This document shows positions 1 to 64,000 of a stretch of 64,000 bases of DNA, one piece after another. Positions within the stretch are counted from its first letter, which is position 1. Every line of letters starts with the position of its first letter. The notes beneath the pieces were generated by a model, which saw only the letters and a list, made by a program, of their open reading frames with translations, did not search any database and was not told the origin of the DNA. The DNA is from Phytophthora sp. 'mugwort' (lineage: Eukaryota; Oomycota; Peronosporomycetes; Peronosporales; Peronosporaceae): NCBI GenBank assembly GCA_033558025.1, contig JAUCEF010000013.1:3837001-3901000 (forward strand). Direction: 5' to 3'. The position numbers and the translations under genes are program-made.

Positions 1-35
1 GTGCTTCGTTGCCGAAAAAGTTCAAGTCTGCCGGT

Positions 36-655
36 ATGGGCAATATTCCTGCACTGAGAATTAAAAGGTTATTTAGAATGGTTGTCCTTGGGCCCTCATT
101 CAGTGGAAAGAACAACCACTGTCTTTTCATTCTCAAGCATTCACCTAATGTGTTTGCTCATCTCACGATTATTGCCCATAATCCACATCAAGAACTGTAT
201 GAGTACCTCCGCGAGAAGCATGGAAATTTCATTACTTTGCTGACTCAGATACACCCCCAAAAGTTGATCAAGTACGTCATACGACCCATGAGCTCTAATA
301 AACCTAAGGCTTGTTTCATAGACGTCTACAGCAACGACAAGCTATTCCAGAAGAATATATTTTCCCATTATTTTACTCACGGACGTCATTTCAAGTTATC
401 AACTATATTTCTAAGCCACAGCTACTTTGTAACCGATAAGATGATACGGTTAAACTCCGAGTATGTAGCAATCATAAAGGCTAATTGAAAGCAAGATTTG
501 CAGATGGTTGTCAAAGATTTTAATATCAAGGGTGTAGATGCGCTCAATCGTTTATTATCACAACAAGGCAACAGACGGAAAAGGGCAAATGTTGTTCATC
601 TACTCTGTAGAAGGACAGATCAGGTACAATTCCGACCAGCGATCGTTACTTATCA
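36..655 (+). pseudogene. Viral genome-packaging ATPase (FtsK/HerA type)
   Basis: Packaging ATPases of this class pump the viral genome into the capsid. The chosen start is the ATG at 36; the open frame continues upstream to the window edge. A Walker A-like loop, GPSFSGKN, follows a basic LRIKRLFRMVV stretch, as in Polinton and virophage ATPases, but the residue after GK is Asn instead of Thr/Ser. A hydrophobic beta-strand (KACFIDVYSND, near residue 100) would be Walker B. The frame is stopped by TGA at 486-488 and then continues in the same phase to about 655, including KQDLQMVVKDFN, the usual C-terminal segment. The gene is therefore broken by one internal stop. Confidence 0.8.
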
Positions 656-723
656 CTAATTCCAATTTATTAATTCGAAATATGCCTACCATCATATACG
701 AAAGAAGAAACGGCTAGCGTTTT

Positions 724-1685
724 GAAAATTGACTCAACTAATCTTGTAGCTGATTGATACAACTCGTCGTGGAAATATCAGTTTCCTGGATCCGCTGCTG
801 ATTTTCGTGATGTGGTTTGCGCCGTACAATCGATAACGATGTATAACAGTGAGTATAACATCGATGCTATACAACAACAACAATATCAAAACACAGGACT
901 GAAACTTGAAATACCAACGGCTGCTACTACCTCTATCATTACTTTAAATCTCGCTGATGGTATTTACTCCTATGGCGATCTTAACCGTACGATACAAACC
1001 ACCTTGGCCAATTCTGGAGCATATTTGATTGATGGATCTGGGAATAACGTATTATAAATTAAAATTTGTGAGAACAGTGTATATTACTCGTCAGGTCGAT
1101 TTCTCCCCGGCTCCTTCAAGTCTTCCAGATGGCTACACGAGACCTGCAACTGGTCTATATTCAGCTGGTGGTTCTGTATTGCCTACTACTACTCGCGTCC
1201 CTCGCATTATGATCGATAATGTCGATGTTGTGAGAGTAGTCGGTCTAACTGTAGGTACATATCCGGCAGCCTCCGTAATAGTTGCTAGCGCCCAGCTGTC
1301 AAATATCATTCCACAAATACATCCAACGAGCTCATACATAGTTTGTTGCGATTTAATCAAAACCGAGTACGTTGCATCTGGTGATATTGTCGGTGCATTT
1401 GATAGGGGTGATGCTCAAATCGGTGAATTAATCTCATATAAGCCGTCTCAATACGCCTGGATGAATTGTCACAATGGGCCTCGCTCCACAATTACAATCT
1501 CTATTTACAACCAAAACGATAAGAAGGTAATCTTTCGTGACACTCCTGCTTCGATCATGCTGTTGCTGAGACCAAAAAAAAAAGATGAATCTGCTCATTT
1601 TTTTTATCGTTATAATCTTAATGAACCTGCAACTATAGGTTTCGAGCCCCCAGTCTTCTTCATAGACCGTATCCTTGCCATATGA
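724..1685 (+). pseudogene. Penton / minor capsid protein (mCP)
   Basis: Single jelly-roll penton proteins occupy the vertices of Polinton and virophage capsids. Recognisable parts are an N-terminal SSWKYQFPGSAADFRD (about 761-810), ITMYNSEYNI, and DGIYSYGDLNRTIQTTL leading to a Gly/Asn turn, matching the N-terminal half of mCPs. The second half, open from 1029 to 1685, has GDIVGAFDRGDAQIGELI and ends RYNLNEPATIGFEPP, a segment resembling mCP C-termini. A frameshift near 1030-1055 separates the halves and there is an in-frame TGA near 755. It lies just downstream of the ATPase on the same strand, as expected for this element class. Confidence 0.7.
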
Positions 1686-1699
1686 TCTCGGGCTTCTTG

Positions 1700-2155
1700 C
1701 GATCCCTTCACAAATTCCTTTTTCTTGACAATCCCGACAACGTAGCGACGACGGACTTCACCACAAGAGATCTAATTAAATCTCCGTGTTCAGGCTTAGT
1801 AGTCTTGGTAAGGAGAAACGTCTCTCCAGCATCGACTACATCAGTTAAATGTCCTTGCGCTTCGTGCAAGCAAGAGCGCGTTTGGCTCCTTTCCTAACAT
1901 CAGTCATGGTCAGACGTCCTCCAAGATCATTAATATTACTGTCGCTATCATAAATTCAGGTACCCGTCATAATTCGAATAGCAGCTCTGGATGGGATGGC
2001 TGCGGTTGGTTGACCAGCATACGTTGCAAGTGTGGGCACAGCTACATCAGCAACTCGAGACAAAATGCTCGAGTCCTTTGCAAATTTTAAAGCAGATTTG
2101 ATACCTCCCCAAAATTTCTCCAGATACTCGCTCCATGTATACCTCCACCTTGCAT
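1700..2155 (-). pseudogene. Putative pVI/pX-like minor virion protein
   Basis: On the minus strand an ATG at 2155 opens a Gly-rich start (MQGGGIHGASIWRNF). After a shift near 2100 it continues with an amphipathic or hydrophobic helix (GIKSALKFAKDSSILSRVAD, then PTLATYAGQPTAA), an in-frame TGA at 1956-1958, GGRLTMTDVRKGAKRALA, and after another shift a tail ending SGLSRKRN near 1700. A Gly-rich start, membrane-active helix and short basic C-terminus are typical of adenovirus pVI/pX-like proteins in Polintons and PLVs; this is inferred from pattern, not a firm homology. A 20-codon ORF (2206-2268, minus) sits just upstream behind a TATATA sequence and could be its displaced N-terminus. Confidence 0.45.
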
Positions 2156-2312
2156 ATGCTTGAATAGATAGCCAAATTTAATTTTCGTAATGGCTAACCG
2201 AGTTCTTTTACCGACCTCGCTTGAGCTTTGGCTCTGGGATAGACGCTGAAACTACTAACTCTTTGAACATCTTGTATATATTATTTGTATAAGCGAAAAA
2301 CTGATTTTATTT

Positions 2313-2736
2313 TTAAAGAATAGTTAAGTTTAAGTCCTTAAATCTATCTAGTAGATTCATCTTATCTTTTGTCGACGGTACAACCAAAGCATACACCATA
2401 TTCCACAATAGTCCCCGTATGTACCTTGATATTGTTTGGTATTGTATTTTCGATCCCATACTTGGTAGGACCCGCCTCACCCATACTATCGAAGTATTCA
2501 CCGTTGAAGACACAAGTCCAGTGTCCTACATCACGGTTAGGAGGTCTTAATAAAACTAGATAGCTACCTTTCTTTGGGATTGGTTTCGTTATTTCGTTTA
2601 ATTCATATATATTATCCAGATGTACTCCTATTCGATTTGAAAGCTCAATCAGATCATGATCACTCGTAATGGTTTGAGTACGTTTGATAAGATCGCTCAT
2701 TGTATTTAATTTCATCAAAAGTATATTAGAAACCAT
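2313..2736 (-). pseudogene. Capsid maturation cysteine protease (adenain/Ulp1 fold)
   Basis: This protease cleaves capsid precursors during assembly. The likely start is the Met at about 2700 (MSDLIKRTQT); an earlier in-frame ATG lies at 2736. The catalytic His region is DVGHWTCVF, followed by EYFDSMGE, which carries the Asp of adenain-type enzymes, and YGVCFGC near the end, where the catalytic Cys is expected. The first frame stops right after this point at 2362, while the adjacent frame runs to 2313 with YALVVPSTKDKMN, resembling the C-terminal helix that normally follows. A frameshift through the active-site Cys region is likely. The gene is divergent from the capsid gene, with only 12 bp between the 2736 ATG and the capsid ATG at 2749. 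Confidence 0.75.
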
Positions 2737-2748
2737 ATAGATTCAACA

Positions 2749-4478
2749 ATGGATGACACTCCCCAAAAACAACATGGTTTATACCAGAGTTCGCTCCATA
2801 GCGACCCGGAGATCAAAGTATCTTCCGGCAAACGTGTGCCGTTTGTGATCGACCTTAATCAGGGATCGTACCAGAATGGTGTTATAACTATTAATACTAT
2901 AGCCCAGCTGAATGGAAGTGAAGGATTTGCTTGATTTCGCGATGCATACATCATTCTTCCTTACAAGGTCTCAATGCAGAATGGCTACTGCCCAGACTAC
3001 TGCTTCCAACCCTTTCTGCTCTACGCTGAAGTGTGATAACGGGAATGTCATCGATAGCAGGTCGCTTGAACATAATGGCAAGACCGTTGTTAGTATGTCG
3101 GACTACAAGCTATTTTGGATCAAGATTCGCGCTCAGACTAGCTACAGTCCTCAGTACGTTGAGAAGCATGGGGCGAAGTCTTTTCTTTACCCGGATGCTG
3201 CTCAGTCTGCTTTGTATAGTTCTGCTACAAGCTCGACAACGGGAGATGGTTATACTAATACTACTGCATTCTCATTCTCATTTGCTACAACTGGTCCATC
3301 TAGATGTGCATCTGCCGTTAACGATGGTCTTGTAAGACGTCTGTTGTCGAATCCACCTTACGCTGGCTCTGATTTTTTTCCTTCGTGGCCTTCCCTTAAC
3401 GGAGCTGCAGCTTCTACCACAATATCAAACCAATTGGCACGTGGTGCTTTTGTAGCTGGTGCTGGTGCTGCTACTGCTAACGTGATCATGGGAACGTGGA
3501 ACTACATGCTAAAGGTTAAGCTAACAGACCTCCACCCCATCTTTAAGGAACTCGGCCTCATGGCCAATCCACAAAATCCGTCTCCGCTTCCGAGTTAATC
3601 AGGGTACTTCTACTATTGCTGTCGATGCTTCGAAGTGTATGTCGCTGACTATAATTACTCTTGCCTCTGGCAATACTTGTCCAATAATGATTTCGGCTTC
3701 TTCTACGAGTAATCCCATGGCTGGAGTCCTTGCCGCTTCTGCCGGGTTCATTATTGCTTAGGGTACTGTTTTCAATGCCCTTGAACCTACTGTTGATGGC
3801 ATGCTTTTCACCAATTCTCGTCTATACGTTCCGTTTGTGCATCTTGAGAATCCTCAGGCTATCATCTCAAAGCCAGTTAAAAAGATTCGATTTAATGACT
3901 GTTATGCAGTTATTTTATCAGCGTGCTGGTATTGGTAAGCAGTCAACTCAACTAAATGATGCATTCGATATACAATTATCAGCTTCCATCAAGAACGCCA
4001 AAGTATGTCATTCTTATGCCTTTTGCTGAACAAACTGGTAGTTTTGCCACTGCTGCTGTTCAAGAGTACCAGAGACCTTGTGATAGTGCCCCATGGACCC
4101 TACACCAGGCTCTAGTATCCGAAACTTTAACGTTCGTATCGGTTCCCAGCAGACATTTGATATCAGTCATGACTACGATTTCCATCACTTGACGAAGGTG
4201 AAGTTGCCAAGATTTCTTCGATCAATGGTGATCTCACGCCTGAGCTGGTAATGGATTATTCGACTATCATACGTGATCTCTAACGAACCGCGTGCTCATT
4301 ACTGACGTTAGCCGTTTAACCGAGCGTGATGTCCCACAAGCGATTCCGATTCAAAGTGTGTAATGCGGGTTGTCAGGGTACCAACATGATTGTATTGGTT
4401 GTCAGTGAACAAGAACTATCGTTCGATAGACTAACCGGGGAAATTTTGGGAATACTCAACCGCATAGGTTTTCGTTAG
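2749..4478 (+). pseudogene. Major capsid protein (double jelly-roll)
   Basis: The main capsomer of Polintons/PLVs is spread over several frames for about 1.7 kb, close to the usual 550-600 codons. The ATG at 2749 opens an N-terminal segment ending IAQLNGSEGFA. An in-frame TGA follows, then the same frame reads DAYIILPYKVSMQNGY. Diagnostic segments downstream are KLTDLHPIFKELGLM (about 3515-3560, the linker between the two jelly rolls), SRLYVPFVHLENPQAI (about 3817-3865), the adjoining KPVKKIRFNDCYAVIL, RIGSQQTFDISHDYDFHH (about 4135-4190), RVLITDVSRLTERDVPQAIP and a C-terminal VVSEQELSFDRLTGEI ending at 4478. At least five frameshifts or stops are present. Confidence 0.85.
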
Positions 4479-4551
4479 TGTTTAATCGAGAGAAAAAAAA
4501 AGCATTCGATGAGCTTATTGGTGATCAGCCAACCTAAATAATATTATTATC

Positions 4552-4854
4552 TTAGTTTAATTCTTCTAAAAGCTTAGGACATTTATCAATTACGAATTGA
4601 CTCTTTCGAAGCCAATCAATATAATTGGGGTCAATCCGACTGATCTGCTTGAGAGACTTACCTCGATATTTCCCCCACGTCATCAAATATGAACTATCAT
4701 CGATGAGAAATTTGGAGTGTAGGAAATTTTTAATTTCTTCTTCAATATTTAGACTGGGTTGATTGAATATCCATCGACAATAACCAGGATCAGAAGAATA
4801 TACTTCCTCGTTCGGTTTGTTCTTGTAATTTCCAAACGTTCGTTCGACATGTTT
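4552..4854 (-). CDS. Small protein with two ExoX-C-like (DUF3820-type) repeats
   Basis: An uninterrupted minus-strand frame of 100 codons runs from just after a stop (4855-4857) to TAA at 4552. It has no ATG at its 5' end, so the start was lost or lies across a frameshift; an ATG at 4848-4850 is out of frame. It contains two copies of one motif: FGNYKNKPNEEVYSSDPGYC followed by RWIF, then WGKYRGKSLKQISRIDPNYI followed by DWL. This 'FGKYKGK..VAxxDPxYxxWL' pattern is that of the short domain found C-terminal to ExoX-type exonucleases and as small stand-alone proteins in large DNA viruses and their relatives. Its role is unknown. It appears intact except for the start. Confidence 0.6.
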   Translation of the reverse strand, partial: KHVERTFGNYKNKPNEEVYSSDPGYCRWIFNQPSLNIEEEIKNFLHSKFLIDDSSYLMTWGKYRGKSLKQISRIDPNYIDWLRKSQFVIDKCPKLLEELN

Positions 4855-4966
4855 TCAGTTGGATGTATCTATATACATAGCTCCTTTAATTGTTTGAGAT
4901 AATTGTAACTAATTCAATTGATCGCGGATACTAAATTATACCTTAACTCGAAGTAGATGATCTATA

Positions 4967-5156
4967 GCTTATGCGAACGTGCAACACATTAAGTCTATCC
5001 TCGTGTTCTAACCCTATAGAATCGCTGTGTCATTGAAAACAACAGCTGTATATTAGAAATAATTAGAAACGTTTATACCTACTCTTGGTACAGAATTAAG
5101 GTAAGAATTATCGAAAATATAAAAAACGTACACGTAATGTTCTGAAAGTTACTACT
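4967..5156 (+). repeat. Polinton terminal inverted repeat, right end
   Basis: A 190-bp stretch beginning GCTTATGCGAA and ending GAAAGTTACTACT matches 34163-34352 over its whole length (roughly 75-80% by eye). No similarity is seen just inside this boundary. The outer end read inward is AGTAGTAACTT, the AGT start typical of Polinton termini. It abuts copia gag sequence at 5157. Confidence 0.8.
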
Positions 5157-5162
5157 TATGTC
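5157..5162. other. 6-bp target-site duplication (TATGTC), right copy
   Basis: TATGTC separates the Polinton terminal repeat from copia gag. The same hexamer, in copia gag orientation, ends the gag fragment next to the other terminal repeat at 34353-34358. Counting the hexamer once joins the two gag fragments in one open frame. Confidence 0.8.
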
Positions 5163-5959
5163 GTCATTGTCTATGGAACTAGGACAGCAAGTGATGATTA
5201 AGAGGACTGGAACAGAGAGTAGTGGAAGTACTTGGAGGACATATACGAGTGCAAGACAAACACAGCCACACGTACTAACCAAGAGATTATCTTGTTCAAC
5301 AAGCTACAGGCCGCGAAGTGTAAGCCAAATTGGAATGCGAGACAACATGTGAGCAACATGTTCCTGATAAAGGCTCAACTTGCATTGCTGAATGCTGATC
5401 TGAGATATCCCATCTTCATCAATTGTTGATGAGATCGCTACCAACAAATCCCCGCTTTGACCGTCTCAGAGGATTGGTTGAGATCGGTGCAAGTGAGGTC
5501 GACACACCTGACAAACTACGAGACCAAATTTTGCGCATGGATAGTATAACAAGTGTGATCGCGAATTGGGAGTATTAAGTGTTAACACTGCCCAGAACAC
5601 ACCACAAAACCAAAGTCAAAAGCAGAAGCCGCAACAGTCTCATCCGAGTACTGGAACTCACTCTGGAGCCAAGCAAGCAGGCAACGCCGGAAAGGGTTGC
5701 TGCGTTGACTACAAAGAAGGTGGATAAACAACAAGGAAACTGCTTTAACTGCCATCGACTTGGACACATAGAGAAGGACTGCGCGAAGAAAGCTGCAGTG
5801 CCGTCCCCCTTGGATCAAGAAAGCAAGCAAGCGACTTACACCAGAAGGCTGCGCAAGAACAGTACTCGGAATGTAGGAAATACTACTACTCCTGACATCG
5901 AGACGGTGCCTGAAGAGCCACCAGCTTCGCTCGTAAGTGATGTTAGTGATAAGCCGTAG
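5163..5959 (+). pseudogene. Copia Gag
   Basis: Gag forms the virus-like particle and binds element RNA. After the insertion point the sequence reads MELGQQVM, then (5223-5429) WKYLEDIYECKTNTATRTNQ, a copia Gag/UBN2 core segment, and then a piece with LRGLVEIGASEVDTPDKLRD in another frame. A single CCHC zinc knuckle, CFNCHRLGHIEKDC, lies at about 5741-5781 and is followed by a hydrophilic tail ending at 5959. Frameshifts occur near 5225, 5430 and 5577. The N-terminal part of this Gag is found on the minus strand at 34353-34504. Confidence 0.8.
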
Positions 5960-5989
5960 CTCAAATCAATCAATGAAAACATCTCTGCC

Positions 5990-7208
5990 AACGTGAGCGT
6001 CGATACAAGATCGGAGGACTACGCTATTTGGGAGTGGTACTTAGACAATGCGGCGAATGTTCACATGGCGTCCGACCGCACATATTTCACGGAATACTTG
6101 AAATTCGATGAGAAGCAGATGCTGTACAAGGATTCAGTAAGAAGTCCGCAATTACTTCAGTTGGACATGGTATAGTGCAAGTAGTAGTCTAAAAAGGCGA
6201 ACTGGACGCGGTCATTACGCTTCAGGATACGTTTCACGTATCTGACGGTAACAATTTACTGCCGCACTCTCAAACTGAGGGGCAAGGCTATGCCGTAGAA
6301 TTTAATGGACGTTCAGGTACAAAGGCGTACGAACTATGGAAAGGTGAAGAAAATTGCTGGAAGTTGGCCGTGACAAAAAAAGTCTGGACTGTTCACATTC
6401 ACTGTGAAGAATATTTTCTTACCAGAAGGAAGTAAAAAAAATAACTCCCCAAACCAGTCACGATGGCGCACCATTACCACAAGCGAATATATCAGCTGCT
6501 TGTGGAGCTGCTGATCTTCAAAGGTGGCATGAACGATTTGGCCACTTATGCCCGCAATTTGTGAAGATGATGGTTGATCGTGGACTTGTAACAGGGATGA
6601 TGATTCGACAATGTGGTTTGGAGACTGTGAAGCTTGCCACATGGGGAAGGAGCGAAGACCTCCCATTACACAGCGACTAGAACGTGAAATTTCTCGGAAG
6701 AATCAAGTAATATTCGCTGACTTGCTGTTCCCGAAGCAGAGTGGATGCTCAAGCGACCCAATGACTGTGCTAGTCATTATAGATGGCCACACGATATACA
6801 ACCATTTACCCGCTCAAATCGAAAACTGCAGCGGAGGTAAATGTGGCGATGAAGAGATACATTGAGTGGGCAGATAGGCAGTTCCCGGGATACAATGCGA
6901 AAAAGGTGATCACAGACAATGGTGGAGCATTTGCTAACGGCACGATGAAAACATGGTACCACAAGAAGGGAATCGAGTTCCTGCCAAACCAACCTCATAG
7001 TTGTCACTTGAACCCATGTGAAAGAACTCACCAGACTCTGGTTCACATGCATGAAGGCACAGCTGAGTTCGTCAGACTTGCCCATGAAATTCTGAATGCA
7101 CGCCTTGGAAATGGCGGTGTATATCAGAAACCGGTCGTATCACCAAGCAACCAAGGACACGCCGTACCATTTGATAATGGGGAAAAAGCCCAAGTTACAC
7201 AGGATTAA
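5990..7208 (+). pseudogene. Copia protease and integrase
   Basis: An aspartic protease site appears as WYLDNAANVHMASD near 6034, where the usual DSGA reads DNAA. The integrase zinc-binding module follows in pieces: WHERFGHLCPQFVKMM at about 6510-6570 and CEACHMGKERR at 6626. The catalytic core has VIFADLL (first Asp, about 6715), ITDNGGAF (second Asp, about 6915) and LNPCERTHQTL (Glu, about 7020), the spacing expected of a DDE integrase. The core is interrupted by shifts near 6600, 6780 and 6860 and stops at 7208. It belongs to the same element as the RT downstream. Confidence 0.8.
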
Positions 7209-7478
7209 GATGACTGACTCAGTAGCGTATGTACACATGCCAACGAGTCCGTCACGTCGGAAATCGAGATAACTACCGTCTTGGCTTCCTGGAGGGGCAA
7301 GCGGGCTACCAAGTGTAATTCCCGTCAGAGCACGTTGTGCAGCATGTCCAGTATGCGACGGGCAACGAAGACATCATGTACAGGGACCGTTAGCGATGGC
7401 TACATCAAGTCGGTTGCCAATTGGATGTTCACTGTTGAAACTACGGAGTGAAATTGATGTGGAGATAACCAGACTGAA

Positions 7479-8270
7479 CTTAATGAAGTTGTGAATCTAA
7501 ACGAACAAAACAACCTGCCACCTGCACGAGCACCTAATTCGGATGATCCAGAACTTCCCGACTACGAGGATCTTGATGACGTGCCTGAAATTTCCGTCAA
7601 TGATGGGAACGAAGAAATAAAGGCGTCACAAGAATCTGAAATTGGGATAGAGGAATCGAATAGAATGCCAATAAACTCAGCTTCCCCGGAGAAAGCTAGT
7701 GGTAACCTAGTGGAGTTTCAAAAGGTTGTTCAATTGGATGATCAAGTGAATTCTGATCACGACGAAGAGATGGAAGAAAACACTCCAGAACTTCCCAGTG
7801 TGATCCCAGAAGAATCAACTGAGAACAATATATCCGATGCTCGCGAGACGAATGGACCTCACGAGCAAGAAGATGCGGATTTGGAAGGTTCCGTTAGTGA
7901 AGAAAAAACTGAACAAGAGCCTAAGCCATCCGACCCTTCATTTAATGAGCAGTCTACACCAGGTGAAGATGAATCGAATGAAGATGGATAAAATCTAGAA
8001 AGAAACATTAAAGATGCCGATGGTTGGACGCGTCGCCCTCCATGGAACAAACTGGACATATTAGAAGTACACACGAGGGACGGCCTACAAGACAATCATC
8101 AGGAAAGCAAATCTGAGTGTAACGTTAGCTTATCTGAGAACACCTCAGCAGATCAAGAAATGACAGCAGTGGATACTGGAAATGAGATGGACGTGTGCAT
8201 GATACCCGCGCGACTAACGGGTACAGAGCGATCATCGCTCGAAGTTGAACTGGAGGATGTACAAAACTGA
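7479..8270 (+). pseudogene. Copia pol linker, Asp/Glu-rich
   Basis: An open stretch between integrase and RT is very acidic, with blocks such as DPELPDYEDLDDVPEI and SDHDEEMEENTPELPS. The longest frame is 7491-7991, and the composition continues in other frames to about 8270. This position corresponds to the poorly conserved spacer between integrase and RT in copia Pol. No enzymatic motif was seen. Confidence 0.5.
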
Positions 8271-8305
8271 AACGTCAACGCAACCTCGCAAGACAACCCC
8301 ACAGA

Positions 8306-10010
8306 ATGACACTCCGCAGTGAAGCTTGGCGTCGATCTCTGAGAAGATTCGAGGATTTTCAAGTATATGCTAGCTTCTGCAAACGAGAATCTACGACCAA
8401 CTCTGACATGATAGCCGATAGAAAGTGGCACATCAAGAATGTGAAAATGTCTCGAAGCTATGGCGAAGCAATTCGTTCACCCCAGCATGAAGAATGGCTG
8501 GAGGGTATGCGTCGAGAGGTGGGTGCCATGTTCGACAAAAGGTGTGTTCGAGCTGATTGATAAAACGGAGATGCCGAAGCAGGCGAACCTGCTACATACC
8601 ATGTGGAGATTTCAAGCCAAGACAGATTTGGAAGGTTTTGTGTACAGATGGCGCCCACGTTTGGTAGGACATGGAGACTTCCAGAAGTTTGGAGTGGACT
8701 ATGATTTGACGTTTTCACTAGTAGCTCGCATGGTAACATTCCGAGTAGTAACAGCAGTGGCGACTAAGCTAGGTATAACCCTTTACCAGGGAGACATCGA
8801 TACTGCATACTTGAATGCAGATCTGAAAATCAACCAATATACGTACGAAGTATTCCAGGGTTTCTCTGTCCAGAAGGCTAAGTCTACCGAGTAAATCGAG
8901 CGCTTTATGGCTTACACCAGTCTGGCGCTGAATGGCTTGAAGAAGTGGATAAGTTTCTCAAATCCAAAGGCTATCACTGCACGGACCTGAACCTTGTCTG
9001 TATGTCTACTACAAGGATGGCATCCTGACGCCAATCCCGTTGTACGTAGATGACATAGTAGTTGCAACAAATTCGGTGGACTACAAGACCGCATTGTTTG
9101 CTGCTTTTGATGAGAAGTGTGGCTTTAAAGATGGAGGTATTGTTCATGAATTTCTCGGTGTGCAAGTGGAACAAAATGAACGAGGTATTTGGATTCATCA
9201 GGAGAAATATTGCAAGGAAGCAATTGAGCGTTTTGGATTTGATGGAGCCCATGATAGCGCAACTCCTATGGACACAAACTCAAGATACAAACCCAACACT
9301 AACGGTGAAGAAGAGGAAACAATACCTTTCGATTATCGAGCTGCGTTAGGATCATTAATGTATCTCACTACTAGCACCCGACCTGATATTGCTTTCTTGG
9401 TTGGATATTTGAGTCGCTTCGTTAGCAATCCAACGAAGAAGCACTGCGGGGTAGTAAAGCGTATTTTACGCTATCTAGTGGATACTAGCAGAAAGGGAAT
9501 CTTGTATTCCGCAAAGTAACGAAGGAGCCGACAAGATAGTCGTCAGTGGGCATTGTGATGCGGACTGGGGTAATGACCCAGAGACCCGCAAGAGCATCAC
9601 TGGATATGTTTAACCATCGCTGGAGGAGCGGTGGCATGGGCCACCGGACGACAGACTGTTACAGCACAGTCTACTGCAGAAGCAGAATACGTCGCAGCAT
9701 GTGAGGCCATAAAAGAAGGCCGAGGAATAGCTAACATGTTGGATGAAGTTCTCAACGTGATCGGCGTGAAGACACAGTTTACTTTAGGTGTGGCCAATGG
9801 CGCGGCTACTGCTCTTGCATAAGCTCCCACCTACAATAGCAAGACGCGTCACATTGAGATTCGTTGACACTACGTGAGTGCAAAAGTGAACCAAGATCTA
9901 ATGGAAATCCACAAGGTCGAAGGGTGCAAGAACCCCGCGGACATGTTCACTAAACCGCTGCCAAAGAGCAGCCTCAATCAATATTGCCAGCAGGTCGGTA
10001 TAATTAGCGA
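8306..10010 (+). pseudogene. Copia reverse transcriptase and RNase H
   Basis: RT is recognisable from VTFRVVTAVATKLGITLYQG followed by DIDTAYLNADL (about 8730-8830), matching the copia box around the first catalytic Asp, and from PLYVDDIVVATNS (about 9034) with the YVDD motif. After GIWIHQEKYCKEAIERFGF and STRPDIAFLVGYLSRFV, the RNase H domain is marked by GHCDADWGNDPETRKSITGY (about 9549), STAEAEYVAACEAIKEG (about 9670) and KTRHIEIR (about 9840). The protein is spread over at least five frames, so the element cannot encode its own RT. Conserved order and spacing make the family assignment safe. Confidence 0.85.
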
Positions 10011-10061
10011 GATACCACCCGCTAGCAATTATGTGTTCCAGCGCAAGCGTCGGCGGGGGCG

Positions 10062-10397
10062 TGTTACGCTACAGCTCTGGTCGCCACCGTTAGGACGAGA
10101 ACCACCGTTAGGACAAGACGCTTCCAGAGTGTTCGACAGCATGTCGTCCCCGACGAGGGACGAGGTCAAGGAATATTTCAAGTTGAAGACGCCAGTAGGC
10201 ATCGATGGCCACGTCGCTCTCAGTGAGTTTTGCATATGAACAGACTCAGTCTCGAATACGACATCTAAGAGAGAAGCAGTCTCAGGAGAAGGGCGAGCTG
10301 AGCAACTACGTATGAATAGAAAGTTGGTGTTTTAGTTTACAGAGCTCTTGTCTTGTACTCTGCTCAATAGTTGCGTCGCGGAACTGAGATAGGTACA
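10062..10397 (+). repeat. Copia 3' LTR
   Basis: A 336-bp LTR starts TGTTACG after a purine tract and ends ...AGGTACA, with near-complementary TGT/ACA termini. It matches the minus-strand LTR at 34616-34948 over its full length with high identity. It contains a short tandem duplication (two copies of a CCGTTAGGAC unit near 10090). Confidence 0.85.
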
Positions 10398-10511
10398 CGA
10401 TATACTATACATGTATATATGTACCTGCTGTCCCAAACTATGTATTTTGCTTGCTAATTTAACTGCGTCGACCGGAGACCTAAATGAGACGGGCATCCCA
10501 TATAATATGTA

Positions 10512-12023
10512 CACTGCCGGCCAAGTGGTTATGCACACCCACTTTGGCAGTCATATCTCGGTCAATACTGCGCGTTACGCCCTAATATTCGAGTATATTG
10601 GATTTAGTATGCTAGCGCACCTCCCACATCTGTAAACGCACGGGATTTAGCAGGTTACGAAGGTGCTCATATACAAGTGAGCGTTTTGGCCAGCGCGTCC
10701 AGTAATACGCATATGAGCTCAGATACAAAAAATAAGTGAAATGGATTGATTGTCAAATGCGGGTATGAATGACTAAGCCATTTTGGAAAAATAGGCCGCG
10801 GTCCACCGCTTACAGAGCGGGAGCGAGGGAGGATCGAAGGGCTGGGCCAAGCTGACGTGGGCATTAGGTAAATCGCTAGGCAGGTGGAGCGCTCCACCGA
10901 CGCCGTAGACTAGAAGCCAGCAAGGTTTTGATGGGGCCTGCGCCCAGCTTGTCCGAGCGCGACGTCCGCCGTCTAGTCCGTCAAGCATCGACGGGCGATT
11001 TTTCGGCTCCACACTTTAAATCTATGCTTAATCTAACCCCCTCAGTAAGGACTAACCAGGTGTTCTTTCTAATGTTGACTGGCTTTGCTACTCTAAACTT
11101 AACAACACGTTGCCGCTATCGAAAGCTAACAAGGCTGCGAGGAAGGCATGGGCGTGGAAAATCTTGATGCATGAAGAAGGGAAGGATGTGTGGGAAAATA
11201 TTATTGTTTCAGATGAAAAGTAGAATCTTGACGGGCCGGATAATTTCCGGCACTACTGGCGGGAACTTCCTTGGTGGCCGCGAGAGAATCGCCGTCGCCA
11301 GGCTGGCGGGGGTTCGTGCATGGTGTGGGTGGGCTTCTCCGCCAAGGGGAAACAAAAACCGAATTTCTGACGGGTCGCCAGAACTCCGAGGACTACATCT
11401 ATACAGTCTCGGAGTTCCTCCTCTCTTTTGCGCACCTCAACTATGGCACGGAAGTTATCTACCAACAGGATGAGGCTTCCATCCACATGTCTAAGGTCAG
11501 TATGGCCTGTTTAGAGGAGCAGGGGGCCAAGGAGCTGGAGTGGACGCCGCGATCTCCAGACCTGAACCCCATCGAGAACCTCTGGTCGAACCTGGCTCGC
11601 CGAGTCTACAAAAACGGTCGCCAGTTTCCACCGTTGCCGAACTTCGCGTTGCTATTGAGCAGATATGGGAATCTATCGAGCCCAAGATAATCCGATCCTA
11701 ATCGATTCGACGCCGCGCGCTGCCAGGAGGTGATCCAGAAGATCGGCAATAAGACTCGCTATTAATGCAAGTTGCCTTTGACCATCTTTCTGTTTCACTT
11801 ATTTTTTGTATTCTGAGCGCGTGTGCGTATCACTGGATGCGTTCTCCAAAACGCTCACTTGTATGTGAGCCCCTTCGTAACCTGCTGAATCTCGCGCGTT
11901 TACAGATGTGGGAGGTGCGCTAGCATACTAAATCCAATATACTCGAATATTAGGTCGTAACGCGCAGTATTGACCGAGATATGCCTTTCAAAGTGGGTTT
12001 GCGTAACCACTTGGCGGGCAGTG
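10512..12023 (+). mobile_element. Tc1/mariner element with long terminal inverted repeats
   Basis: The element starts CACTGCCGGCCAAGTGG and ends CCACTTGGCGGGCAGTG, with TA on both sides (10510-10511 and 12024-12025), as expected for Tc1/mariner insertion. The inverted repeats are about 230 bp (10512-10741 and 11793-12023), far longer than the usual 20-30 bp. A broken DD34E-type transposase lies between them. The element begins about 110 bp after the copia LTR. Confidence 0.85.
10770..11762 (+). pseudogene. Tc1/mariner transposase
   Basis: Transposases of this family cut and paste the element using a DDE triad. An N-terminal segment with ERGRIEGLGQADVGIR and later RDVRRLVRQAS (10800-10990) resembles the paired helix-turn-helix DNA-binding region. 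The catalytic core starts WENIIVSDEK (about 11190-11220), followed at once by an in-frame TAG. It continues NLDGPDNFRHYWRELPWW, GSCMVWVGFSAKG, then after a shift YQQDEASIHMS (second Asp) and TPRSPDLNPIENLWSNLARR (third acidic residue). At least three frameshifts and several stops exist. Confidence 0.8.
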
Positions 12024-12025
12024 TA

Positions 12026-12800
12026 TTATTGCACCAGGTTTTTTCGGGTTCACATAGCCACTCCTCTTTTAGACCAACTATTTTGACTGGGGTTCCTTCA
12101 CGTGAAGGTTTGCTATGAGGTTGTTATTACCAAAAGTCGATTTTGTTGTCTTGTCATTTTGGCGTTTACGGGCCGTGCTCCACACTGCAATACCGAAGCC
12201 AAGTCATTCCATATTCCAAATATTAGGATAGCGCATGTTACTGTTAAATGCTGTCAAACGGCTGAATCAATTGAACCCTTAGTGGTCAATAGGTCAAAGA
12301 TGCGAGAAAATCGGCCATGAAAGGGGGCAAAATTCCGCCTTTGACAGAAGTTCAACCTGCACACCACCTACTTTTGTAATGACCAATCGCATCGCGTTCT
12401 TGGTTCCCTACCCCTCGATATTTACACAGTGTTGCATACACTACTGTAATATATGCGTCTAAGTGCGATTATATATACTTAAGTCAGCAATAATCACCCC
12501 GTCCCGCCTGTTGACTGGATATCAATAATTTTGTCGCGAGCCGTCCTTGGGTGGGCCGGTCCTCGAGGTGTATGGAAGCAGGATGCTTGTAGAAAGTTCG
12601 AATAGCCAACAAATCAAAATATAAATATAACTTGTTGGATCCAAGGCTTTTTCACGACTGATCTTCTTTCTTCACACCAGCGGGCAATGCATCATCCTAT
12701 CCGTCGGTACGTTCGCGGCGATCATTCCGACATCCCTTCCTCGCCTCACCGCTCCCTTGTCCTAACGTGAGCTGCCGCTGTAGTCACGCTCCCATGACGT
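12026..12800. other. No gene recognised
   Basis: This stretch between the Tc1/mariner element and the gypsy-associated ORFs is AT-rich toward its right end (about 12440-12660) and has no convincing ORF. It is where a 3' LTR of the minus-strand gypsy element would be expected, but no matching copy was found upstream of its gag, so no LTR is called. Confidence 0.4.
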
Positions 12801-12813
12801 CCGTCCTTACCGT

Positions 12814-14265
12814 CTAGCCGACCACCTCGCTCCTCCAGATTCGATTCCCGTTCTTCAATGGCGTCAACTGGCGCATCGGTTCCGACGATCTGAGCCCGTT
12901 CCAATCGTTAACAATGGCCTGATTCGGGTCGCCTGACTCATCTTGCGACAGGGCTTTGCGCTCATCACCGTAGAGCGGCTCAGCCAGTAACTGCTCATCT
13001 AACGTCGATTCGCCCAGCAGACGGACCAGACCGTGCCCGAGACGGTTGCCACCGTTCCCACTCGGGACATCCTCCCCGACCGAGCCGAGCCATCTCATGG
13101 AGCCGCTTCCTATCGAACTTGGCGTAGTTGTTCACACATGGCGCGACGTCGAACCGGAGTTCCGTCTAGAGGATTTCGACGTCTTGGCGTCTCGCCACCA
13201 CCCTCCCAGCGCCAGTAAGCCTCGCTTAGGTGCCCTTCTTGTTCCATGTCTTCCATATCTTGCAGCCAATCCTCATAGCGTTCAGGGACCAGTGGTCAAG
13301 GCGTTCTCGTCAGTGAAGCGTTCTCGTACCCGTGCCACACATGCCTGAAGAGGGTCGCCGTGCCCACTGCAGAAGCCGCCAACGCAGCTTCGCGGTGAAC
13401 CGTGACCCTTCGTAGACCACCACCGTCTCCCACCCTTGTATAATATCCGTTCACCGCTAGCATCAGCACAGGTATTCCAGCCTGCCAAACTCGATACCTT
13501 TGTACAGGTACAACACGCTGTAGCCGCTCATGGCGAACAGCAACGCCGCCACCGTCCACGGCACTTTCACGTTCCAACGTGCACGATTCACCGTCCTTTT
13601 ACACTCCACTTGCAGTCCCTTGTAGTACTTGGTCAGCGTCCAACTCTTCTTCAATTTGTCGGGCAAGAACACACACCAGTAGGCATGGAAGGCGTCAAGC
13701 CATTTGTATACTAGCCGTCCTAAACCCTCTTCGTGCTCCCGTCGCGCCTTCAATATATCAGCATCGGAGTGACCCACAGAGCCACATACCTACTCCACCA
13801 GCGGTCACCAAAAGGGCGGCCCCGACTACCGGCCCTCTCCTTAAACGTCGATAGCAGCGAACGCTAATAGTAGCACTCTTCGCCCACTTGTAAATGAAAT
13901 AGCTGACCGCCGGGATCGGTCTGACAGCCACTTCATGAAACGGTTGGGTGCTCACCCGAATGAGTACACCGCCCACGCACAGAGAATCTCGCACCAATAC
14001 GCGAACTCGAAGCCTCCACTTAAGTGCCAACCACGATTAACATAACTAGGCAACAGCCCACCACTGTCGCGGCCAGTCCCATCGCATCGACGAATCGGAA
14101 AGTTGAGGTACACACACCATCCCTCTCCAAACGGTCACTAAAGTCGACATCCGTCAACATTCATCGTCAGACCGTTCTATGCCGCAATTTGGTATTCGCC
14201 GGACGGTAACTGACCCAGGTCAGGAGCCATCATTCACGGTTGGGACCAGTCTCTAACGGTGCCAT
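12814..14265 (-). pseudogene. Predicted multi-pass membrane protein in env position
   Basis: A minus-strand reading with strong G/C preference at third codon positions spans several frames. Candidate starts are ATGs at 14265 and 14230. Hydrophobic segments are AMGLAATVVGCCLVMLIVVG (about 14100-14035), GPVVGAALLVTAGGVGMWLC (about 13840-13780) and PWTVAALLFAMSGYSVLYLY (about 13560-13500), plus two weaker ones. Basic and aromatic stretches such as KWLDAFHAYWCVFL lie between them. The C-terminal part, RYEDWLQDMEDMEQEGHLSE onward to 12814, is hydrophilic. No family is recognised. It follows pol on the sense strand, where env-like genes sit in some gypsy elements, but no fusion peptide or signal sequence is evident. 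At least four frameshifts are present. Confidence 0.4.
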
Positions 14266-14307
14266 TTTCTATTCCACACGCTATCACGAACAAGTTCAAG
14301 CTCACTC

Positions 14308-15868
14308 ATGGACCAGCAAGTCTCCATGCCGAAGCCGACGTCACCCGCATCCGACTCCTTCGAGGCCATCGCCAACCGCTTCCGGGTCCTCGTCGAGGGT
14401 GAGTCGACGTCTACTGACACCACGACCGCTATCCGAGCTTAAGTGTCCTTCTGGTCGCGTGTGTGCCCATTATGGAGCTCTCCCAACCGGTCTTATGGAT
14501 GCCTCCGCCCAACATGCAGCTTCCGGGTGTAGTCGCTCCGCACGGCCTCATCGAGTCGCCAGCGACGCCGTCCCCGGCACGGTCTTCCAAGCGATCGGCA
14601 ATGCGGAGTACCACCCAAGACAAACCCTTGGCCAAGAAATTTAAGCGAACCAAGAAGACGCTGAGAGCGAGGACCTATTTCGAGGTGCCTGATGACATCC
14701 GGATCAGATCAAAGAAGACCTGGACGCTGTGGTGGCCACAGGTGTCGCCCAGGGCAAAGCTCTGTTCTATCCCTGGAGCGGTCAATGCGTCTGGTACGAC
14801 CCCAGGAAATACAACAGTCTCCATTTGGCCCACTGGCGATTTTGGATGCGGTTTTGGCGGACGTTCTTCGCGTGCTCTCACTACGCCTCAACCGACAAGG
14901 CCAACTCTCAGTGCAAGCAGAACACCAATGCCAATCAAGCCCGCCTCCAGTTCGTCATCGAAAACATCGAGGATGTTTCGCTACTACGGATTTCTGCGGC
15001 TCTTCGAGGACAAAATCCACGACTCGTTGATGAGTTTCGGTGGTCAGGCGGCCTGCACTCGCCCAGCGACAAAGGCCAGAAAGAGACAGCCAACCCTCTC
15101 CAGGAAGACTTGGTCACACTCTATCAATCGGGCCGTTCCCACTACGACCGTGTCATCGCATGCACCTTAGACCCGCTCCGTATAGACGAAAACGGATACG
15201 ATTCCATTCCTGAGTGCTGAAGCGGACGCGAGCGTTGGACCCGACTCGCAGTGCCCACCTCCGACTGTCTTCCCGAGCGCTTGCACGCATCTAACTGGAC
15301 GTGGCACAGGGGCCTCCGCCTACAGCTTTTTGGGTCGGCAATAAATCTCAAGGCATTCCTCACCGACAAGGCCCTCGCCAGGTGCAGATCGAGGTGGCCA
15401 CCGAGCTGACCACGATGCCGAGTGTCGCCACCTTTTCCAATACGCCGTTAGAGTTTTCGAGGTCGGCGAAGACAACTTCGAGAAGAACGGTGACTAGACA
15501 GGGTTCGTCCGGCGGCCCCGATCGCCGCATCATACCGTTCTGCCTCTCACGTCGTGCCTCCGCGCACCGGTCTCACCGTCTCGGATTCTGACGAAGTGGG
15601 CGCTGACGACGACGAGAACTACGAGGACGGCGAAGAACAGGACGATGCCGAAGCCGACAAAGACGACAGCGGCAGCGGCGAAGACGGTGGAGAGCAGGAC
15701 GAGGCCAGTGGGGGAAAAGACGACGAGTCTGATGGCGATGTTGGCTCACACGGCGAATTTGAACCGAAGACAAGGATCATCCCAATTCCACCGAAGCTGC
15801 CGTCCAAGAATAGTTTTCCGAGGCAGTTCCTCCGAAATCCCACAAGGCAAAGTGATGTCGACCCTTAA
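14308..15868 (+). pseudogene. Unrecognised protein with basic stretch and acidic tail, antisense to gypsy
   Basis: The ATG at 14308 begins MDQQVSMPKPTSPASDSFEA, with G/C-rich third positions showing that the plus strand is the coding one here. Later parts in shifting frames include a basic stretch (KKFKRTKKTLRAR, about 14634), GKALFYPWSGQCVWYDPRKY, FRYYGFLRLFEDKIHDSL, YAVRVFEVGEDNFEKNG, and a strongly acidic C-terminal segment from about 15595 to 15750, ending at 15868. Total length would be near 510 residues. No domain is recognised. It lies head-to-head with the membrane-protein ORF, with 42 bp between the nearest candidate ATGs. At least five frameshifts are present. Confidence 0.4.
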
Positions 15869-16079
15869 GGAACGCTTTCCCTTTTGATTTTACTTCTCCA
15901 CTTCCATGTATAGCATTCCATCCTTATCCACTTAAGCAAAATAAAACACATTTCCACCGTTCTGTCCACTGTTCTTAGATCTTTCAGACCGTTCGAAAGC
16001 GTTGATCAGCACCGGATATTCGTGTCTCAATTCCGTCCTCGAAAAGCAAAAACGTCTCGTGGTTGACAGTCCAGACTCA

Positions 16080-17551
16080 GTACGCCATTGTCCTGTTCTT
16101 TCGCCGCTTGGCGTCACTTCCCAGATCGGGGAATTTCCGCCAGCTATCGCAGTGTCTTTCCCGTCCGATCATTAAGCTTTTTGCAAAACTCGACACGGAG
16201 AAAGTCAGATTCCTCCAGAGGACCATTATTCGCCTCACCGCTTTCCTCGTCCACTCCTTCCGGTATGTCATCCATGAACGGACGCGTCCAACGTCCACGG
16301 AACATCTTTAGCCGGTTTATAACCACGACCACTATCTTGTCCGGATGCGTCGGATTTCGATCCGATACGCATTTTCCCCGACTTGGCTTCGGCCACGGTA
16401 GGGACGATGCCAAGAGGAGAAAGGCGAGCTTCTTCGTGCGCTTCTCACCTCGGCTTGCTCGGAATAAATGAGTCACCCAGACCGGGTCACCAACTTCATA
16501 CGCGACTTTTCGCTGTTGTTGTAACCGCTGCTCATGTCTGTCTTAAGCTTTGACAAACTGCCCTTCGACCAAACATCAAGAATCCTTAGCGAACGGTTCA
16601 GTTATCGTCAGTTATGGGACACCTCGTTGATTTTCCATTTCTCACCCACGTTTGGAAACGCCAAGTCCAATGGAAGTACCGGGTCCCGCTTATACGACGT
16701 GAAGAACGGTGAGTCGCCTAAGGCCTCGTGATAAGCCGTTCGATAGGCAAACAACACCCTCAGTAAATACAATTCTCAGTCCGTCTGAGCTTCATTATCG
16801 TACAGCTTGAGCATTCCGATCAGAGTCCCGTTGAACCGCTACACTAAGCCCTGACTCTGAAGATGGTACGCTGCGTCAAAAAGCTTCCTGATCCACAAGG
16901 TTTCATAGATAGCCTTAGCCAGATCCGAGATGAAGCTTGGTCCACGGCCACTTAGTAATCGGGACGGTACACCGTGCCGAGCTACTTCATTCACCATGAC
17001 TTGCACAAACGTCATCGTGTTTAGACGATCTACAAACGCCTCAGTCCATCGAGTGAAGTATTCAACAAAGACCAGGATGTACTTGTTGTCGGCGGCTGTC
17101 TCGATCAAAGGTCCGATCGCGTCCACTACGAACAAAGAGAACGGTCCAGTCAATTCGACTATTAGCATCCTCTGCATCAGGCAGGACCTCCAGGGTCGAT
17201 GCCGTTTTTCGCCCTGCAATTGCCACACTCGCGGACGTACTCTGCCACGTCCTTTCGACAACCATTCCAGAATCCATGTCTCCGCACACGATCACGCGTC
17301 TTCGTCAGTCCCAAGTGGGCTGACAAAATGTGTGAGTGACAGTAATGTAACACGGTTTCCACGTCGGACAACGGTATTACTGGCACGGCCAAGGTTCGCT
17401 CCGGTCCTACTTGAGCCGGTAAGTTCACACGCCTCATCAGTACGCCGTTAAGCACCTCATATCGTGAAACCATTTTCACCTTCGTGCTCCTAAAAACTGG
17501 TCCAGTCGTAGAGCACCATCCAGCAGGAACACTGCCGAAGCCTTCACCCAA
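16080..17551 (-). pseudogene. Gypsy integrase
   Basis: The zinc-binding region is intact in outline (HSHILSAHLGLTKTRDR then YVRECGNCRAK, 17350-17200). The catalytic core starts LFVVDAIGPL (first Asp, about 17135). The second acidic residue is replaced: LLSGRGPSF instead of LLSDRG. The third, in YHLQSQGLV-RFNGTL, is an in-frame TAG at about 16843 where a Glu codon is expected. After the stop the same frame continues to a C-terminal domain with VGDPVWVTHLF and VVVVINRLKMFRGRWTRPF (about 16350-16270), a GPY/F-type module. The coding region ends near 16080. The enzyme is inactive. Confidence 0.8.
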
Positions 17552-17879
17552 GGCACGGCATGTTGTTCCGACATAAACTTGTCCGAGTTGATTCCGTACA
17601 AATCCAATGGCGAGACAGGAAGTTTCGCGGGCGTTCCTTCTCCGCCCTCGTCTTACGTATGCTCGGTCTCAGGGTCCATCACATCACCTTCAGCCCCCTT
17701 CGCCACCGAACTCGTAGACTGGCTCCAGACTATGCTCAGGTCGCTCCCCAGATGAATCGGAAACCAGGTCCCCTACCGTGCGATCCGGATTCAGTAAGTC
17801 CGCCATCGTTAGTTCCGGGCTCATCATATCAGCCATTGTAACGGCCGCCACTCAATCAGCGGGAGGCGAGACAACCCAT

Positions 17880-18842
17880 CAACATTCTCAATGGTCCATG
17901 GTCGTCCCGGGTTTAGGATCGGGATACACCAAAATCAAAGGCATCACTACAGCCCGTTTGCGTTGATGAAAAGCATTCTCACAGTCTTCACTCCAACGTA
18001 AAGCGCGTCCTTGGGCTTTAACTGTCCCAGCGGAGAAGCAATCAGAGCGTACCACGGAATGTAGCGTCAGAAATATCTCGTGAGCCCCAAGAAAGACCCT
18101 ATCCCGTCTACGTCGCGAGGTTGCTGAACGTTCAACACTGAGTTCACATTTTTGGGGTTCGTCAAGATCCCGACGGATTCACAATGTGGCCCAAGAAAGA
18201 TACTTGACTCCGGCCCCAGTGACACTTCTTCATTTTCAGCTTAAACCCCGCCTCTTGGATCGTGTCAGCACTTGTTGGACGCGCACCAACGGGGACGGAG
18301 GCCTTACTGAATATTACGCAGTCATCTAGGTAGCTACTACTGACTAAACAGACTCTTCACTTTAAGTCGACTAGCACGGTCTCCATTAGACGCTCGAATG
18401 CCGGCACAGCGTTGCCTAGACCAAAGGGCATCACTAGCCATTCATACAATCCATACTTGCAAGTGAACGCCGTTTTGGACACACTGTCTTTGTCCATTCG
18501 TGCGTCCCAATAACCTGACGCGATATCCATTGTCGAGAACAGTTGAGTGTCTCCCAATACGTCCAATATGTCGTCGATCAAACGCATAGGGTAGCGGATA
18601 GGGTAGCGGTCTTTTACAGCCACTGCATTCAGCCTTCTGAAGTCAATACAGAAGCGGATCTCGCCGTCCGGCTTCCGTATCAACAGCACCGGGCTGGCCC
18701 ACGGACGCTTGGATGGACGGATCAGTCCTAGCTCTTCATACTGCTGTATTTCCGCTTCCAAGACTTCCGCTTCTGCTAATGAAACACGGTACGGTTGTTG
18801 ATTTATCGGCGCACTGTCCCCGTATCGATCTTGAAGTGTCAC
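17880..18842 (-). pseudogene. Gypsy reverse transcriptase, RNase H deleted
   Basis: The ORF 18842-18357 contains LIRPSKRPWASPVLLIRKPD, then EIRFCIDFRRLNAVAVKDRY, STMDIASGYWDARM (first catalytic Asp) and EWLVMPFGLGNAVPAFERLM. The catalytic pair follows in the next frame as SYLDDCVIFSKA (about 18335-18300). The connection domain ALRWSEDCENAFHQRKRAV ends PLILVYPDPKPG near 17917. At that point the frame passes almost directly to ENVDGLSRLPLIE, the segment that normally lies after RNase H. The roughly 110-120 residue RNase H domain is therefore missing. Confidence 0.85.
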
Positions 18843-19399
18843 AGCTCCGTCCGACCCAGTGTCTTAGCGGTCTCCACGAACATATCCCGAATGCCCTTCA
18901 ATTCGGCCTGGAACGACTGCTAATGTTCTTCATAGAACTTAGACCCTGAGAAATCGGCCACTTGTTCGTATACCTTGTCTGGCGGATCTCGGAACGAGGC
19001 GCCTTGATCTTCTCTTCGACAATTTCTTTCTGTTCATCGGCTACCGACACGGTCGTACCGCTTCTCCAGACTCATCCGGTTCCGTCAACAGTCCAGTCGC
19101 TTTTTCTGGTTTAGACGACCGTTCAAAGTCAAAAGCCTCTCTGGGATGACGGACGTAGAAGCCACAATGGTGCCCTTCCGGATCCAGCACGCGTCCGTTG
19201 ACGCGTTGCATATCTCCTTACTTTCCCATCCTCGACCGAGCTAAGCGAGCGAGCGACACACAGAATAGACGGCAAGTCCATAAAATCTTCTACGAGAACA
19301 ATAGCGCCCTTCACGATGTTCCCCACCACATGAGTCGTCACTAGCGCCTGTCCCCCAGGCGGAAGACGGATTGATGCCACCATGGTAGCCATGTGCGTC

Positions 19400-19720
19400 G
19401 GTTGCACAATCGTTCTCCAGAGTCTTTGAATAACATAGGCCGCTCTCCCACATCAATCACAATCGCTCAAAGCGTCAACGCCTAGAATAGCGTCCACGTG
19501 AAGGCCGTCCGCGACAAGCACTTGGAGCTTGCCGTCCACCGACCCTAATCGAATAGGTAGACATATCCATCCATGAAGCGTAGGCGATGCCCCGAAGATC
19601 TCCGTACACGTCCATCATACGGTTTCAGAGGCTCGCTCACACAACCTAACCGTTTCAGTACTAGCCCCCCGAGACTCAACGTGGCCCCAGTGTCAGCCAG
19701 CATCGGAGATGGCAAACAGT
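19400..19720 (-). pseudogene. Gypsy aspartic protease
   Basis: The minus-strand sequence PMLADTGATLSLGGLVLKRL (about 19704-19645) has the D-T-G-A active site of retroviral-type proteases. A further piece, GKLQVLVADGLHVDAILGVD (about 19530-19470), fits the C-terminal flap region and the conserved 'ILGxD' motif. A frameshift separates the two. It lies between the acidic Gag-Pol linker and RT. Confidence 0.65.
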
Positions 19721-19903
19721 CGATATATCACTAGAGAGGGCTTCAAAGCTACCAACGTTACACACAACACGCCTTTCCCCTTTCACAATATGTTGCAGTT
19801 AACGGTTGCCATCCTCAGTCTCATAGTGCACCCCAAATCCGTTGGGCAAGCTGACCGTGACTACTTCTACTAGACCGGTCTTCTTCGACGGTTCTGAAAG
19901 TAC

Positions 19904-21432
19904 TTAGTTGGGTTCTACAACATTCAAATGATGAGAGGCATCCTTGCCGTACTCAGGTCTGAACTCTCGTTCACCAAAAGCCTCGGCGCGGCTGGGATAC
20001 AGCGCCGAACAGTCGAACATGCAGCCTACTTCGTTCGTCGTCGGCGACGACTTCTCGCAGCCGGATATGATCGTCGTTCCCATCGGTCCCACAACACCTC
20101 CCGCATCCGGATATCATTTCTCGCAAAGTAGTCCTCGTCCAGTTCAGTACTCGCTCCCAGCACGGTTTAATCCGGTTCAGTTCCTTCATTACGCAGTCCA
20201 CATTCCAACGAAGCCGTTCCCAGTCCATTTCAGGACGTTGATTCTTAATGGAGGGACTTTTGCTTCCTTTTCTTCGTCAGGCGGCTCTTTTCGACCAGAA
20301 ATCGATTCCTCATACTCGTCTCGATCCTCATTCAGCATCCGGAGCACTGCTTGACGAACGATAGCTCTCAACGGTTTCGGAGGAATGGCCTCTTTTTCAT
20401 GGCGCCTCAGTATGGGCATCGTCACTGCAACTGAAGCTACGGTTTCTCCTTCAGGTTCTAATGAGAGTACGATGTTCTCCCTCACGACCCTTTCGCAATC
20501 CTCAGTTTCTTCATCAATAGCAGCAACGACTCTCTCTTCACTTTCTTCCTCCGAACCAATATCCGCGGCTTCCACACAACCCGTAACTCCAACATCAATA
20601 AAGTCAACTTCCACTTTCTCCACTTTGGGTACTTGGTTCCTACTCAAATCGGTCACAGTCTCATATGCACTCATCAGACAAGCCACTTGACGGGTAGGAC
20701 GTAGTAAAGTCTCGGTTCGCCCGCTTCTCCTCGGCAGTGTTCGTCGAAGTCTCATGGACCCACTCTTGCCAATATTCAGGCGACGACGTTCCTTCGGGCG
20801 ACGCGCTTCGTGTCCGTTCCAGTACTTCCGTCTCCAACCCGACAAACCGTGCCATGTCCTCCAATGATGGTTCTTTCTGCGTCTCAGCATTCTGCTTTAT
20901 CCGTGGCTTCAGCTCGACTTCGTCGAGGGGATACATCCGCTTCTCGATTTCCTTGTCATATTCCTCTTTTTCTACAGCGACGTCTTCTCCAGACAAAACA
21001 GTAGCTTCTTGGCCCGGCTCACATAGCTCCATCGTATCTAATTCGGTGTCAGTTAACAAACGAGTAAATGGAGAAGGACTTTCTGTCTCGGTCCCTCCGC
21101 TTCGTCGTCACGTCATCATGAATATTTTCAAGTATGTTCTTCACTGTCGTCGCACATACTACTTCAGCCGTCATCGGTTCTTCGTCCGACGACAACAGTT
21201 CCCCTTTTCTATCTTGTAAACCCAAGCCCTTACTTCCCTCCCCTCGCCCTAACGTCCTTTCCTTCAAGGACACAGTCGACAGCGTTGCCGTTCTCCTCAT
21301 CGACTGAGGCGCTTCTTCAGCAATTGCTTCGTCGTTGTCAACGCTGGGTCCCACTCTCGTGCTCTGCTCCTCATCTTCCTTCACGACGAGGTAGCCGACC
21401 GAGTCGTCGTTCTTCACTTCATCTTCCTCCAC
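19904..21432 (-). pseudogene. Gypsy Gag-Pol linker, acidic low-complexity
   Basis: Three overlapping minus-strand frames (21432-21049, 21059-20661, 20890-20189) form one broken reading of Glu/Asp/Ser/Arg-rich sequence, for example EEQSTRVGPSVDNDEAIAEE, LEDMARFVGLETEVLERTRS and EKVEVDFIDVGVTGCVEAAD. No catalytic motif is present. It joins Gag zinc knuckles to the protease. Long acidic linkers of this type are seen in some gypsy families, but the function is unknown. Confidence 0.5.
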
Positions 21433-21639
21433 CGCATTTCCTGGTCGGTCCTCTCTTCTAGATAGTCATCGAGTCTGAGCCAAAAACTTCAGGCCCTCCA
21501 TCATCCTCACCACACACATCCTCAAACCGGATTACCGTCCGGATAACATTTCTTCCACGATCATATCGCGAGTCATTTTTTAGACAAGAGGAAGGAGTGA
21601 CTATCTTCTCCCCTTCCTTCAACCACTCTCATTGTTATA

Positions 21640-22440
21640 TAGCAGGACGCACCGGAGCGGTTCTTGATCCTCCAGTCCTTTAGCCAACTCTCGCAGACCA
21701 GTCAGTGTAGGACACTCCGCGACTCCGTGTCCACGGTCGTCACAAAAGAAACAGCCTCGAGAGAAACGACCTCCTTGGTTGCTGACTACACCGTTAGCTC
21801 GGTATGGTTCTTCACACTCTGCAATGATGTGTCGCAGCTGTCCGCACCGACGACAGGTCAGTCACTGTCGCTGACAATTAGCACGGTTGCACCCTTTGCG
21901 GTCACACCGTCCCAACATATTGATACCGTCACGCGTCCGATCGTCAGGAGCCATACTGATGCTCCTGAACGGTCGTCCGTTCCCTTGTCCTTCTTGCACG
22001 GTAGCAGGTTGACTCTGCACAACAGCAACCGTGGGATCAATATCCGGCGGAGATCGCCATTGAGCAGTCACCTGCTGCCACTACTGCTGCTGCTGCACCA
22101 GAGATCGTATCTGCTTCGCTAGTTCGTCAATTGCCGACTGCGCGGAGGCAGGTTGAGTTTTTGCGAGAGCTTCGCCAGCAAACTCGTTGTCCTCTTCCAT
22201 AGGGCGATGCATCTCCTTGAACATTACCATTCACACGCATCTGGGATATCACAAGCAGGGCTTGAATCGAGCGTAGACAACAACCCTTTGTTCCACAGAC
22301 CACGACGGAAAAGCTGGTATCTCATGCGAGGATCAGGGTAATCCAAGACGTCACAGAGATCCGAGACACGGTCCCCCCTCCACGGACTCACTGCGCTCGC
22401 GCCGCGTCTAATGAAAGCGTTCCCATAGTTCATTCGCTGT
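21640..22440 (-). pseudogene. Gypsy Gag with two CCHC zinc knuckles
   Basis: The C-terminal part of Gag has CRRCGQLRHIIAEC (about 21850-21809) and CFFCDDRGHGVAEC (21753-21712), both C-x2-C-x4-H-x4-C, plus a Cys-rich stretch CDRKGCNRANC just before. Upstream is a glutamine run (VQQQQQ, near 22090) interrupted by a TAG. The segment MRYQLFRRGLWNKGLLSTLD (about 22330-22265) is the end of a retrotransposon Gag core. Frameshifts separate these pieces, and the N-terminal part is not clearly recognised. Confidence 0.65.
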
Positions 22441-22948
22441 ACGGCTCAGCAAATGGTTGTGGAACCGTACTTCCAGGCTGCTTGTTCCGGCGTGTCATGG
22501 CATCATCTCCTTCTTCGTCTGCGCGACCACCATACAGTCGCGTCATCGCTTCACATGCAGCGCTTCACAATAGCTTGAGTTGGATCAGTAGTCCGTCTGG
22601 CCACTGCCGTCCTGGCCCCTTATCACACTCGTATCACTTCACTGTAGCTCCACTAAGATCAGTTTTCCGTCTTGGCCTATGCCGTCCGGGGTTTGTCGTG
22701 CTCTTCTATGCCTGCCTGCTACCGTTCCATCTACGTGGCTATCTCCGGCCCAATACTATGCCAGTATTATCTCCAGCGAGTGTGGAGCAAGCGGTGACTC
22801 CAATGTTTTGCTATCGTGCCTCGTGCTGAAGTCGCTCACGCTGGTGCCGGTCCCCACCTGAATGTTTGAGAAGTGCTCCCGCCGGGATCACAACACCACT
22901 ACGAGGGCTAGGTGATATCTATGCAAGTGACGTCTTTCTGATATTGGT

Positions 22949-23587
22949 GTGGGAAATATCATCGCTCAAGTCGTGCTCCCGACCAAGGTATCGAAGGGTA
23001 TTGGTATTGAGATTTGCGAACATGTCTACAAACCTGGCGTGAATATGATTGCCAGGAGTCTGCATGGCCGATATGTTCAAACACGAGCTGAGTTCTACTG
23101 CAATGAAATCACCGGACTTTGTTTCTCGCGCATTCCTCCGTACGAGCAAGCTACAATCGTGTTTTGGAATAACATCTTGTTCGAGCCTGTCACGATCGAA
23201 TATGTGAAACGCGAGCTTTCTGTGATGGTTCAGGCGCGTCTCTTCGTATGCACTGCTCCCGTTTTCCCACGGCACCGTGAGCCTTGCTTCGCTAAATTCT
23301 GTTCTTCCTATAAGCTATACAAAGAGGCAGATATGCCTGCAGCTGGAAAGCCGTGCCACAGCGCGCTTACTTCTATCGTTCGTTTCAATGATACTCATAT
23401 GCGAAATTTCTATAATAAAAAGCCGATAAATACACACTTCAATATGACTTGCAAGGCTTTGTTCTCTATCGAAAATGATTGCAACCATTTATATACTTAC
23501 TTCAAGAGATATGCACACATACCAGCTACAAGTTGGTCGAGCGCACTAATTTGGACGGTTTTCCAGTCGTTACTTCTTGCCCTGTGA
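22949..23587 (+). CDS. Unrecognised ORF, 212 codons
   Basis: An open frame between the gypsy Gag and the piggyBac-like gene encodes a Cys-, Tyr- and His-rich product without repeats, signal peptide or known motif (for example CKALFSIENDCNHLYTYFKR). It lacks the G/C-rich third positions of the host genes in this window, and a minus-strand frame overlaps its first half. It may be chance, or part of the flank of the neighbouring transposon. Confidence 0.2.
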   Translation: MGNIIAQVVLPTKVSKGIGIEICEHVYKPGVNMIARSLHGRYVQTRAEFYCNEITGLCFSRIPPYEQATIVFWNNILFEPVTIEYVKRELSVMVQARLFVCTAPVFPRHREPCFAKFCSSYKLYKEADMPAAGKPCHSALTSIVRFNDTHMRNFYNKKPINTHFNMTCKALFSIENDCNHLYTYFKRYAHIPATSWSSALIWTVFQSLLLAL

Positions 23588-23689
23588 TCCTTGCGCTGCA
23601 CGCTCTCGTGTTTTTACTTGTTCAATTCCGATCTCGTAGGTAACTTTCCTTTTGCTGAGAACACTTTGCAAGGAAGATAAATCGATGGT

Positions 23690-26547
23690 ATTTCTCCTAT
23701 CCCGTCAAAATCTGCTTCGGACACATGGACGGCTTGGTGGCCACGAACACGTTCTGACAGAGACAAATGTTGTGAAGAACCCAGTAGTCCGTAACCTCTT
23801 TCGCGTATCTGTCCTCCCACTGTATACTACACATTTCCGTCACTTCTGATTTCATTCTGTGTATAGCTGCTTGAAGAAAATCGCAGAGCACCGCTTCTGG
23901 GGGCTATCGAGAATTCCATCGGTGCCGCGCCTACCAGCAAGTCACACTGCACGTGACGGTGATCTTATCGGTCACCTCCGCCGAAGCGTCGAATGGAACT
24001 ACGTCGGTGTAAAACATGCGCCTTTTACTAGGCGCCTCCCCCATTGTCCAGACATCATTCAGAGCCAAGCCGGACGATAAAATCGCGATGAGAGTCGCGA
24101 TCGTTAGTTTGTCGGAGAGCCACCTTGCGTGTTAAGTATTCATTGGACCGCGTCACATCCACGAACGCGAGGCCCAGATTATTTTACCACTTCTTAAACT
24201 TGGCTATCCGCCAAAGAAAACCTTCCTCGGACTTCGTCAAGTCGGGCGACGCCCTCATGTTTGCGTTGTATTCTTTGATACATGCTGGGGCGCTGAAAGT
24301 CCGCTTCTCTGAGCGGATTTGGCGAGTCACAGTGGTGAGTGGTGATTCATCAGCATTGGAAAGCACGGTGACGATGGAGCTATCGTACCACTAAGCTGCC
24401 ACCATGTTGCGATTAGCGGGTACCGCTTGTCGGGAGGTTCCACGAATGCAATTCTTCTCTCGAGCACGCCGTGCCTCGGAAAGTTTGCACTACTAGACCT
24501 CCCCACTGTCCCGTCCAAACAGTCCTATTAGACGCATAGCATCAAGTAGCTGCACAGAGGTGTAGTAGTTGTCGGAGTTGTCGGTGTCATACAATGGCCG
24601 AATTCCTTCCAGTACACACTGCCGCACTGACAAAGACTGCCATTTCATCACTCAGGATTTGAGCCTCCGCTTGCCTCTTAGCTGCTCCGTTACATCGTTC
24701 TGACAGTGGAGCCGAAAGTTAGCGAGATCCGCATCGTAGAACACCAGAGCATGTAGATGCGAAAATGGCAATCCCCTGTAGGCTTCACAGGATTGTAAAC
24801 GACCAGTCGATTGTCGTACTTCAACCTGCACGCGACACTTGCTTCGTTTAGAGCTACGTTTTGCTCTCCTGCAACATACTTGGGGCCTGTCATCTTGAGC
24901 AGATTAGTTGAGGCCTGATTCTAGCTGCCTGGTCACGACTAGCGTTGTTCAGTTCAACGCACTGAAAGCAAAATCCTTGTCGGAGCTACTTGAATCGACG
25001 GATAGATCAAAACTAACTGATGTTCCTCCAAAAGTTGAAGTTTCGACCTGCTCTTCTCGGTAGTGGCTGTACTCGCCTTTATCCACTAGCTCCATGTAGA
25101 ACAACACACCGACCTAAATTATGATCTCATCCAGCCCAAAAGGTTTTCCAAGTGCCATACCACGCACACGTGCATAGCTATTTGTTTCTCCAACTACTTG
25201 CTGCCAAAACGACATAGGAATGTACGAGAAGAAGTTCGCTGAAGGCGAATGCTCGAATATATTCTTGAACACAGCAAGCAGATGCGTCTTAGTGAGCCAT
25301 CCGAGTGCTGGAATATAAGGCTACCGGTTCCTTCGACTGCACGCCAGGCTCAAAATGCATATTTTACGGCTTTTACCTCCGCTAGCGTTGCAGACAGCTC
25401 CATCGGTGCGTCAAACACCTCCATACACTCCTTTATTCCGTCAATGTAACGCTCCACTTGAATATGTTCACCTTCATCGACTGCAAAGAGGTGGCTCCAG
25501 CCTACGTGCGTAGAACTACCATGCAGAGATCGGTTGTTAGTGTTTTAACGCTGGACCATGATGAGGTTCAAGTTTTCATCTTTGTTCTGGAACTGCGAGT
25601 CTAGACACTGCACCTAAAATATCGGTCTCTTTACGATCCGACACACACGCTCGACAAGATACGCAAATCCCACACCTACATATTTGTCCTCGATCCTCTG
25701 TCGTTTTGTCCAGCCTTCCTTATCCAGTAGGAATGCTATAAGTGTTCAAAGCTGGAATGTGCGGTGGTCGGGCCAGACTTTTTCGAGGCGTTCTGGCTGA
25801 TAGGGTCGCTGGTGAAGCTGATTGTTGCACGGTGGCGCCATGCGACGAAGGATCACCAGCTTCGCTTTCATAAGTATCCATCACGGGAGAACCGGTGATC
25901 GAGGTTCATCCTGACAGAGATAGGCTCTGTGTCGACGCTAGGCTCGGTTGCGTCGCCGGAGGCACAGTGACTTGGGCTTGATCCAGTGCCTGAACAAGAC
26001 AGCGCTTCGGTGGCGCCTTATTACTTAATGGACGGCCGCGCTTACGTGTAGTCTCGCCGTCGTTTGTAGCCTTCGGTTTGTTCTTTTGATCCTTTCGGTC
26101 TACCTCGCTTTCCCTTGGGTCATGAGGATGGAGCAATATCGGCACTCTCGATAGCAAGTACAACTCGCACGGCACCTTCAGCAGTTATATGTCCCTAGTT
26201 ACTGGATTCTCGGCCCTCAACGTCGCAAACGCACCTATACCGCACAGACACTCACGTCCGCCGCTGAAAATTGGCGCTGCGCCACGCATACACTCGTGGC
26301 TTTTGTTCTCATGGCCACCAGGAGCTACCACGCCCAGACCGTCATGTATCTTAATACCTGCGCCATCAGACGCTGCGTTCTCGCCATCACCTGCAGATGC
26401 TTCACCGCGCAAACGTCGGTCGCGTTCATTATCGCCGCCTTCATCACTTGACGCTGCCACGTTGAGATACTCGTGACTCTCAATACCACTGCCACCACCA
26501 TAAAACGCGACCTCGCGCGGAACGCCTGTGGCCCTTGTCATCACCAC
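23690..26547 (-). pseudogene. piggyBac-like (PBLE) transposase with AT-hook
   Basis: Read on the minus strand, an N-terminal region rich in Gly/Glu (26547-26185) is followed by an AT-hook, TRKRGRPLSNK (about 26065-26030). The DDE_Tnp_1_7 core is spread over frames: LGKPFGLDEIII followed by VGVLFYMELVDKGEYSHYRE (about 25155-25050), LKYDNRLVVYNPVKPTGDCH (about 24815-24755), ACIKEYNANMRASPDLTKSE (24290-24230) with WRIAKFKKW after it, and a C-terminal Cys-rich segment, CSIQWEDRYAKEVTDYWVLH and ICLCQ (about 23830-23760), like the piggyBac C-terminal zinc-binding domain. Many frameshifts and stops make it non-functional. TTAA termini were not located. Confidence 0.7.
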
Positions 26548-26711
26548 TACCTTCAGACGCAGTGCCGCTCAGATGCTGCTTCGACGGCTCTCCATACTAG
26601 TCGTGGACGCTTCTGAAAAACGAACAGTCGATTGCAATCGTCACGAGGAGTCAGGATTTCCATTTTTTATCAGTACAGTAGCAGTTAGTATAGTTAAATG
26701 AAGAGGCATAC

Positions 26712-27290
26712 ATGACCAACTATATCTTTGAAGCCAAGAGGCAAAGCACCGCTAGAAGTACCAAGTTTGCTGCACGTGCGATGAAAACCTACCCTCTACG
26801 CATTCACAATTTGGGAAAGAAAGCAACCCGTACGTCCACCAGGAGTACAAGAGCGCTGCATTTGTTGAGGCAAGTAGCGGTTCGTGCTTCGCTAGCATGC
26901 CATGCCGGCCTCTCCGACGCACCGAAGCCTGACGCCAATAGATTTCACACGGGACGTGACATCTTACGGTATCTGATCCATGATCTGCCGCCTCACGGCA
27001 TCATACCAGACAGAGGAAAAGCCAATCAAGTGCTTCGGTCGCGAATAAAGCAACGGAAAGATTTTTCTACCAATCAGATAAAAGGACGGTCAGTCAGGCG
27101 CAGTATACCGTGGCTTATGAAGGGAACACAATGCAGCCTTTTTCATCCCCTGCTGAATCCCATCTTCCTCCCACTATCCAGAAAGGACAACTTCGACACA
27201 TTGTTTTTTTTTTCGTGTTGGCCACTGTGCCGTACAACAATGTTAGCCAGTGAGGTCGTAGGAATTGCTGGGCACGAAGCCTACCCATAA
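26712..27290 (+). CDS. Unrecognised basic ORF, 192 codons
   Basis: The frame encodes a Lys/Arg-rich N-terminal half (SKFAARAMKT-like composition; RSTRALHLLRQVAVRASLAC) and a short hydrophobic C-terminus. No domain, signal or repeat is recognised. Codon usage does not resemble the host genes in this window. It sits between the piggyBac-like gene and a repeat-rich stretch, so it may be spurious. Confidence 0.2.
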   Translation: MTNYIFEAKRQSTARSTKFAARAMKTYPLRIHNLGKKATRTSTRSTRALHLLRQVAVRASLACHAGLSDAPKPDANRFHTGRDILRYLIHDLPPHGIIPDRGKANQVLRSRIKQRKDFSTNQIKGRSVRRSIPWLMKGTQCSLFHPLLNPIFLPLSRKDNFDTLFFFSCWPLCRTTMLASEVVGIAGHEAYP

Positions 27291-27391
27291 TTAGAGGTGA
27301 AATGGATGACGGCGCTGAGGCCAGCGCTACTACGCAGTTGTAATGATGGAGCGTGAAGAGTGCCAAGTCGCTCTTCAAAAGTGGTTACCAA

Positions 27392-27695
27392 AGTATCACT
27401 AGTGATGTAAACCAACATCACAAAGACGTCACTGCAGCGACGTCACGGATGGATACCACACATATGGTACAAGGATATCATAGCCACCCAATAGGATGAC
27501 ATTTAGGATACTTCATGGGTGACTTACAGTTAGTATGTAGAAGCATTAATGAGATCACCTATAAATATATTCAATCCAATATCTACCTAATTTGGTAACA
27601 GTCCCTTCAGACCAGGGACTTATGAACTTCGTTCGCTGAAAGTTTGTATTATCTCTGGAAGTCACACTTCCTGTGCGCAAGGTGTTGTATACACC
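27392..27695 (+). repeat. Possible solo LTR or MITE-like repeat
   Basis: This non-coding stretch opens with short palindromes (ATCACTAGTGAT, then GATGTAAACCAACATC), has a TATA-like CCTATAAATATATTC at about 27557, and ends near TTGTATACA. TG...CA ends and an internal TATA suggest an LTR, but no flanking duplication was found, so the class is unresolved. Confidence 0.25.
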
Positions 27696-28277
27696 GTTAC
27701 ACTTGGTAGGACTTGCAGTCAATCCACGCCTACGAGGGTGACTACCTGAAATCTCTGAGGTCGTAGTAACATGGACTGGAGCGAGTTTCCCAATCGGAAC
27801 GACTCACAGTTTGAGTCCTTTCGTAAGATGGCCGGCATTTTTGGCATGGATGCCTTGCACAGCTCGGCGGTCCACGCAAGATGAGCAGGTCGAGGGCATG
27901 GATGCGTTCGACATGTAAGAGCAGGGGTTCATCGAACACGTTCGGTCTACCCCAAGCTGTTGAGGCTGAAGATAAACCCGTACGAGGGGAATGAAGGTGC
28001 CGATCATCACTTCTGGGTGTGAGAAGTTGAGCTTGTAATGGATGTAGATCTCATCTCTTCCTAGTACCGCCGAGCGGCGTTCGCCCTCTCCAACCTTAGA
28101 GCGTGTTTGCTTTGATACTGGAGATGGAGGTGAATCCTCCAGCAGCAACAATAGCGAGTTAGGATTGGTTGAAAATAGACAGTTGGCAACAACACGACTA
28201 GAGACAAAACGCGCTTTCATCTCCACCTCTGAGAGGTGGAGAAGGGTGTAGACACCTGAAGGTGGCTGCACAACCAC

Positions 28278-28400
28278 AACCACAGGCACTCGGAAGCGGC
28301 GCGACTTCGTGCTAGGGTGCTCGCGGCTGCAGTACTTCAGCGAGAAGGGCAACCGCAAGGGCGACATCCCGCTCTCGCCGCACACGCCCATCACTCCATG
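28278..28400 (+). pseudogene. PH-domain-like coding fragment
   Basis: About 40 codons with strong G/C third-position preference read TRKRRDFVLGCSRLQYFSEK then GNRKGDIPLSP. This matches the first beta strands of a PH domain (basic patch, 'RxFVL..xxLxYF', 'KGxIxL'). It is cut off on both sides by repeat sequence without the rest of the domain or a start. A captured fragment of a host gene inside a transposon is the simplest reading. PH domains bind phosphoinositides or proteins, but this fragment is too short to function. Confidence 0.4.
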
Positions 28401-28508
28401 GAGGACGACGAAGCTATAGTTGTTGCAGCATGCTCCGCTATCGCGCAGGCTATTGAGTTGTACGCCGAGAGCTGAGAGCTGCGAGCCCGGCCCTCCAGGT
28501 GACAAGAA

Positions 28509-28576
28509 GCAGATTTTGACAGTGAGCTAGAGAGAGGTTGGCACCAACCTCTCTCTAGCTCACTGATAAAATCTGC
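28509..28576. repeat. Near-perfect 68-bp palindrome
   Basis: Two arms of about 33 bp (from GCAGATTTTGACAGTGAGC to its complement ending ATAAAATCTGC) are separated by only two bases and differ at two positions. It would form a long hairpin. It marks a fold-back junction within the repeat patchwork. Confidence 0.8.
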
Positions 28577-28807
28577 CGGAGTAGCGGGCATCACAATCAT
28601 GACTTGAGCAACCGGGAAACAGGTCCCTGCTTCAACTTCGTCTTCTGCTGATAACAAAGCTTTTATATCGAGGGGTGGTGTCAGGGAGGCAAGAGGTCTA
28701 GACTCTAAAAAACAAGCTTGTTGTAGTGAGGGCGGTCCTTGACCTTCGAGACCTTTAGCAGCGGCAGAAGCCGCACGGGCAGATGCACGAGTGCGGTGTG
28801 TGGGCAT
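28542..28807 (-). CDS. Unrecognised short ORF, transposon-associated
   Basis: From a Met at 28807 the minus strand reads an Ala/Arg-rich start (MPTHRTRASARAASAAAKGL), then PLDIKALLSAEDEVEAGT and PADFISELERGW. It runs into the long palindrome at 28509-28576, whose two strands encode nearly the same peptide. The frame continues through the palindrome to 28391, but that extension is mirror sequence. No function is recognised; a Gag-like or transposon origin is possible. Confidence 0.3.
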
Positions 28808-28925
28808 CACTGCCAATGGCCAACTGAATATCGAGAACCACAGGATTCGCAGCGTCGCATTGGTTAAAAAAAACTGGAAATGGATACACGGCGAACACAA
28901 CTGGAAATGGAGATCAGTTTCCATC

Positions 28926-29048
28926 GCACGACCGCTAAGAGCGTGTTCGCGTTGTATTGGAGATGACATGGAAACTGATCACACAAAAAAAAGATGGAAA
29001 ATCGATCTCCATCTCGAGTACAACGCGAACACGCTCTTAGCGTCGTGC
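28926..29048. repeat. Small MITE-like inverted-repeat element
   Basis: A 123-bp unit has arms beginning GCTAAGAGCGTGTTCGCGTT, perfect for 23 bp and extended by GCACGAC/GTCGTGC outside. The loop is AT-rich. A diverged single copy of the arm sequence occurs at about 28096-28127, so it is a family. It carries no coding sequence. Confidence 0.65.
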
Positions 29049-29701
29049 TAAGAGTTGGGCGTATACGCGGGAAGTGACAACGCCTTGATGATTCGCATCC
29101 TGAACTCCGCTGCGTGGGCAGCTTGGAGCCGCGTTCCTTCCGTCGAACTGCGGGTACCGCTAGCGGTCGCGTCATGTAAGCAGGGAGGCGTGGGCTGCAC
29201 GAGTGCTCCAGGAGATGCGGTAGATCACCACATACCTCGTGGGGAACCCACTCCATGAAACATGAAGGTGACCATGTTCATTGACGGCCTAAGGGTAGAC
29301 CCGGCCCGAACCCTGCTATTCCGGGCGCAGGTCAACCCTCTGGAAGAGGCGTTCCAGGTTATTCTCCAAGGAGAACACAGTCACCGCCAGGCGCGCACGC
29401 CTGCGGCGATATGGCCCCTGCTCCAACAGAACTTGTGTGCTGCTAGGTGCGTGCTCCTTGCACCGCACTACATCTCGCTCAAGGAGTTCACGAGTCGGCT
29501 GAGTCCGAGTTCTGGAGGTGAGCAGCTACGCGCTGCTCACAAGGACAACTCAATGTTCTCCGGCGGGATCTCACGTTGGAGGACATCCTCGACCTCCGTG
29601 ATCTCCGCATTGAGTTTGCCTACCACATGAGGACGCGGGTATGGTATTAGCTTCACGCCCACACCCCGTTCGGGCAAGAAAGCCTAAACAAAACTCGTCG
29701 C

Positions 29702-31800
29702 CGACCCTATTCCCAGATCGCGACAGCATTCGGGCAGTGAGCCTGGAGCCGTTCAATCGGCTCTCAGGAGCTATAGGCGTCTGAGTACTCCCTTCCATTT
29801 CACGCGGAGCTGGCGCTGCCCGTGAACACGCCGCTCCTGGAGCACAGGCAGCACATCGTAGTGGGTCGCCCCATTACGGTTGAGAGGAGATGGTGGGGCC
29901 CTCGTACGAATACGAGTATGAGGCACCGCCCCTATGGTCCGGCTCAGAACCTGGTGTGCCTCCTTCGTCTCTACCTTGAGCCATTGAGGGCCCCGCTGTC
30001 CGTCGTCAGGCCCTTGCGTTGGAATTGCGGTTGGTGTCAGTCCGGGCGGGTGTGCACGCGAACTCTGGGATCCTTGGGCCGGTCCTTGACGCCTTGAGTC
30101 GTCTGGCAAGCGACTTGTCCGCCCTTGAAGGTCGGTTCGACGACCGGACCACTGACGTGGACGAGGCCTTCCGACATACGCATGTACTTAGGACGTCCGC
30201 GGACCGTGTCCAGAGGGGGTAGATGCGTCTCCTTCGGGATCTCCCGCAGCCTTTGCCCCCAGGCGGAAGCTACTCCTGCGTACTCCCAGCCCTACCGCTA
30301 TGGTTCATACTCGTCGTATGCAGTCGGGGTTCCTTCGTATGGGGCCCCTTTGGTGGTCTCGCCTGAGACCCGGACTACTGGCCCTGGGCACTCTCAGGCG
30401 GTGGAGACGCAGCCTTTTTTCTAGGAGCTGACCTCGCTTCCGAGTGCGGAGCCTGCGTGACTGCCGAGTCCTGCGGGGCGCATGGCTCCGCTCGAGACGG
30501 CCTTCGTAAAACGTCCGGTGGGTCGTCATCGACTTAGGCAGATCGATGGTATACGCCGCACCATGTCTGACCGGGACCGCGAAGGGTCCAATGAGTCGGT
30601 GCTTCAACTTGTTGCTCCTACGGAACTTACCGTGGCTAGTGGTAGGTTCCTAGTGTTTAATAGGACTAGTTATCCGACATTAAACACGTTACCTTCCGTT
30701 CTTGTCCGAGTACTCCTTTTGTTTGCCCTGTGCCTCTGCCATGGCATCGCGGTCACGGCTGATTACGTTCAGTATGGTGTCTGTAAAAAGACTCAACTTG
30801 TTCCGCAACAAAACCGGTCTCATGTTCTTGACCCGGGAGGAATGTGTTTCCCCGACTATTCCCCACTTATAACCGAATACGGGGTGCACCCTCATTAAGT
30901 GAGGCGGCACCCATGGATGACGTAAACCATTCCGGAAGAATGGGTTATACCCGGTCGATGCATGAACCGTATTGTTGGGTGCAAACTCAACTACTGGCCG
31001 GCGTTCTGACAACGCGCGATGAGACTTCGTACAGATACTGCGTAGCGTGTCCTCAAGCACTCGGTTGACACGACCAGTATGCCCATCCGCTTGAGAATAA
31101 TCGGCAGTGGTCATGTGTGCAGCCTCGTTCCCAGTAGTTGGAACAGCGTTCGCCAGGACGTAGCGGTAAACCACGGGTCACGGTCCGAGGCAATTGTCTC
31201 CACCAGTCCATGATGGCGAAAACGCCATCAGGAACAGCTTTGCAGTCTGTTTCCCAGTCATTGTCTCTTTTACCGGAGCAAGATGCACCATCTTGCTTAG
31301 ACGGCACAAGAACACCAAGGTACCGGTGTTTCCGTACCTGTCCCCCGCGGGTTTCACCCACTGGCTGTTTCACATGTCTTCACGTAATGTGCGACCCACT
31401 TGTATATGTGGGACCACGAAAAGTACTGAAAGACCGATTGGAAGGTCTTCTCGCGGCCCAAGTTACCGCTGGACGACGCATCATACGCCTCCTGAAAGAT
31501 ATCAAACTTGAGATCCACGTCGTTTGGTACGACTACCCGTGACCCGTGGAGGTTTATGAGGATTTACTCGGTAGCAGAGCGGGCCGTCGAGTCAGTAGTA
31601 TATCGATGGAACTGGGCCCTCTGACGTGGCGTGAGCCACTCGGCCTTGGCTTCCTTGCCAGCGGCCAGAAACCGTACCAGAGGTGTCAGGGATTCGTCGC
31701 CCCAATACGCCACGCGTATCGGATGATATAAATCGGTCGTGGCACGACTGAATGCGCCGGCTGTAGTCCGGGTTGGACGCCAACACAACGGTATGCACGT
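29702..31800 (-). pseudogene. Chromovirus integrase with chromodomain
   Basis: The integrase core includes HMTTADYSQADGHTGRVNRV (about 31120-31060), in which the catalytic Glu before RVNRV is Gly. The C-terminal domain follows: KHRLIGPFAVPVRHGAAYTI and LPKSMTTHRTFYEGRL (30607-30500). The chromodomain reads YDVLPVLQERRVHGQRQLRV then KWKG (29860-29790), and after a frameshift YSDAYSS-EPIERLQAHCPN with TGA at the position of the conserved Trp, ending near 29702. Chromodomains steer integration toward particular histone marks in this clade. Confidence 0.75.
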
Positions 31801-31926
31801 TGAGCTTGCCAGGCTCGTACTCGACGCGAAAGTTATACTACGCGATAAAGGACAGCCAACTCGCCATCCTTTGGGGCAAATGGGGCGAATTCGTCGCCGT
31901 CCGCAAGTATACCAGATCCGTGTAGA

Positions 31927-33200
31927 TTACAAAGGGCTTGGAGGCCAGGAGGTGCACCCGGAACTTGGCAAGGGTATATTTCCTGGCAAGCAGCCCTTGT
32001 CACGAACGCGGTAGTTCCGTCCGGCAGCCTTGAGCTGCTGGCCTGAAACGATATTGCTAATTACGTCCTCAGCTTTGTTATGCAGCAATGCACAACCGAT
32101 TGCGTAATCGTCTGCACCACAGACAGCGCTGAATGGCCTCGTCTCGTCCGGCAATGCCAGGACAGGCTCCTTCTGACGGCTAGCCTTGACATTGTCAAAG
32201 GCTTCTTGGTGCTCACCCCCCCCCCCCCCCCAATTCCAGTCGGTATCCTTCATCAGAAGGCCCGACAAGGTTCTAGCCAGACCCGCGTACCCTCGCTGTA
32301 CTTGTGGAGGTAGTTGGCTTAAGCCCAGCCACTTCATGAGGTCCTTCTGGGACCTAGGCGTTGCGAAATGGCCTTGACCTTGTCCGGGTCGACTCGAACG
32401 CCGACGTTGCTAACGAAGCAACTGACAACTTTAATCTCTTGCACCGCGAAGACGCACCTTCGGTATTGGCATAGATCGTATTCGCTCCCATGACCTTTAA
32501 CACTCGACGGAGGTGCTCCCAATGCACCTCCGTAGCCGTCTTGCCTCCATGGGCACGGTTACAGACGAAGCTCTCGTCAAAGTACGACTGTGCGTACGCA
32601 CGCAGCGGTCTAAGCGACTGCGTGACCAGGCGATTGAACGTCGCCGGGGAATTTGACAGGCCCAGTGGAATCACAAGCCACTCTTGGAGCATACCACATG
32701 GGGTGCTCATTGCGGTGAGCGGGATGTCGCTCTCGCGCATCAGGATCTGGTAGTATCCGTCCACCAGATCCAGGGCGTTGTATAACTCGCACCCTGCCAG
32801 GTTGTTCAACAACACATTTTTCCGCGGGATGGATGCCTGGGCCGGTACCGTCGCGCTGTTCAGCTCGTTGAAAGCATGAACCAGACGTCACTTCCCGTTC
32901 GGCTTCCGAACGCAGAAAGTTGGCGTCGAGTGCTGGGATTTCGATTCCCGGACGATGCCTGCCTTGGCCTTAGCGACGAAGAAGGCATCAGTGACCTCGC
33001 ACTGCTCGCGAGGCAGTGGCTAATGTCCGGTGACAGTAGTTTGTGCCTGGCGTGTCTGACCCCACGACCCGGTGGGAGTTGGACGGTGGACCCTTGGACA
33101 CCACGTCCTCGAACTCCTCATCAAATGATACACGGGATCCTTTGGGTTCATGCGAATCGCAGAACCCAGCGCGTATCACGCTGGGATGAGGATGCCTCCA
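31927..33200 (-). pseudogene. Chromovirus RT and RNase H
   Basis: RT pieces are DTPGTNYCHRTLATASRAV (about 33040), ELYNALDLVDGYYQILMRES (about 32780, first Asp), GMLQEWLVIPLGLSNSPATF and AYAQSYFDESFVCNRAHGGK (about 32590-32540). The catalytic pair, normally Y/F-x-DD, reads YFDE. The RNase H start reads FSAVCGADDYAIGCALL, with Gly where the first catalytic Asp is expected, and QLKAAGRNYRVRDKG lacks both expected Glu residues. A run of 16 C at 32216-32231 encodes a polyglycine insertion before HQEAFDNVKAS. All three active sites are altered. Confidence 0.75.
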
Positions 33201-33289
33201 GGACGTCTTCGTCTATAACCGAGGAGGAATTCAGCTCCCCAGAAGAGGAACAGTGCTTCAAGATTACCACCTCCGCGATCGCCCAGCGT

Positions 33290-33744
33290 TCAGGTTGGCC
33301 AGGAAATCTGTTGGTGCCAACGCTCAGGAGCTCTGTTCACAAGATCATGCATGAATCGTTTCTCTGTCCACCATTCATACGACGTCAACATATACATCGC
33401 ATCAATGCTGTTTTGGTTGCGTGTTCGCACCTTGTACTTCAATTTGAGTGGTTTGTCGGCCGTCCATGTATTCGCATCAGCTGCCGTCATACGCTGATGC
33501 ATCGGCAATTTGCCATTTTCGAAGCCTAAAACTCTCCTTTCGTGAAATATGGCTTTTGAAATGCCTCACACACCAATGCATCCAGAGTTGTCCCGACTGG
33601 AACTTCCACTAGCTGGGCGATGTCATTATAGTCGCACACATACACTTGGACCGTACTCGCTGGGTCCACATCCTCTCGAGATGCACGTGGTGTTGCGTCT
33701 GTAGCGCCATACGTCAGCATGTCTTCGTTGTTTTCTGTTTCCAC
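33290..33744 (-). other. Unrecognised ORF pair next to the Polinton left end
   Basis: Two minus-strand frames (33744-33526, 72 codons; 33508-33290, 72 codons) may be one broken gene. The first contains STVQVYVCDYNDIAQLVEVP and ends YFTKGEF; the second contains YMLTSYEWWTEKRFMHDLVN. No known domain is recognised. They lie between the chromovirus fragment and the Polinton terminal repeat at 34163, so they may be Polinton cargo read inward from that end, or unrelated sequence. Confidence 0.25.
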
Positions 33745-33759
33745 TTCGGAAGCAACCGG

Positions 33760-34162
33760 AATGAATCACTCACAATTCATTTTCTTAATTCATGACGCAC
33801 CTCAAGAATATGATACCCCCCCCTCAAATCAATGATGACATTGACATCCTTCTTACCATAAACAACTCAGAAAGCTTTTTTCGATACTGAGACACGCCAC
33901 GTTGCGCTGGCCCTCTGAAACTTAGTATGACAACACCCAAAAACACCCTATCTTAATGACCAAAAGGATAAGAACTTCCTAATAATACGAACCAACCACT
34001 TCTGAATCAAATCGACCAGAACCAGTATATACCAACAACAACGAATAAAACTGGTATTCACAAAAAAAGATCAAGAGATGCTGTCTGAATGCTTTGATTG
34101 AGTGGTTCTCGAAACTAGTCCTGAAGCGTCGGGTACCTCCTTGTGCTCAATGCTGGTTGCCG
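33760..34162. other. AT-rich sequence inside the left Polinton terminus
   Basis: No ORF is recognised. The stretch is AT-rich and directly adjoins the terminal repeat, so it is presumably the subterminal part of the Polinton. It has no similarity by eye to 4860-4966, the matching position at the other end. Confidence 0.35.
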
Positions 34163-34352
34163 GCTTATGCGAATGCCTGTGATACAGTACCCCCATCCTC
34201 GTATTCTAACCTAATCGACTCGTTGCGTCGTTGAAACCAATGATTGATTATTAGAAACGCTTATAAACGTTTACACCTTTTCTCGATATAGAATAAAGGT
34301 AAGAATAAACGGAAATTAAAAACATACACGTAATCTTCTAGAAGTTACTACT
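34163..34352 (+). repeat. Polinton terminal inverted repeat, second copy
   Basis: This 190-bp stretch matches 4967-5156 in the same plus-strand orientation, from GGCTTATGCGAA to AGAAGTTACTACT. It is bordered at 34353 by GACATA, the complement of TATGTC, and then by copia gag on the minus strand. Confidence 0.8.
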
Positions 34353-34358
34353 GACATA
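34353..34358. other. 6-bp target-site duplication, left copy
   Basis: GACATA on the plus strand is TATGTC in gag orientation, identical to 5157-5162. It is the left copy of the duplication made when the Polinton entered copia gag. Confidence 0.8.
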
Positions 34359-34615
34359 ATCATGTGCTTGACCTTCATCTGGGCATCGTTGAACTGTTTC
34401 TTTTCAGCATCACCCGCGCCCGGGGCCAGCATCTTGTCTCCGTTCGCATATCCCAGGACGTCCTTGTCCGCGAACGAGAGTTTTATCATGTTCTTGTGGT
34501 ACAACTAGCACTGGCCATGCCAGTTCACTGGACGCCCCTTTTGTTGAGTTCGACCTTTGTCCAAGATTCTTGAGCGTTCGGTACTAGCCTTGTTGCCAGC
34601 TTGGGCTGATAACCC
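34353..34615 (-). pseudogene. Copia Gag N-terminus and primer-binding site
   Basis: Downstream of the LTR on the minus strand, GGTTATCAGCCCAAGC (about 34600-34614) resembles the copia primer-binding site complementary to initiator Met tRNA. The Gag start follows from about 34504: MIKLSFADKDVLGYANGDKM and later DAQMKVKHMIMS, where it meets the Polinton terminal repeat at 34352. The interrupted codon register matches the gag piece at 5163, so the two are halves of the same gene structure. Confidence 0.75.
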
Positions 34616-34948
34616 TGTTCCGATTTTAGTTCCGCGACGCAACTCTTGAGAGTACAAGACAAGGAGCTGTGTAAAGTAAAACACGAGCTTTTTATTCCTA
34701 CTCAGTTGCTCAGCTCGCCCTTCTCCTGAGACTGCTTCTCTCTTAGATGTCGTATTCGAGACTGAGTCTGTTCATATGCAAAACTCACTGAGAGCGACGT
34801 GGCCACGATGCCTACTGGCGTCTTCAGCTTGAAACATTCCTTGACCTCGTCCCTCGTCGGGGACGACATGCTGTCGAACACTCTGGAAGCGTCTTGGCCT
34901 AACGGTGGTTCTCGTCCTAACGGTGGCGACCAGAGCTGTATCGTAACA
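34616..34948 (-). repeat. Copia 5' LTR (minus strand)
   Basis: The minus strand starts TGTTACGATACAGC at 34948 and ends ATCGGAACA at 34616, with TGTT/AACA terminal inverted repeats. It matches the LTR at 10062-10397 over its full length with only scattered differences by eye. Confidence 0.85.
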
Positions 34949-36546
34949 CATCGGACCCCATATCTTCTTCGCAGCAGCGCTAAGATATACTGGCAGGGGA
35001 GCCGTGGTCGGTAACGCGGAGGTTAAGGCCATTAACCTCCGTGCGACCGCAACTTGAGGGTACGAGTTTGGTAATGGGATACGGAACCTGAAGAAAGTGC
35101 TAGGAGTGGGTCTATTTTTCCAAGTCTACAAACAATAAAGTGAACGCAAATCCTGCACCTGTATGAGGAAAGATGTCCACATAGCGTGTACACAGCTTGT
35201 GTTTGGCATACTTTATGTCATTCTAAATTTGGAACGTTCTATATTTTATGGCTCGCTTTACCGACCAATGTGCTTTCCCGCTGGCACCAAATTTAGAACG
35301 TAGGATTCGAGGTGTCGGACTGCTCATCAAAGCATCGATTAAGGGTAGGTCCAACAGTGAAATAGAAGAAACAGGTCTCGGCGCGGACATGTACAGTATC
35401 CGGTTCTTTTATTGTGTGATTCGTGTGACGAAGTGCGTTCGGTACTGTAACTGGAAAATAGGGAAGCTTTTCTACGGTAATACATGTAATAGGCTCCTGC
35501 AGTGCAAGTCGCATGCGCGAGTTGACATGTAAGTTTTGCGAGTTGCGGTCCCGGCTTTCTCGGCATGTCTCACCACATGGTCGCCCATTGGGCCAAGGCT
35601 TGGCTTGTGATGGTGCAGCTGGACTTTTTCGGCACAAGTAATACTTGAAGGCCTCTTAAATAGCCCGGCATACCGGTAGGTTTGCCGCTGACCACTCTAC
35701 CTCCGACGTGCGAATCCGAACTCATCTCCTGACAGACCAGACCACCTGCTCCTACTGCCAGGCGAACTCCAATGGAACTGTCTTTATGACAGGCGGGATT
35801 CACACACGGTTGCGGAGGTTCCTCGAAAGGCTGTTAGTTTGACAGCTTTTCAAGTTATGACCGGACTCGACACGCGTTGGGATTCAACTCGTTGGAAAAT
35901 GGGCAGTACAGCGTACTGTAAGGCGCACGGCTGGTTAGTCCGTTGCTGGTGTTAAACCGATCTGCAAGCTGTTCATCGACCCCATCGGCTGCATCTGGCG
36001 TTCTCGGAACTGATCAACTGAGCAGAAAAACTAGCATTTCGCCACTTCGGAAAGCTTCCTTGCGCTTAAGACGGAGGCTGCTTAAAAAATAAGTGCTGGC
36101 AACATTTCCAATTTTGCCAGTGGACCTTCTCATGACTTTGAGGGGATAATATCTACTCTGTTTAGTACCTGATTGCTTGGGCGCTGCTGCACAAGCAGCG
36201 CCCAAGCAATGGGGCCCTTAGGCCCAGAGAGGGCAGCGATGCATCCTTGCCTTAACTGCTAGTAGTTGTTTCTGGACCTTGCTATGAGAGCTTACATTTC
36301 TTTGAGCACAAACGGGCAACCAGAACTACACTTGTTTCAAATTAATATTCTGTTGCTGTGTAAATTAGAATACATCTGGTGGAGTTAGATCTGGAGCGCC
36401 TGATGTTCCTATGATGGGATTGCCGGCCCGCCCCTCACAAGTTTCAGTTCACGCAGCACCGTCGTCTGTTAGACACGAAGAAGCACTGCGGCGCCTGGAG
36501 CTAGGACACGACAACGCAGACGCCAGGACACAAACTAACTGTCAAG
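34949..36546. other. No gene recognised
   Basis: Only short frames occur, none with a known motif. A palindrome lies at 36172-36210. The right end forms the upstream region of the Cys/His-repeat gene. Confidence 0.4.
36172..36210. repeat. Perfect 17-bp-arm hairpin
   Basis: ATTGCTTGGGCGCTGCT and its exact complement are separated by five bases. It is GC-rich in an AT-richer context and is followed by GGGGCCCTTAGGCCC. It may be a MITE core or the end of a transcribed element. Confidence 0.7.
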
Positions 36547-38160
36547 ATGCCACTGGGAGAGAAGCTCGGTCGCCCCTTCGAGCTGCTGTCGCTCATCGGC
36601 CGTAAACGCAAGGACGAGCCGGATGAGAATCACCACCGCCTCAGCGGTGCCGAGGCGCGCGCCTACGCCAATGCCACGGGCTCGGCCACCTCCGGCTATA
36701 CGCACAGCCACAGCTCCAGCCATAGCCACAGCCACAGCAGCCACCATTCAAGCGCCAGCAGCAGCAGTAGCTTCTACCCCGGCGTCAAGTATGAGCGCAT
36801 CACGCCGGCCACACAGGCGGCGCCGGTCGTCCAGTATGAGCGTCTCACACCAGACTCAGCTGCTGCTTCAATCCCGTCCGCGGCCGCCCCCGCAGTCACC
36901 CACCCCTCGCCTCTGGACTACGAGGCCGCGGCGCGAGAAGCGGCCTTCCCCAGCCCGGACTTGGTGCCGTCCGCCGCCGTGGCGTCTAGCTCCTTCCGCT
37001 CAGCGCCGTCCCCCGCCCTGTCGTCGCTCCCCTCCCCTGGCATGCTCACGCCACTGACACCCGCGGTTGGCATGACCCCCACGCCAGTAGGACGCAGCCC
37101 AGTTGTCGACACTATTCGTCCATTGCGCCCGCCTCGCCAAGCTCAGAATCTGGCGAGCCCGGCTCAGCCTCCCGCTGGTCCTGCAGGAGTGCCGTCTGCA
37201 CCCTTTTCCTCTGTGATGGAGGAGTGGATGAGTCAGTTGAGGACCCCGACACCCGACGTGACGCTCTTGCCGTCGCCCTACGATTTTAACAAGGACACAC
37301 CCACGCCTATGGACACGAACAGCATGGACTTGCGGCGGCTTCAGGACGCTCTGCTACCGACGCCCCCACCAGATGTACATGATCAGAGACAATACCCGAA
37401 AAACTCGGCGTACGTGACGACATGTGGGCCCCGTCCACTACTTGAGGACATTGCGTCTTTGTGTCGTGATTTGAACTCGCAGGATCTTTCGGGCTCTAAT
37501 AAGGGAATGCTGCCGTCGTCTAGTGGACAGATCGAAGTCAAGTACGCGACGCTCCCAGCAAGGCCACTGCGTGCTCGTGAGGAAAGTATCAGCAGCGCCT
37601 ATTCGGACGACGGAGAGAGTCAAGCCAAGATGCTGGCGGCGGCCGCCGCGCTTAGCAGCGTTTCATCGATGGGTCTTTCGAGTACCCCGACGTCGGCCAG
37701 CTCCAACTCGGGCACGAAGGGCAAGCGTCGCAAGATGTGTACAGCTGAAGGCTGCCAAAATCTGTCGCGCTCACGAGGACTATGCAAGGCGCACGGGGGA
37801 GGTCGGCGGTGCAGCGTTGACGGCTGCTCCCGTGCTAGCCAAAGTGGTAGTTTGTGTATTACGCACGGTGGTGGCAAACGCTGCACTGTGGATGGTTGTG
37901 TTAAGGCAGCCCAGTCGCGCGGCATGTGTAAGGCCCACGGTGGAGGTGTGCGTTGTCGTGTGGAAGGCTGCGCCAAGAGCTCACAAGGTGATGGTTTCTG
38001 CCGCTCACACGGCGGTGGTCGCCGCTGTGGCCACCCGAGCGGCTGTTCCAAGTGGGCCCAGCGTAACGGAATGTGCATGGCGCACAGCGAGGGTAAGTAT
38101 GGCAACAGCTATCGAGGACGCCAGCATCGAATGGAGGGCGGGGCCCAGATCGTAGCCTAA
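36547..38160 (+). CDS. Cys/His zinc-repeat protein (oomycete 'WRKY19-like')
   Basis: A 537-residue protein from the ATG at 36547. The first 390 residues are low-complexity and rich in Ser, Pro and Ala, with a His/Ser run near residues 55-75. From about residue 397 there are five tandem Cys/His repeats of the form C-x4/5-C-x9-C-x2-H, most followed by GGG (for example CSVDGCSRASQSGSLCITHG). Such arrays occur in a large oomycete family often auto-labelled WRKY19-like because plant WRKY19 has similar units; no WRKY domain is present here. Basic residues (KGKRRK) precede the repeats and fit nuclear location. Zinc and nucleic-acid binding are inferred. The gene is intact and codons are G/C-rich at position three. 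Confidence 0.75.
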   Translation: MPLGEKLGRPFELLSLIGRKRKDEPDENHHRLSGAEARAYANATGSATSGYTHSHSSSHSHSHSSHHSSASSSSSFYPGVKYERITPATQAAPVVQYERLTPDSAAASIPSAAAPAVTHPSPLDYEAAAREAAFPSPDLVPSAAVASSSFRSAPSPALSSLPSPGMLTPLTPAVGMTPTPVGRSPVVDTIRPLRPPRQAQNLASPAQPPAGPAGVPSAPFSSVMEEWMSQLRTPTPDVTLLPSPYDFNKDTPTPMDTNSMDLRRLQDALLPTPPPDVHDQRQYPKNSAYVTTCGPRPLLEDIASLCRDLNSQDLSGSNKGMLPSSSGQIEVKYATLPARPLRAREESISSAYSDDGESQAKMLAAAAALSSVSSMGLSSTPTSASSNSGTKGKRRKMCTAEGCQNLSRSRGLCKAHGGGRRCSVDGCSRASQSGSLCITHGGGKRCTVDGCVKAAQSRGMCKAHGGGVRCRVEGCAKSSQGDGFCRSHGGGRRCGHPSGCSKWAQRNGMCMAHSEGKYGNSYRGRQHRMEGGAQIVA

Positions 38161-38614
38161 CCAGGCCAGATGTGAACACGAGTGTGAACCCTACACTCGC
38201 TAACACCGACTAGCAGCTACGAGAAGCCGAAAGGAACTCTCTCAGTGAATCGACTGAGGCGCATGTGCCAGCAGTACCATACGAGGAGATGCTGAAAGTG
38301 GCGAGTTCTCCCCTCGCACTAGGAGGGAGCGAGTGTGTTGCCCACGAATGAAGTGGACCATCCGCCTGATTGTCTGTCCGGCAAAAGGACGTAGTGTCGA
38401 TTCCTTACGTGTATACATTACCCATTGTCCGCTAAATGCTATCGTTAAGATACCTGAGTACTGTATTACCACCATACGAACACCAGAAGCCTGATTAACG
38501 TCGATTAACGGATCAAAACTTCAACGCGCGCCCGACTCAGGCGATCGGGTACAGCTAGCAAATTCATGTTCTATTGTTGTAAGACATTTATACGGCTAGA
38601 ACCACGTATTCTGT
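38161..38614. other. Short intergenic region between convergent genes
   Basis: This region lies between the stop of the zinc-repeat gene and the end of the minus-strand gene at 38615. No ORF or element is recognised. Confidence 0.4.
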
Positions 38615-39901
38615 TCAGTTTTCCTCATAGTAAGCCACACGTGCATCCAGAGCTGCACCCGCGAGCCAGGTGGACGGGCGTCGCAACCCGCGCTTCGGAC
38701 TACGCACGTGGTTGTAGCTGTCCACGCGAGCATTCACGCGAGAGTAATCGGGCTTCTCCTCGTCAATTAAATGCACAGGACATGCTGCACGGGTGCCAAT
38801 TTTGTCAAGGATTTCCAGCGATATGAACGAATCGCGCTTGAGTTGGCCCTTCGGGGGAGGCATATCTGGATCGGCCTCCTCGCGATCGCAAAGATCGTCG
38901 TCCCACCTCTCAGGAAACGCTACGTTCTTCGTCTGTACTTTCAGCGGTCTTGTCCCTAGTTTCATGTCGCTCCTATATAAACCAGAATGCCGCAACATAT
39001 TAGCACAGGATGAACTACATTTGAATACAATGTCGAGGATTTGGAAAACGTACACTCGATGGTAGGCGTCGGTGAGGATCGTTGGTCGCACAAACTTCTG
39101 ATTCATCTTGAGGCGCGAAGAGATGGTGCCCATACTCTTGTTGCGCTGCACATCGGGGGTATTCTTGATAGCTGTGCGTCCAGCAAGCCCACCACCGCGC
39201 AGCAGATTCTTTACTGTCGTAAACGTGACGGATCCGCGTGACCTGCCCATCGGATCTTGGCGCGACACGCAGGACGTCTTTTTGCTTGAACGTCTACGCT
39301 TAGTCATGCCAATGCGGGACGTACGTCGTCCTTCATCACCACTATCATGGCCTTCTGGCATTGGACCACCATTTGACGCTCCTCCGCGAAACCACAACGG
39401 GTTCGAGCCAAGAGGCTGAACTGGCTGATCTTGAGGAGGTTCAGACGCGCCATTAACGGCGCCTGCATTATTCGCGAGCCCGAAGCGGGCGAGGGAATAG
39501 AGTAACTTGTGCAGCTCCGAATCCGTGACAAGTGGGTTCGTTATTTGCTGCGGTTGCTGCTGATCACGTATGGATGGAACGGTGGATACGTCCGATTCAT
39601 AGCTGGATTGTCGCTTTAAGATGCCACGCTGGGAGGAACCAGGAGCAGCGAAGGAGACTGTGCGTCCTGGAGAGTATTGCGGTGACTCTGGTTGAGAGTG
39701 CGGCGACAGCTTGAATGGAGACGCAGCGCCCGGTACTCGGTAATTATACCCCCGTGATACATCACCTAAAGGCAGTTCAGCTCCGTTGTTAAACGATACA
39801 GCCGAGCGAGGGCCATCTGATGGTTGCTTGGACGGCGGTGGCGACCGCTGCTGAAGAAGGAACGGGTTCTCTTGAGACTCGTCGAACAAGTCTGTGCTCA
39901 T
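38615..39901 (-). CDS. Conserved-looking hypothetical protein, one intron
   Basis: The frame is open from 39946, but the Met at 39901 (MSTDLFDESQENPFLL) is the likelier start. The N-terminal two thirds are disordered and rich in Ser, Pro and Arg, with a basic stretch GMTKRRRSSKKTSC that could be a nuclear signal. The C-terminal third is more ordered (KNVAFPERWDDDLCDREEAD, DSFISLEILDKIGTRAACPV). An 81-nt AT-richer stretch at 38973-39053 has GTACGT and TAG ends and a CTAAT branch-like motif; removing it keeps frame, so a short intron is likely and the protein would be about 401 residues. No family is recognised. It is convergent with the upstream zinc-repeat gene. Confidence 0.6.
   Translation of the reverse strand: MSTDLFDESQENPFLLQQRSPPPSKQPSDGPRSAVSFNNGAELPLGDVSRGYNYRVPGAASPFKLSPHSQPESPQYSPGRTVSFAAPGSSQRGILKRQSSYESDVSTVPSIRDQQQPQQITNPLVTDSELHKLLYSLARFGLANNAGAVNGASEPPQDQPVQPLGSNPLWFRGGASNGGPMPEGHDSGDEGRRTSRIGMTKRRRSSKKTSCVSRQDPMGRSRGSVTFTTVKNLLRGGGLAGRTAIKNTPDVQRNKSMGTISSRLKMNQKFVRPTILTDAYHRVYVFQILDIVFKCSSSCANMLRHSGLYRSDMKLGTRPLKVQTKNVAFPERWDDDLCDREEADPDMPPPKGQLKRDSFISLEILDKIGTRAACPVHLIDEEKPDYSRVNARVDSYNHVRSPKRGLRRPSTWLAGAALDARVAYYEEN
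38973..39053 (-). other. Probable 81-nt intron
   Basis: The donor GTACGTTTTCC and acceptor TTTATATAG fit oomycete consensus. The 81-nt length leaves the frame unchanged, so read-through hides it. The translated intron is Cys- and hydrophobic-rich, unlike the surrounding protein. Confidence 0.6.
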
Positions 39902-40583
39902 AATCGCCAACACGTTGACGCTGCCGACAGATCCGCAGTACGCCATCCTATCGGCCTTGGAATGAAATCGATTGTGCTCCCTTTGCCACGTGTATGCGTG
40001 CTACAGGAGTGGCCTACGCTCGCCTTCTCGACCAACACGAACGCGTCTGCTATTGCTCCTATGTTCTTGTTGTTGCGCTACCAAAAATCGCCCAGTGCTT
40101 CGAGCACAGTGTCAGACTCCCACCTGTTCGTAGGTGGTTGTTTGTTTTCGATGTCTCATCGGCGTCCTCGCGTCGTAGTTTGGTCTCCTCCAGACTTCGT
40201 CCGGATATGAAGACTTATATTTTTCAACGCTGCATAAGACTGCATAGTCTCCTGCAAACTTGTACTTTCACATCACCGATATCTATATACGGCGTAATTT
40301 TGTGACCCCTACCAGCAAGGTTATCCATCAAGTTAAGGCGAGGAAGAGAGAGAACACCTTAGCTAGGGTTTATCGACGGTTTTCATTCGCGTCGAGCACC
40401 TTAGGCGGCGGCATCCATGCACAGGTAACGTTACAGATGAAGTCACGGGGATTCTGACTCATGGAGTTTATTATAAATACTCATGACAAACTACTCTTAC
40501 GTTTGCTACCAACCCACTTCCACTGCAGTGGCGTTCCCACGTGGTCCGCAGCTTTGAACCTTTCTTCCTTTGGATAGCTGATT

Positions 40584-42128
40584 CTAGCACCCTCGCGCTT
40601 GCTGTTGTTGGTAGGTTTTTGCCTGCGACAGCATTTCCTTGAGGAGGTATCGCTGGTGCGCGATCGAGTCCTCCACGGTTTCAACGGTGGGAACAGGCCG
40701 GCCGTTCTGGCTGACAACCGGAGGCGGCATGCCACGAGCAGAGCGAAGCATTTGTGTGGTGTCCAACGTCTCTATCACTTCCTCATCTAGCGAGCCGTAC
40801 CGCGGTGCACCGCTGCTGCGGCGGTCCAAGCAGTACGAGCTCGAGCTACCGTAGCTCGTCTCGCTCGCAGTACTAGAAGTACTGCAGTTGTTGCGGCTTG
40901 CCTTGGCGTCGTCGAGAAGCTTCATATCGACACGCATTCGGGACCCCGCCAAAGCTCCACTCTTGCTGTGCATGGACGAAGTCGTTGATACAGAAGTTTC
41001 CGAGTCCCGACGGCTGCGACTGCGGTCCGAAGTGGACGATGTAATGAAGGAGGCCGAGCCGAATTCAGAGGCAGGAACGATCGCTTCGGCCTGAGTCGAG
41101 ACCATGAGGATGCACTTGGTACAGAACTTGGTCGTCTCGCCTACCATTCGCGTCACGATACAGGACCTGCAGGCCACTTCACCGCAGCTTCGGCAGTTGG
41201 ACTTCTTAGAGAGCAAACTGAACTTGCTGGAGCATACGTGACAGTTCTTGCGAGATGAGAGCGGCACGTACTGCCAGTCACTGATCATCGGCAACCTGGC
41301 CAACAGTCTTTCCTGCACGACGATCGGTAGCTTGCTTAGACACGTCGCCACACTGCCCAAGAAGGAGCTGACGAGCCATCCAGGAAGGTTCTCGGGGTGC
41401 CGTACGACGCCGTCCAGGATAAGGTCGGTGTGGCTAGCGTTCTGCGTTGGCCGCAGTAGCATGATCTCCGTGAACTCCAAGCGTGACAGTCCGTGTGACT
41501 CCTTGAGCGACACGCACTCACTGCGCTCGATCGACTGCTTGATGCAGAAGCCCACAGGGATTCCGTCAATATCGGTCGCTACACCCGTGTACTCGAGGAA
41601 GCACATGTCTCGCTGGTAGATCGGACTATTGTTGCTCAAGTTGATCGCCTGCCATCGAATCGAAACGTGCTCCTGCATGTTCTCGGCGCTGCGTTCTTTG
41701 AGCACGCACAGCGTCTGCGCGTCCAAGCTGTCGTTGTAAAGGATTTCACGACGCTCCACCACCTGTGCCGTCGAGTCGGCGTACATGATTCCCATGAGGT
41801 CGTTGAGCGAGGCTCGCACCGTTCCCTGCAGACGGTAATGCAGATCTCGGCTGTTGTCGCCCGTCTTGGTGAACCGTTTGAACCCGGCATGCGATCCGAG
41901 CTGTTTCCACGAGCGGTAGTCGGCGTTGCCCATTTTCCGGTCGTCGCGCGCCTTGTTTAGGGCATCGTCCAGCACCGACTTGGCGCTGGCGATGTATTTG
42001 TTCAGGCTGTCTCGGGTCATGCGCACACGGCCGAAATGTCCCCGTCGGAGCGGGAGTTGCTGCTTCGGCGCCTCATGGCGTCTGGCAATGGCTTGCGCCT
42101 CCACACGACTGAAGTTCGTGCCGTTCAT
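40584..42128 (-). CDS. START-like domain protein with FYVE-type zinc finger
   Basis: A 514-residue protein from the ATG at 42128. Residues about 90-290 have the pattern of the START-like lipid-binding domain common in oomycetes (LQGTVRASLNDLMGIMYADS, later DLILDGVVRHPENLPGWLVS). Residues 296-339 form a FYVE-family zinc finger with eight Cys: CHVC, NCRSC, ACRSC and FCTKC. The canonical basic R(R/K)HHCR motif reads KKSNCRSCG, so phosphatidylinositol 3-phosphate binding may be weak. The C-terminus is Ser-rich and disordered, ending in a helical Gln-rich tail. Members of this very large family are thought to act in membrane or lipid signalling; the exact role is unknown. The gene is intact. Confidence 0.85.
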   Translation of the reverse strand: MNGTNFSRVEAQAIARRHEAPKQQLPLRRGHFGRVRMTRDSLNKYIASAKSVLDDALNKARDDRKMGNADYRSWKQLGSHAGFKRFTKTGDNSRDLHYRLQGTVRASLNDLMGIMYADSTAQVVERREILYNDSLDAQTLCVLKERSAENMQEHVSIRWQAINLSNNSPIYQRDMCFLEYTGVATDIDGIPVGFCIKQSIERSECVSLKESHGLSRLEFTEIMLLRPTQNASHTDLILDGVVRHPENLPGWLVSSFLGSVATCLSKLPIVVQERLLARLPMISDWQYVPLSSRKNCHVCSSKFSLLSKKSNCRSCGEVACRSCIVTRMVGETTKFCTKCILMVSTQAEAIVPASEFGSASFITSSTSDRSRSRRDSETSVSTTSSMHSKSGALAGSRMRVDMKLLDDAKASRNNCSTSSTASETSYGSSSSYCLDRRSSGAPRYGSLDEEVIETLDTTQMLRSARGMPPPVVSQNGRPVPTVETVEDSIAHQRYLLKEMLSQAKTYQQQQARGC

Positions 42129-44669
42129 ACTCGTTTCGACAGCCGATCGAGCAAGTGACCGGTGCGGACAGGTGCGTTGAAACGAAACTTCCTCGCGACT
42201 GACAAGGAGACGCCGTCAGACGTAGCAAGTTTCGATGCGGACTGAAAACGCAAACTGAAGGGCCCCTCATGGTCGGGTCGGCCCAGCGTTTTGTACGCCT
42301 GGGCACTGACGTACGGCACCAAATGGAGCGGGCGAGAGAGAGAAAGAGAGCAGAAACCACGCGAGATTTGTAGCTAGTTCTCATCTGCCGGGTTAGTTAT
42401 CGGACAGAGCGGGGCGAGCATGTGGCCGCACACAGGCGGTACCAGTACATGTACCATGGTAATACATGTATTGTACGTGTGCAGACAGAGCGCCAAATCC
42501 ATGTTGAGCGGCGCCGAGCGTCCAGCTGGCGCTCCGATTGACTTGAAGTGCGGGCTCATCTCTGCCAGCAAGCGATCAATCCTGCCGACAATCAAGTGCC
42601 TGACAAACAGTCTGCGAAGTATTATAGCCTCTATTGATAGAGAGAGCATGTCCGGCGGAAAAACAAGTTGGCTCCTTACTCTATTTGCAAGTCCCAATTC
42701 GGTGGCGAAGTCACCATCGAGGCGCTCGGTGACCCTTACGAGTCGTTAGTCTACAACGCGCAGATTGGTTTTGCATTGGACGTTGGACGAAAGACGAAAG
42801 ACACGCCTAATGAATACCAGTGCTACTGCTGCGATAGAACTACACATGTATACACCAGCACATGTACGTACGCAAATTGTATACAGATCTCCCTCGCCAA
42901 TTTTAATACCTTCGGTGGAAGCTATTCGTATTATGTACAACAACTTACTAGCTATCAGGGTGGAACTGTGAAACAACTGTAGGGAGGAAGTCCGTGGATG
43001 ACTCAACGTATTATGTTTGATAAATTATTAGGTTGCACAGCTACTTAATTGGCGAGGGAGAACTGTACGTACATTAATTTTTTATCAGATGCCATTTAGC
43101 ACGCTTCTTATACCTGTACAGTACATGTACAGTGTTACATTTATGTAGGAAATTTGTTAGGTGGTGGTGGAGCGGCGAGGTACAGCGTTCAGTGCTGAGC
43201 GTTGAGAGCGGCGTAAAACGGTGGCAAATTGCTACTGTATGCTACAGTAGACGTGCATCAGTCGCAGTCATCCAGTGCTCGCCGTTTGGTTGTCTTGCGG
43301 TGATTACAGGTGTTTTCACTCGCGAAGCTACCACTGTATCCGGGTCGAGTGTCAGCCCTTCGTGCGTCACTGTCAGCGTACAGTATCAACGTCCTCTGCT
43401 CTGTCGACCGCGGTCTCCTGATTGAAGACGTCGGACAGTCCTTTTGCTTGCTTACCAACAAATGCGTGACGGAACTGACCACGCATGGCGAAATTGTATT
43501 TTCTAACGAGGTACATGTATTATAATATATCATACGATATATGATTGTCATACATCATGTATGACAATCACTAGCGACATGAACATTCGGTTCGGCGCGG
43601 TGGTACCATGGCAGGGCAATACATGCAACAAAGCAGTCGTGAAATTTTGCCAGGATCGGGCTTGACGCTGTCCCCGCTCCCGCTAGACCATCGAGGCGAA
43701 ATACAGTAACAATCTGAAGCGGCACATGTTCGTTCCAAAGCAAGCATGCTGAAACTTACTACCAAATTAAGAGTTCTGGCCCTCATCGTCTGGTCGACTT
43801 GCCATCACCCTTTGTCCAGGTGGTAAGAATGGCAATGCCGATGACAGACGCAAAGCCAGGGGCAACAAGAAACCAACTAAAAACGCCGACGCCCAACGAT
43901 CTGTCAGCTGTGAAGCGAACGCTTGTCGATCGGACTCTGAACCAGCTGTACTCTGCGTAATTGACACGAAATATTGACTTGCTCAAGTCCATGTTGGACA
44001 AACATCCGAGTGCTGTTCCAACTCCATGTCGCCCCCTATCAACGAGCCGGTCACAGAGGTGTCACCTCTTCAAGTTGCCATGCTCTACCGCTCTACTGTG
44101 ATAGAGTATACGGACTCTCCCTGCCGTTTTGCCTTCCCTAAGCGAATATGTGTATGAATGTGTAATTAGTTTTGATGATTTGGTTCTACACACTACTGTG
44201 CGTCGAAGCTGCGGCCTCGAGACGCGCGGTCAAGTTCCATGGCCTGTCGAAAGGAAAGCACGAAATGACACAATCAGCCTCAACAGCTCGCCATCTAGAC
44301 CAACAATTATTTGGCTGTGTGGCTCGGTTTGCCGCGTTTTACCTCTCGAACGACGTTATCGACACGATTGAGGTGGCTCTGACGCGGGGGGCGCTTCCTC
44401 TTCCCCTCGGGTTTGTTGAGCACCATTTTGTTGCGCATGGCAGTCGTCAGGAATGGCAAAGTCAGTATTTTCCTGCATCAAGAAAGCGATTTTTTCAGGC
44501 TGGTGAGCACGAACGTGCCACACAGGACACACGACTCGCTATCACCACAATCGTACCTGTCGCTCGCAGGCATTTTAAACCCGGCACGGAACACAAACTC
44601 TTCGTCTTGGCGATCATAGTCCTGGGACATCAAACAGATTCTTGGGGTAAGGATCTCCTCATCAAGTGC
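42129..44669. other. Long intergenic region, palindrome-rich
   Basis: No convincing gene was found in 2.5 kb between the START-FYVE gene and the coiled-coil gene. Repeated small palindromes around ACATGTA and GTACATGTAC occur at about 42440-42475, 42850, 43120 and 43510. A hairpin lies at 43543-43569. Open frames in this stretch have no motif and poor codon bias. Confidence 0.4.
43543..43569. repeat. Hairpin, 12-bp arms
   Basis: GATTGTCATACA and its complement flank a TCA loop in an AT-rich stretch; may be a MITE remnant. Confidence 0.6.
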
Positions 44670-47600
44670 TCAAATAAAGCCGAATGGTCTCCCTACAAGT
44701 TCTGTTGACATGGCGGGATTCATTGGTTCAGGGTTTGTCATCTCAGCAGGAAGTGATCCAGCTTCACGGATGACTGTAGAAACAGGTACTGGTCGGCTAC
44801 AGGCCACGCACATGACCGGTTTGGTTCCCATAGCTGTCGAATCTCCATCCATTGGCTGCAACAGCATCAACTCGCCACGAATGTCACGTATTGCCACCTC
44901 AAAGCGTATTTTAAGCTGATCCATTAGCTCTCTCCGAAGCCTCGCCAATTCTTCTGTTGTAAATTCACGAGCATCTTCTAAACGATCGTCCACTTTCTGT
45001 GCGAAATTATCCAACAACAACCGGTAGTTGATATTGGCATTGGCAGCCCCACCGATGCCAGGGCCGCGTTGTGTACCCTTTTCAGAGTTAATACTGCTGG
45101 AAACCTTCTTAGTGACTTCTTTAATGAAGTTGTCATAAAACTGCTTCTGTCCTTCGGGGGAATTGTAAAGTCTCGTGTCAAGCTCCCGGCCCGTCATTTG
45201 AGAGTAGAGATCGGTTAGCACGTCTCCCTGTCGAGCTGCTGCATTCACCATGCTTCGATGATCCATCGGAATTAGACTAGTAGCGCTGTGATTGCTGCTG
45301 CTGGTACCTCCGTTAACAGAATATCCTTCTAGTTGTGCCGAAACCTTAGCGATTTCAGCATACATTTCCTTGCGCAGCTTGTCCATATCCTCCATGACTA
45401 GCTCTGTCCGTAAATTGTTCGTTGAGGGTGCACGTCGACTTATCATGGCGGTACCGAACGCGTCACTGTCATGCATTTTATGCATGTCATTTGCGCTGAG
45501 TTCCGCTGTTTGAGCGTTCAATCGTTCAATATCTTCCTCAACCATAGCAAGCCGTCGTACTGCACCACTCAGCCGTAGCTCTATCTCTCGCAAGCCGTTG
45601 GGATTACGCTGCTGGAAGCTATGCTGACGCTCTTCCTGCCCCGTATGATTTTCACCATCGTCACCAGTGTAGGAGTGTGTGCTTTCGTGAGAGATCACTC
45701 CTTCACCTGGTTGAGTACTGTCAGTATTGTAGTTTCGGTGCCACATTGACCACAACAATTCAAGCTAAATAAACACAAACGCAATACAGTTAGATATTTC
45801 TCCAGAATATCCACCAGCAACTCTTCACAGACATGCACAAACCTTTTCACGCATCGCGTCCAATCCCTTAATCAATGGATCATTCTTCTTCTCGGTTGTA
45901 ATGTTCACCTGAAGAGTTGCGTCGACCTCTTCATCCAAGTACCGCAATTTGCGCGTGTATTCCTCTTCGCGATCATCTTTGCTTAGCTGACCTTCATTAC
46001 CCTCTCCAGCATGATTATAGTCAGCAATTCGCAGCGGCACCACACCCAGACGAACGGCATTTTTAAGTTGTTTCACTTCATCCGAGAGTGTCTGCAGTGT
46101 TTCTGAAATACTCAGCGGCGAATTAACCAACGGGGTGATCGAAAGCAACGTCCGGTGGTAACAGCGCTGCGCCTGTTGCAAAGCTTGAAGTGTTTCGTCA
46201 TCACTATTGCCTTGAAGAAGTTTGTCCTCTGTTAGTTCAAGGGCCTTACGCCACTCAACCAGCTGAGGCTTTGTGCGGTCCTGGAATGTCTGGTTACGTG
46301 CCAGTAATTCCTTCTGCATCGCTAATCGCGCCTCCACCAGATGAGCTTGCAGGTGCTCATTGAACACCACGTTGTTTCGTAGTGCGTCGAGTTGTTCTTG
46401 TTGACTTTGGGTGGTGCCTGAAACACCCTTAATCGTTTGTTGTAGCGTGTGGAGCGACGCGTCAGTCGAGCGACGCAAGTCAGCAAGCTTCGTAAATACA
46501 AGCGACAGGTCAAGTTGCGGCTGCGATGTGGCTTCAGTTGATCTGATAACCTGCTTCTCGGTCTTGCCAGGTTTCCCAGAATCGTCAGTCGGTACCGCTT
46601 CATTTCCAGCTTCTGATCCTCCACTTATTGCGCCACCAGAATACATCGAAGCAATAGTTTGTTGCTGAACACTGAGATCGTCGAGATTATCAGCCAATGC
46701 CTTGATATCTGCGGTCTGTTTTTCCATTGCTTCGTCATGCTCCCGAAGTTTCTGGTCATGCGCGTCCTGTACTGCTTTCAGTTCCTTTAATTCGTTCAAA
46801 ATCGTGCTCGTGTTCAATGCATAGTCGTCCTTTGTCCCGTTCTTTCCGTTCTGCGATGAGGATTTAACGCCATTGTCAACGCGACCATTTGATCCATCGG
46901 CGGACGCCGGGGTAGCAAGCGAACTGTTGCCAGACAATTGAGTGGAAAGATCATCTAGTTTGTCCATGCGGACACTCAACGCGTCCAGAACCTGGTCGTT
47001 TTCAGACATTCGAGATGTCAAAGCATCCTGCAAACCTTGTAGTTTTTCTACTTCCAATTGGAATTTTGCTGCAGACGCGAATGGAGCTCCTGGAAGCTGG
47101 AAGCCACCTATTAAAGGACTTGTTGGCGATCCAGAGATATTAGAGTCACCATCGTTTCCAGCTCCTTCGTCTTCATTTTCATCAGCCTCGTCGATAACAT
47201 CGTGTCCAAACGCGCGCGCTAAGACCATTTTCAGCTCCTTTCTCAGCTCCTTCTTGGCATCAGCTAGGTCCTTTGCGGTCACGAATGGCTGTCTCCCAAT
47301 GCTGCTCGCACGCGGAGAACGTGGTGACTGCTTCTCGACCGAAGACGCATCGCTCTCTCCATTTGCACCTTCCGTCTGTGCTTTCTCTTGACCATCAGCA
47401 CCACCTTGTGGCTGTTCTTGCTGGACATCTAGTGGACCTAGTCCTTGGATTTCTTCCAATTGGTTCTGCATATCCTCGACTTGACTCTGGATCGCTTCCA
47501 TTGCAGCTGCTGCTTTCTTCTTTTCTTCATCAGCACGAGCGAGATCATCACGTAGAGTAGCGACTTGGTCTTCCATCAGCTTCATTGCAGCATCGTTACT

Positions 47601-47858
47601 CTGTTGCGTTCTCTGCTGCGTTCTCTGCTGCTTCGCCATTGATGCACCAAGCGCTTGCAACACTTTCATTAGTGGATCCCACGAAACATTGTACGCGATC
47701 AACTGCTGCTGCATCATGGACGCAAACATATCTGCATTAAATCCATCGTTGTCGGTCTCTGGAGAATTCGAAGCCGACTTATTATCAACTTGTCCACTTC
47801 CAGCCAACCCGGCGTCATTCTGCTGACCTCCATCGTCAGCAGGTACACGGTCCTCCAT
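44670..47858 (-). CDS. Long coiled-coil protein, QRICH2/DUF4795-like (two exons)
   Basis: Exon 1 (47858-45843, 672 codons) and exon 2 (45764-44670, 364 residues) are joined by a 78-nt intron with GTTTGT donor and TTTATTTAG acceptor; phase is conserved and the product is 1,036 residues. Two apparent neighbouring genes are therefore one. The protein is highly charged and mostly coiled coil (for example QSNDAAMKLMEDQVATLRDD, HDQKLREHDEAMEKQTADIK). Exon 2 has a long helical segment ending at LRRELMDQLKIRFEVAIRDI and a CVACSRPVP motif. Coiled coil with a terminal Cys pair before RP is reminiscent of DUF4795 proteins such as sperm-tail QRICH2. A flagellar role in zoospores is inferred only. Confidence 0.65.
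45765..45842 (-). other. 78-nt intron joining the two coiled-coil exons
   Basis: The donor GTTTGTGC follows AAAAG; the acceptor is TTTATTTAG; a TCTAAC branch-like motif lies inside. Without splicing the first frame ends five residues after the junction. Confidence 0.75.
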
Positions 47859-48214
47859 CTGACTTAAAGGTGCTGCTTAGCCGCTTATCACCCAGCCACA
47901 ACAATCTAAGGAGACAGCACAAGAACCTGGTACGATTGAAGGCGTTCGTGCGACTTCCACTTCGAAAAGCTCCCACGTTTTTGAACAACCAGCCAGGCGT
48001 TTCGAGCACAAGTTCGGATGCTATTTTGTGCACTCCTCTGGATTGGAAGGGCACTATTCCGGGCAAGTTGAAGGTGTCGTACACGAATACTTAAGTAGTT
48101 CTAACTTATCTTCTGCCGCTCACTGGAAGCTACGTCAAATTTACCATCTACATAGTTGACCTTAACATTTTCTCTCCCTCTGTTGAGCATAACATAAAAT
48201 GAAAAATCATATTT

Positions 48215-50341
48215 CTAAGGCTCGATAGAATGCATTCCACTGATCTGTTTGTCAAGCAGTGCACCGGGACCAACGACCACGAAGGCTGACGACACACCCG
48301 AGTATGGCGTAACAGTTCGCAATAGGAAGTGCTTGCAGTCGCCGTTGACTTTAATACGATATTTGCCTGTCGGGGTGGTTTTTGAAAGATGCCACTCAAT
48401 GGTAACTTCGGATCGGAAGGTACCCTGGCGCTTCCACTTAAAAGTTGTGTTGGTGTCACCGTCGTCCGAGTAGAGTACCCAGACTCCTCCTTCACTGCGA
48501 CTGCTATCGGCCATCCATCGCTGCACTTCTAAAAATGTGCCCTGAGTTCGCAGATTGTTTTTCGGGTGTGCAGCGTGAAAGCGGACTTTGACCGTTGATC
48601 CACATCCATATTGTTTCAAGACATCAGCACCCGCAACCACGCTGCCAAATGACATGCCGGACACCACTCCGTCGTGAATGACAGGAATATTGTAGTCCAG
48701 CACCCCCATTCCTTTGATGGTCGGGGGTGCAAGCCCAGCATCGGTAAGCACTTTTTGCCCAGGCTTAGAGTTGTGGCACATCGCCTCAGCCAGGATCTCA
48801 AACTGCTGGCACGTGGCTACAAGCTGATTTGGCCCGAAATGTGTTGATGCACCTTCGTAGCGTTGTACAGCGTATTCTTCCCTTGTAGTCATGTAGCCGC
48901 AATACGCATTCGTAAGTCCAGCAATCACGGGCTCGTGAATATTCTTGACCCCCGGTAGAAGTTCTCTTAACGAAGCGAGGAGCGAAGCTCGAAGGCGTCT
49001 GCCAGCCATCGTTGTCACCTCGAACGGTACAGCCGCAAGATGTAAGCAATCCGCAACGGAAAACATTTGAAGCGGCAGTACTTTCGGAGACATTCCGTAG
49101 CGTGCAGTTGGAAAAATTATCGGCTTTTCCTTCTGCAGCGACTGGAGTTCGGGAAGCGTGGTCACCTTTGGATACGTTCCCCATCGAATGCCTTCAGGCA
49201 CCACACGCACGCCTCGACCATCAAACGATGTGCCACTGACCATGGATACTCCAATGCACCCAGACGACGTCGATGTCGGACACTCGGCGTGCAGTTGCCA
49301 TCGCTTTTGAAGGTGAATACTGCAGTAGTCCACGTACTGATGCGCGAACTTGATCGGTCCTGCGATCGGCGTCGTCGTCAGCGCCTCAGCGTATAACTCC
49401 CTTGCCGTCTTAAGTTGTGCGTTCGCCACCGTCACCATACGTTCAAGGTCCTGGTGTTGTGTGCAGGGATGTCGCGGTCCGCAAACATTTGGACTCACAT
49501 CTCCTTCGTTACTCTGCGCAAAAGCCGCGACGAAGGCTCTCGGTCGATCCATCAGGTGGTTCGTGCCTCGTTCCCGCTCAAACTCGTAAGCCGCATACCC
49601 CTTATTATCTCCTGTAATCAATGTGTACCAATTGCCCATGCTCGTGGGATGCACTGCGAACCAGTTGATCATTCCAATAGGGTACCCGTCGAGTCCGTCG
49701 AACCTCCAGAGCGTCATGATCTTGTCCGTGTCGTGCTTGAATTGGGCTCGTTCGTGCTCTGGATTGGCCTTATACGCGTCGGCCGATCGGTTCACCGACG
49801 CACCGAGACACAGACCCGTCGCGACTCGGATCTCCGCCGGCTGTAGATTCTTGTAGGCTCTCACTACTGCTTCGACTATGCCGGAGACGACACACTCAAA
49901 GTTCTGTCGGTCCGCGCCATGCAGAGGTGGATGGACGCTGTAGATAAAGTAGTGTGACAGGCCACCAGGTGAACAGTGCGTGTGAGTGGCGCTGATCATG
50001 ACGTTCTCGCGGCTGTAAGTACCGCTGGGCAGCTCCGGGTGAGTTTCGAGACGGTTCACGACTGTCTGAGTGACCCACTCGGACACCATGCCGAGCTCAG
50101 CGCATACAAAGACGCAGTGAACGTGGGTCTGCGGGTCGTGCAAGGCGAAGGCGCGCGCCCGCAGCCGCATGTGGATACCCGAGGTCAATTGCCCCACCTT
50201 GGCGTAGCCAAACATGCCGGCCTCGGCCGCGGGGCCAGTGATGTCGAATATAGCGGCGCCGATGCGGAGGCAGCCAGCGGCGTCGTCGTCCTCGGAGATA
50301 GAGACGCTCATGTGCGCGGCCTCTGGTGGGTTGAAGGTCAT
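48215..50341 (-). CDS. Neutral ceramidase
   Basis: A 708-residue protein that hydrolyses ceramide to sphingosine and fatty acid (EC 3.5.1.23). The N-terminal core begins RIGAAIFDITGPAAEAGMFG. Catalytic and metal-binding signatures are ATHTHCSPGG (residues 118-127, zinc His), WFAVHPTSMGN (His about 231) and NEGDVSPN (278-285), whose GDVSPN hexapeptide holds the nucleophilic Ser of the family. The C-terminal part has the usual beta-rich domain (FLEVQRWMADSSRSEGGVWV, TGKYRIKVNGDCKHFLL). Length fits the family. No clear signal peptide is seen at the chosen ATG (50341); a second in-frame Met lies 10 residues in. The gene is intact and uninterrupted, upstream of the coiled-coil gene on the same strand. 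Confidence 0.95.
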   Translation of the reverse strand: MTFNPPEAAHMSVSISEDDDAAGCLRIGAAIFDITGPAAEAGMFGYAKVGQLTSGIHMRLRARAFALHDPQTHVHCVFVCAELGMVSEWVTQTVVNRLETHPELPSGTYSRENVMISATHTHCSPGGLSHYFIYSVHPPLHGADRQNFECVVSGIVEAVVRAYKNLQPAEIRVATGLCLGASVNRSADAYKANPEHERAQFKHDTDKIMTLWRFDGLDGYPIGMINWFAVHPTSMGNWYTLITGDNKGYAAYEFERERGTNHLMDRPRAFVAAFAQSNEGDVSPNVCGPRHPCTQHQDLERMVTVANAQLKTARELYAEALTTTPIAGPIKFAHQYVDYCSIHLQKRWQLHAECPTSTSSGCIGVSMVSGTSFDGRGVRVVPEGIRWGTYPKVTTLPELQSLQKEKPIIFPTARYGMSPKVLPLQMFSVADCLHLAAVPFEVTTMAGRRLRASLLASLRELLPGVKNIHEPVIAGLTNAYCGYMTTREEYAVQRYEGASTHFGPNQLVATCQQFEILAEAMCHNSKPGQKVLTDAGLAPPTIKGMGVLDYNIPVIHDGVVSGMSFGSVVAGADVLKQYGCGSTVKVRFHAAHPKNNLRTQGTFLEVQRWMADSSRSEGGVWVLYSDDGDTNTTFKWKRQGTFRSEVTIEWHLSKTTPTGKYRIKVNGDCKHFLLRTVTPYSGVSSAFVVVGPGALLDKQISGMHSIEP

Positions 50342-50899
50342 TGCGGCTCTAGATGAAGTTATTGACTGGCGAGAATTCTTCGTGTCCCAGCCGGAGTGAT
50401 GGTGCCTTGGACTGCAACTTCAAGAATCTGATTACGCGACGATCTAATGGTTCTAGCCTAGATTCTAGGTGAGTCCCAGAACTTTGCGAGCCGGAATAGA
50501 CAAGGTGTTTGCTTGGGCTGGTAGTTAGTTGCACGTGCTGATAGGGCGGAGCCGGCGAATCATCGTGATATCTAGATGGCTACATCTTCGAAAGCTTTTG
50601 TTTTGGTCCGGTTCATAAAACCCCAATTTAGGTACATTTCAAAGCTGGTAATTTGGGTCTAGTTCCGTTAGTCGCGGCAGCGTCAGCATCGCAGTGGATA
50701 GGCCTGTCTTCGCTGGCATCACCTCCGTCTCGACCTTTCAGCGCGAGTTAGCGACGCCATCCACAAAGTGTTGCTGCTTCGGCGTCTGTTACTCACCGAG
50801 GCCCACCGCTTGGGCCCCAGAAAGTCTGGGCCACTGCGGCGGCATTTTCTCCGAAAGTAGCGGCGGACGTTTCCCCCAGCAAGTCAATAATGGAACCAA
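50342..50899. other. Intergenic region upstream of the ceramidase
   Basis: No gene was recognised. This 560-bp stretch separates the ceramidase start from the Harbinger element and presumably holds the ceramidase promoter. Confidence 0.4.
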
Positions 50900-51076
50900 T
50901 AAGAGCATCTCCAGCGGTAGGTCTCAACGATAGTTTATCTCAAAATGAGCGCTCTTGAGACTATGTCAGGACTTAAGGTTCCCAGCGGCAGGCCCTATTC
51001 CTGGTTTTAACTTCACCGGGACCTATAACTTGGCTCGATGGTTTTAAAATAAGTCTCGAATCTCAAGCGACGTGAC

Positions 51077-51927
51077 TTGCTTTCAGTATACGCAAAGGCA
51101 ACGACACTAGCCCTCTTTAACCATGGGTGTGAAAGCGAGGCCATCCAGCTCTGCCAGTCGTGGCTGGAGTTTTTAGAAGATGTTGTTCGCGGTGCTGGGC
51201 AGAAGAAGAAAACCTTCGCCAGTCGGCTGTATGACCACTGGCTAGAGATAAGAGCGACGAGGACAAGGATGATCGAATGGAGATCGCAGTCAATGGCCGC
51301 TGGAAGAAGTTGCAGCCGGAGGTGACGAAATTCTGCGGAGTGTACGGCAAAATGAAGAGCAGGGAACAATCCGGATGCAGCGAAGAGATGTAACTGAACG
51401 CCGCGATGAAAATATACGCTGACCGCCACAAACAACCATATGAATTTCTCGCCGCGTGGAAGGAGCTGAAGGACAAGCCAAAGTGGACCAGCAAGCTGAC
51501 GAGCGACACCAGCGCGAGGGCCAAACGCAAAGCAGGCAAAGAGGGCGACGTGACCAGACCGGATGGACGCAAAGCAGCAAAGAAGAAGCAGAGAAAGTCA
51601 TTTGAGAGTCCTGCCATCGGTGATGCAGCTCACCTCCGGTTCGTCGCAGCGGCGGAGAAGAAAGCCAGCACCATGGAGCAACGAGTGCAGCTGCCAATCT
51701 TCATGCAGGATCCACAGTGCGAAGAGTCGAAGGCGTATTTTTTGCTGCAGCGCAAGGCAATCCTCGAGCACGTGCGAAAGAAAGCCGTAGACACTGCTGG
51801 TACGCAGGCAACTCTCGGCCAAGAGGATCAACGTCAACCGGGCCGTCGGATGCATCAGATGCAGCTGTTCCTGAAGCCAACAAGGAAACAAAACAACGAA
51901 ACGCCGAGCCTTTCACAAGTGCGTTAG
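51077..51927 (+). pseudogene. Harbinger Myb/SANT-like DNA-binding protein
   Basis: The second Harbinger protein helps bring the transposase to DNA. An N-terminal SANT-like segment reads QLCQSWLEFLEDVVRGAGQK then KKTFASRLYDHWLE (51150-51250). After a frameshift near 51250 it continues MEIAVNGRWKKLQPEVTKFC and GVYGKM (51275-51350), a TAA, and then the frame 51406-51927 with FLAAWKELKDKPKW (NAM-associated-like segment), basic Lys-rich stretches and a helical C-terminus. Order and spacing match the trihelix/SANT proteins carried by plant and oomycete PIF/Harbinger elements. One shift and one stop break it. Confidence 0.7.
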
Positions 51928-51989
51928 TTTAAGTCCGGTGGCAGCGTACTTGCCGCCAAGGTAGTGCAATTGCATGGTCAAGCTGACTC

Positions 51990-53099
51990 CTACCTATTTG
52001 CGTTCACCAAAAATCGACGCCACACGTGCTCGATCAGATCATTGTTTAACTCATAGTGAAGTTCTTCGTCTTCAATGGCGCACAAAGCGTTTGCAATCAT
52101 AGTTACTGGGCTCTCGGTTGCGGTGACTGTTCTTGCAAGGCTCACCCAGTTGTCTTCGAACAGATAGTCGTGAGTCAACGAGCTGAATGGCAACTCGTCC
52201 TCAACAACCATGTTGTGGAGTATGATGCATGCCAGCATCACGTCGTTCATGGCATCCACTTTCCAGAGTTGCATGGTAGTGCCACGATTCGAAAGCGCTG
52301 CTGTAGAACTCCAAACACGCGCTCAACATCTTTCCGAACTGCATCTTGTTCGGCTGCATATCATTTGCATTGATTGCCTTGCGGGGCGCTAATACTGGAC
52401 TGAAAATTGTCCATGCTCGGTAAATTCCATCGGTCAGATAATACGCTTGGTCGTAAGTTGCTCCATTTACCATGAACTTCACTTGGGGGGCTACTCCATT
52501 CACCAAGTCGTTCAGCAAAGGAGAACGCTCAAGCACATTTAAATCATTGTTTGCTCCAGGCACCCTGTAAAACGCATGCCAAATCCACAGCGACTGAGAC
52601 GCAACAGCCTCCAGAATTACGGTGGACGTCTACTCTTTGCCTTGGAAAGCTCCTTGTTATGCGGTTGGACACTTCTTCCAACACCAATGCATACAATCTA
52701 AACTCCCATCATTCCTGGAAGCCCACGTGCAGCATTCTCCGCTAGTAAGGTCTCCAGGTCATCTTGCGTTGGCTTTCGCAAATATTCTGGACCCAGCAAG
52801 CGAATTATATTCTCGCAGAAGTACTTGAGCGACTCGAGCACGGTTGACTCCCCCATGCGTATCAGCTCGTCTAGTTTGTCTGCAGAAGCACCGTAAGCAA
52901 GCACGCGCAGTGCGCAGGTCACCTTCTGCCCCGGGAGAAACCCAAGTCGCCCAGTTACATCAGGACGCTGACAGAAATAGTCGCACTCTTCATCGTCAAC
53001 TAAAACGTTCACGATAGTCTCGAAGAGCTGCGGCGCATTCGGAATCGCCTGCGAAAGTCCTCTAACCACATTCGGCGGAGGACAGCCGTAGTATGACAC
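51990..53099 (-). pseudogene. PIF/Harbinger (ALP1/HARBI1-type) transposase
   Basis: From 53099 the protein starts MSYYGCPPPNVVRGLSQAIP, with GLLPGQKVTCALRVLAYG-like DNA-binding region (the sequence reads FLPGQKVTCALRVLAYGASA) and KYFCENIIRLLGPEYLRKPT. The catalytic triad is visible across frames: GSLDCMHW (about 52710), GANNDLNVL (about 52555) and RKDVERVFGVLQQRFRIVAL (about 52345-52290). The C-terminus has DVMLACIILHNMVVEDE. Frameshifts near 52712 and 52380-52290 and stop codons in the 52600-52690 and 52370 regions disable it. Confidence 0.85.
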
Positions 53100-53556
53100 C
53101 GGTAAGCTACAAGATCAAATCGGATGCAATCGAAGAGCATACGTACGGTCGTCGTAGGTCGGGTTCTATCTAAAGTAATCCTTCATGAAGCGTTCCCCCC
53201 CCCCACCAAACCTCTCTCTCTCTCTCGCTCCTTGCTTGCTTGTCTCCCTGCGACGGAGCCTCCGTGCTTGGCCTTGGCTTCAATGCTGTCGTCCCTGGCC
53301 ATGTAAGTTGGGTAGTACTCTTCGTCCGAGTCGTCGAAGCCGTCCAACAACGTCGCGTAGCCCCCCCCAATCCATCGTTGCTTTCGTCGCTTCGTCGCGT
53401 TCGTTGGACAAGGGATATGATTGGTCGGTGACAGTTAAAACTCGGCGTTTGAGTCTCCCGGTGGGGACACACTACCTCGACGCCGACTTATCCTAAATTT
53501 CCAGGTCTTAAAGCGGCCGATTAAGTCTGCTGATAAGTTCAACCGCTGGAGATGCT

Positions 53557-54637
53557 TAATAATGAAGAGGCACCGCTTCGGCACAGGCTGGTGCTGGATT
53601 TTCTGAGTTTATGACGAAAAACAATCAGCGTCTGTACATGTATTACGGCGCACTACAATGCACGACGGAAAAACCCGCCGTCCCTTTTTTCTACCATTAG
53701 ACTTAACCTTGTATGAAGACTTCAGCACATTTGTCGACGGGTTTTTCCGTCGTTATCTGTAACCAATTGGGGCCTATTTATCAGCAATACCGGTGTCGCT
53801 TTCCGACCCGGCGGTTGAATCGTACGACTTGTACATAACTGACAACGGGGCCCCGTGATTCACGAGTCGTGAAGAGGCCGCCACCCACAGCAGAAGTTTT
53901 GTGCCGTTTTTCTTTTTTCTAGTTGCGAGTGCCGTGCATGACCCAGGCATATTTCCAGTTTATGAGCTTCAGTGCAGTAGTGTGGAGCTCTGCGTGTGGC
54001 AGAACCCATCGAACTGGTGGATGACCTTCTTGGCACGATTGGTAACGAGGTGGATGCCGTTCATATCGAATTAAGCGTGCGGAGAGCCACCTCGAACTCG
54101 ACGCTTCGGCGTGTACAACAGGGAGGAAGGATCATGACTGACACCAACTGAGCCTCAATCTTGAGGACATCACGGCGTCGCGCGCCTGAAAAGGCACGGA
54201 CAGTTCGGACTCCGCGACTGCGTACGCCGAAGCCACAAAGCTGTTCGTTCGTGCGAGCCCTATCACAGGTCGTCGGGCCAGGCTCCTGACAGGAGTCATG
54301 CCCTTTGCCTTTCTCTCTGGTCCATCTGGTCTCCGTTCGACATGGAAAGCCACAACGAGGCCGCCACACCGCTATTACTCTTGGCTCCACTACAGCACAC
54401 GCTCTAACAGGAATGAAAATACGGTTCCCGATGAACCTATGCAGTTAGAATTCAGTATTGGCAGGCTGGTACGTTTGCAAATAGTCTGTTAGCAGTAGAT
54501 TATCTTAGAAACAAATATCGGATAATCGAGTTTGTCAGGTCCTGCTGGCTCGAAGAAAGCCAGTGCCTCGCACGCTCTTTTTGTCAATCGCCTGCTTTGT
54601 CGAGGACGAGCACAGTCACTGCCGCTCGGTCGCCTAC
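53557..54637. other. Intergenic region with inverted repeat
   Basis: No gene was recognised between Harbinger and the DEP gene. It contains the inverted repeat at 53662-53753. The right end is the promoter side of the DEP gene. Confidence 0.4.
53662..53753. repeat. 92-bp MITE-like inverted repeat
   Basis: ACGACGGAAAAACCCG at 53662 is matched by its exact complement ending at 53753, with a 50-bp AT-richer centre; no coding sequence. Confidence 0.65.
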
Positions 54638-56113
54638 ATGCGCAAGTTCTCTCGCGCCTCGTACCGCGGCGAGCGCCAGCAAGAGCCCGAGCATTTCCCG
54701 GCGCCCAAGCCGTCTCCGCTGCCGCCGGACGCCCCCGTAACCGGCCCCAAGCTCGAGCCCATCAAGCTGCCGCTGTCCATGGCAGGACTGCCGCCCGCTC
54801 CGCCGCCTATGCTGGGCCGCACCGAGAGCTACCAGAGCAAGGTCAGCAGCCGTCGCACCTCACAGGACGAGATCCGCGCACTGCTGGCGCGCACTACACA
54901 GGCGCTGGACAAGATCGTGAGTATCCGCGAATCCATGGAGGATCTCGTGGACTTTAAGCAGTTTGAGATGAAGTCGCAGCGCCAGTCGCGACCGTCGCGC
55001 GTCAGTTCCAGTATCGCAGAGCTCGCGGAGCATACCGCGCGGTCCACGCCTGCGTCCAGCTATGGCAGCACCGAGGCCTCTTCCCTCTCGGAGGACACGC
55101 TTACGACGGACAGATCAACAAACTCTACGTCCCACTCGTCTTCGTCTATTGAGGATGAGGGGGAGCACGACGTGGACAGAGATCGCGAGGATGAGAGCAA
55201 CAGAAGCTTGATTTGTAGAAGTACAGATCTGGAGGAGCAGCGCGAGCGGGAGCTCGAGGAGGCTGAAGAGGGGGATACATTCGATGAAGACCCGACTTCC
55301 AGCTCCATTATTAGCTCCATCTCGACGGTGGAGGACATCGCACCGCTGAAGGAAGCCCGACTGGAAAGACTGAAGAGTATCAACATTTCGTTTCATGAGG
55401 GACTACCAAAGGAGTTTTTCCAGTCGCTCTGCCGCTTCCTCAACTCGGCCCTGGAAATCAAGACACGACACTCAAGATTTAACTTTTACAAGGAAGCCTT
55501 TACGGGAAGCGATGCCGTTCGGGAGATGCTGGTCAGCGGATTTGCAGATGACCACCAGACAGCGACAAGGTATGGAAACGTACTGGTGAGGCTCGGATTT
55601 ATTGAACATGTGTCTCGCACGGACGACCAGCTGCACAACTCCAAGGACAACTTCTACCGATTCACCAAGGTGCTAGAATACGACGACCCGTCGGAGGCGT
55701 TTGCCTCGGACACAGCCACGCGGAGGCGCGCCTCCATTAACGCCAACAACTACCGTGAGTCGGTGCTCTCGAATGAGTCTTCAGATATGGTGGACTACGA
55801 CTTTGCGACGGCTACAGATGAAGTGCATGCGCTCGTTACGGAAGAGGCGTTGCACATGTTGGTCAAGGTGCTGCATAAAGTGTTCGAGCGCAAGAACAAG
55901 CTGCTGTTCTACAAGGGCTTCGTTGGCTGCTTCTTAGGCGCTGAAGCCGTGAATGTCATCCGCGAGATGCGCATCGCCACCACACTGATTGACGCCGTGC
56001 TGATTGGACAGGCGCTTCTGGACGAAGGCCTGATCGAACCGATCGCCACAACAGTCTCTACTTTCCAGGACAAGTATGTCTTCTACCGTCTCACGACGCT
56101 CTCATCGTCGTAA
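54638..56113 (+). CDS. Protein with two DEP domains
   Basis: The frame is open from 54563, but the first ATG is at 54638 (MRKFSRASYRGERQQEPEHF), giving 491 residues. The N-terminal half is disordered, Pro- and Ser-rich, with a short helical segment and an acidic stretch (LEEQRERELEEAEEGDTFDE). Two DEP domains follow: one in the FYKEAFTGSDAVREML region (genomic about 55400-55680) with LVRLGFIEHVS, and one around FYKGFVGCFLGAEAVNVIRE (about 55840-56100) ending KYVFYRLT. DEP domains bind membranes or G-protein signalling partners, so a membrane signalling role is likely. The gene is intact with strong G/C third positions and ends at TAA 56111-56113. Confidence 0.85.
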   Translation: MRKFSRASYRGERQQEPEHFPAPKPSPLPPDAPVTGPKLEPIKLPLSMAGLPPAPPPMLGRTESYQSKVSSRRTSQDEIRALLARTTQALDKIVSIRESMEDLVDFKQFEMKSQRQSRPSRVSSSIAELAEHTARSTPASSYGSTEASSLSEDTLTTDRSTNSTSHSSSSIEDEGEHDVDRDREDESNRSLICRSTDLEEQRERELEEAEEGDTFDEDPTSSSIISSISTVEDIAPLKEARLERLKSINISFHEGLPKEFFQSLCRFLNSALEIKTRHSRFNFYKEAFTGSDAVREMLVSGFADDHQTATRYGNVLVRLGFIEHVSRTDDQLHNSKDNFYRFTKVLEYDDPSEAFASDTATRRRASINANNYRESVLSNESSDMVDYDFATATDEVHALVTEEALHMLVKVLHKVFERKNKLLFYKGFVGCFLGAEAVNVIREMRIATTLIDAVLIGQALLDEGLIEPIATTVSTFQDKYVFYRLTTLSSS

Positions 56114-56537
56114 CCAAGCCAGTCATTTACTCGTTCAGAAAGCCACGCGGTGATGATGATGTTGGCAGTGCCTACCTGCCGTGTGCATATGAAAGCAGCA
56201 CATCTTACGCAGTTCGCTTCCGTCCAGTCAAAACGGTCCATTCGCTGTGGTTTCCAGCTTCTTCACTCGTATCAGCCGCCGTCAGAAGTTAGCTACTACC
56301 TTTTTAGAGCACGCAGCAAGATGAAACCCATTTTTGTTGTTAGCGCATATTTAATTCCACCCACCATTGCGCTCAGTCAATTACTTGTTGAGTGAGGTTG
56401 TCGTGTTCAAACCGATGCAACAAGTCAAGACTGGTTTGAATGTTTTAAAAGTACTACAAGAACATTAAAATGACATATCACGTACAGCATCCCGCATTGT
56501 TGTCAACGATTCGTTGACAATGTCTCGCGAATTCACT
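56114..56537. other. Intergenic region between convergent genes
   Basis: No gene was recognised between the DEP gene and the carboxylate transporter, which converge here. Confidence 0.4.
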
Positions 56538-58110
56538 TCAATAACGAACTGAAGCTTTGGCGGACTTGTTTCCAGTGGGGCTCACATCGAGAATCTTCTC
56601 GAGTTCCTCGTGGTTAAGGTGGGCCGCCTCCTCGAGGTCGTGGTTGTGCTTGACGTCGAAGTCCTTGCCGCAAGTTTCGGGTCCGATGAGCGTCAGTAGG
56701 AACACGTAGACGTACACAACGCCCAGGAAGATGCAAATCACCTTGCCGTACTCGTAGCGGCTCACGCCATTCTCTCCGTCCGGCAACGGGAAGTGCTCGC
56801 CAAGAGAAGCCTCGATAGTCGACGATGCTGACGAAACGAGGTTACCAAGCTGGTAGGCAGTACCGACGACTAAGGCACTGTAGGATGGTGGAGACAGCTC
56901 CATGAGGTGGATTGGGATGACACCCCACGCACCCTGGACGCAGAACTGCTCGAAGAAGGCAGCGATTATGACGGTCTCGTCACTAGTGTAGCAGTACGGA
57001 TACAGAAGAGCAGCACCAAGTACCGTCATGACGAGGATCGAAAGCCGACGACCGAAGATTTGCGAGTAGTAGCCGACAAATGTACCACCACAAATGGCAC
57101 CGAGATTGGCGACGACCTGAGTCACGGTGACCTGGTTCGCGCTGAACTCATACTGATTCTGAAGCATGGTCGGGTACAGGTCCTGTGAACCGTGAGACTG
57201 TACAATAACAAATATCACCAATTATTAGCACGGAAAACAAAATATCAACACATTATAATGCGGGAAAGCGTACCATGAAGTTAAAACCGGCCATGAGCAG
57301 CACCATGTAACAGAGTAGCAGCCAGTGGCGTTTGAGCGCGATCTTGCCCTCAGTCACGAACGTCTTGGTTATGTTGCGGTTCGCCTCACGTACTTGCTGG
57401 CGTTCCTGGAACACCTTGGTCTCGGGCAGATAGAGGCGGAAGAGGATGATGAAGACCGGCGGGCAGGCTCCGAACCAGAAGAGCGGGCGCCAGCCGTGAC
57501 TGGTAGTATTGACTAGTACGCGAGCAAACACGACAGCGAACAGGTAGCCGAAGGCGTAGCCCTGCTGCATCATACCCGAGATGATACCACGAGCAGCAGG
57601 AGGGCAGTCCTCCAGAGCAGTCGCCGCGACGTTGCCATACAGACCGCCCATGGCAATACCAAAGAGCGCGCGGACCCACAGAAACTGCGTGTACGTCTGG
57701 CAGAAGCCCGTGGCGAGCTCCAACACGATGAAGAGCATGTTGTTGACAACGAAGGGCCATTTGCGTCCCCAGCGATCCGAAGCTATACCGAAGATAATTG
57801 AGCCCACTGATCGAAGCATGAGCACGAGCGTAATGCCCCACGTGATGTCGGTCTTGGTCTTGTCAAAGGTCTCAGCCAGGTCGGAGACCGTCATGGTGAC
57901 GGTGAAGAAGTCGAAGGCGTCCCAGGACCAGGCGACGAACGCCACGAGGAACTGCAGCCATTGCATGCGGTTAAGCAGCGCCAGCACGGTGACCGGATTC
58001 TCGACCTTTGTCATGGGCGGATTAAGCGTCATGAACCGCGTCTTGCAGTACTCCTCCAACGACCGCTCCTCGTCGCTGTTGACGGGCTCAGGCGCGTGGC
58101 CTGATCCCAT
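56538..58110 (-). CDS. JEN1-type monocarboxylate:H+ symporter (MFS, two exons)
   Basis: Exon 1 (58110-57274, 279 residues) and exon 2 (57197-56538, 219 residues) are joined by a 76-nt intron with GTACGC donor and TTGTACAG acceptor, giving 498 residues. It has the major facilitator fold: six hydrophobic segments in exon 1 with the loop motif SDRWGRKW, and six in exon 2. Across the splice junction the sequence reads NFMSHGSQDLYPT, which fits the JEN signature N-x2-(S/T)-H-x-(S/T)-Q-D-x3-T exactly. That motif marks lactate/pyruvate/dicarboxylate transporters of the plasma membrane in the sialate:H+ symporter family. The termini are hydrophilic and cytoplasmic. The gene is intact. Substrate cannot be told from sequence alone. 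Confidence 0.9.
57198..57273 (-). other. 76-nt intron in the JEN1-type gene
   Basis: The intron lies exactly inside the JEN signature, after NFM. Donor GTACGC, branch-like CTAAT and acceptor TACAG fit; both exons are open only when it is removed. Confidence 0.85.
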
Positions 58111-59210
58111 GGGGTCGGCACCACCTGGTACTCAGTCTCGGATGTCATTTGAGCGACGATTACCGCAGGGTTCGGGTGTCGAAGCTGCTGCAACTTGTGC
58201 TTGATAGCTCAAATGGATACTGAAATCGTGGGAGCGGCGGAGGCTGCGCGAACTTCGAGGCGGGCCGGCCTATCTATCGACTATCTATAGACTATGAACA
58301 GGACATGTACGGACATGTATTATGAACGTCACATGATATGTCCTATTTTTTTTGTTGCAAATCGACCGCTTTATAGCCGATTTAGGCTCTATATATACGC
58401 TATATATACGACATAGCCCTTTTCTATTATATAAGCACTGTTTATTAAACAGAACGTCAGTCCGATTTGTTGTATCCCAACCTCTGTTCATATATCACAT
58501 GTTGCCGTCGATTTAGCGTCAAATCGATTCGAATGCCCATTTAACACTGGACATTCGAGGTCATCGCTATATATATAAGAGAGATTCGTGTGCCCATCTG
58601 AGAATGGAGGGGGTGAACGTCACATAAACGACCAACGGAGGTGAGCGGTTGCAAGAGCGCGTAGACACAGCAAACCCGGGTGGGGTGCCCGCGAAGCAGG
58701 ACCGCGCGGTATTTGTGGAGGCGGGCCCAGCGCCGAGCTTTCCAGGGAGCCGAGCACCGTAGCGGGCCGAGCACAGTAGCGAGCCGAGCTTAGAATAGTT
58801 CCCTCGCAGGAGCGCAGCGACTGCCTTTGCGAAGCAAAGCCCAAGAACGCGATGCCATCGGTCCTCGGGAGGGCTAGGGTAACGGGAGATGGGAGACCTT
58901 CTATACAAAACTACAATGTAAACCAAAAGTGTGACAGGGCTAGATGGGTACAACAACACATGCCTATATATAAGGAAGTGCCGACGTCCACCAAGTTTTT
59001 CGTTGTAAAAGGTCCACATACCGGACCCATCCCTTACCTCAGTATTTTCGGTATGGCCAGCATATCAAAATCATGATTTTCAAAAAATAGGAGCTAGTGA
59101 TCGACGCTTCCCTCTAGCCAGCCCCCCCACTTCGACTTCCCCCGCCCTTCCCTGGCATCTTCCCACCAATCCTGCCAGTCGTCTACTCTGCACTTTCCCG
59201 TCATCTTCTA
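58111..59210. other. Intergenic region with short tandem repeat
   Basis: No gene was recognised. At about 58740-58792 a unit near GCCGAGCACAGTAGCG is repeated two and a half times. AT-rich stretches with several TATATA motifs lie at 58390-58440 and 58570-58580. The right end presumably holds the MULE terminus, but no inverted repeat was found. Confidence 0.4.
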
Positions 59211-59817
59211 ATGAAGACTATGAGTCATGTGGAGGGCCCCAGCGAAGGCGCGAGTGCAACCTCGACTGTATCGACGGTTGCAGTGATATTACCTCGCTTT
59301 GAGGGCGAGTTTGCATTTTGGGAAAGGCTGGAGGCTGCGTTTGCCAAGTACGACGAGCATTTGTGTCGGTTGTGCTTAAATGTGGTTGTTGCTCCCTAGA
59401 ACTGAATACTGCAGGTACTAAGAGGAGACTCATCAAATCTATAAGCCACGGGCAAGCAACAAAGTTTGCCACCGAAATAGCGAGAGCCGCAAAAACCTGC
59501 CGCCCACTCGGGGAGAGACCCCGATCTGTTCGACGAGTCGCTTGTGTTCTATTCAAAGACGTACATTTGCACACATGGCTGGTAATTCAAATCGCGTTAA
59601 GAGAGCGAGCGCACGAATCACACAGTCCGAGGGATTGGATGCATGGCGAGATTGGATACTGTGTTGACTCGAGAGGATGGCGAGTACATTGCTCGGATAA
59701 CAAAGCACAACTCGACCTCCAACCACAGCATTGGTCCTGATGCATACTACTCATACGCTGAAACGCGGAAGATTGTATCTCCTGGTATCAAGCGCGTCGA
59801 TAAAACGATGTGGCAAG

Positions 59818-59888
59818 GTAACCTTTCACTTGGACTATCTACAAACTGTGATAGTTGCTAAGAATCAGTTGGGTGCTTTAATTTATAG
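59818..59888 (+). other. MULE intron 1 (71 nt)
   Basis: GTAACC...TTTATAG; splicing joins MWQ to GGSKRKEM. Confidence 0.7.
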
Positions 59889-60195
59889 GTGGCTCGAAGC
59901 GCAAAGAAATGCTACTTGAAAGAAGCCTCTGGTAAACCCATTCAGCCGAAGGATGTGGAGAATATGGTCGCTGTGATGCGGCGAGAGACTTATACTTTGC
60001 CCGACGTCAGTGTCCGTGTTTCCGAGTTGCTGACAGAATTTGGTGAAGGTCGGGGAAACGCGGTGAACATCTTCCGCGACCCAATACGAATCTCACGAGC
60101 TGTATCACCTTCCAGAGGGCGCATATGAGAAGAATGACCCGCAAGTTTCCAGAAGCCCTGTGCATGGATGCCACGCACGGGACGAACATGAACAG

Positions 60196-60311
60196 GTACG
60201 ATGTATTCAGTGTGTTGCTCTAGCTCCAGTCATGAATGTGTTGGTGACTTTCTCACAAAGTGTTTGGTTATATATTTACACTTTTTGATTGAAAATCTTT
60301 GATGCTACAAG
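60196..60311 (+). other. MULE intron 2 (116 nt)
   Basis: GTACGATG...CTACAAG; splicing joins the THGTNMNR segment to YRLFSFMVADKF, the expected continuation of the DDE core. Confidence 0.75.
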
Positions 60312-61132
60312 GTACCGTCTGTTCAGTTTTATGGTGGCAGATAAGTTCGACAGTGGGACTTTCGCTCAACATGCTTTAATCGATGGGGACGAAGCTGAAC
60401 ATGAAGAGTGCAGTCAAAAGCGTTCAAGAAGAACAATTCTGCGTGGGCGGATGTGAAAGTGGTGATTATTGATAGGGATTTTACCGAGTGGACGTACTAT
60501 CTGAGGAACTGCCAGACGCCACCGTGATTCTTTGCCATTTTCATCTCATTGACTATCTTAAACGTGAGTCAAACAAGAAAGCGTATGGATTCACGTCGTT
60601 TGAGAAAGAGCATGTCAAGAACCTTATTACGATAATGGTGCGGACGGACGACGAACTAGCTTTTGATCGCTACGTACAAGCTACTTAAGTGCTATGCAAG
60701 GAGAAACCAGCCTTTTACGCGTACCTGGAGTACAATTGGTTGAATTGCAAACCACTGTGGTGTTCTTTTTTGCGCAGGAGCATCCCACATCTTGACAATA
60801 ACACCAACAACCGACTGGAGGCTAGTTGAGGCGCTGCCAAAGATATCCTCAATCGCTGCTTGCCCGTGGACGAGTGTATTGACCACCTTCTCTTTCTTCA
60901 GCAGATCGCAGAAGATAAGTATCACTACAAGACAAAGCATGTTGGGTTTCGCTACAATACCAGATATGATGAAGAGCTCCCGATCCTCGCCAAAATTGCA
61001 ACGCACCACGCGTGAAACCTGGTGGAAAAACAGTACACGACCAGCAAAGACGCGGATTATGTAGGTGAATCAGTCAAGACGGTGTCAGAAGTATACACAC
61101 TAACAAGTACGATTTCTTCGGAACAATACGCG

Positions 61133-61202
61133 GTAAGACAAAGGTTTCGGCGGAATTTTAATCGACTGGTGATACTAACAAGACTTTATTTCTTGTGTGA
61201 AG
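61133..61202 (+). other. MULE intron 3 (70 nt)
   Basis: GTAAGACA...GTGTGAAG with a perfect ACTAAC branch motif; splicing leads into the SWIM finger. Confidence 0.75.
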
Positions 61203-62043
61203 GTGAGCTTGATCACTAATAATTGTAGCTGCATGTTTAGTCAAACGCTCTTGCTCCAGTGCCGACACATCATGTCCTTGCGCCGAGCTGACGATTCAAT
61301 TCGGTCCGCGATTCCTTTTGGCTCCATCTCTGATCGATGGTCAAATGCTGATGATTGCGAAGGAGGCGAAAATGAATCACTGGACGTAGAGATTGAGACG
61401 GTCGGAGTGATTGCTGAAGATGTCGGAATAGGCGCTAAAAAGCCGTGTTGTCGCACGATGAGAAATATAGGGCTGTCTTCGCTGTGTCGGAGGGCGTCGC
61501 AGATAAAGGGATGCGGGGGTTCGAAATGTGGCGTGAGATCTCACCTTTTGTCACCCTGCAAGCATTTGATGGATCATCAATCAGTATCCCAAGAAGTGGA
61601 TGCCATGGTGGTCGTGGTGAGGTGGTCACACGTACATTTGGTGATGATATCACCAATACCCCAATCGTAGTACGCTTGGTGGAAATGGTACCCCGATCTG
61701 TCAGCAGCAAAGAGTTATCGTAGGTGATCGCGGAGGTATTAGGCGAACGCACAGGAACAAGACACCTGGCACGGTACAAGCAGCAAAGCGAAAACTGAAA
61801 ATGGACGACACAGCGGAAAATAACCCACCGCCAGATATGGCGACGACTGAAAAGGATAGTATTGTGGATCTGATCCCTGCCAGCAGTGCATCAGGGAGGC
61901 CAAAACAAAAGACGAGTTTCAAGAAGGCGAAGAAGGCGGAGAATATTGAAGATACGATGGTATTTGTGGACACTATCGTGACTACCGGAGATGTAACGCT
62001 GGAAACCTTTGCCGAAACGGTCAAAGAAAAGACCTCTCGATAG

Positions 62044-63121
62044 CAGAGATTGTAGATTCGTTAAGCGCTAATAGACGTATGTCTGACTCCACCGCTTTCA
62101 AGCGTCCAAAAGCTTACTTGATCGCCAGTGACCCAACTCGAGCAATCATACAAATATGCGCTTCGTGCTTCCAGGTATGTACTTCAATTCTGATCACTTG
62201 ATACCAATATCACTAGCTGTGTGCTGTGATGCTATTCTCACCAATGTGCTGGTGGATTTGGTGGGATCATCACCAAACACCAACTACTCGTACTAAACGT
62301 TCAGTCTGGTGGATATCGAACGGATGAGATTATGGCATGAGGTCTCGACAAAAATTGCTAGTGCTCGAAGACTGGTTAAGTTCGCAGAGCGGCAGCTATC
62401 CATGCGGATCACGATGAGGATCTGTGTCGGCGGATCCTGCGTACAATTCCTCACATGAGCGTCGACAATATCTTCAAGGCAGCAGGACACGATCTCCCAT
62501 TCAAGGAATTGGCTGGGTATGGAGGCGAAACTGGCTGAACGATACTTGCGTTTATGCTGCAGCACTCCGCATTGCAGAAGAGGCGTCGAAGCTGGATTGG
62601 CGAAGGCCCACGCATGTACACGTGGTAGACCGAATCCACATTCAGATGGCGGACGAAATAAGAAAACGGTTCCTCGATACCAAGAATAATATTTTCAGCA
62701 AGATGCAAAGCAACTGGATTGTCTACTGTCCAGCGTATATAAACGTGAATTTCCCTCAGTGGTGTGGTATCATTATCGACATCTTTATCGGCATGGAGAG
62801 ACGTATTGCCTGGATGTACGACCCGTTTCCATTTTTGGACGAAGTTGAGGCGATAATTTTTTCATGCCAACGATGAAGTCTGCGTCTGAGATGCAAATCG
62901 AGACGTTCCCAGGATTGCTCCAGCAAGATGGCTACAGCTACGGTGTATTTACTGTACATTGGTTCGAACAGTACTTGTCGGTAGCTCGAAAAACTGTCCC
63001 GGATACGAGGATTCGGATGGTCCATGGAGTTAAGCTGGACCCCATGCAGTTGGAGTATGAGAGATATAAGCAGTTCTCAAAGCTATTTGATAGCATAGTT
63101 ACGGATACTAACATCGAATAA
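62044..63121 (+). pseudogene. ULP1-like (C48) cysteine protease domain, catalytic residues lost
   Basis: After a frameshift near 62035 a conserved-looking lead segment reads AEIVDSLSANRRMSDSTAFK, then LVKFAERAAIHADHDEDLCR and PHMSVDNIFKAAGHDLPFKE. The protease fold is seen as WLNDTCVYAAALRIAEEASK (about 62530), KMQSNWIVYCPAYINVNFPQ, then WCGIIIDI, and WMYDPF (Asp), and after a shift near 62860, LLQQDGYSYGVFTVHWFEQY (about 62915-62980), ending with TAA at 63119-63121. In ULP1 enzymes the His lies in an HW motif and the Cys in DGxxCGVF; here these read QW and DGYSYGVF. Two of three catalytic residues are therefore gone, and frameshifts break the gene. Confidence 0.7.
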
Positions 63122-63671
63122 TACTACACTCCACGCTTCGATTAGTCAATTGATTGGAGAATTTGAAGCTTACACGGCGTACAGCGAGTTGAAGAGACCG
63201 CACTATTCGTAGTTGTCGAAGGCTAGCCGCGCAAAACTCTTTTGGTAGAGCCTTACATACCCCGATCTGCAACCTCAAGCCTAACACCGTGGACGATCTT
63301 GACGGTTTGCGCTTCTCCGTCTTCTGATCGCAGTAGGGAGAGTAGCGGAGGACGTGGCTCGACTTGGTAGCGAGACGAACGGGAAGAAAATACTTGGTGA
63401 AATTGGACCCAGTATGAAAGATCAGGCCGTGACGAACGGCGTCGTGCGGATCTATTCGTGTAAGCGACATAAAGGTAGACATGATTTCTCTAAATACCGC
63501 ATTTGAACCGGTACTTCGCTAGCATCAAACCTAATATATGGTTGCCAATTTCGTCCGTTTATAACGAAAAACTTGGTGACTGTAGGGAGAGCCTATATAT
63601 AAACGATGTCGATGTCGCTATTATCATTAAACAAGGGATAACTATAAGTATTACGATTGAAAAAGCTTAAA
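63122..63671. other. Flanking sequence, no gene recognised
   Basis: A minus-strand frame (63482-63108, 124 codons) overlaps the ULP1 end and has no recognisable domain. From about 63490 the sequence is AT-rich and includes TATATATAAA at 63594-63603. Confidence 0.35.
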
Positions 63672-63797
63672 ATGAATACGTATGCGTCTCTCAAGTCTGT
63701 TAGGAATGAAAATGCCTTCATTTGGGGCGCAGTCGCTGAACTATTTGCTCATTCGAGACTCGATCCGCGCAAAGCTATTTTAATAGCGGAGCTCTAA
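63672..63797 (+). CDS. Small ORF of 41 residues behind a TATA box
   Basis: An ATG at 63672 opens MNTYASLKSVRNENAFIWGA and a helical C-terminal half ending KAILIAEL before TAA. A TATATATAAA sequence lies 70-80 bp upstream, and an A-rich leader precedes the ATG. No family is recognised. Base composition resembles the AT-rich Polinton region more than the host genes. It could be chance. Confidence 0.25.
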   Translation: MNTYASLKSVRNENAFIWGAVAELFAHSRLDPRKAILIAEL

Positions 63798-64000
63798 AAG
63801 TCGTTGTGTTCTAAGCTTTAGATTGCACAATAGACGCTTTTTACATCCAGAACTCAGATTTAATTTTTCTCCTACCCTGTTTTAGTATGTTTCTACCCTT
63901 TTTAAAACGGCCTAACCGAGCTGGACATATTGGTCGACTTTCACAATATACGTTGAAGCTTGACGTTTGACGAGGGCTGAGAGACAGCATCAATATGCAT

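Follow-up and report, generated by a model that had tools for sequence, protein, structure and literature searches.

A Polinton-type element inserted in the gag gene of an oomycete copia, its two ends probably parted by a later inversion

The stretch analysed here, called the window, comprises 64,000 nucleotides of Phytophthora sp. 'mugwort' (contig 13, 3837001-3901000; window position p corresponds to C13:3837000+p, and negative coordinates lie to the left of the window). As listed in Table 1, it holds a copia retrotransposon interrupted within gag, a 190-bp terminal repeat beside each half of that gene, and part of a high-copy retroelement, R, that encodes a reverse transcriptase. The copia has the Ty1/copia arrangement, with an integrase (rve) piece, below Pfam's cut-off, upstream of its RVT_2 pieces, a pair of LTRs that differ at 17 of 332 sites (K2P 0.053), and a 5-bp duplication, CGATG/CGATA, that matches at four of five positions. 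Unlike an intact Ty1/copia element, it is broken by the insertion, by frameshifts and, on the reading developed below, by an inversion. To the right of copia lie two long open frames, 36505-38160 (+; 551 codons) and 38615-40000 (-; 461 codons).

Table 1. Features of the window and of the sequence to its left, in window coordinates.
Feature	Position	Strand	Basis or remark
DNA-packaging ATPase remnant (Pox_A32 family)	3..485	+	Pfam PF04665, E 3e-6, 27.3 bits against a cut-off of 22.8
Major capsid protein gene remnant	2912..3595	+	Similarity to a Phytophthora cactorum UniRef protein
Putative A-side part of the Polinton-type element	1..5156, on to about -11700 (C13:3825300)	+	Low G+C, family similarity
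Terminal repeat A	4967..5156	+	190 bp; outer end 5156 (ACTACT)
Target-site duplication, copy 1 (TATGTC)	5157..5162	+	gag flanks and comparison of family ends
copia, rest of gag and pol	5163..10061	+	gag alignment, Pfam
copia rve piece	6783-7205	+	Below Pfam's cut-off
copia RVT_2 pieces	8445-8891 and 8953-9516	+	Above Pfam's cut-off
copia 3' LTR	10062..10397	+	Followed by CGATA, copia's own duplication
CTCGGT, unoccupied relative of the contig 2 element's site	10557..10562	+	Flanks of C2:304433/319089 each align up to the hexamer
R domains	RVT_1 32357-32887; RT RNase H 31930-32409	-	Pfam
High-copy retroelement R, part	32400..33338	- (coding strand)	RT-encoding; broken at about 33338
Putative right inversion breakpoint	33338..33339		Placed within a few bases; the left one at about -11699, likewise
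Putative B-side part of the same element	33339..34352	+	1,014 bp; 85-90% to C1:491480-492483 and C13:5165839-5166816
Terminal repeat B	34163..34352	+	190 bp; outer end 34352 (ACTACT)
Target-site duplication, copy 2	34353..34358	-	GACATA on plus, TATGTC on minus
copia leader and N-terminal gag part	34359..34615	-	gag-flank searches
copia 5' LTR	34616..34948	-	Preceded on its strand by CGATG

Repeats A and B are 75.5% identical over 192 columns in a self-comparison of the window (E 5e-30), with identical outer tips, ...TTACTACT, and the terminal letters GTTACTACT in common. Beyond A, the right half of gag begins at 5163; beyond B, the left half runs on the minus strand from 34359 upward. A sequence-only reading of this DNA had placed both repeats, TATGTC and its complement, and the gag portions behind them, to the exact base, and the alignment that it proposed, of 4967-5162 with 34163-34358, returns this identity along with complementary hexamers. 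It did not mention that the two repeats stand in direct orientation.

Searches of the genome (86.3 Mb, 154 contigs) with both gag flanks found copies in which the flanks match side by side. Five of the six matching gag loci run uninterrupted across the insertion point with the hexamer position present once (L077, L073, L071 and L072, 85-91% identical; L079, 71%), and the sixth, L078, ends two bases before the site. The unoccupied copia that the earlier reading suggested looking for is thus at hand; none of the five site-spanning loci carries the hexamer twice without an insertion, and the 190-bp repeat does not occur in copia loci L071, L072, L073, L077 and L078 (best local match 10-19 bp), so that it is no normal part of this copia in the loci tested. 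Because the two flanks, put together, match these loci across the insertion point with a single hexamer, an insertion with a 6-bp duplication into copia gag, an event of a known kind, is confirmed at base resolution. The empty-site hexamers, CATGTC, CGTGTC, TGTGTC, TTTGTC and TATGGC, each differ from TATGTC by one or two bases and none is letter-identical, which counts against the history preferred below. When the hexamer is counted once, a 113-codon open frame spans the gag junction; the earlier claim that this frame is continuous gag holds only for about 18 codons past the hexamer, where the joined frame resembles the empty-site copies. Beyond these codons, a net difference of 2 bp relative to L077 and others shifts the frame, so that on our reading of the alignment the remainder of the open frame is not gag.

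The window ends belong to a genomic family. Searches with the repeats (40 of 60 candidates scored for A, 20 of 20 for B) led to 49 distinct places, from which 43 ends were examined with their flanks; six places were left out (C2:3125194, C6:1533895, C6:1529094, C5:1239245, C4:2120409 and C16:1984496), two of which reach the terminus, and two inner secondary matches (L042, L061) were dropped before ends were counted. At distances of up to 120 kb, these ends form eleven pairs, eight inverted and three direct. The flanking hexamers match in seven of the eight inverted pairs (four exactly, three with one mismatch) and exactly in all three direct pairs (the window, C1:492483/548796 and C10:2300130/2383153); overall, the duplication is exact in seven close pairs including the window, has one mismatch in three and is lacking in one. 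Among distant pairs the hexamers match in 2 of 892, in both cases because the contig 10 element is coincidentally flanked by TATGTC too. The family of Polinton-type ends with 6-bp duplications is therefore real. At C7:6200246/6205734 (L028), two ends without matching duplications lie 5.5 kb apart with a DUF7769 piece between them. The window also holds an empty site for another member of the family: the two flanks of the contig 2 element come together at CTCGGT (10557-10562).

The termini read ACTACT exactly in 28 of the 43 ends, both window ends included. The 6-bp duplication and (AGT)2/(ACT)2 ends by which the earlier reading had recognized a Polinton are thus present in the window element, and entry of a Polinton-type element into copia gag is supported. 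The centre of the duplication (positions 3-4) is a pyrimidine-purine step in 33 of the 43 ends, and in 25 of 33 if each verified element contributes a single end, against a background of 0.248 (p about 1e-9). DDE integrases make a staggered cut that prefers a flexible centre, and the pyrimidine-purine centre is the signature of such a cut; over 43 ends it amounts to an integration preference for an oomycete family. That entry was integrase-mediated, as had been asserted, is what the duplication, the termini and this target centre suggest, and an integrase presumably made the cut. An integrase gene itself was not recognized: none of 50 open pieces, taken from four loci of the family and a fifth of doubtful status, in copies that are decayed and were read in pieces, matches a recombinase or rve model in Pfam or PHROGs.

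Since repeats A and B are direct, they cannot bound an ordinary insertion of the DNA between them, and the 29-kb element that the sequence-only reading implied (5157-34162) has to be given up. Like repeats that lie 29 kb apart and point the same way could suggest a composite element with direct terminal repeats, mobile as a unit. The probability of this is close to nil, because each repeat has its duplication on the same side, the two copies being complementary rather than direct, and because the interior consists of copia, another transposon and R. Instead, the comparisons with relatives indicate that the two repeats are the ends of one Polinton-type element of about 17.9 kb, most of it left of the window. 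The window would hold 5,156 bp and 1,014 bp of it, with a further 11.7 kb to the left, and the G+C content of the A part stays at 0.39-0.45 as far as about -10,300. With an inversion allowed for, the reconstructed length is 1,014 bp plus about 16.86 kb; six of seven unbroken verified relatives measure 18.2-22.6 kb, and the seventh 14.7 kb.

The gene content of this element is that of a decayed virus-like element. Over 86% of its length, the capsid piece shares 86% identity with a Phytophthora cactorum 'Capsid protein' (UniRef), and its nearest protein relatives come from Phytophthora, including P. infestans and P. sojae. The major capsid protein of the family is predicted to be of the double-jelly-roll type, as which a full-length relative models; a separate AlphaFold model from the P0001 alignment had a mean pLDDT of 31.5 and was discarded. 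A polymerase piece in the window copy is weak (PF03175, E 0.06, under threshold), and the same family barely passes its cut-off in the verified sister C17:4521826-4540017 (25.9 against 25.8 bits). An open piece inside the A end (4555-4854, -) has an ExoX-like_C match in two stretches (PF20600, E 4e-16), and a Peptidase_S74 fibre-chaperone remnant lies at -1759..-1343 (L070:8241-8657, -), with a tail fibre as its best PHROG match.

An inversion of about 45.0 kb after the insertion would explain the odd geometry: it would have cut the element 1.0 kb from its B end, parted its ends and reversed one copia half. Relatives of both breakpoints bear on this. In both relatives of the B part, C1:491480-492483 and C13:5165839-5166816, that part is followed, after 86 and 21 bases, respectively, by a homologue of the start of the A part, which spans -11700..-11407 in the contig 1 relative and -11700..-11368 in the contig 13 relative (5165499). 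Similarity to the A part is not continuous beyond about 300 bp in either, which counts against the inversion reading; as it ends at about 300 bp in both, both relatives are broken there themselves. In the contig 13 relative the A part picks up at the next base or two, with the homologue of -11366 at C13:5172700, 5.9 kb farther right, and continues to at least -10280, so that the window order from -11700 to -10280 is ancestral. The region -11368..-10330 has many matches in the genome, the best of them about 5.9 kb from the B end of the contig 13 relative. This second contig 13 element (C13:5165499-5172700; L084, L062, L091) is split where its homologues of -11368 and -11366 would otherwise meet, as expected of a further inversion.

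Within the start of the A part, a TIR-like core motif at -11529..-11469, which is subterminal in B-type elements and has the same orientation as the end, counts against the preferred reading. We considered -11700..-11368 as foreign to the element on account of this motif and of its higher G+C, and dropped the idea; the region was kept as subterminal sequence because a similar inner copy exists at the L061 end and because in the contig 13 relative this sequence is present to either side of the break.

The other side of each breakpoint belongs to R. At least five R copies are common to the best 40 of 344 candidate copies for the part 32400-33338 and the best 40 of 247 for the part -12100..-11698; in these the two parts (up to 33338, and the reverse complement of -11698..-12100) lie 13 to 42 bases apart, and the four of the five that were read (L085-L088) all align through the breakpoint. 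A flip of about 45.0 kb, from -11699 to 33338, therefore restores both the Polinton-type element and R. As we read the alignments, the joins lack some 22 bp from the element and 21 bp from R, the two breakpoints share no long homology, and each junction joins unrelated sequences. Both breakpoints lie within repeated families and the locus is known from the assembly alone, as would suit a wrong join between repeats. Such an artefact is nevertheless improbable, given that no long homology exists at the breakpoints, that unrelated sequences are joined with about 20 bp missing from each, and that two more pairs of ends have the same direct geometry, with a third locus indicated by the order of its element.

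Homologous recombination between two inverted Polinton-type elements, which swaps their halves and leaves two hybrids, would likewise yield ends that point the same way and carry matching duplications, the pattern of three loci. For the window it is very unlikely: the break joins the element to R and not to another element, the two parts of R rejoin across the same breakpoints, and no second B-type end occurs near the locus among the matches listed. At the contig 1 and contig 10 pairs such a half-swap is possible. In the contig 1 element the B part stops about 1.37 kb in and the A part starts at the homologue of -8224, boundaries that imply a loss of some 3.2 kb; in the contig 10 element only 97 bp of the B end is recognizable, and a search of L090 did not find the boundary of its A part. 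The breaks at four loci lie at most 0.1, 1.0, 1.3 and 1.4 kb from the B end. B-type ends sit on short inverted-away pieces in all four (the window, contig 1, contig 10 and contig 13 at 5.17 Mb) versus none of the seven unbroken verified pairs. That the B-type end is a recurrent inversion breakpoint is a doubtful proposition, drawn post hoc from few cases, with the place of the contig 10 end in its clade unsure.

The locus is very probably the product of four stacked events: copia, a Polinton-type insertion in its gag, R, and an inversion of about 45.0 kb. In this history, copia would have entered first, leaving the duplications CGATG/CGATA. A virus-like element of about 17.9 kb with imperfect (AGT)2//(ACT)2 repeats would then have entered gag through a 6-bp stagger centred on a pyrimidine-purine step, placing TATGTC on both sides. 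R would have come to lie nearby, before or after that insertion. Finally, double-strand breaks at two points, 1,014 bp from the B end and inside R, would have been rejoined inverted, presumably by end joining, with about 45.0 kb inverted and some 20 bp lost per break. The first two steps follow from their duplications, the second also from the empty sites, and the fourth from the existence of relatives of both breakpoints. The repeats are only 75% identical and copia is multicopy, as might be expected of two unrelated insertions in two copia copies that share the hexamer by chance. This reading has a minimal probability, because the LTR pair, the copia duplication, the hexamer and the continuity of both the element and R indicate a single locus, and because distant ends so rarely match.

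Between the two window repeats the K2P distance is 0.270, a value five times that for the LTRs of the interrupted copia. The insertion is not older than copia, so the repeats must already have differed when they were inserted, unless the LTRs were converted. A tree of the 43 ends separates the two ends of eight of the ten verified elements by a branch with support 97/91. The terminal repeats are 75-86% identical in nine of the ten, and the ends of C17:2150213/2169092 are sisters with 97% identity. In AU tests, a sister relationship of the two ends is rejected for the window (9e-11), the contig 1 direct pair (6e-4), contig 3 (6e-3) and contig 2 (0.01), and is not rejected for contig 10 (0.41; its B end has a long branch and an uncertain place in the tree), C17:4521826 (0.16), C7:844685 (0.057), contig 5 (0.28) and C1:3263602 (0.18); rejection in only four of the nine tested pairs counts against the preferred reading. 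Grouping the 43 ends by the sequence just inside the repeat gives sets of 14 (13 A-type), 9 (8 C-type), 3 (all B-type) and 2, with 15 singles, and none of the seven verified elements represented in the set of 14 has both of its ends there.

Left and right repeats follow lineages of their own, and homogenization has occurred at least once. We lean towards the view that left and right repeats are inherited separately and only rarely homogenized, and that the genome is not routinely copied by one end templating the other through a panhandle. Because the split between left-type and right-type lineages runs through the family, the window repeats already differed by 25% before the insertion, and terminal-repeat divergence does not date these insertions. 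That divergence was considered as an insertion age and rejected, the LTR distance being only 0.053. If the lineages are indeed separate, ages derived from terminal-repeat divergence would be wrong by several-fold, while nested copia LTRs provide an independent upper bound on insertion age. The nested insertion thereby offers two clocks at one locus that disagree about five-fold, which makes terminal-repeat identity as a measure of Polinton-type age directly testable and bears on how the linear genomes of such elements are copied. Furthermore, three of the ten verified elements have direct-orientation ends and would be missed by a search for ends that relies on inverted repeats alone.

The element shares with Polintons/Mavericks the 6-bp duplication, the 5'-(AGT)2...(ACT)2-3' termini, terminal inverted repeats, a size within 15-40 kb, a packaging ATPase and a double-jelly-roll capsid, the last predicted from a relative. 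The name Polinton in the sequence-only reading therefore stands in a broad sense; published surveys, in the portions drawn on here, place such oomycete elements by their capsid gene in the Gossevirus group of polinton-like viruses (PMC7805220, PMC10120064). The same portions describe oomycete hosts, terminal inverted repeats, double-jelly-roll capsids and, in some elements, pPolB, and report 5-7 bp duplications in three of seven published cases with repeats. The capsid relatives of the window element include P. infestans and P. sojae proteins, and P. infestans capsids are published as members of PC_0014, a Gossevirus-group capsid cluster. In contrast to that group as described in these portions, the window family has no recognized integrase and has divergent, side-specific ends, which are not mentioned there for the published elements.

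Vertebrate Mavericks, according to the part of the source consulted (PMC8097293), share the (AGT)2//(ACT)2 end motif and the 6-bp duplications with the window family; their hosts are vertebrates, whereas the window family is of an oomycete and its repeats are 75-86% identical in nine of ten elements. In cryptophyte polinton-like viruses, 6-bp duplications accompany an rve-type integrase, and nesting with retrotransposons is reported in the excerpted account (PMC12220804). The duplications and the nesting are thus shared, but there retrotransposons lie inside viruses, whereas here a virus-like element lies inside a retrotransposon. The same account takes repeats of at least 97% identity with duplications as recent integration; in the window family a low identity would not show age. 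None of the published accounts consulted, each in part, combines such nesting with an inversion. What is new here is the inversion behind the odd geometry, together with the evidence for two ends evolving apart.

In a contig 17 element (L083:2669-5937 compared with -10296..-9903 and 914-3713), a core of about 13.6 kb runs opposite to that of the window element, and the join at L083:3057-3061 is sharp. A split copia copy on contig 1 (L075:3892-8672 with L074/L077; 1950001-1990000) has its halves swapped with a 5-bp overlap, and one half adjoins a broken Polinton-type piece at about L075:3930. Inside the window, 10510-12025 is a foldback-like transposon with inverted arms of about 250 bp that are 89% identical, whose relative on contig 2 hosts another Polinton-type insertion.
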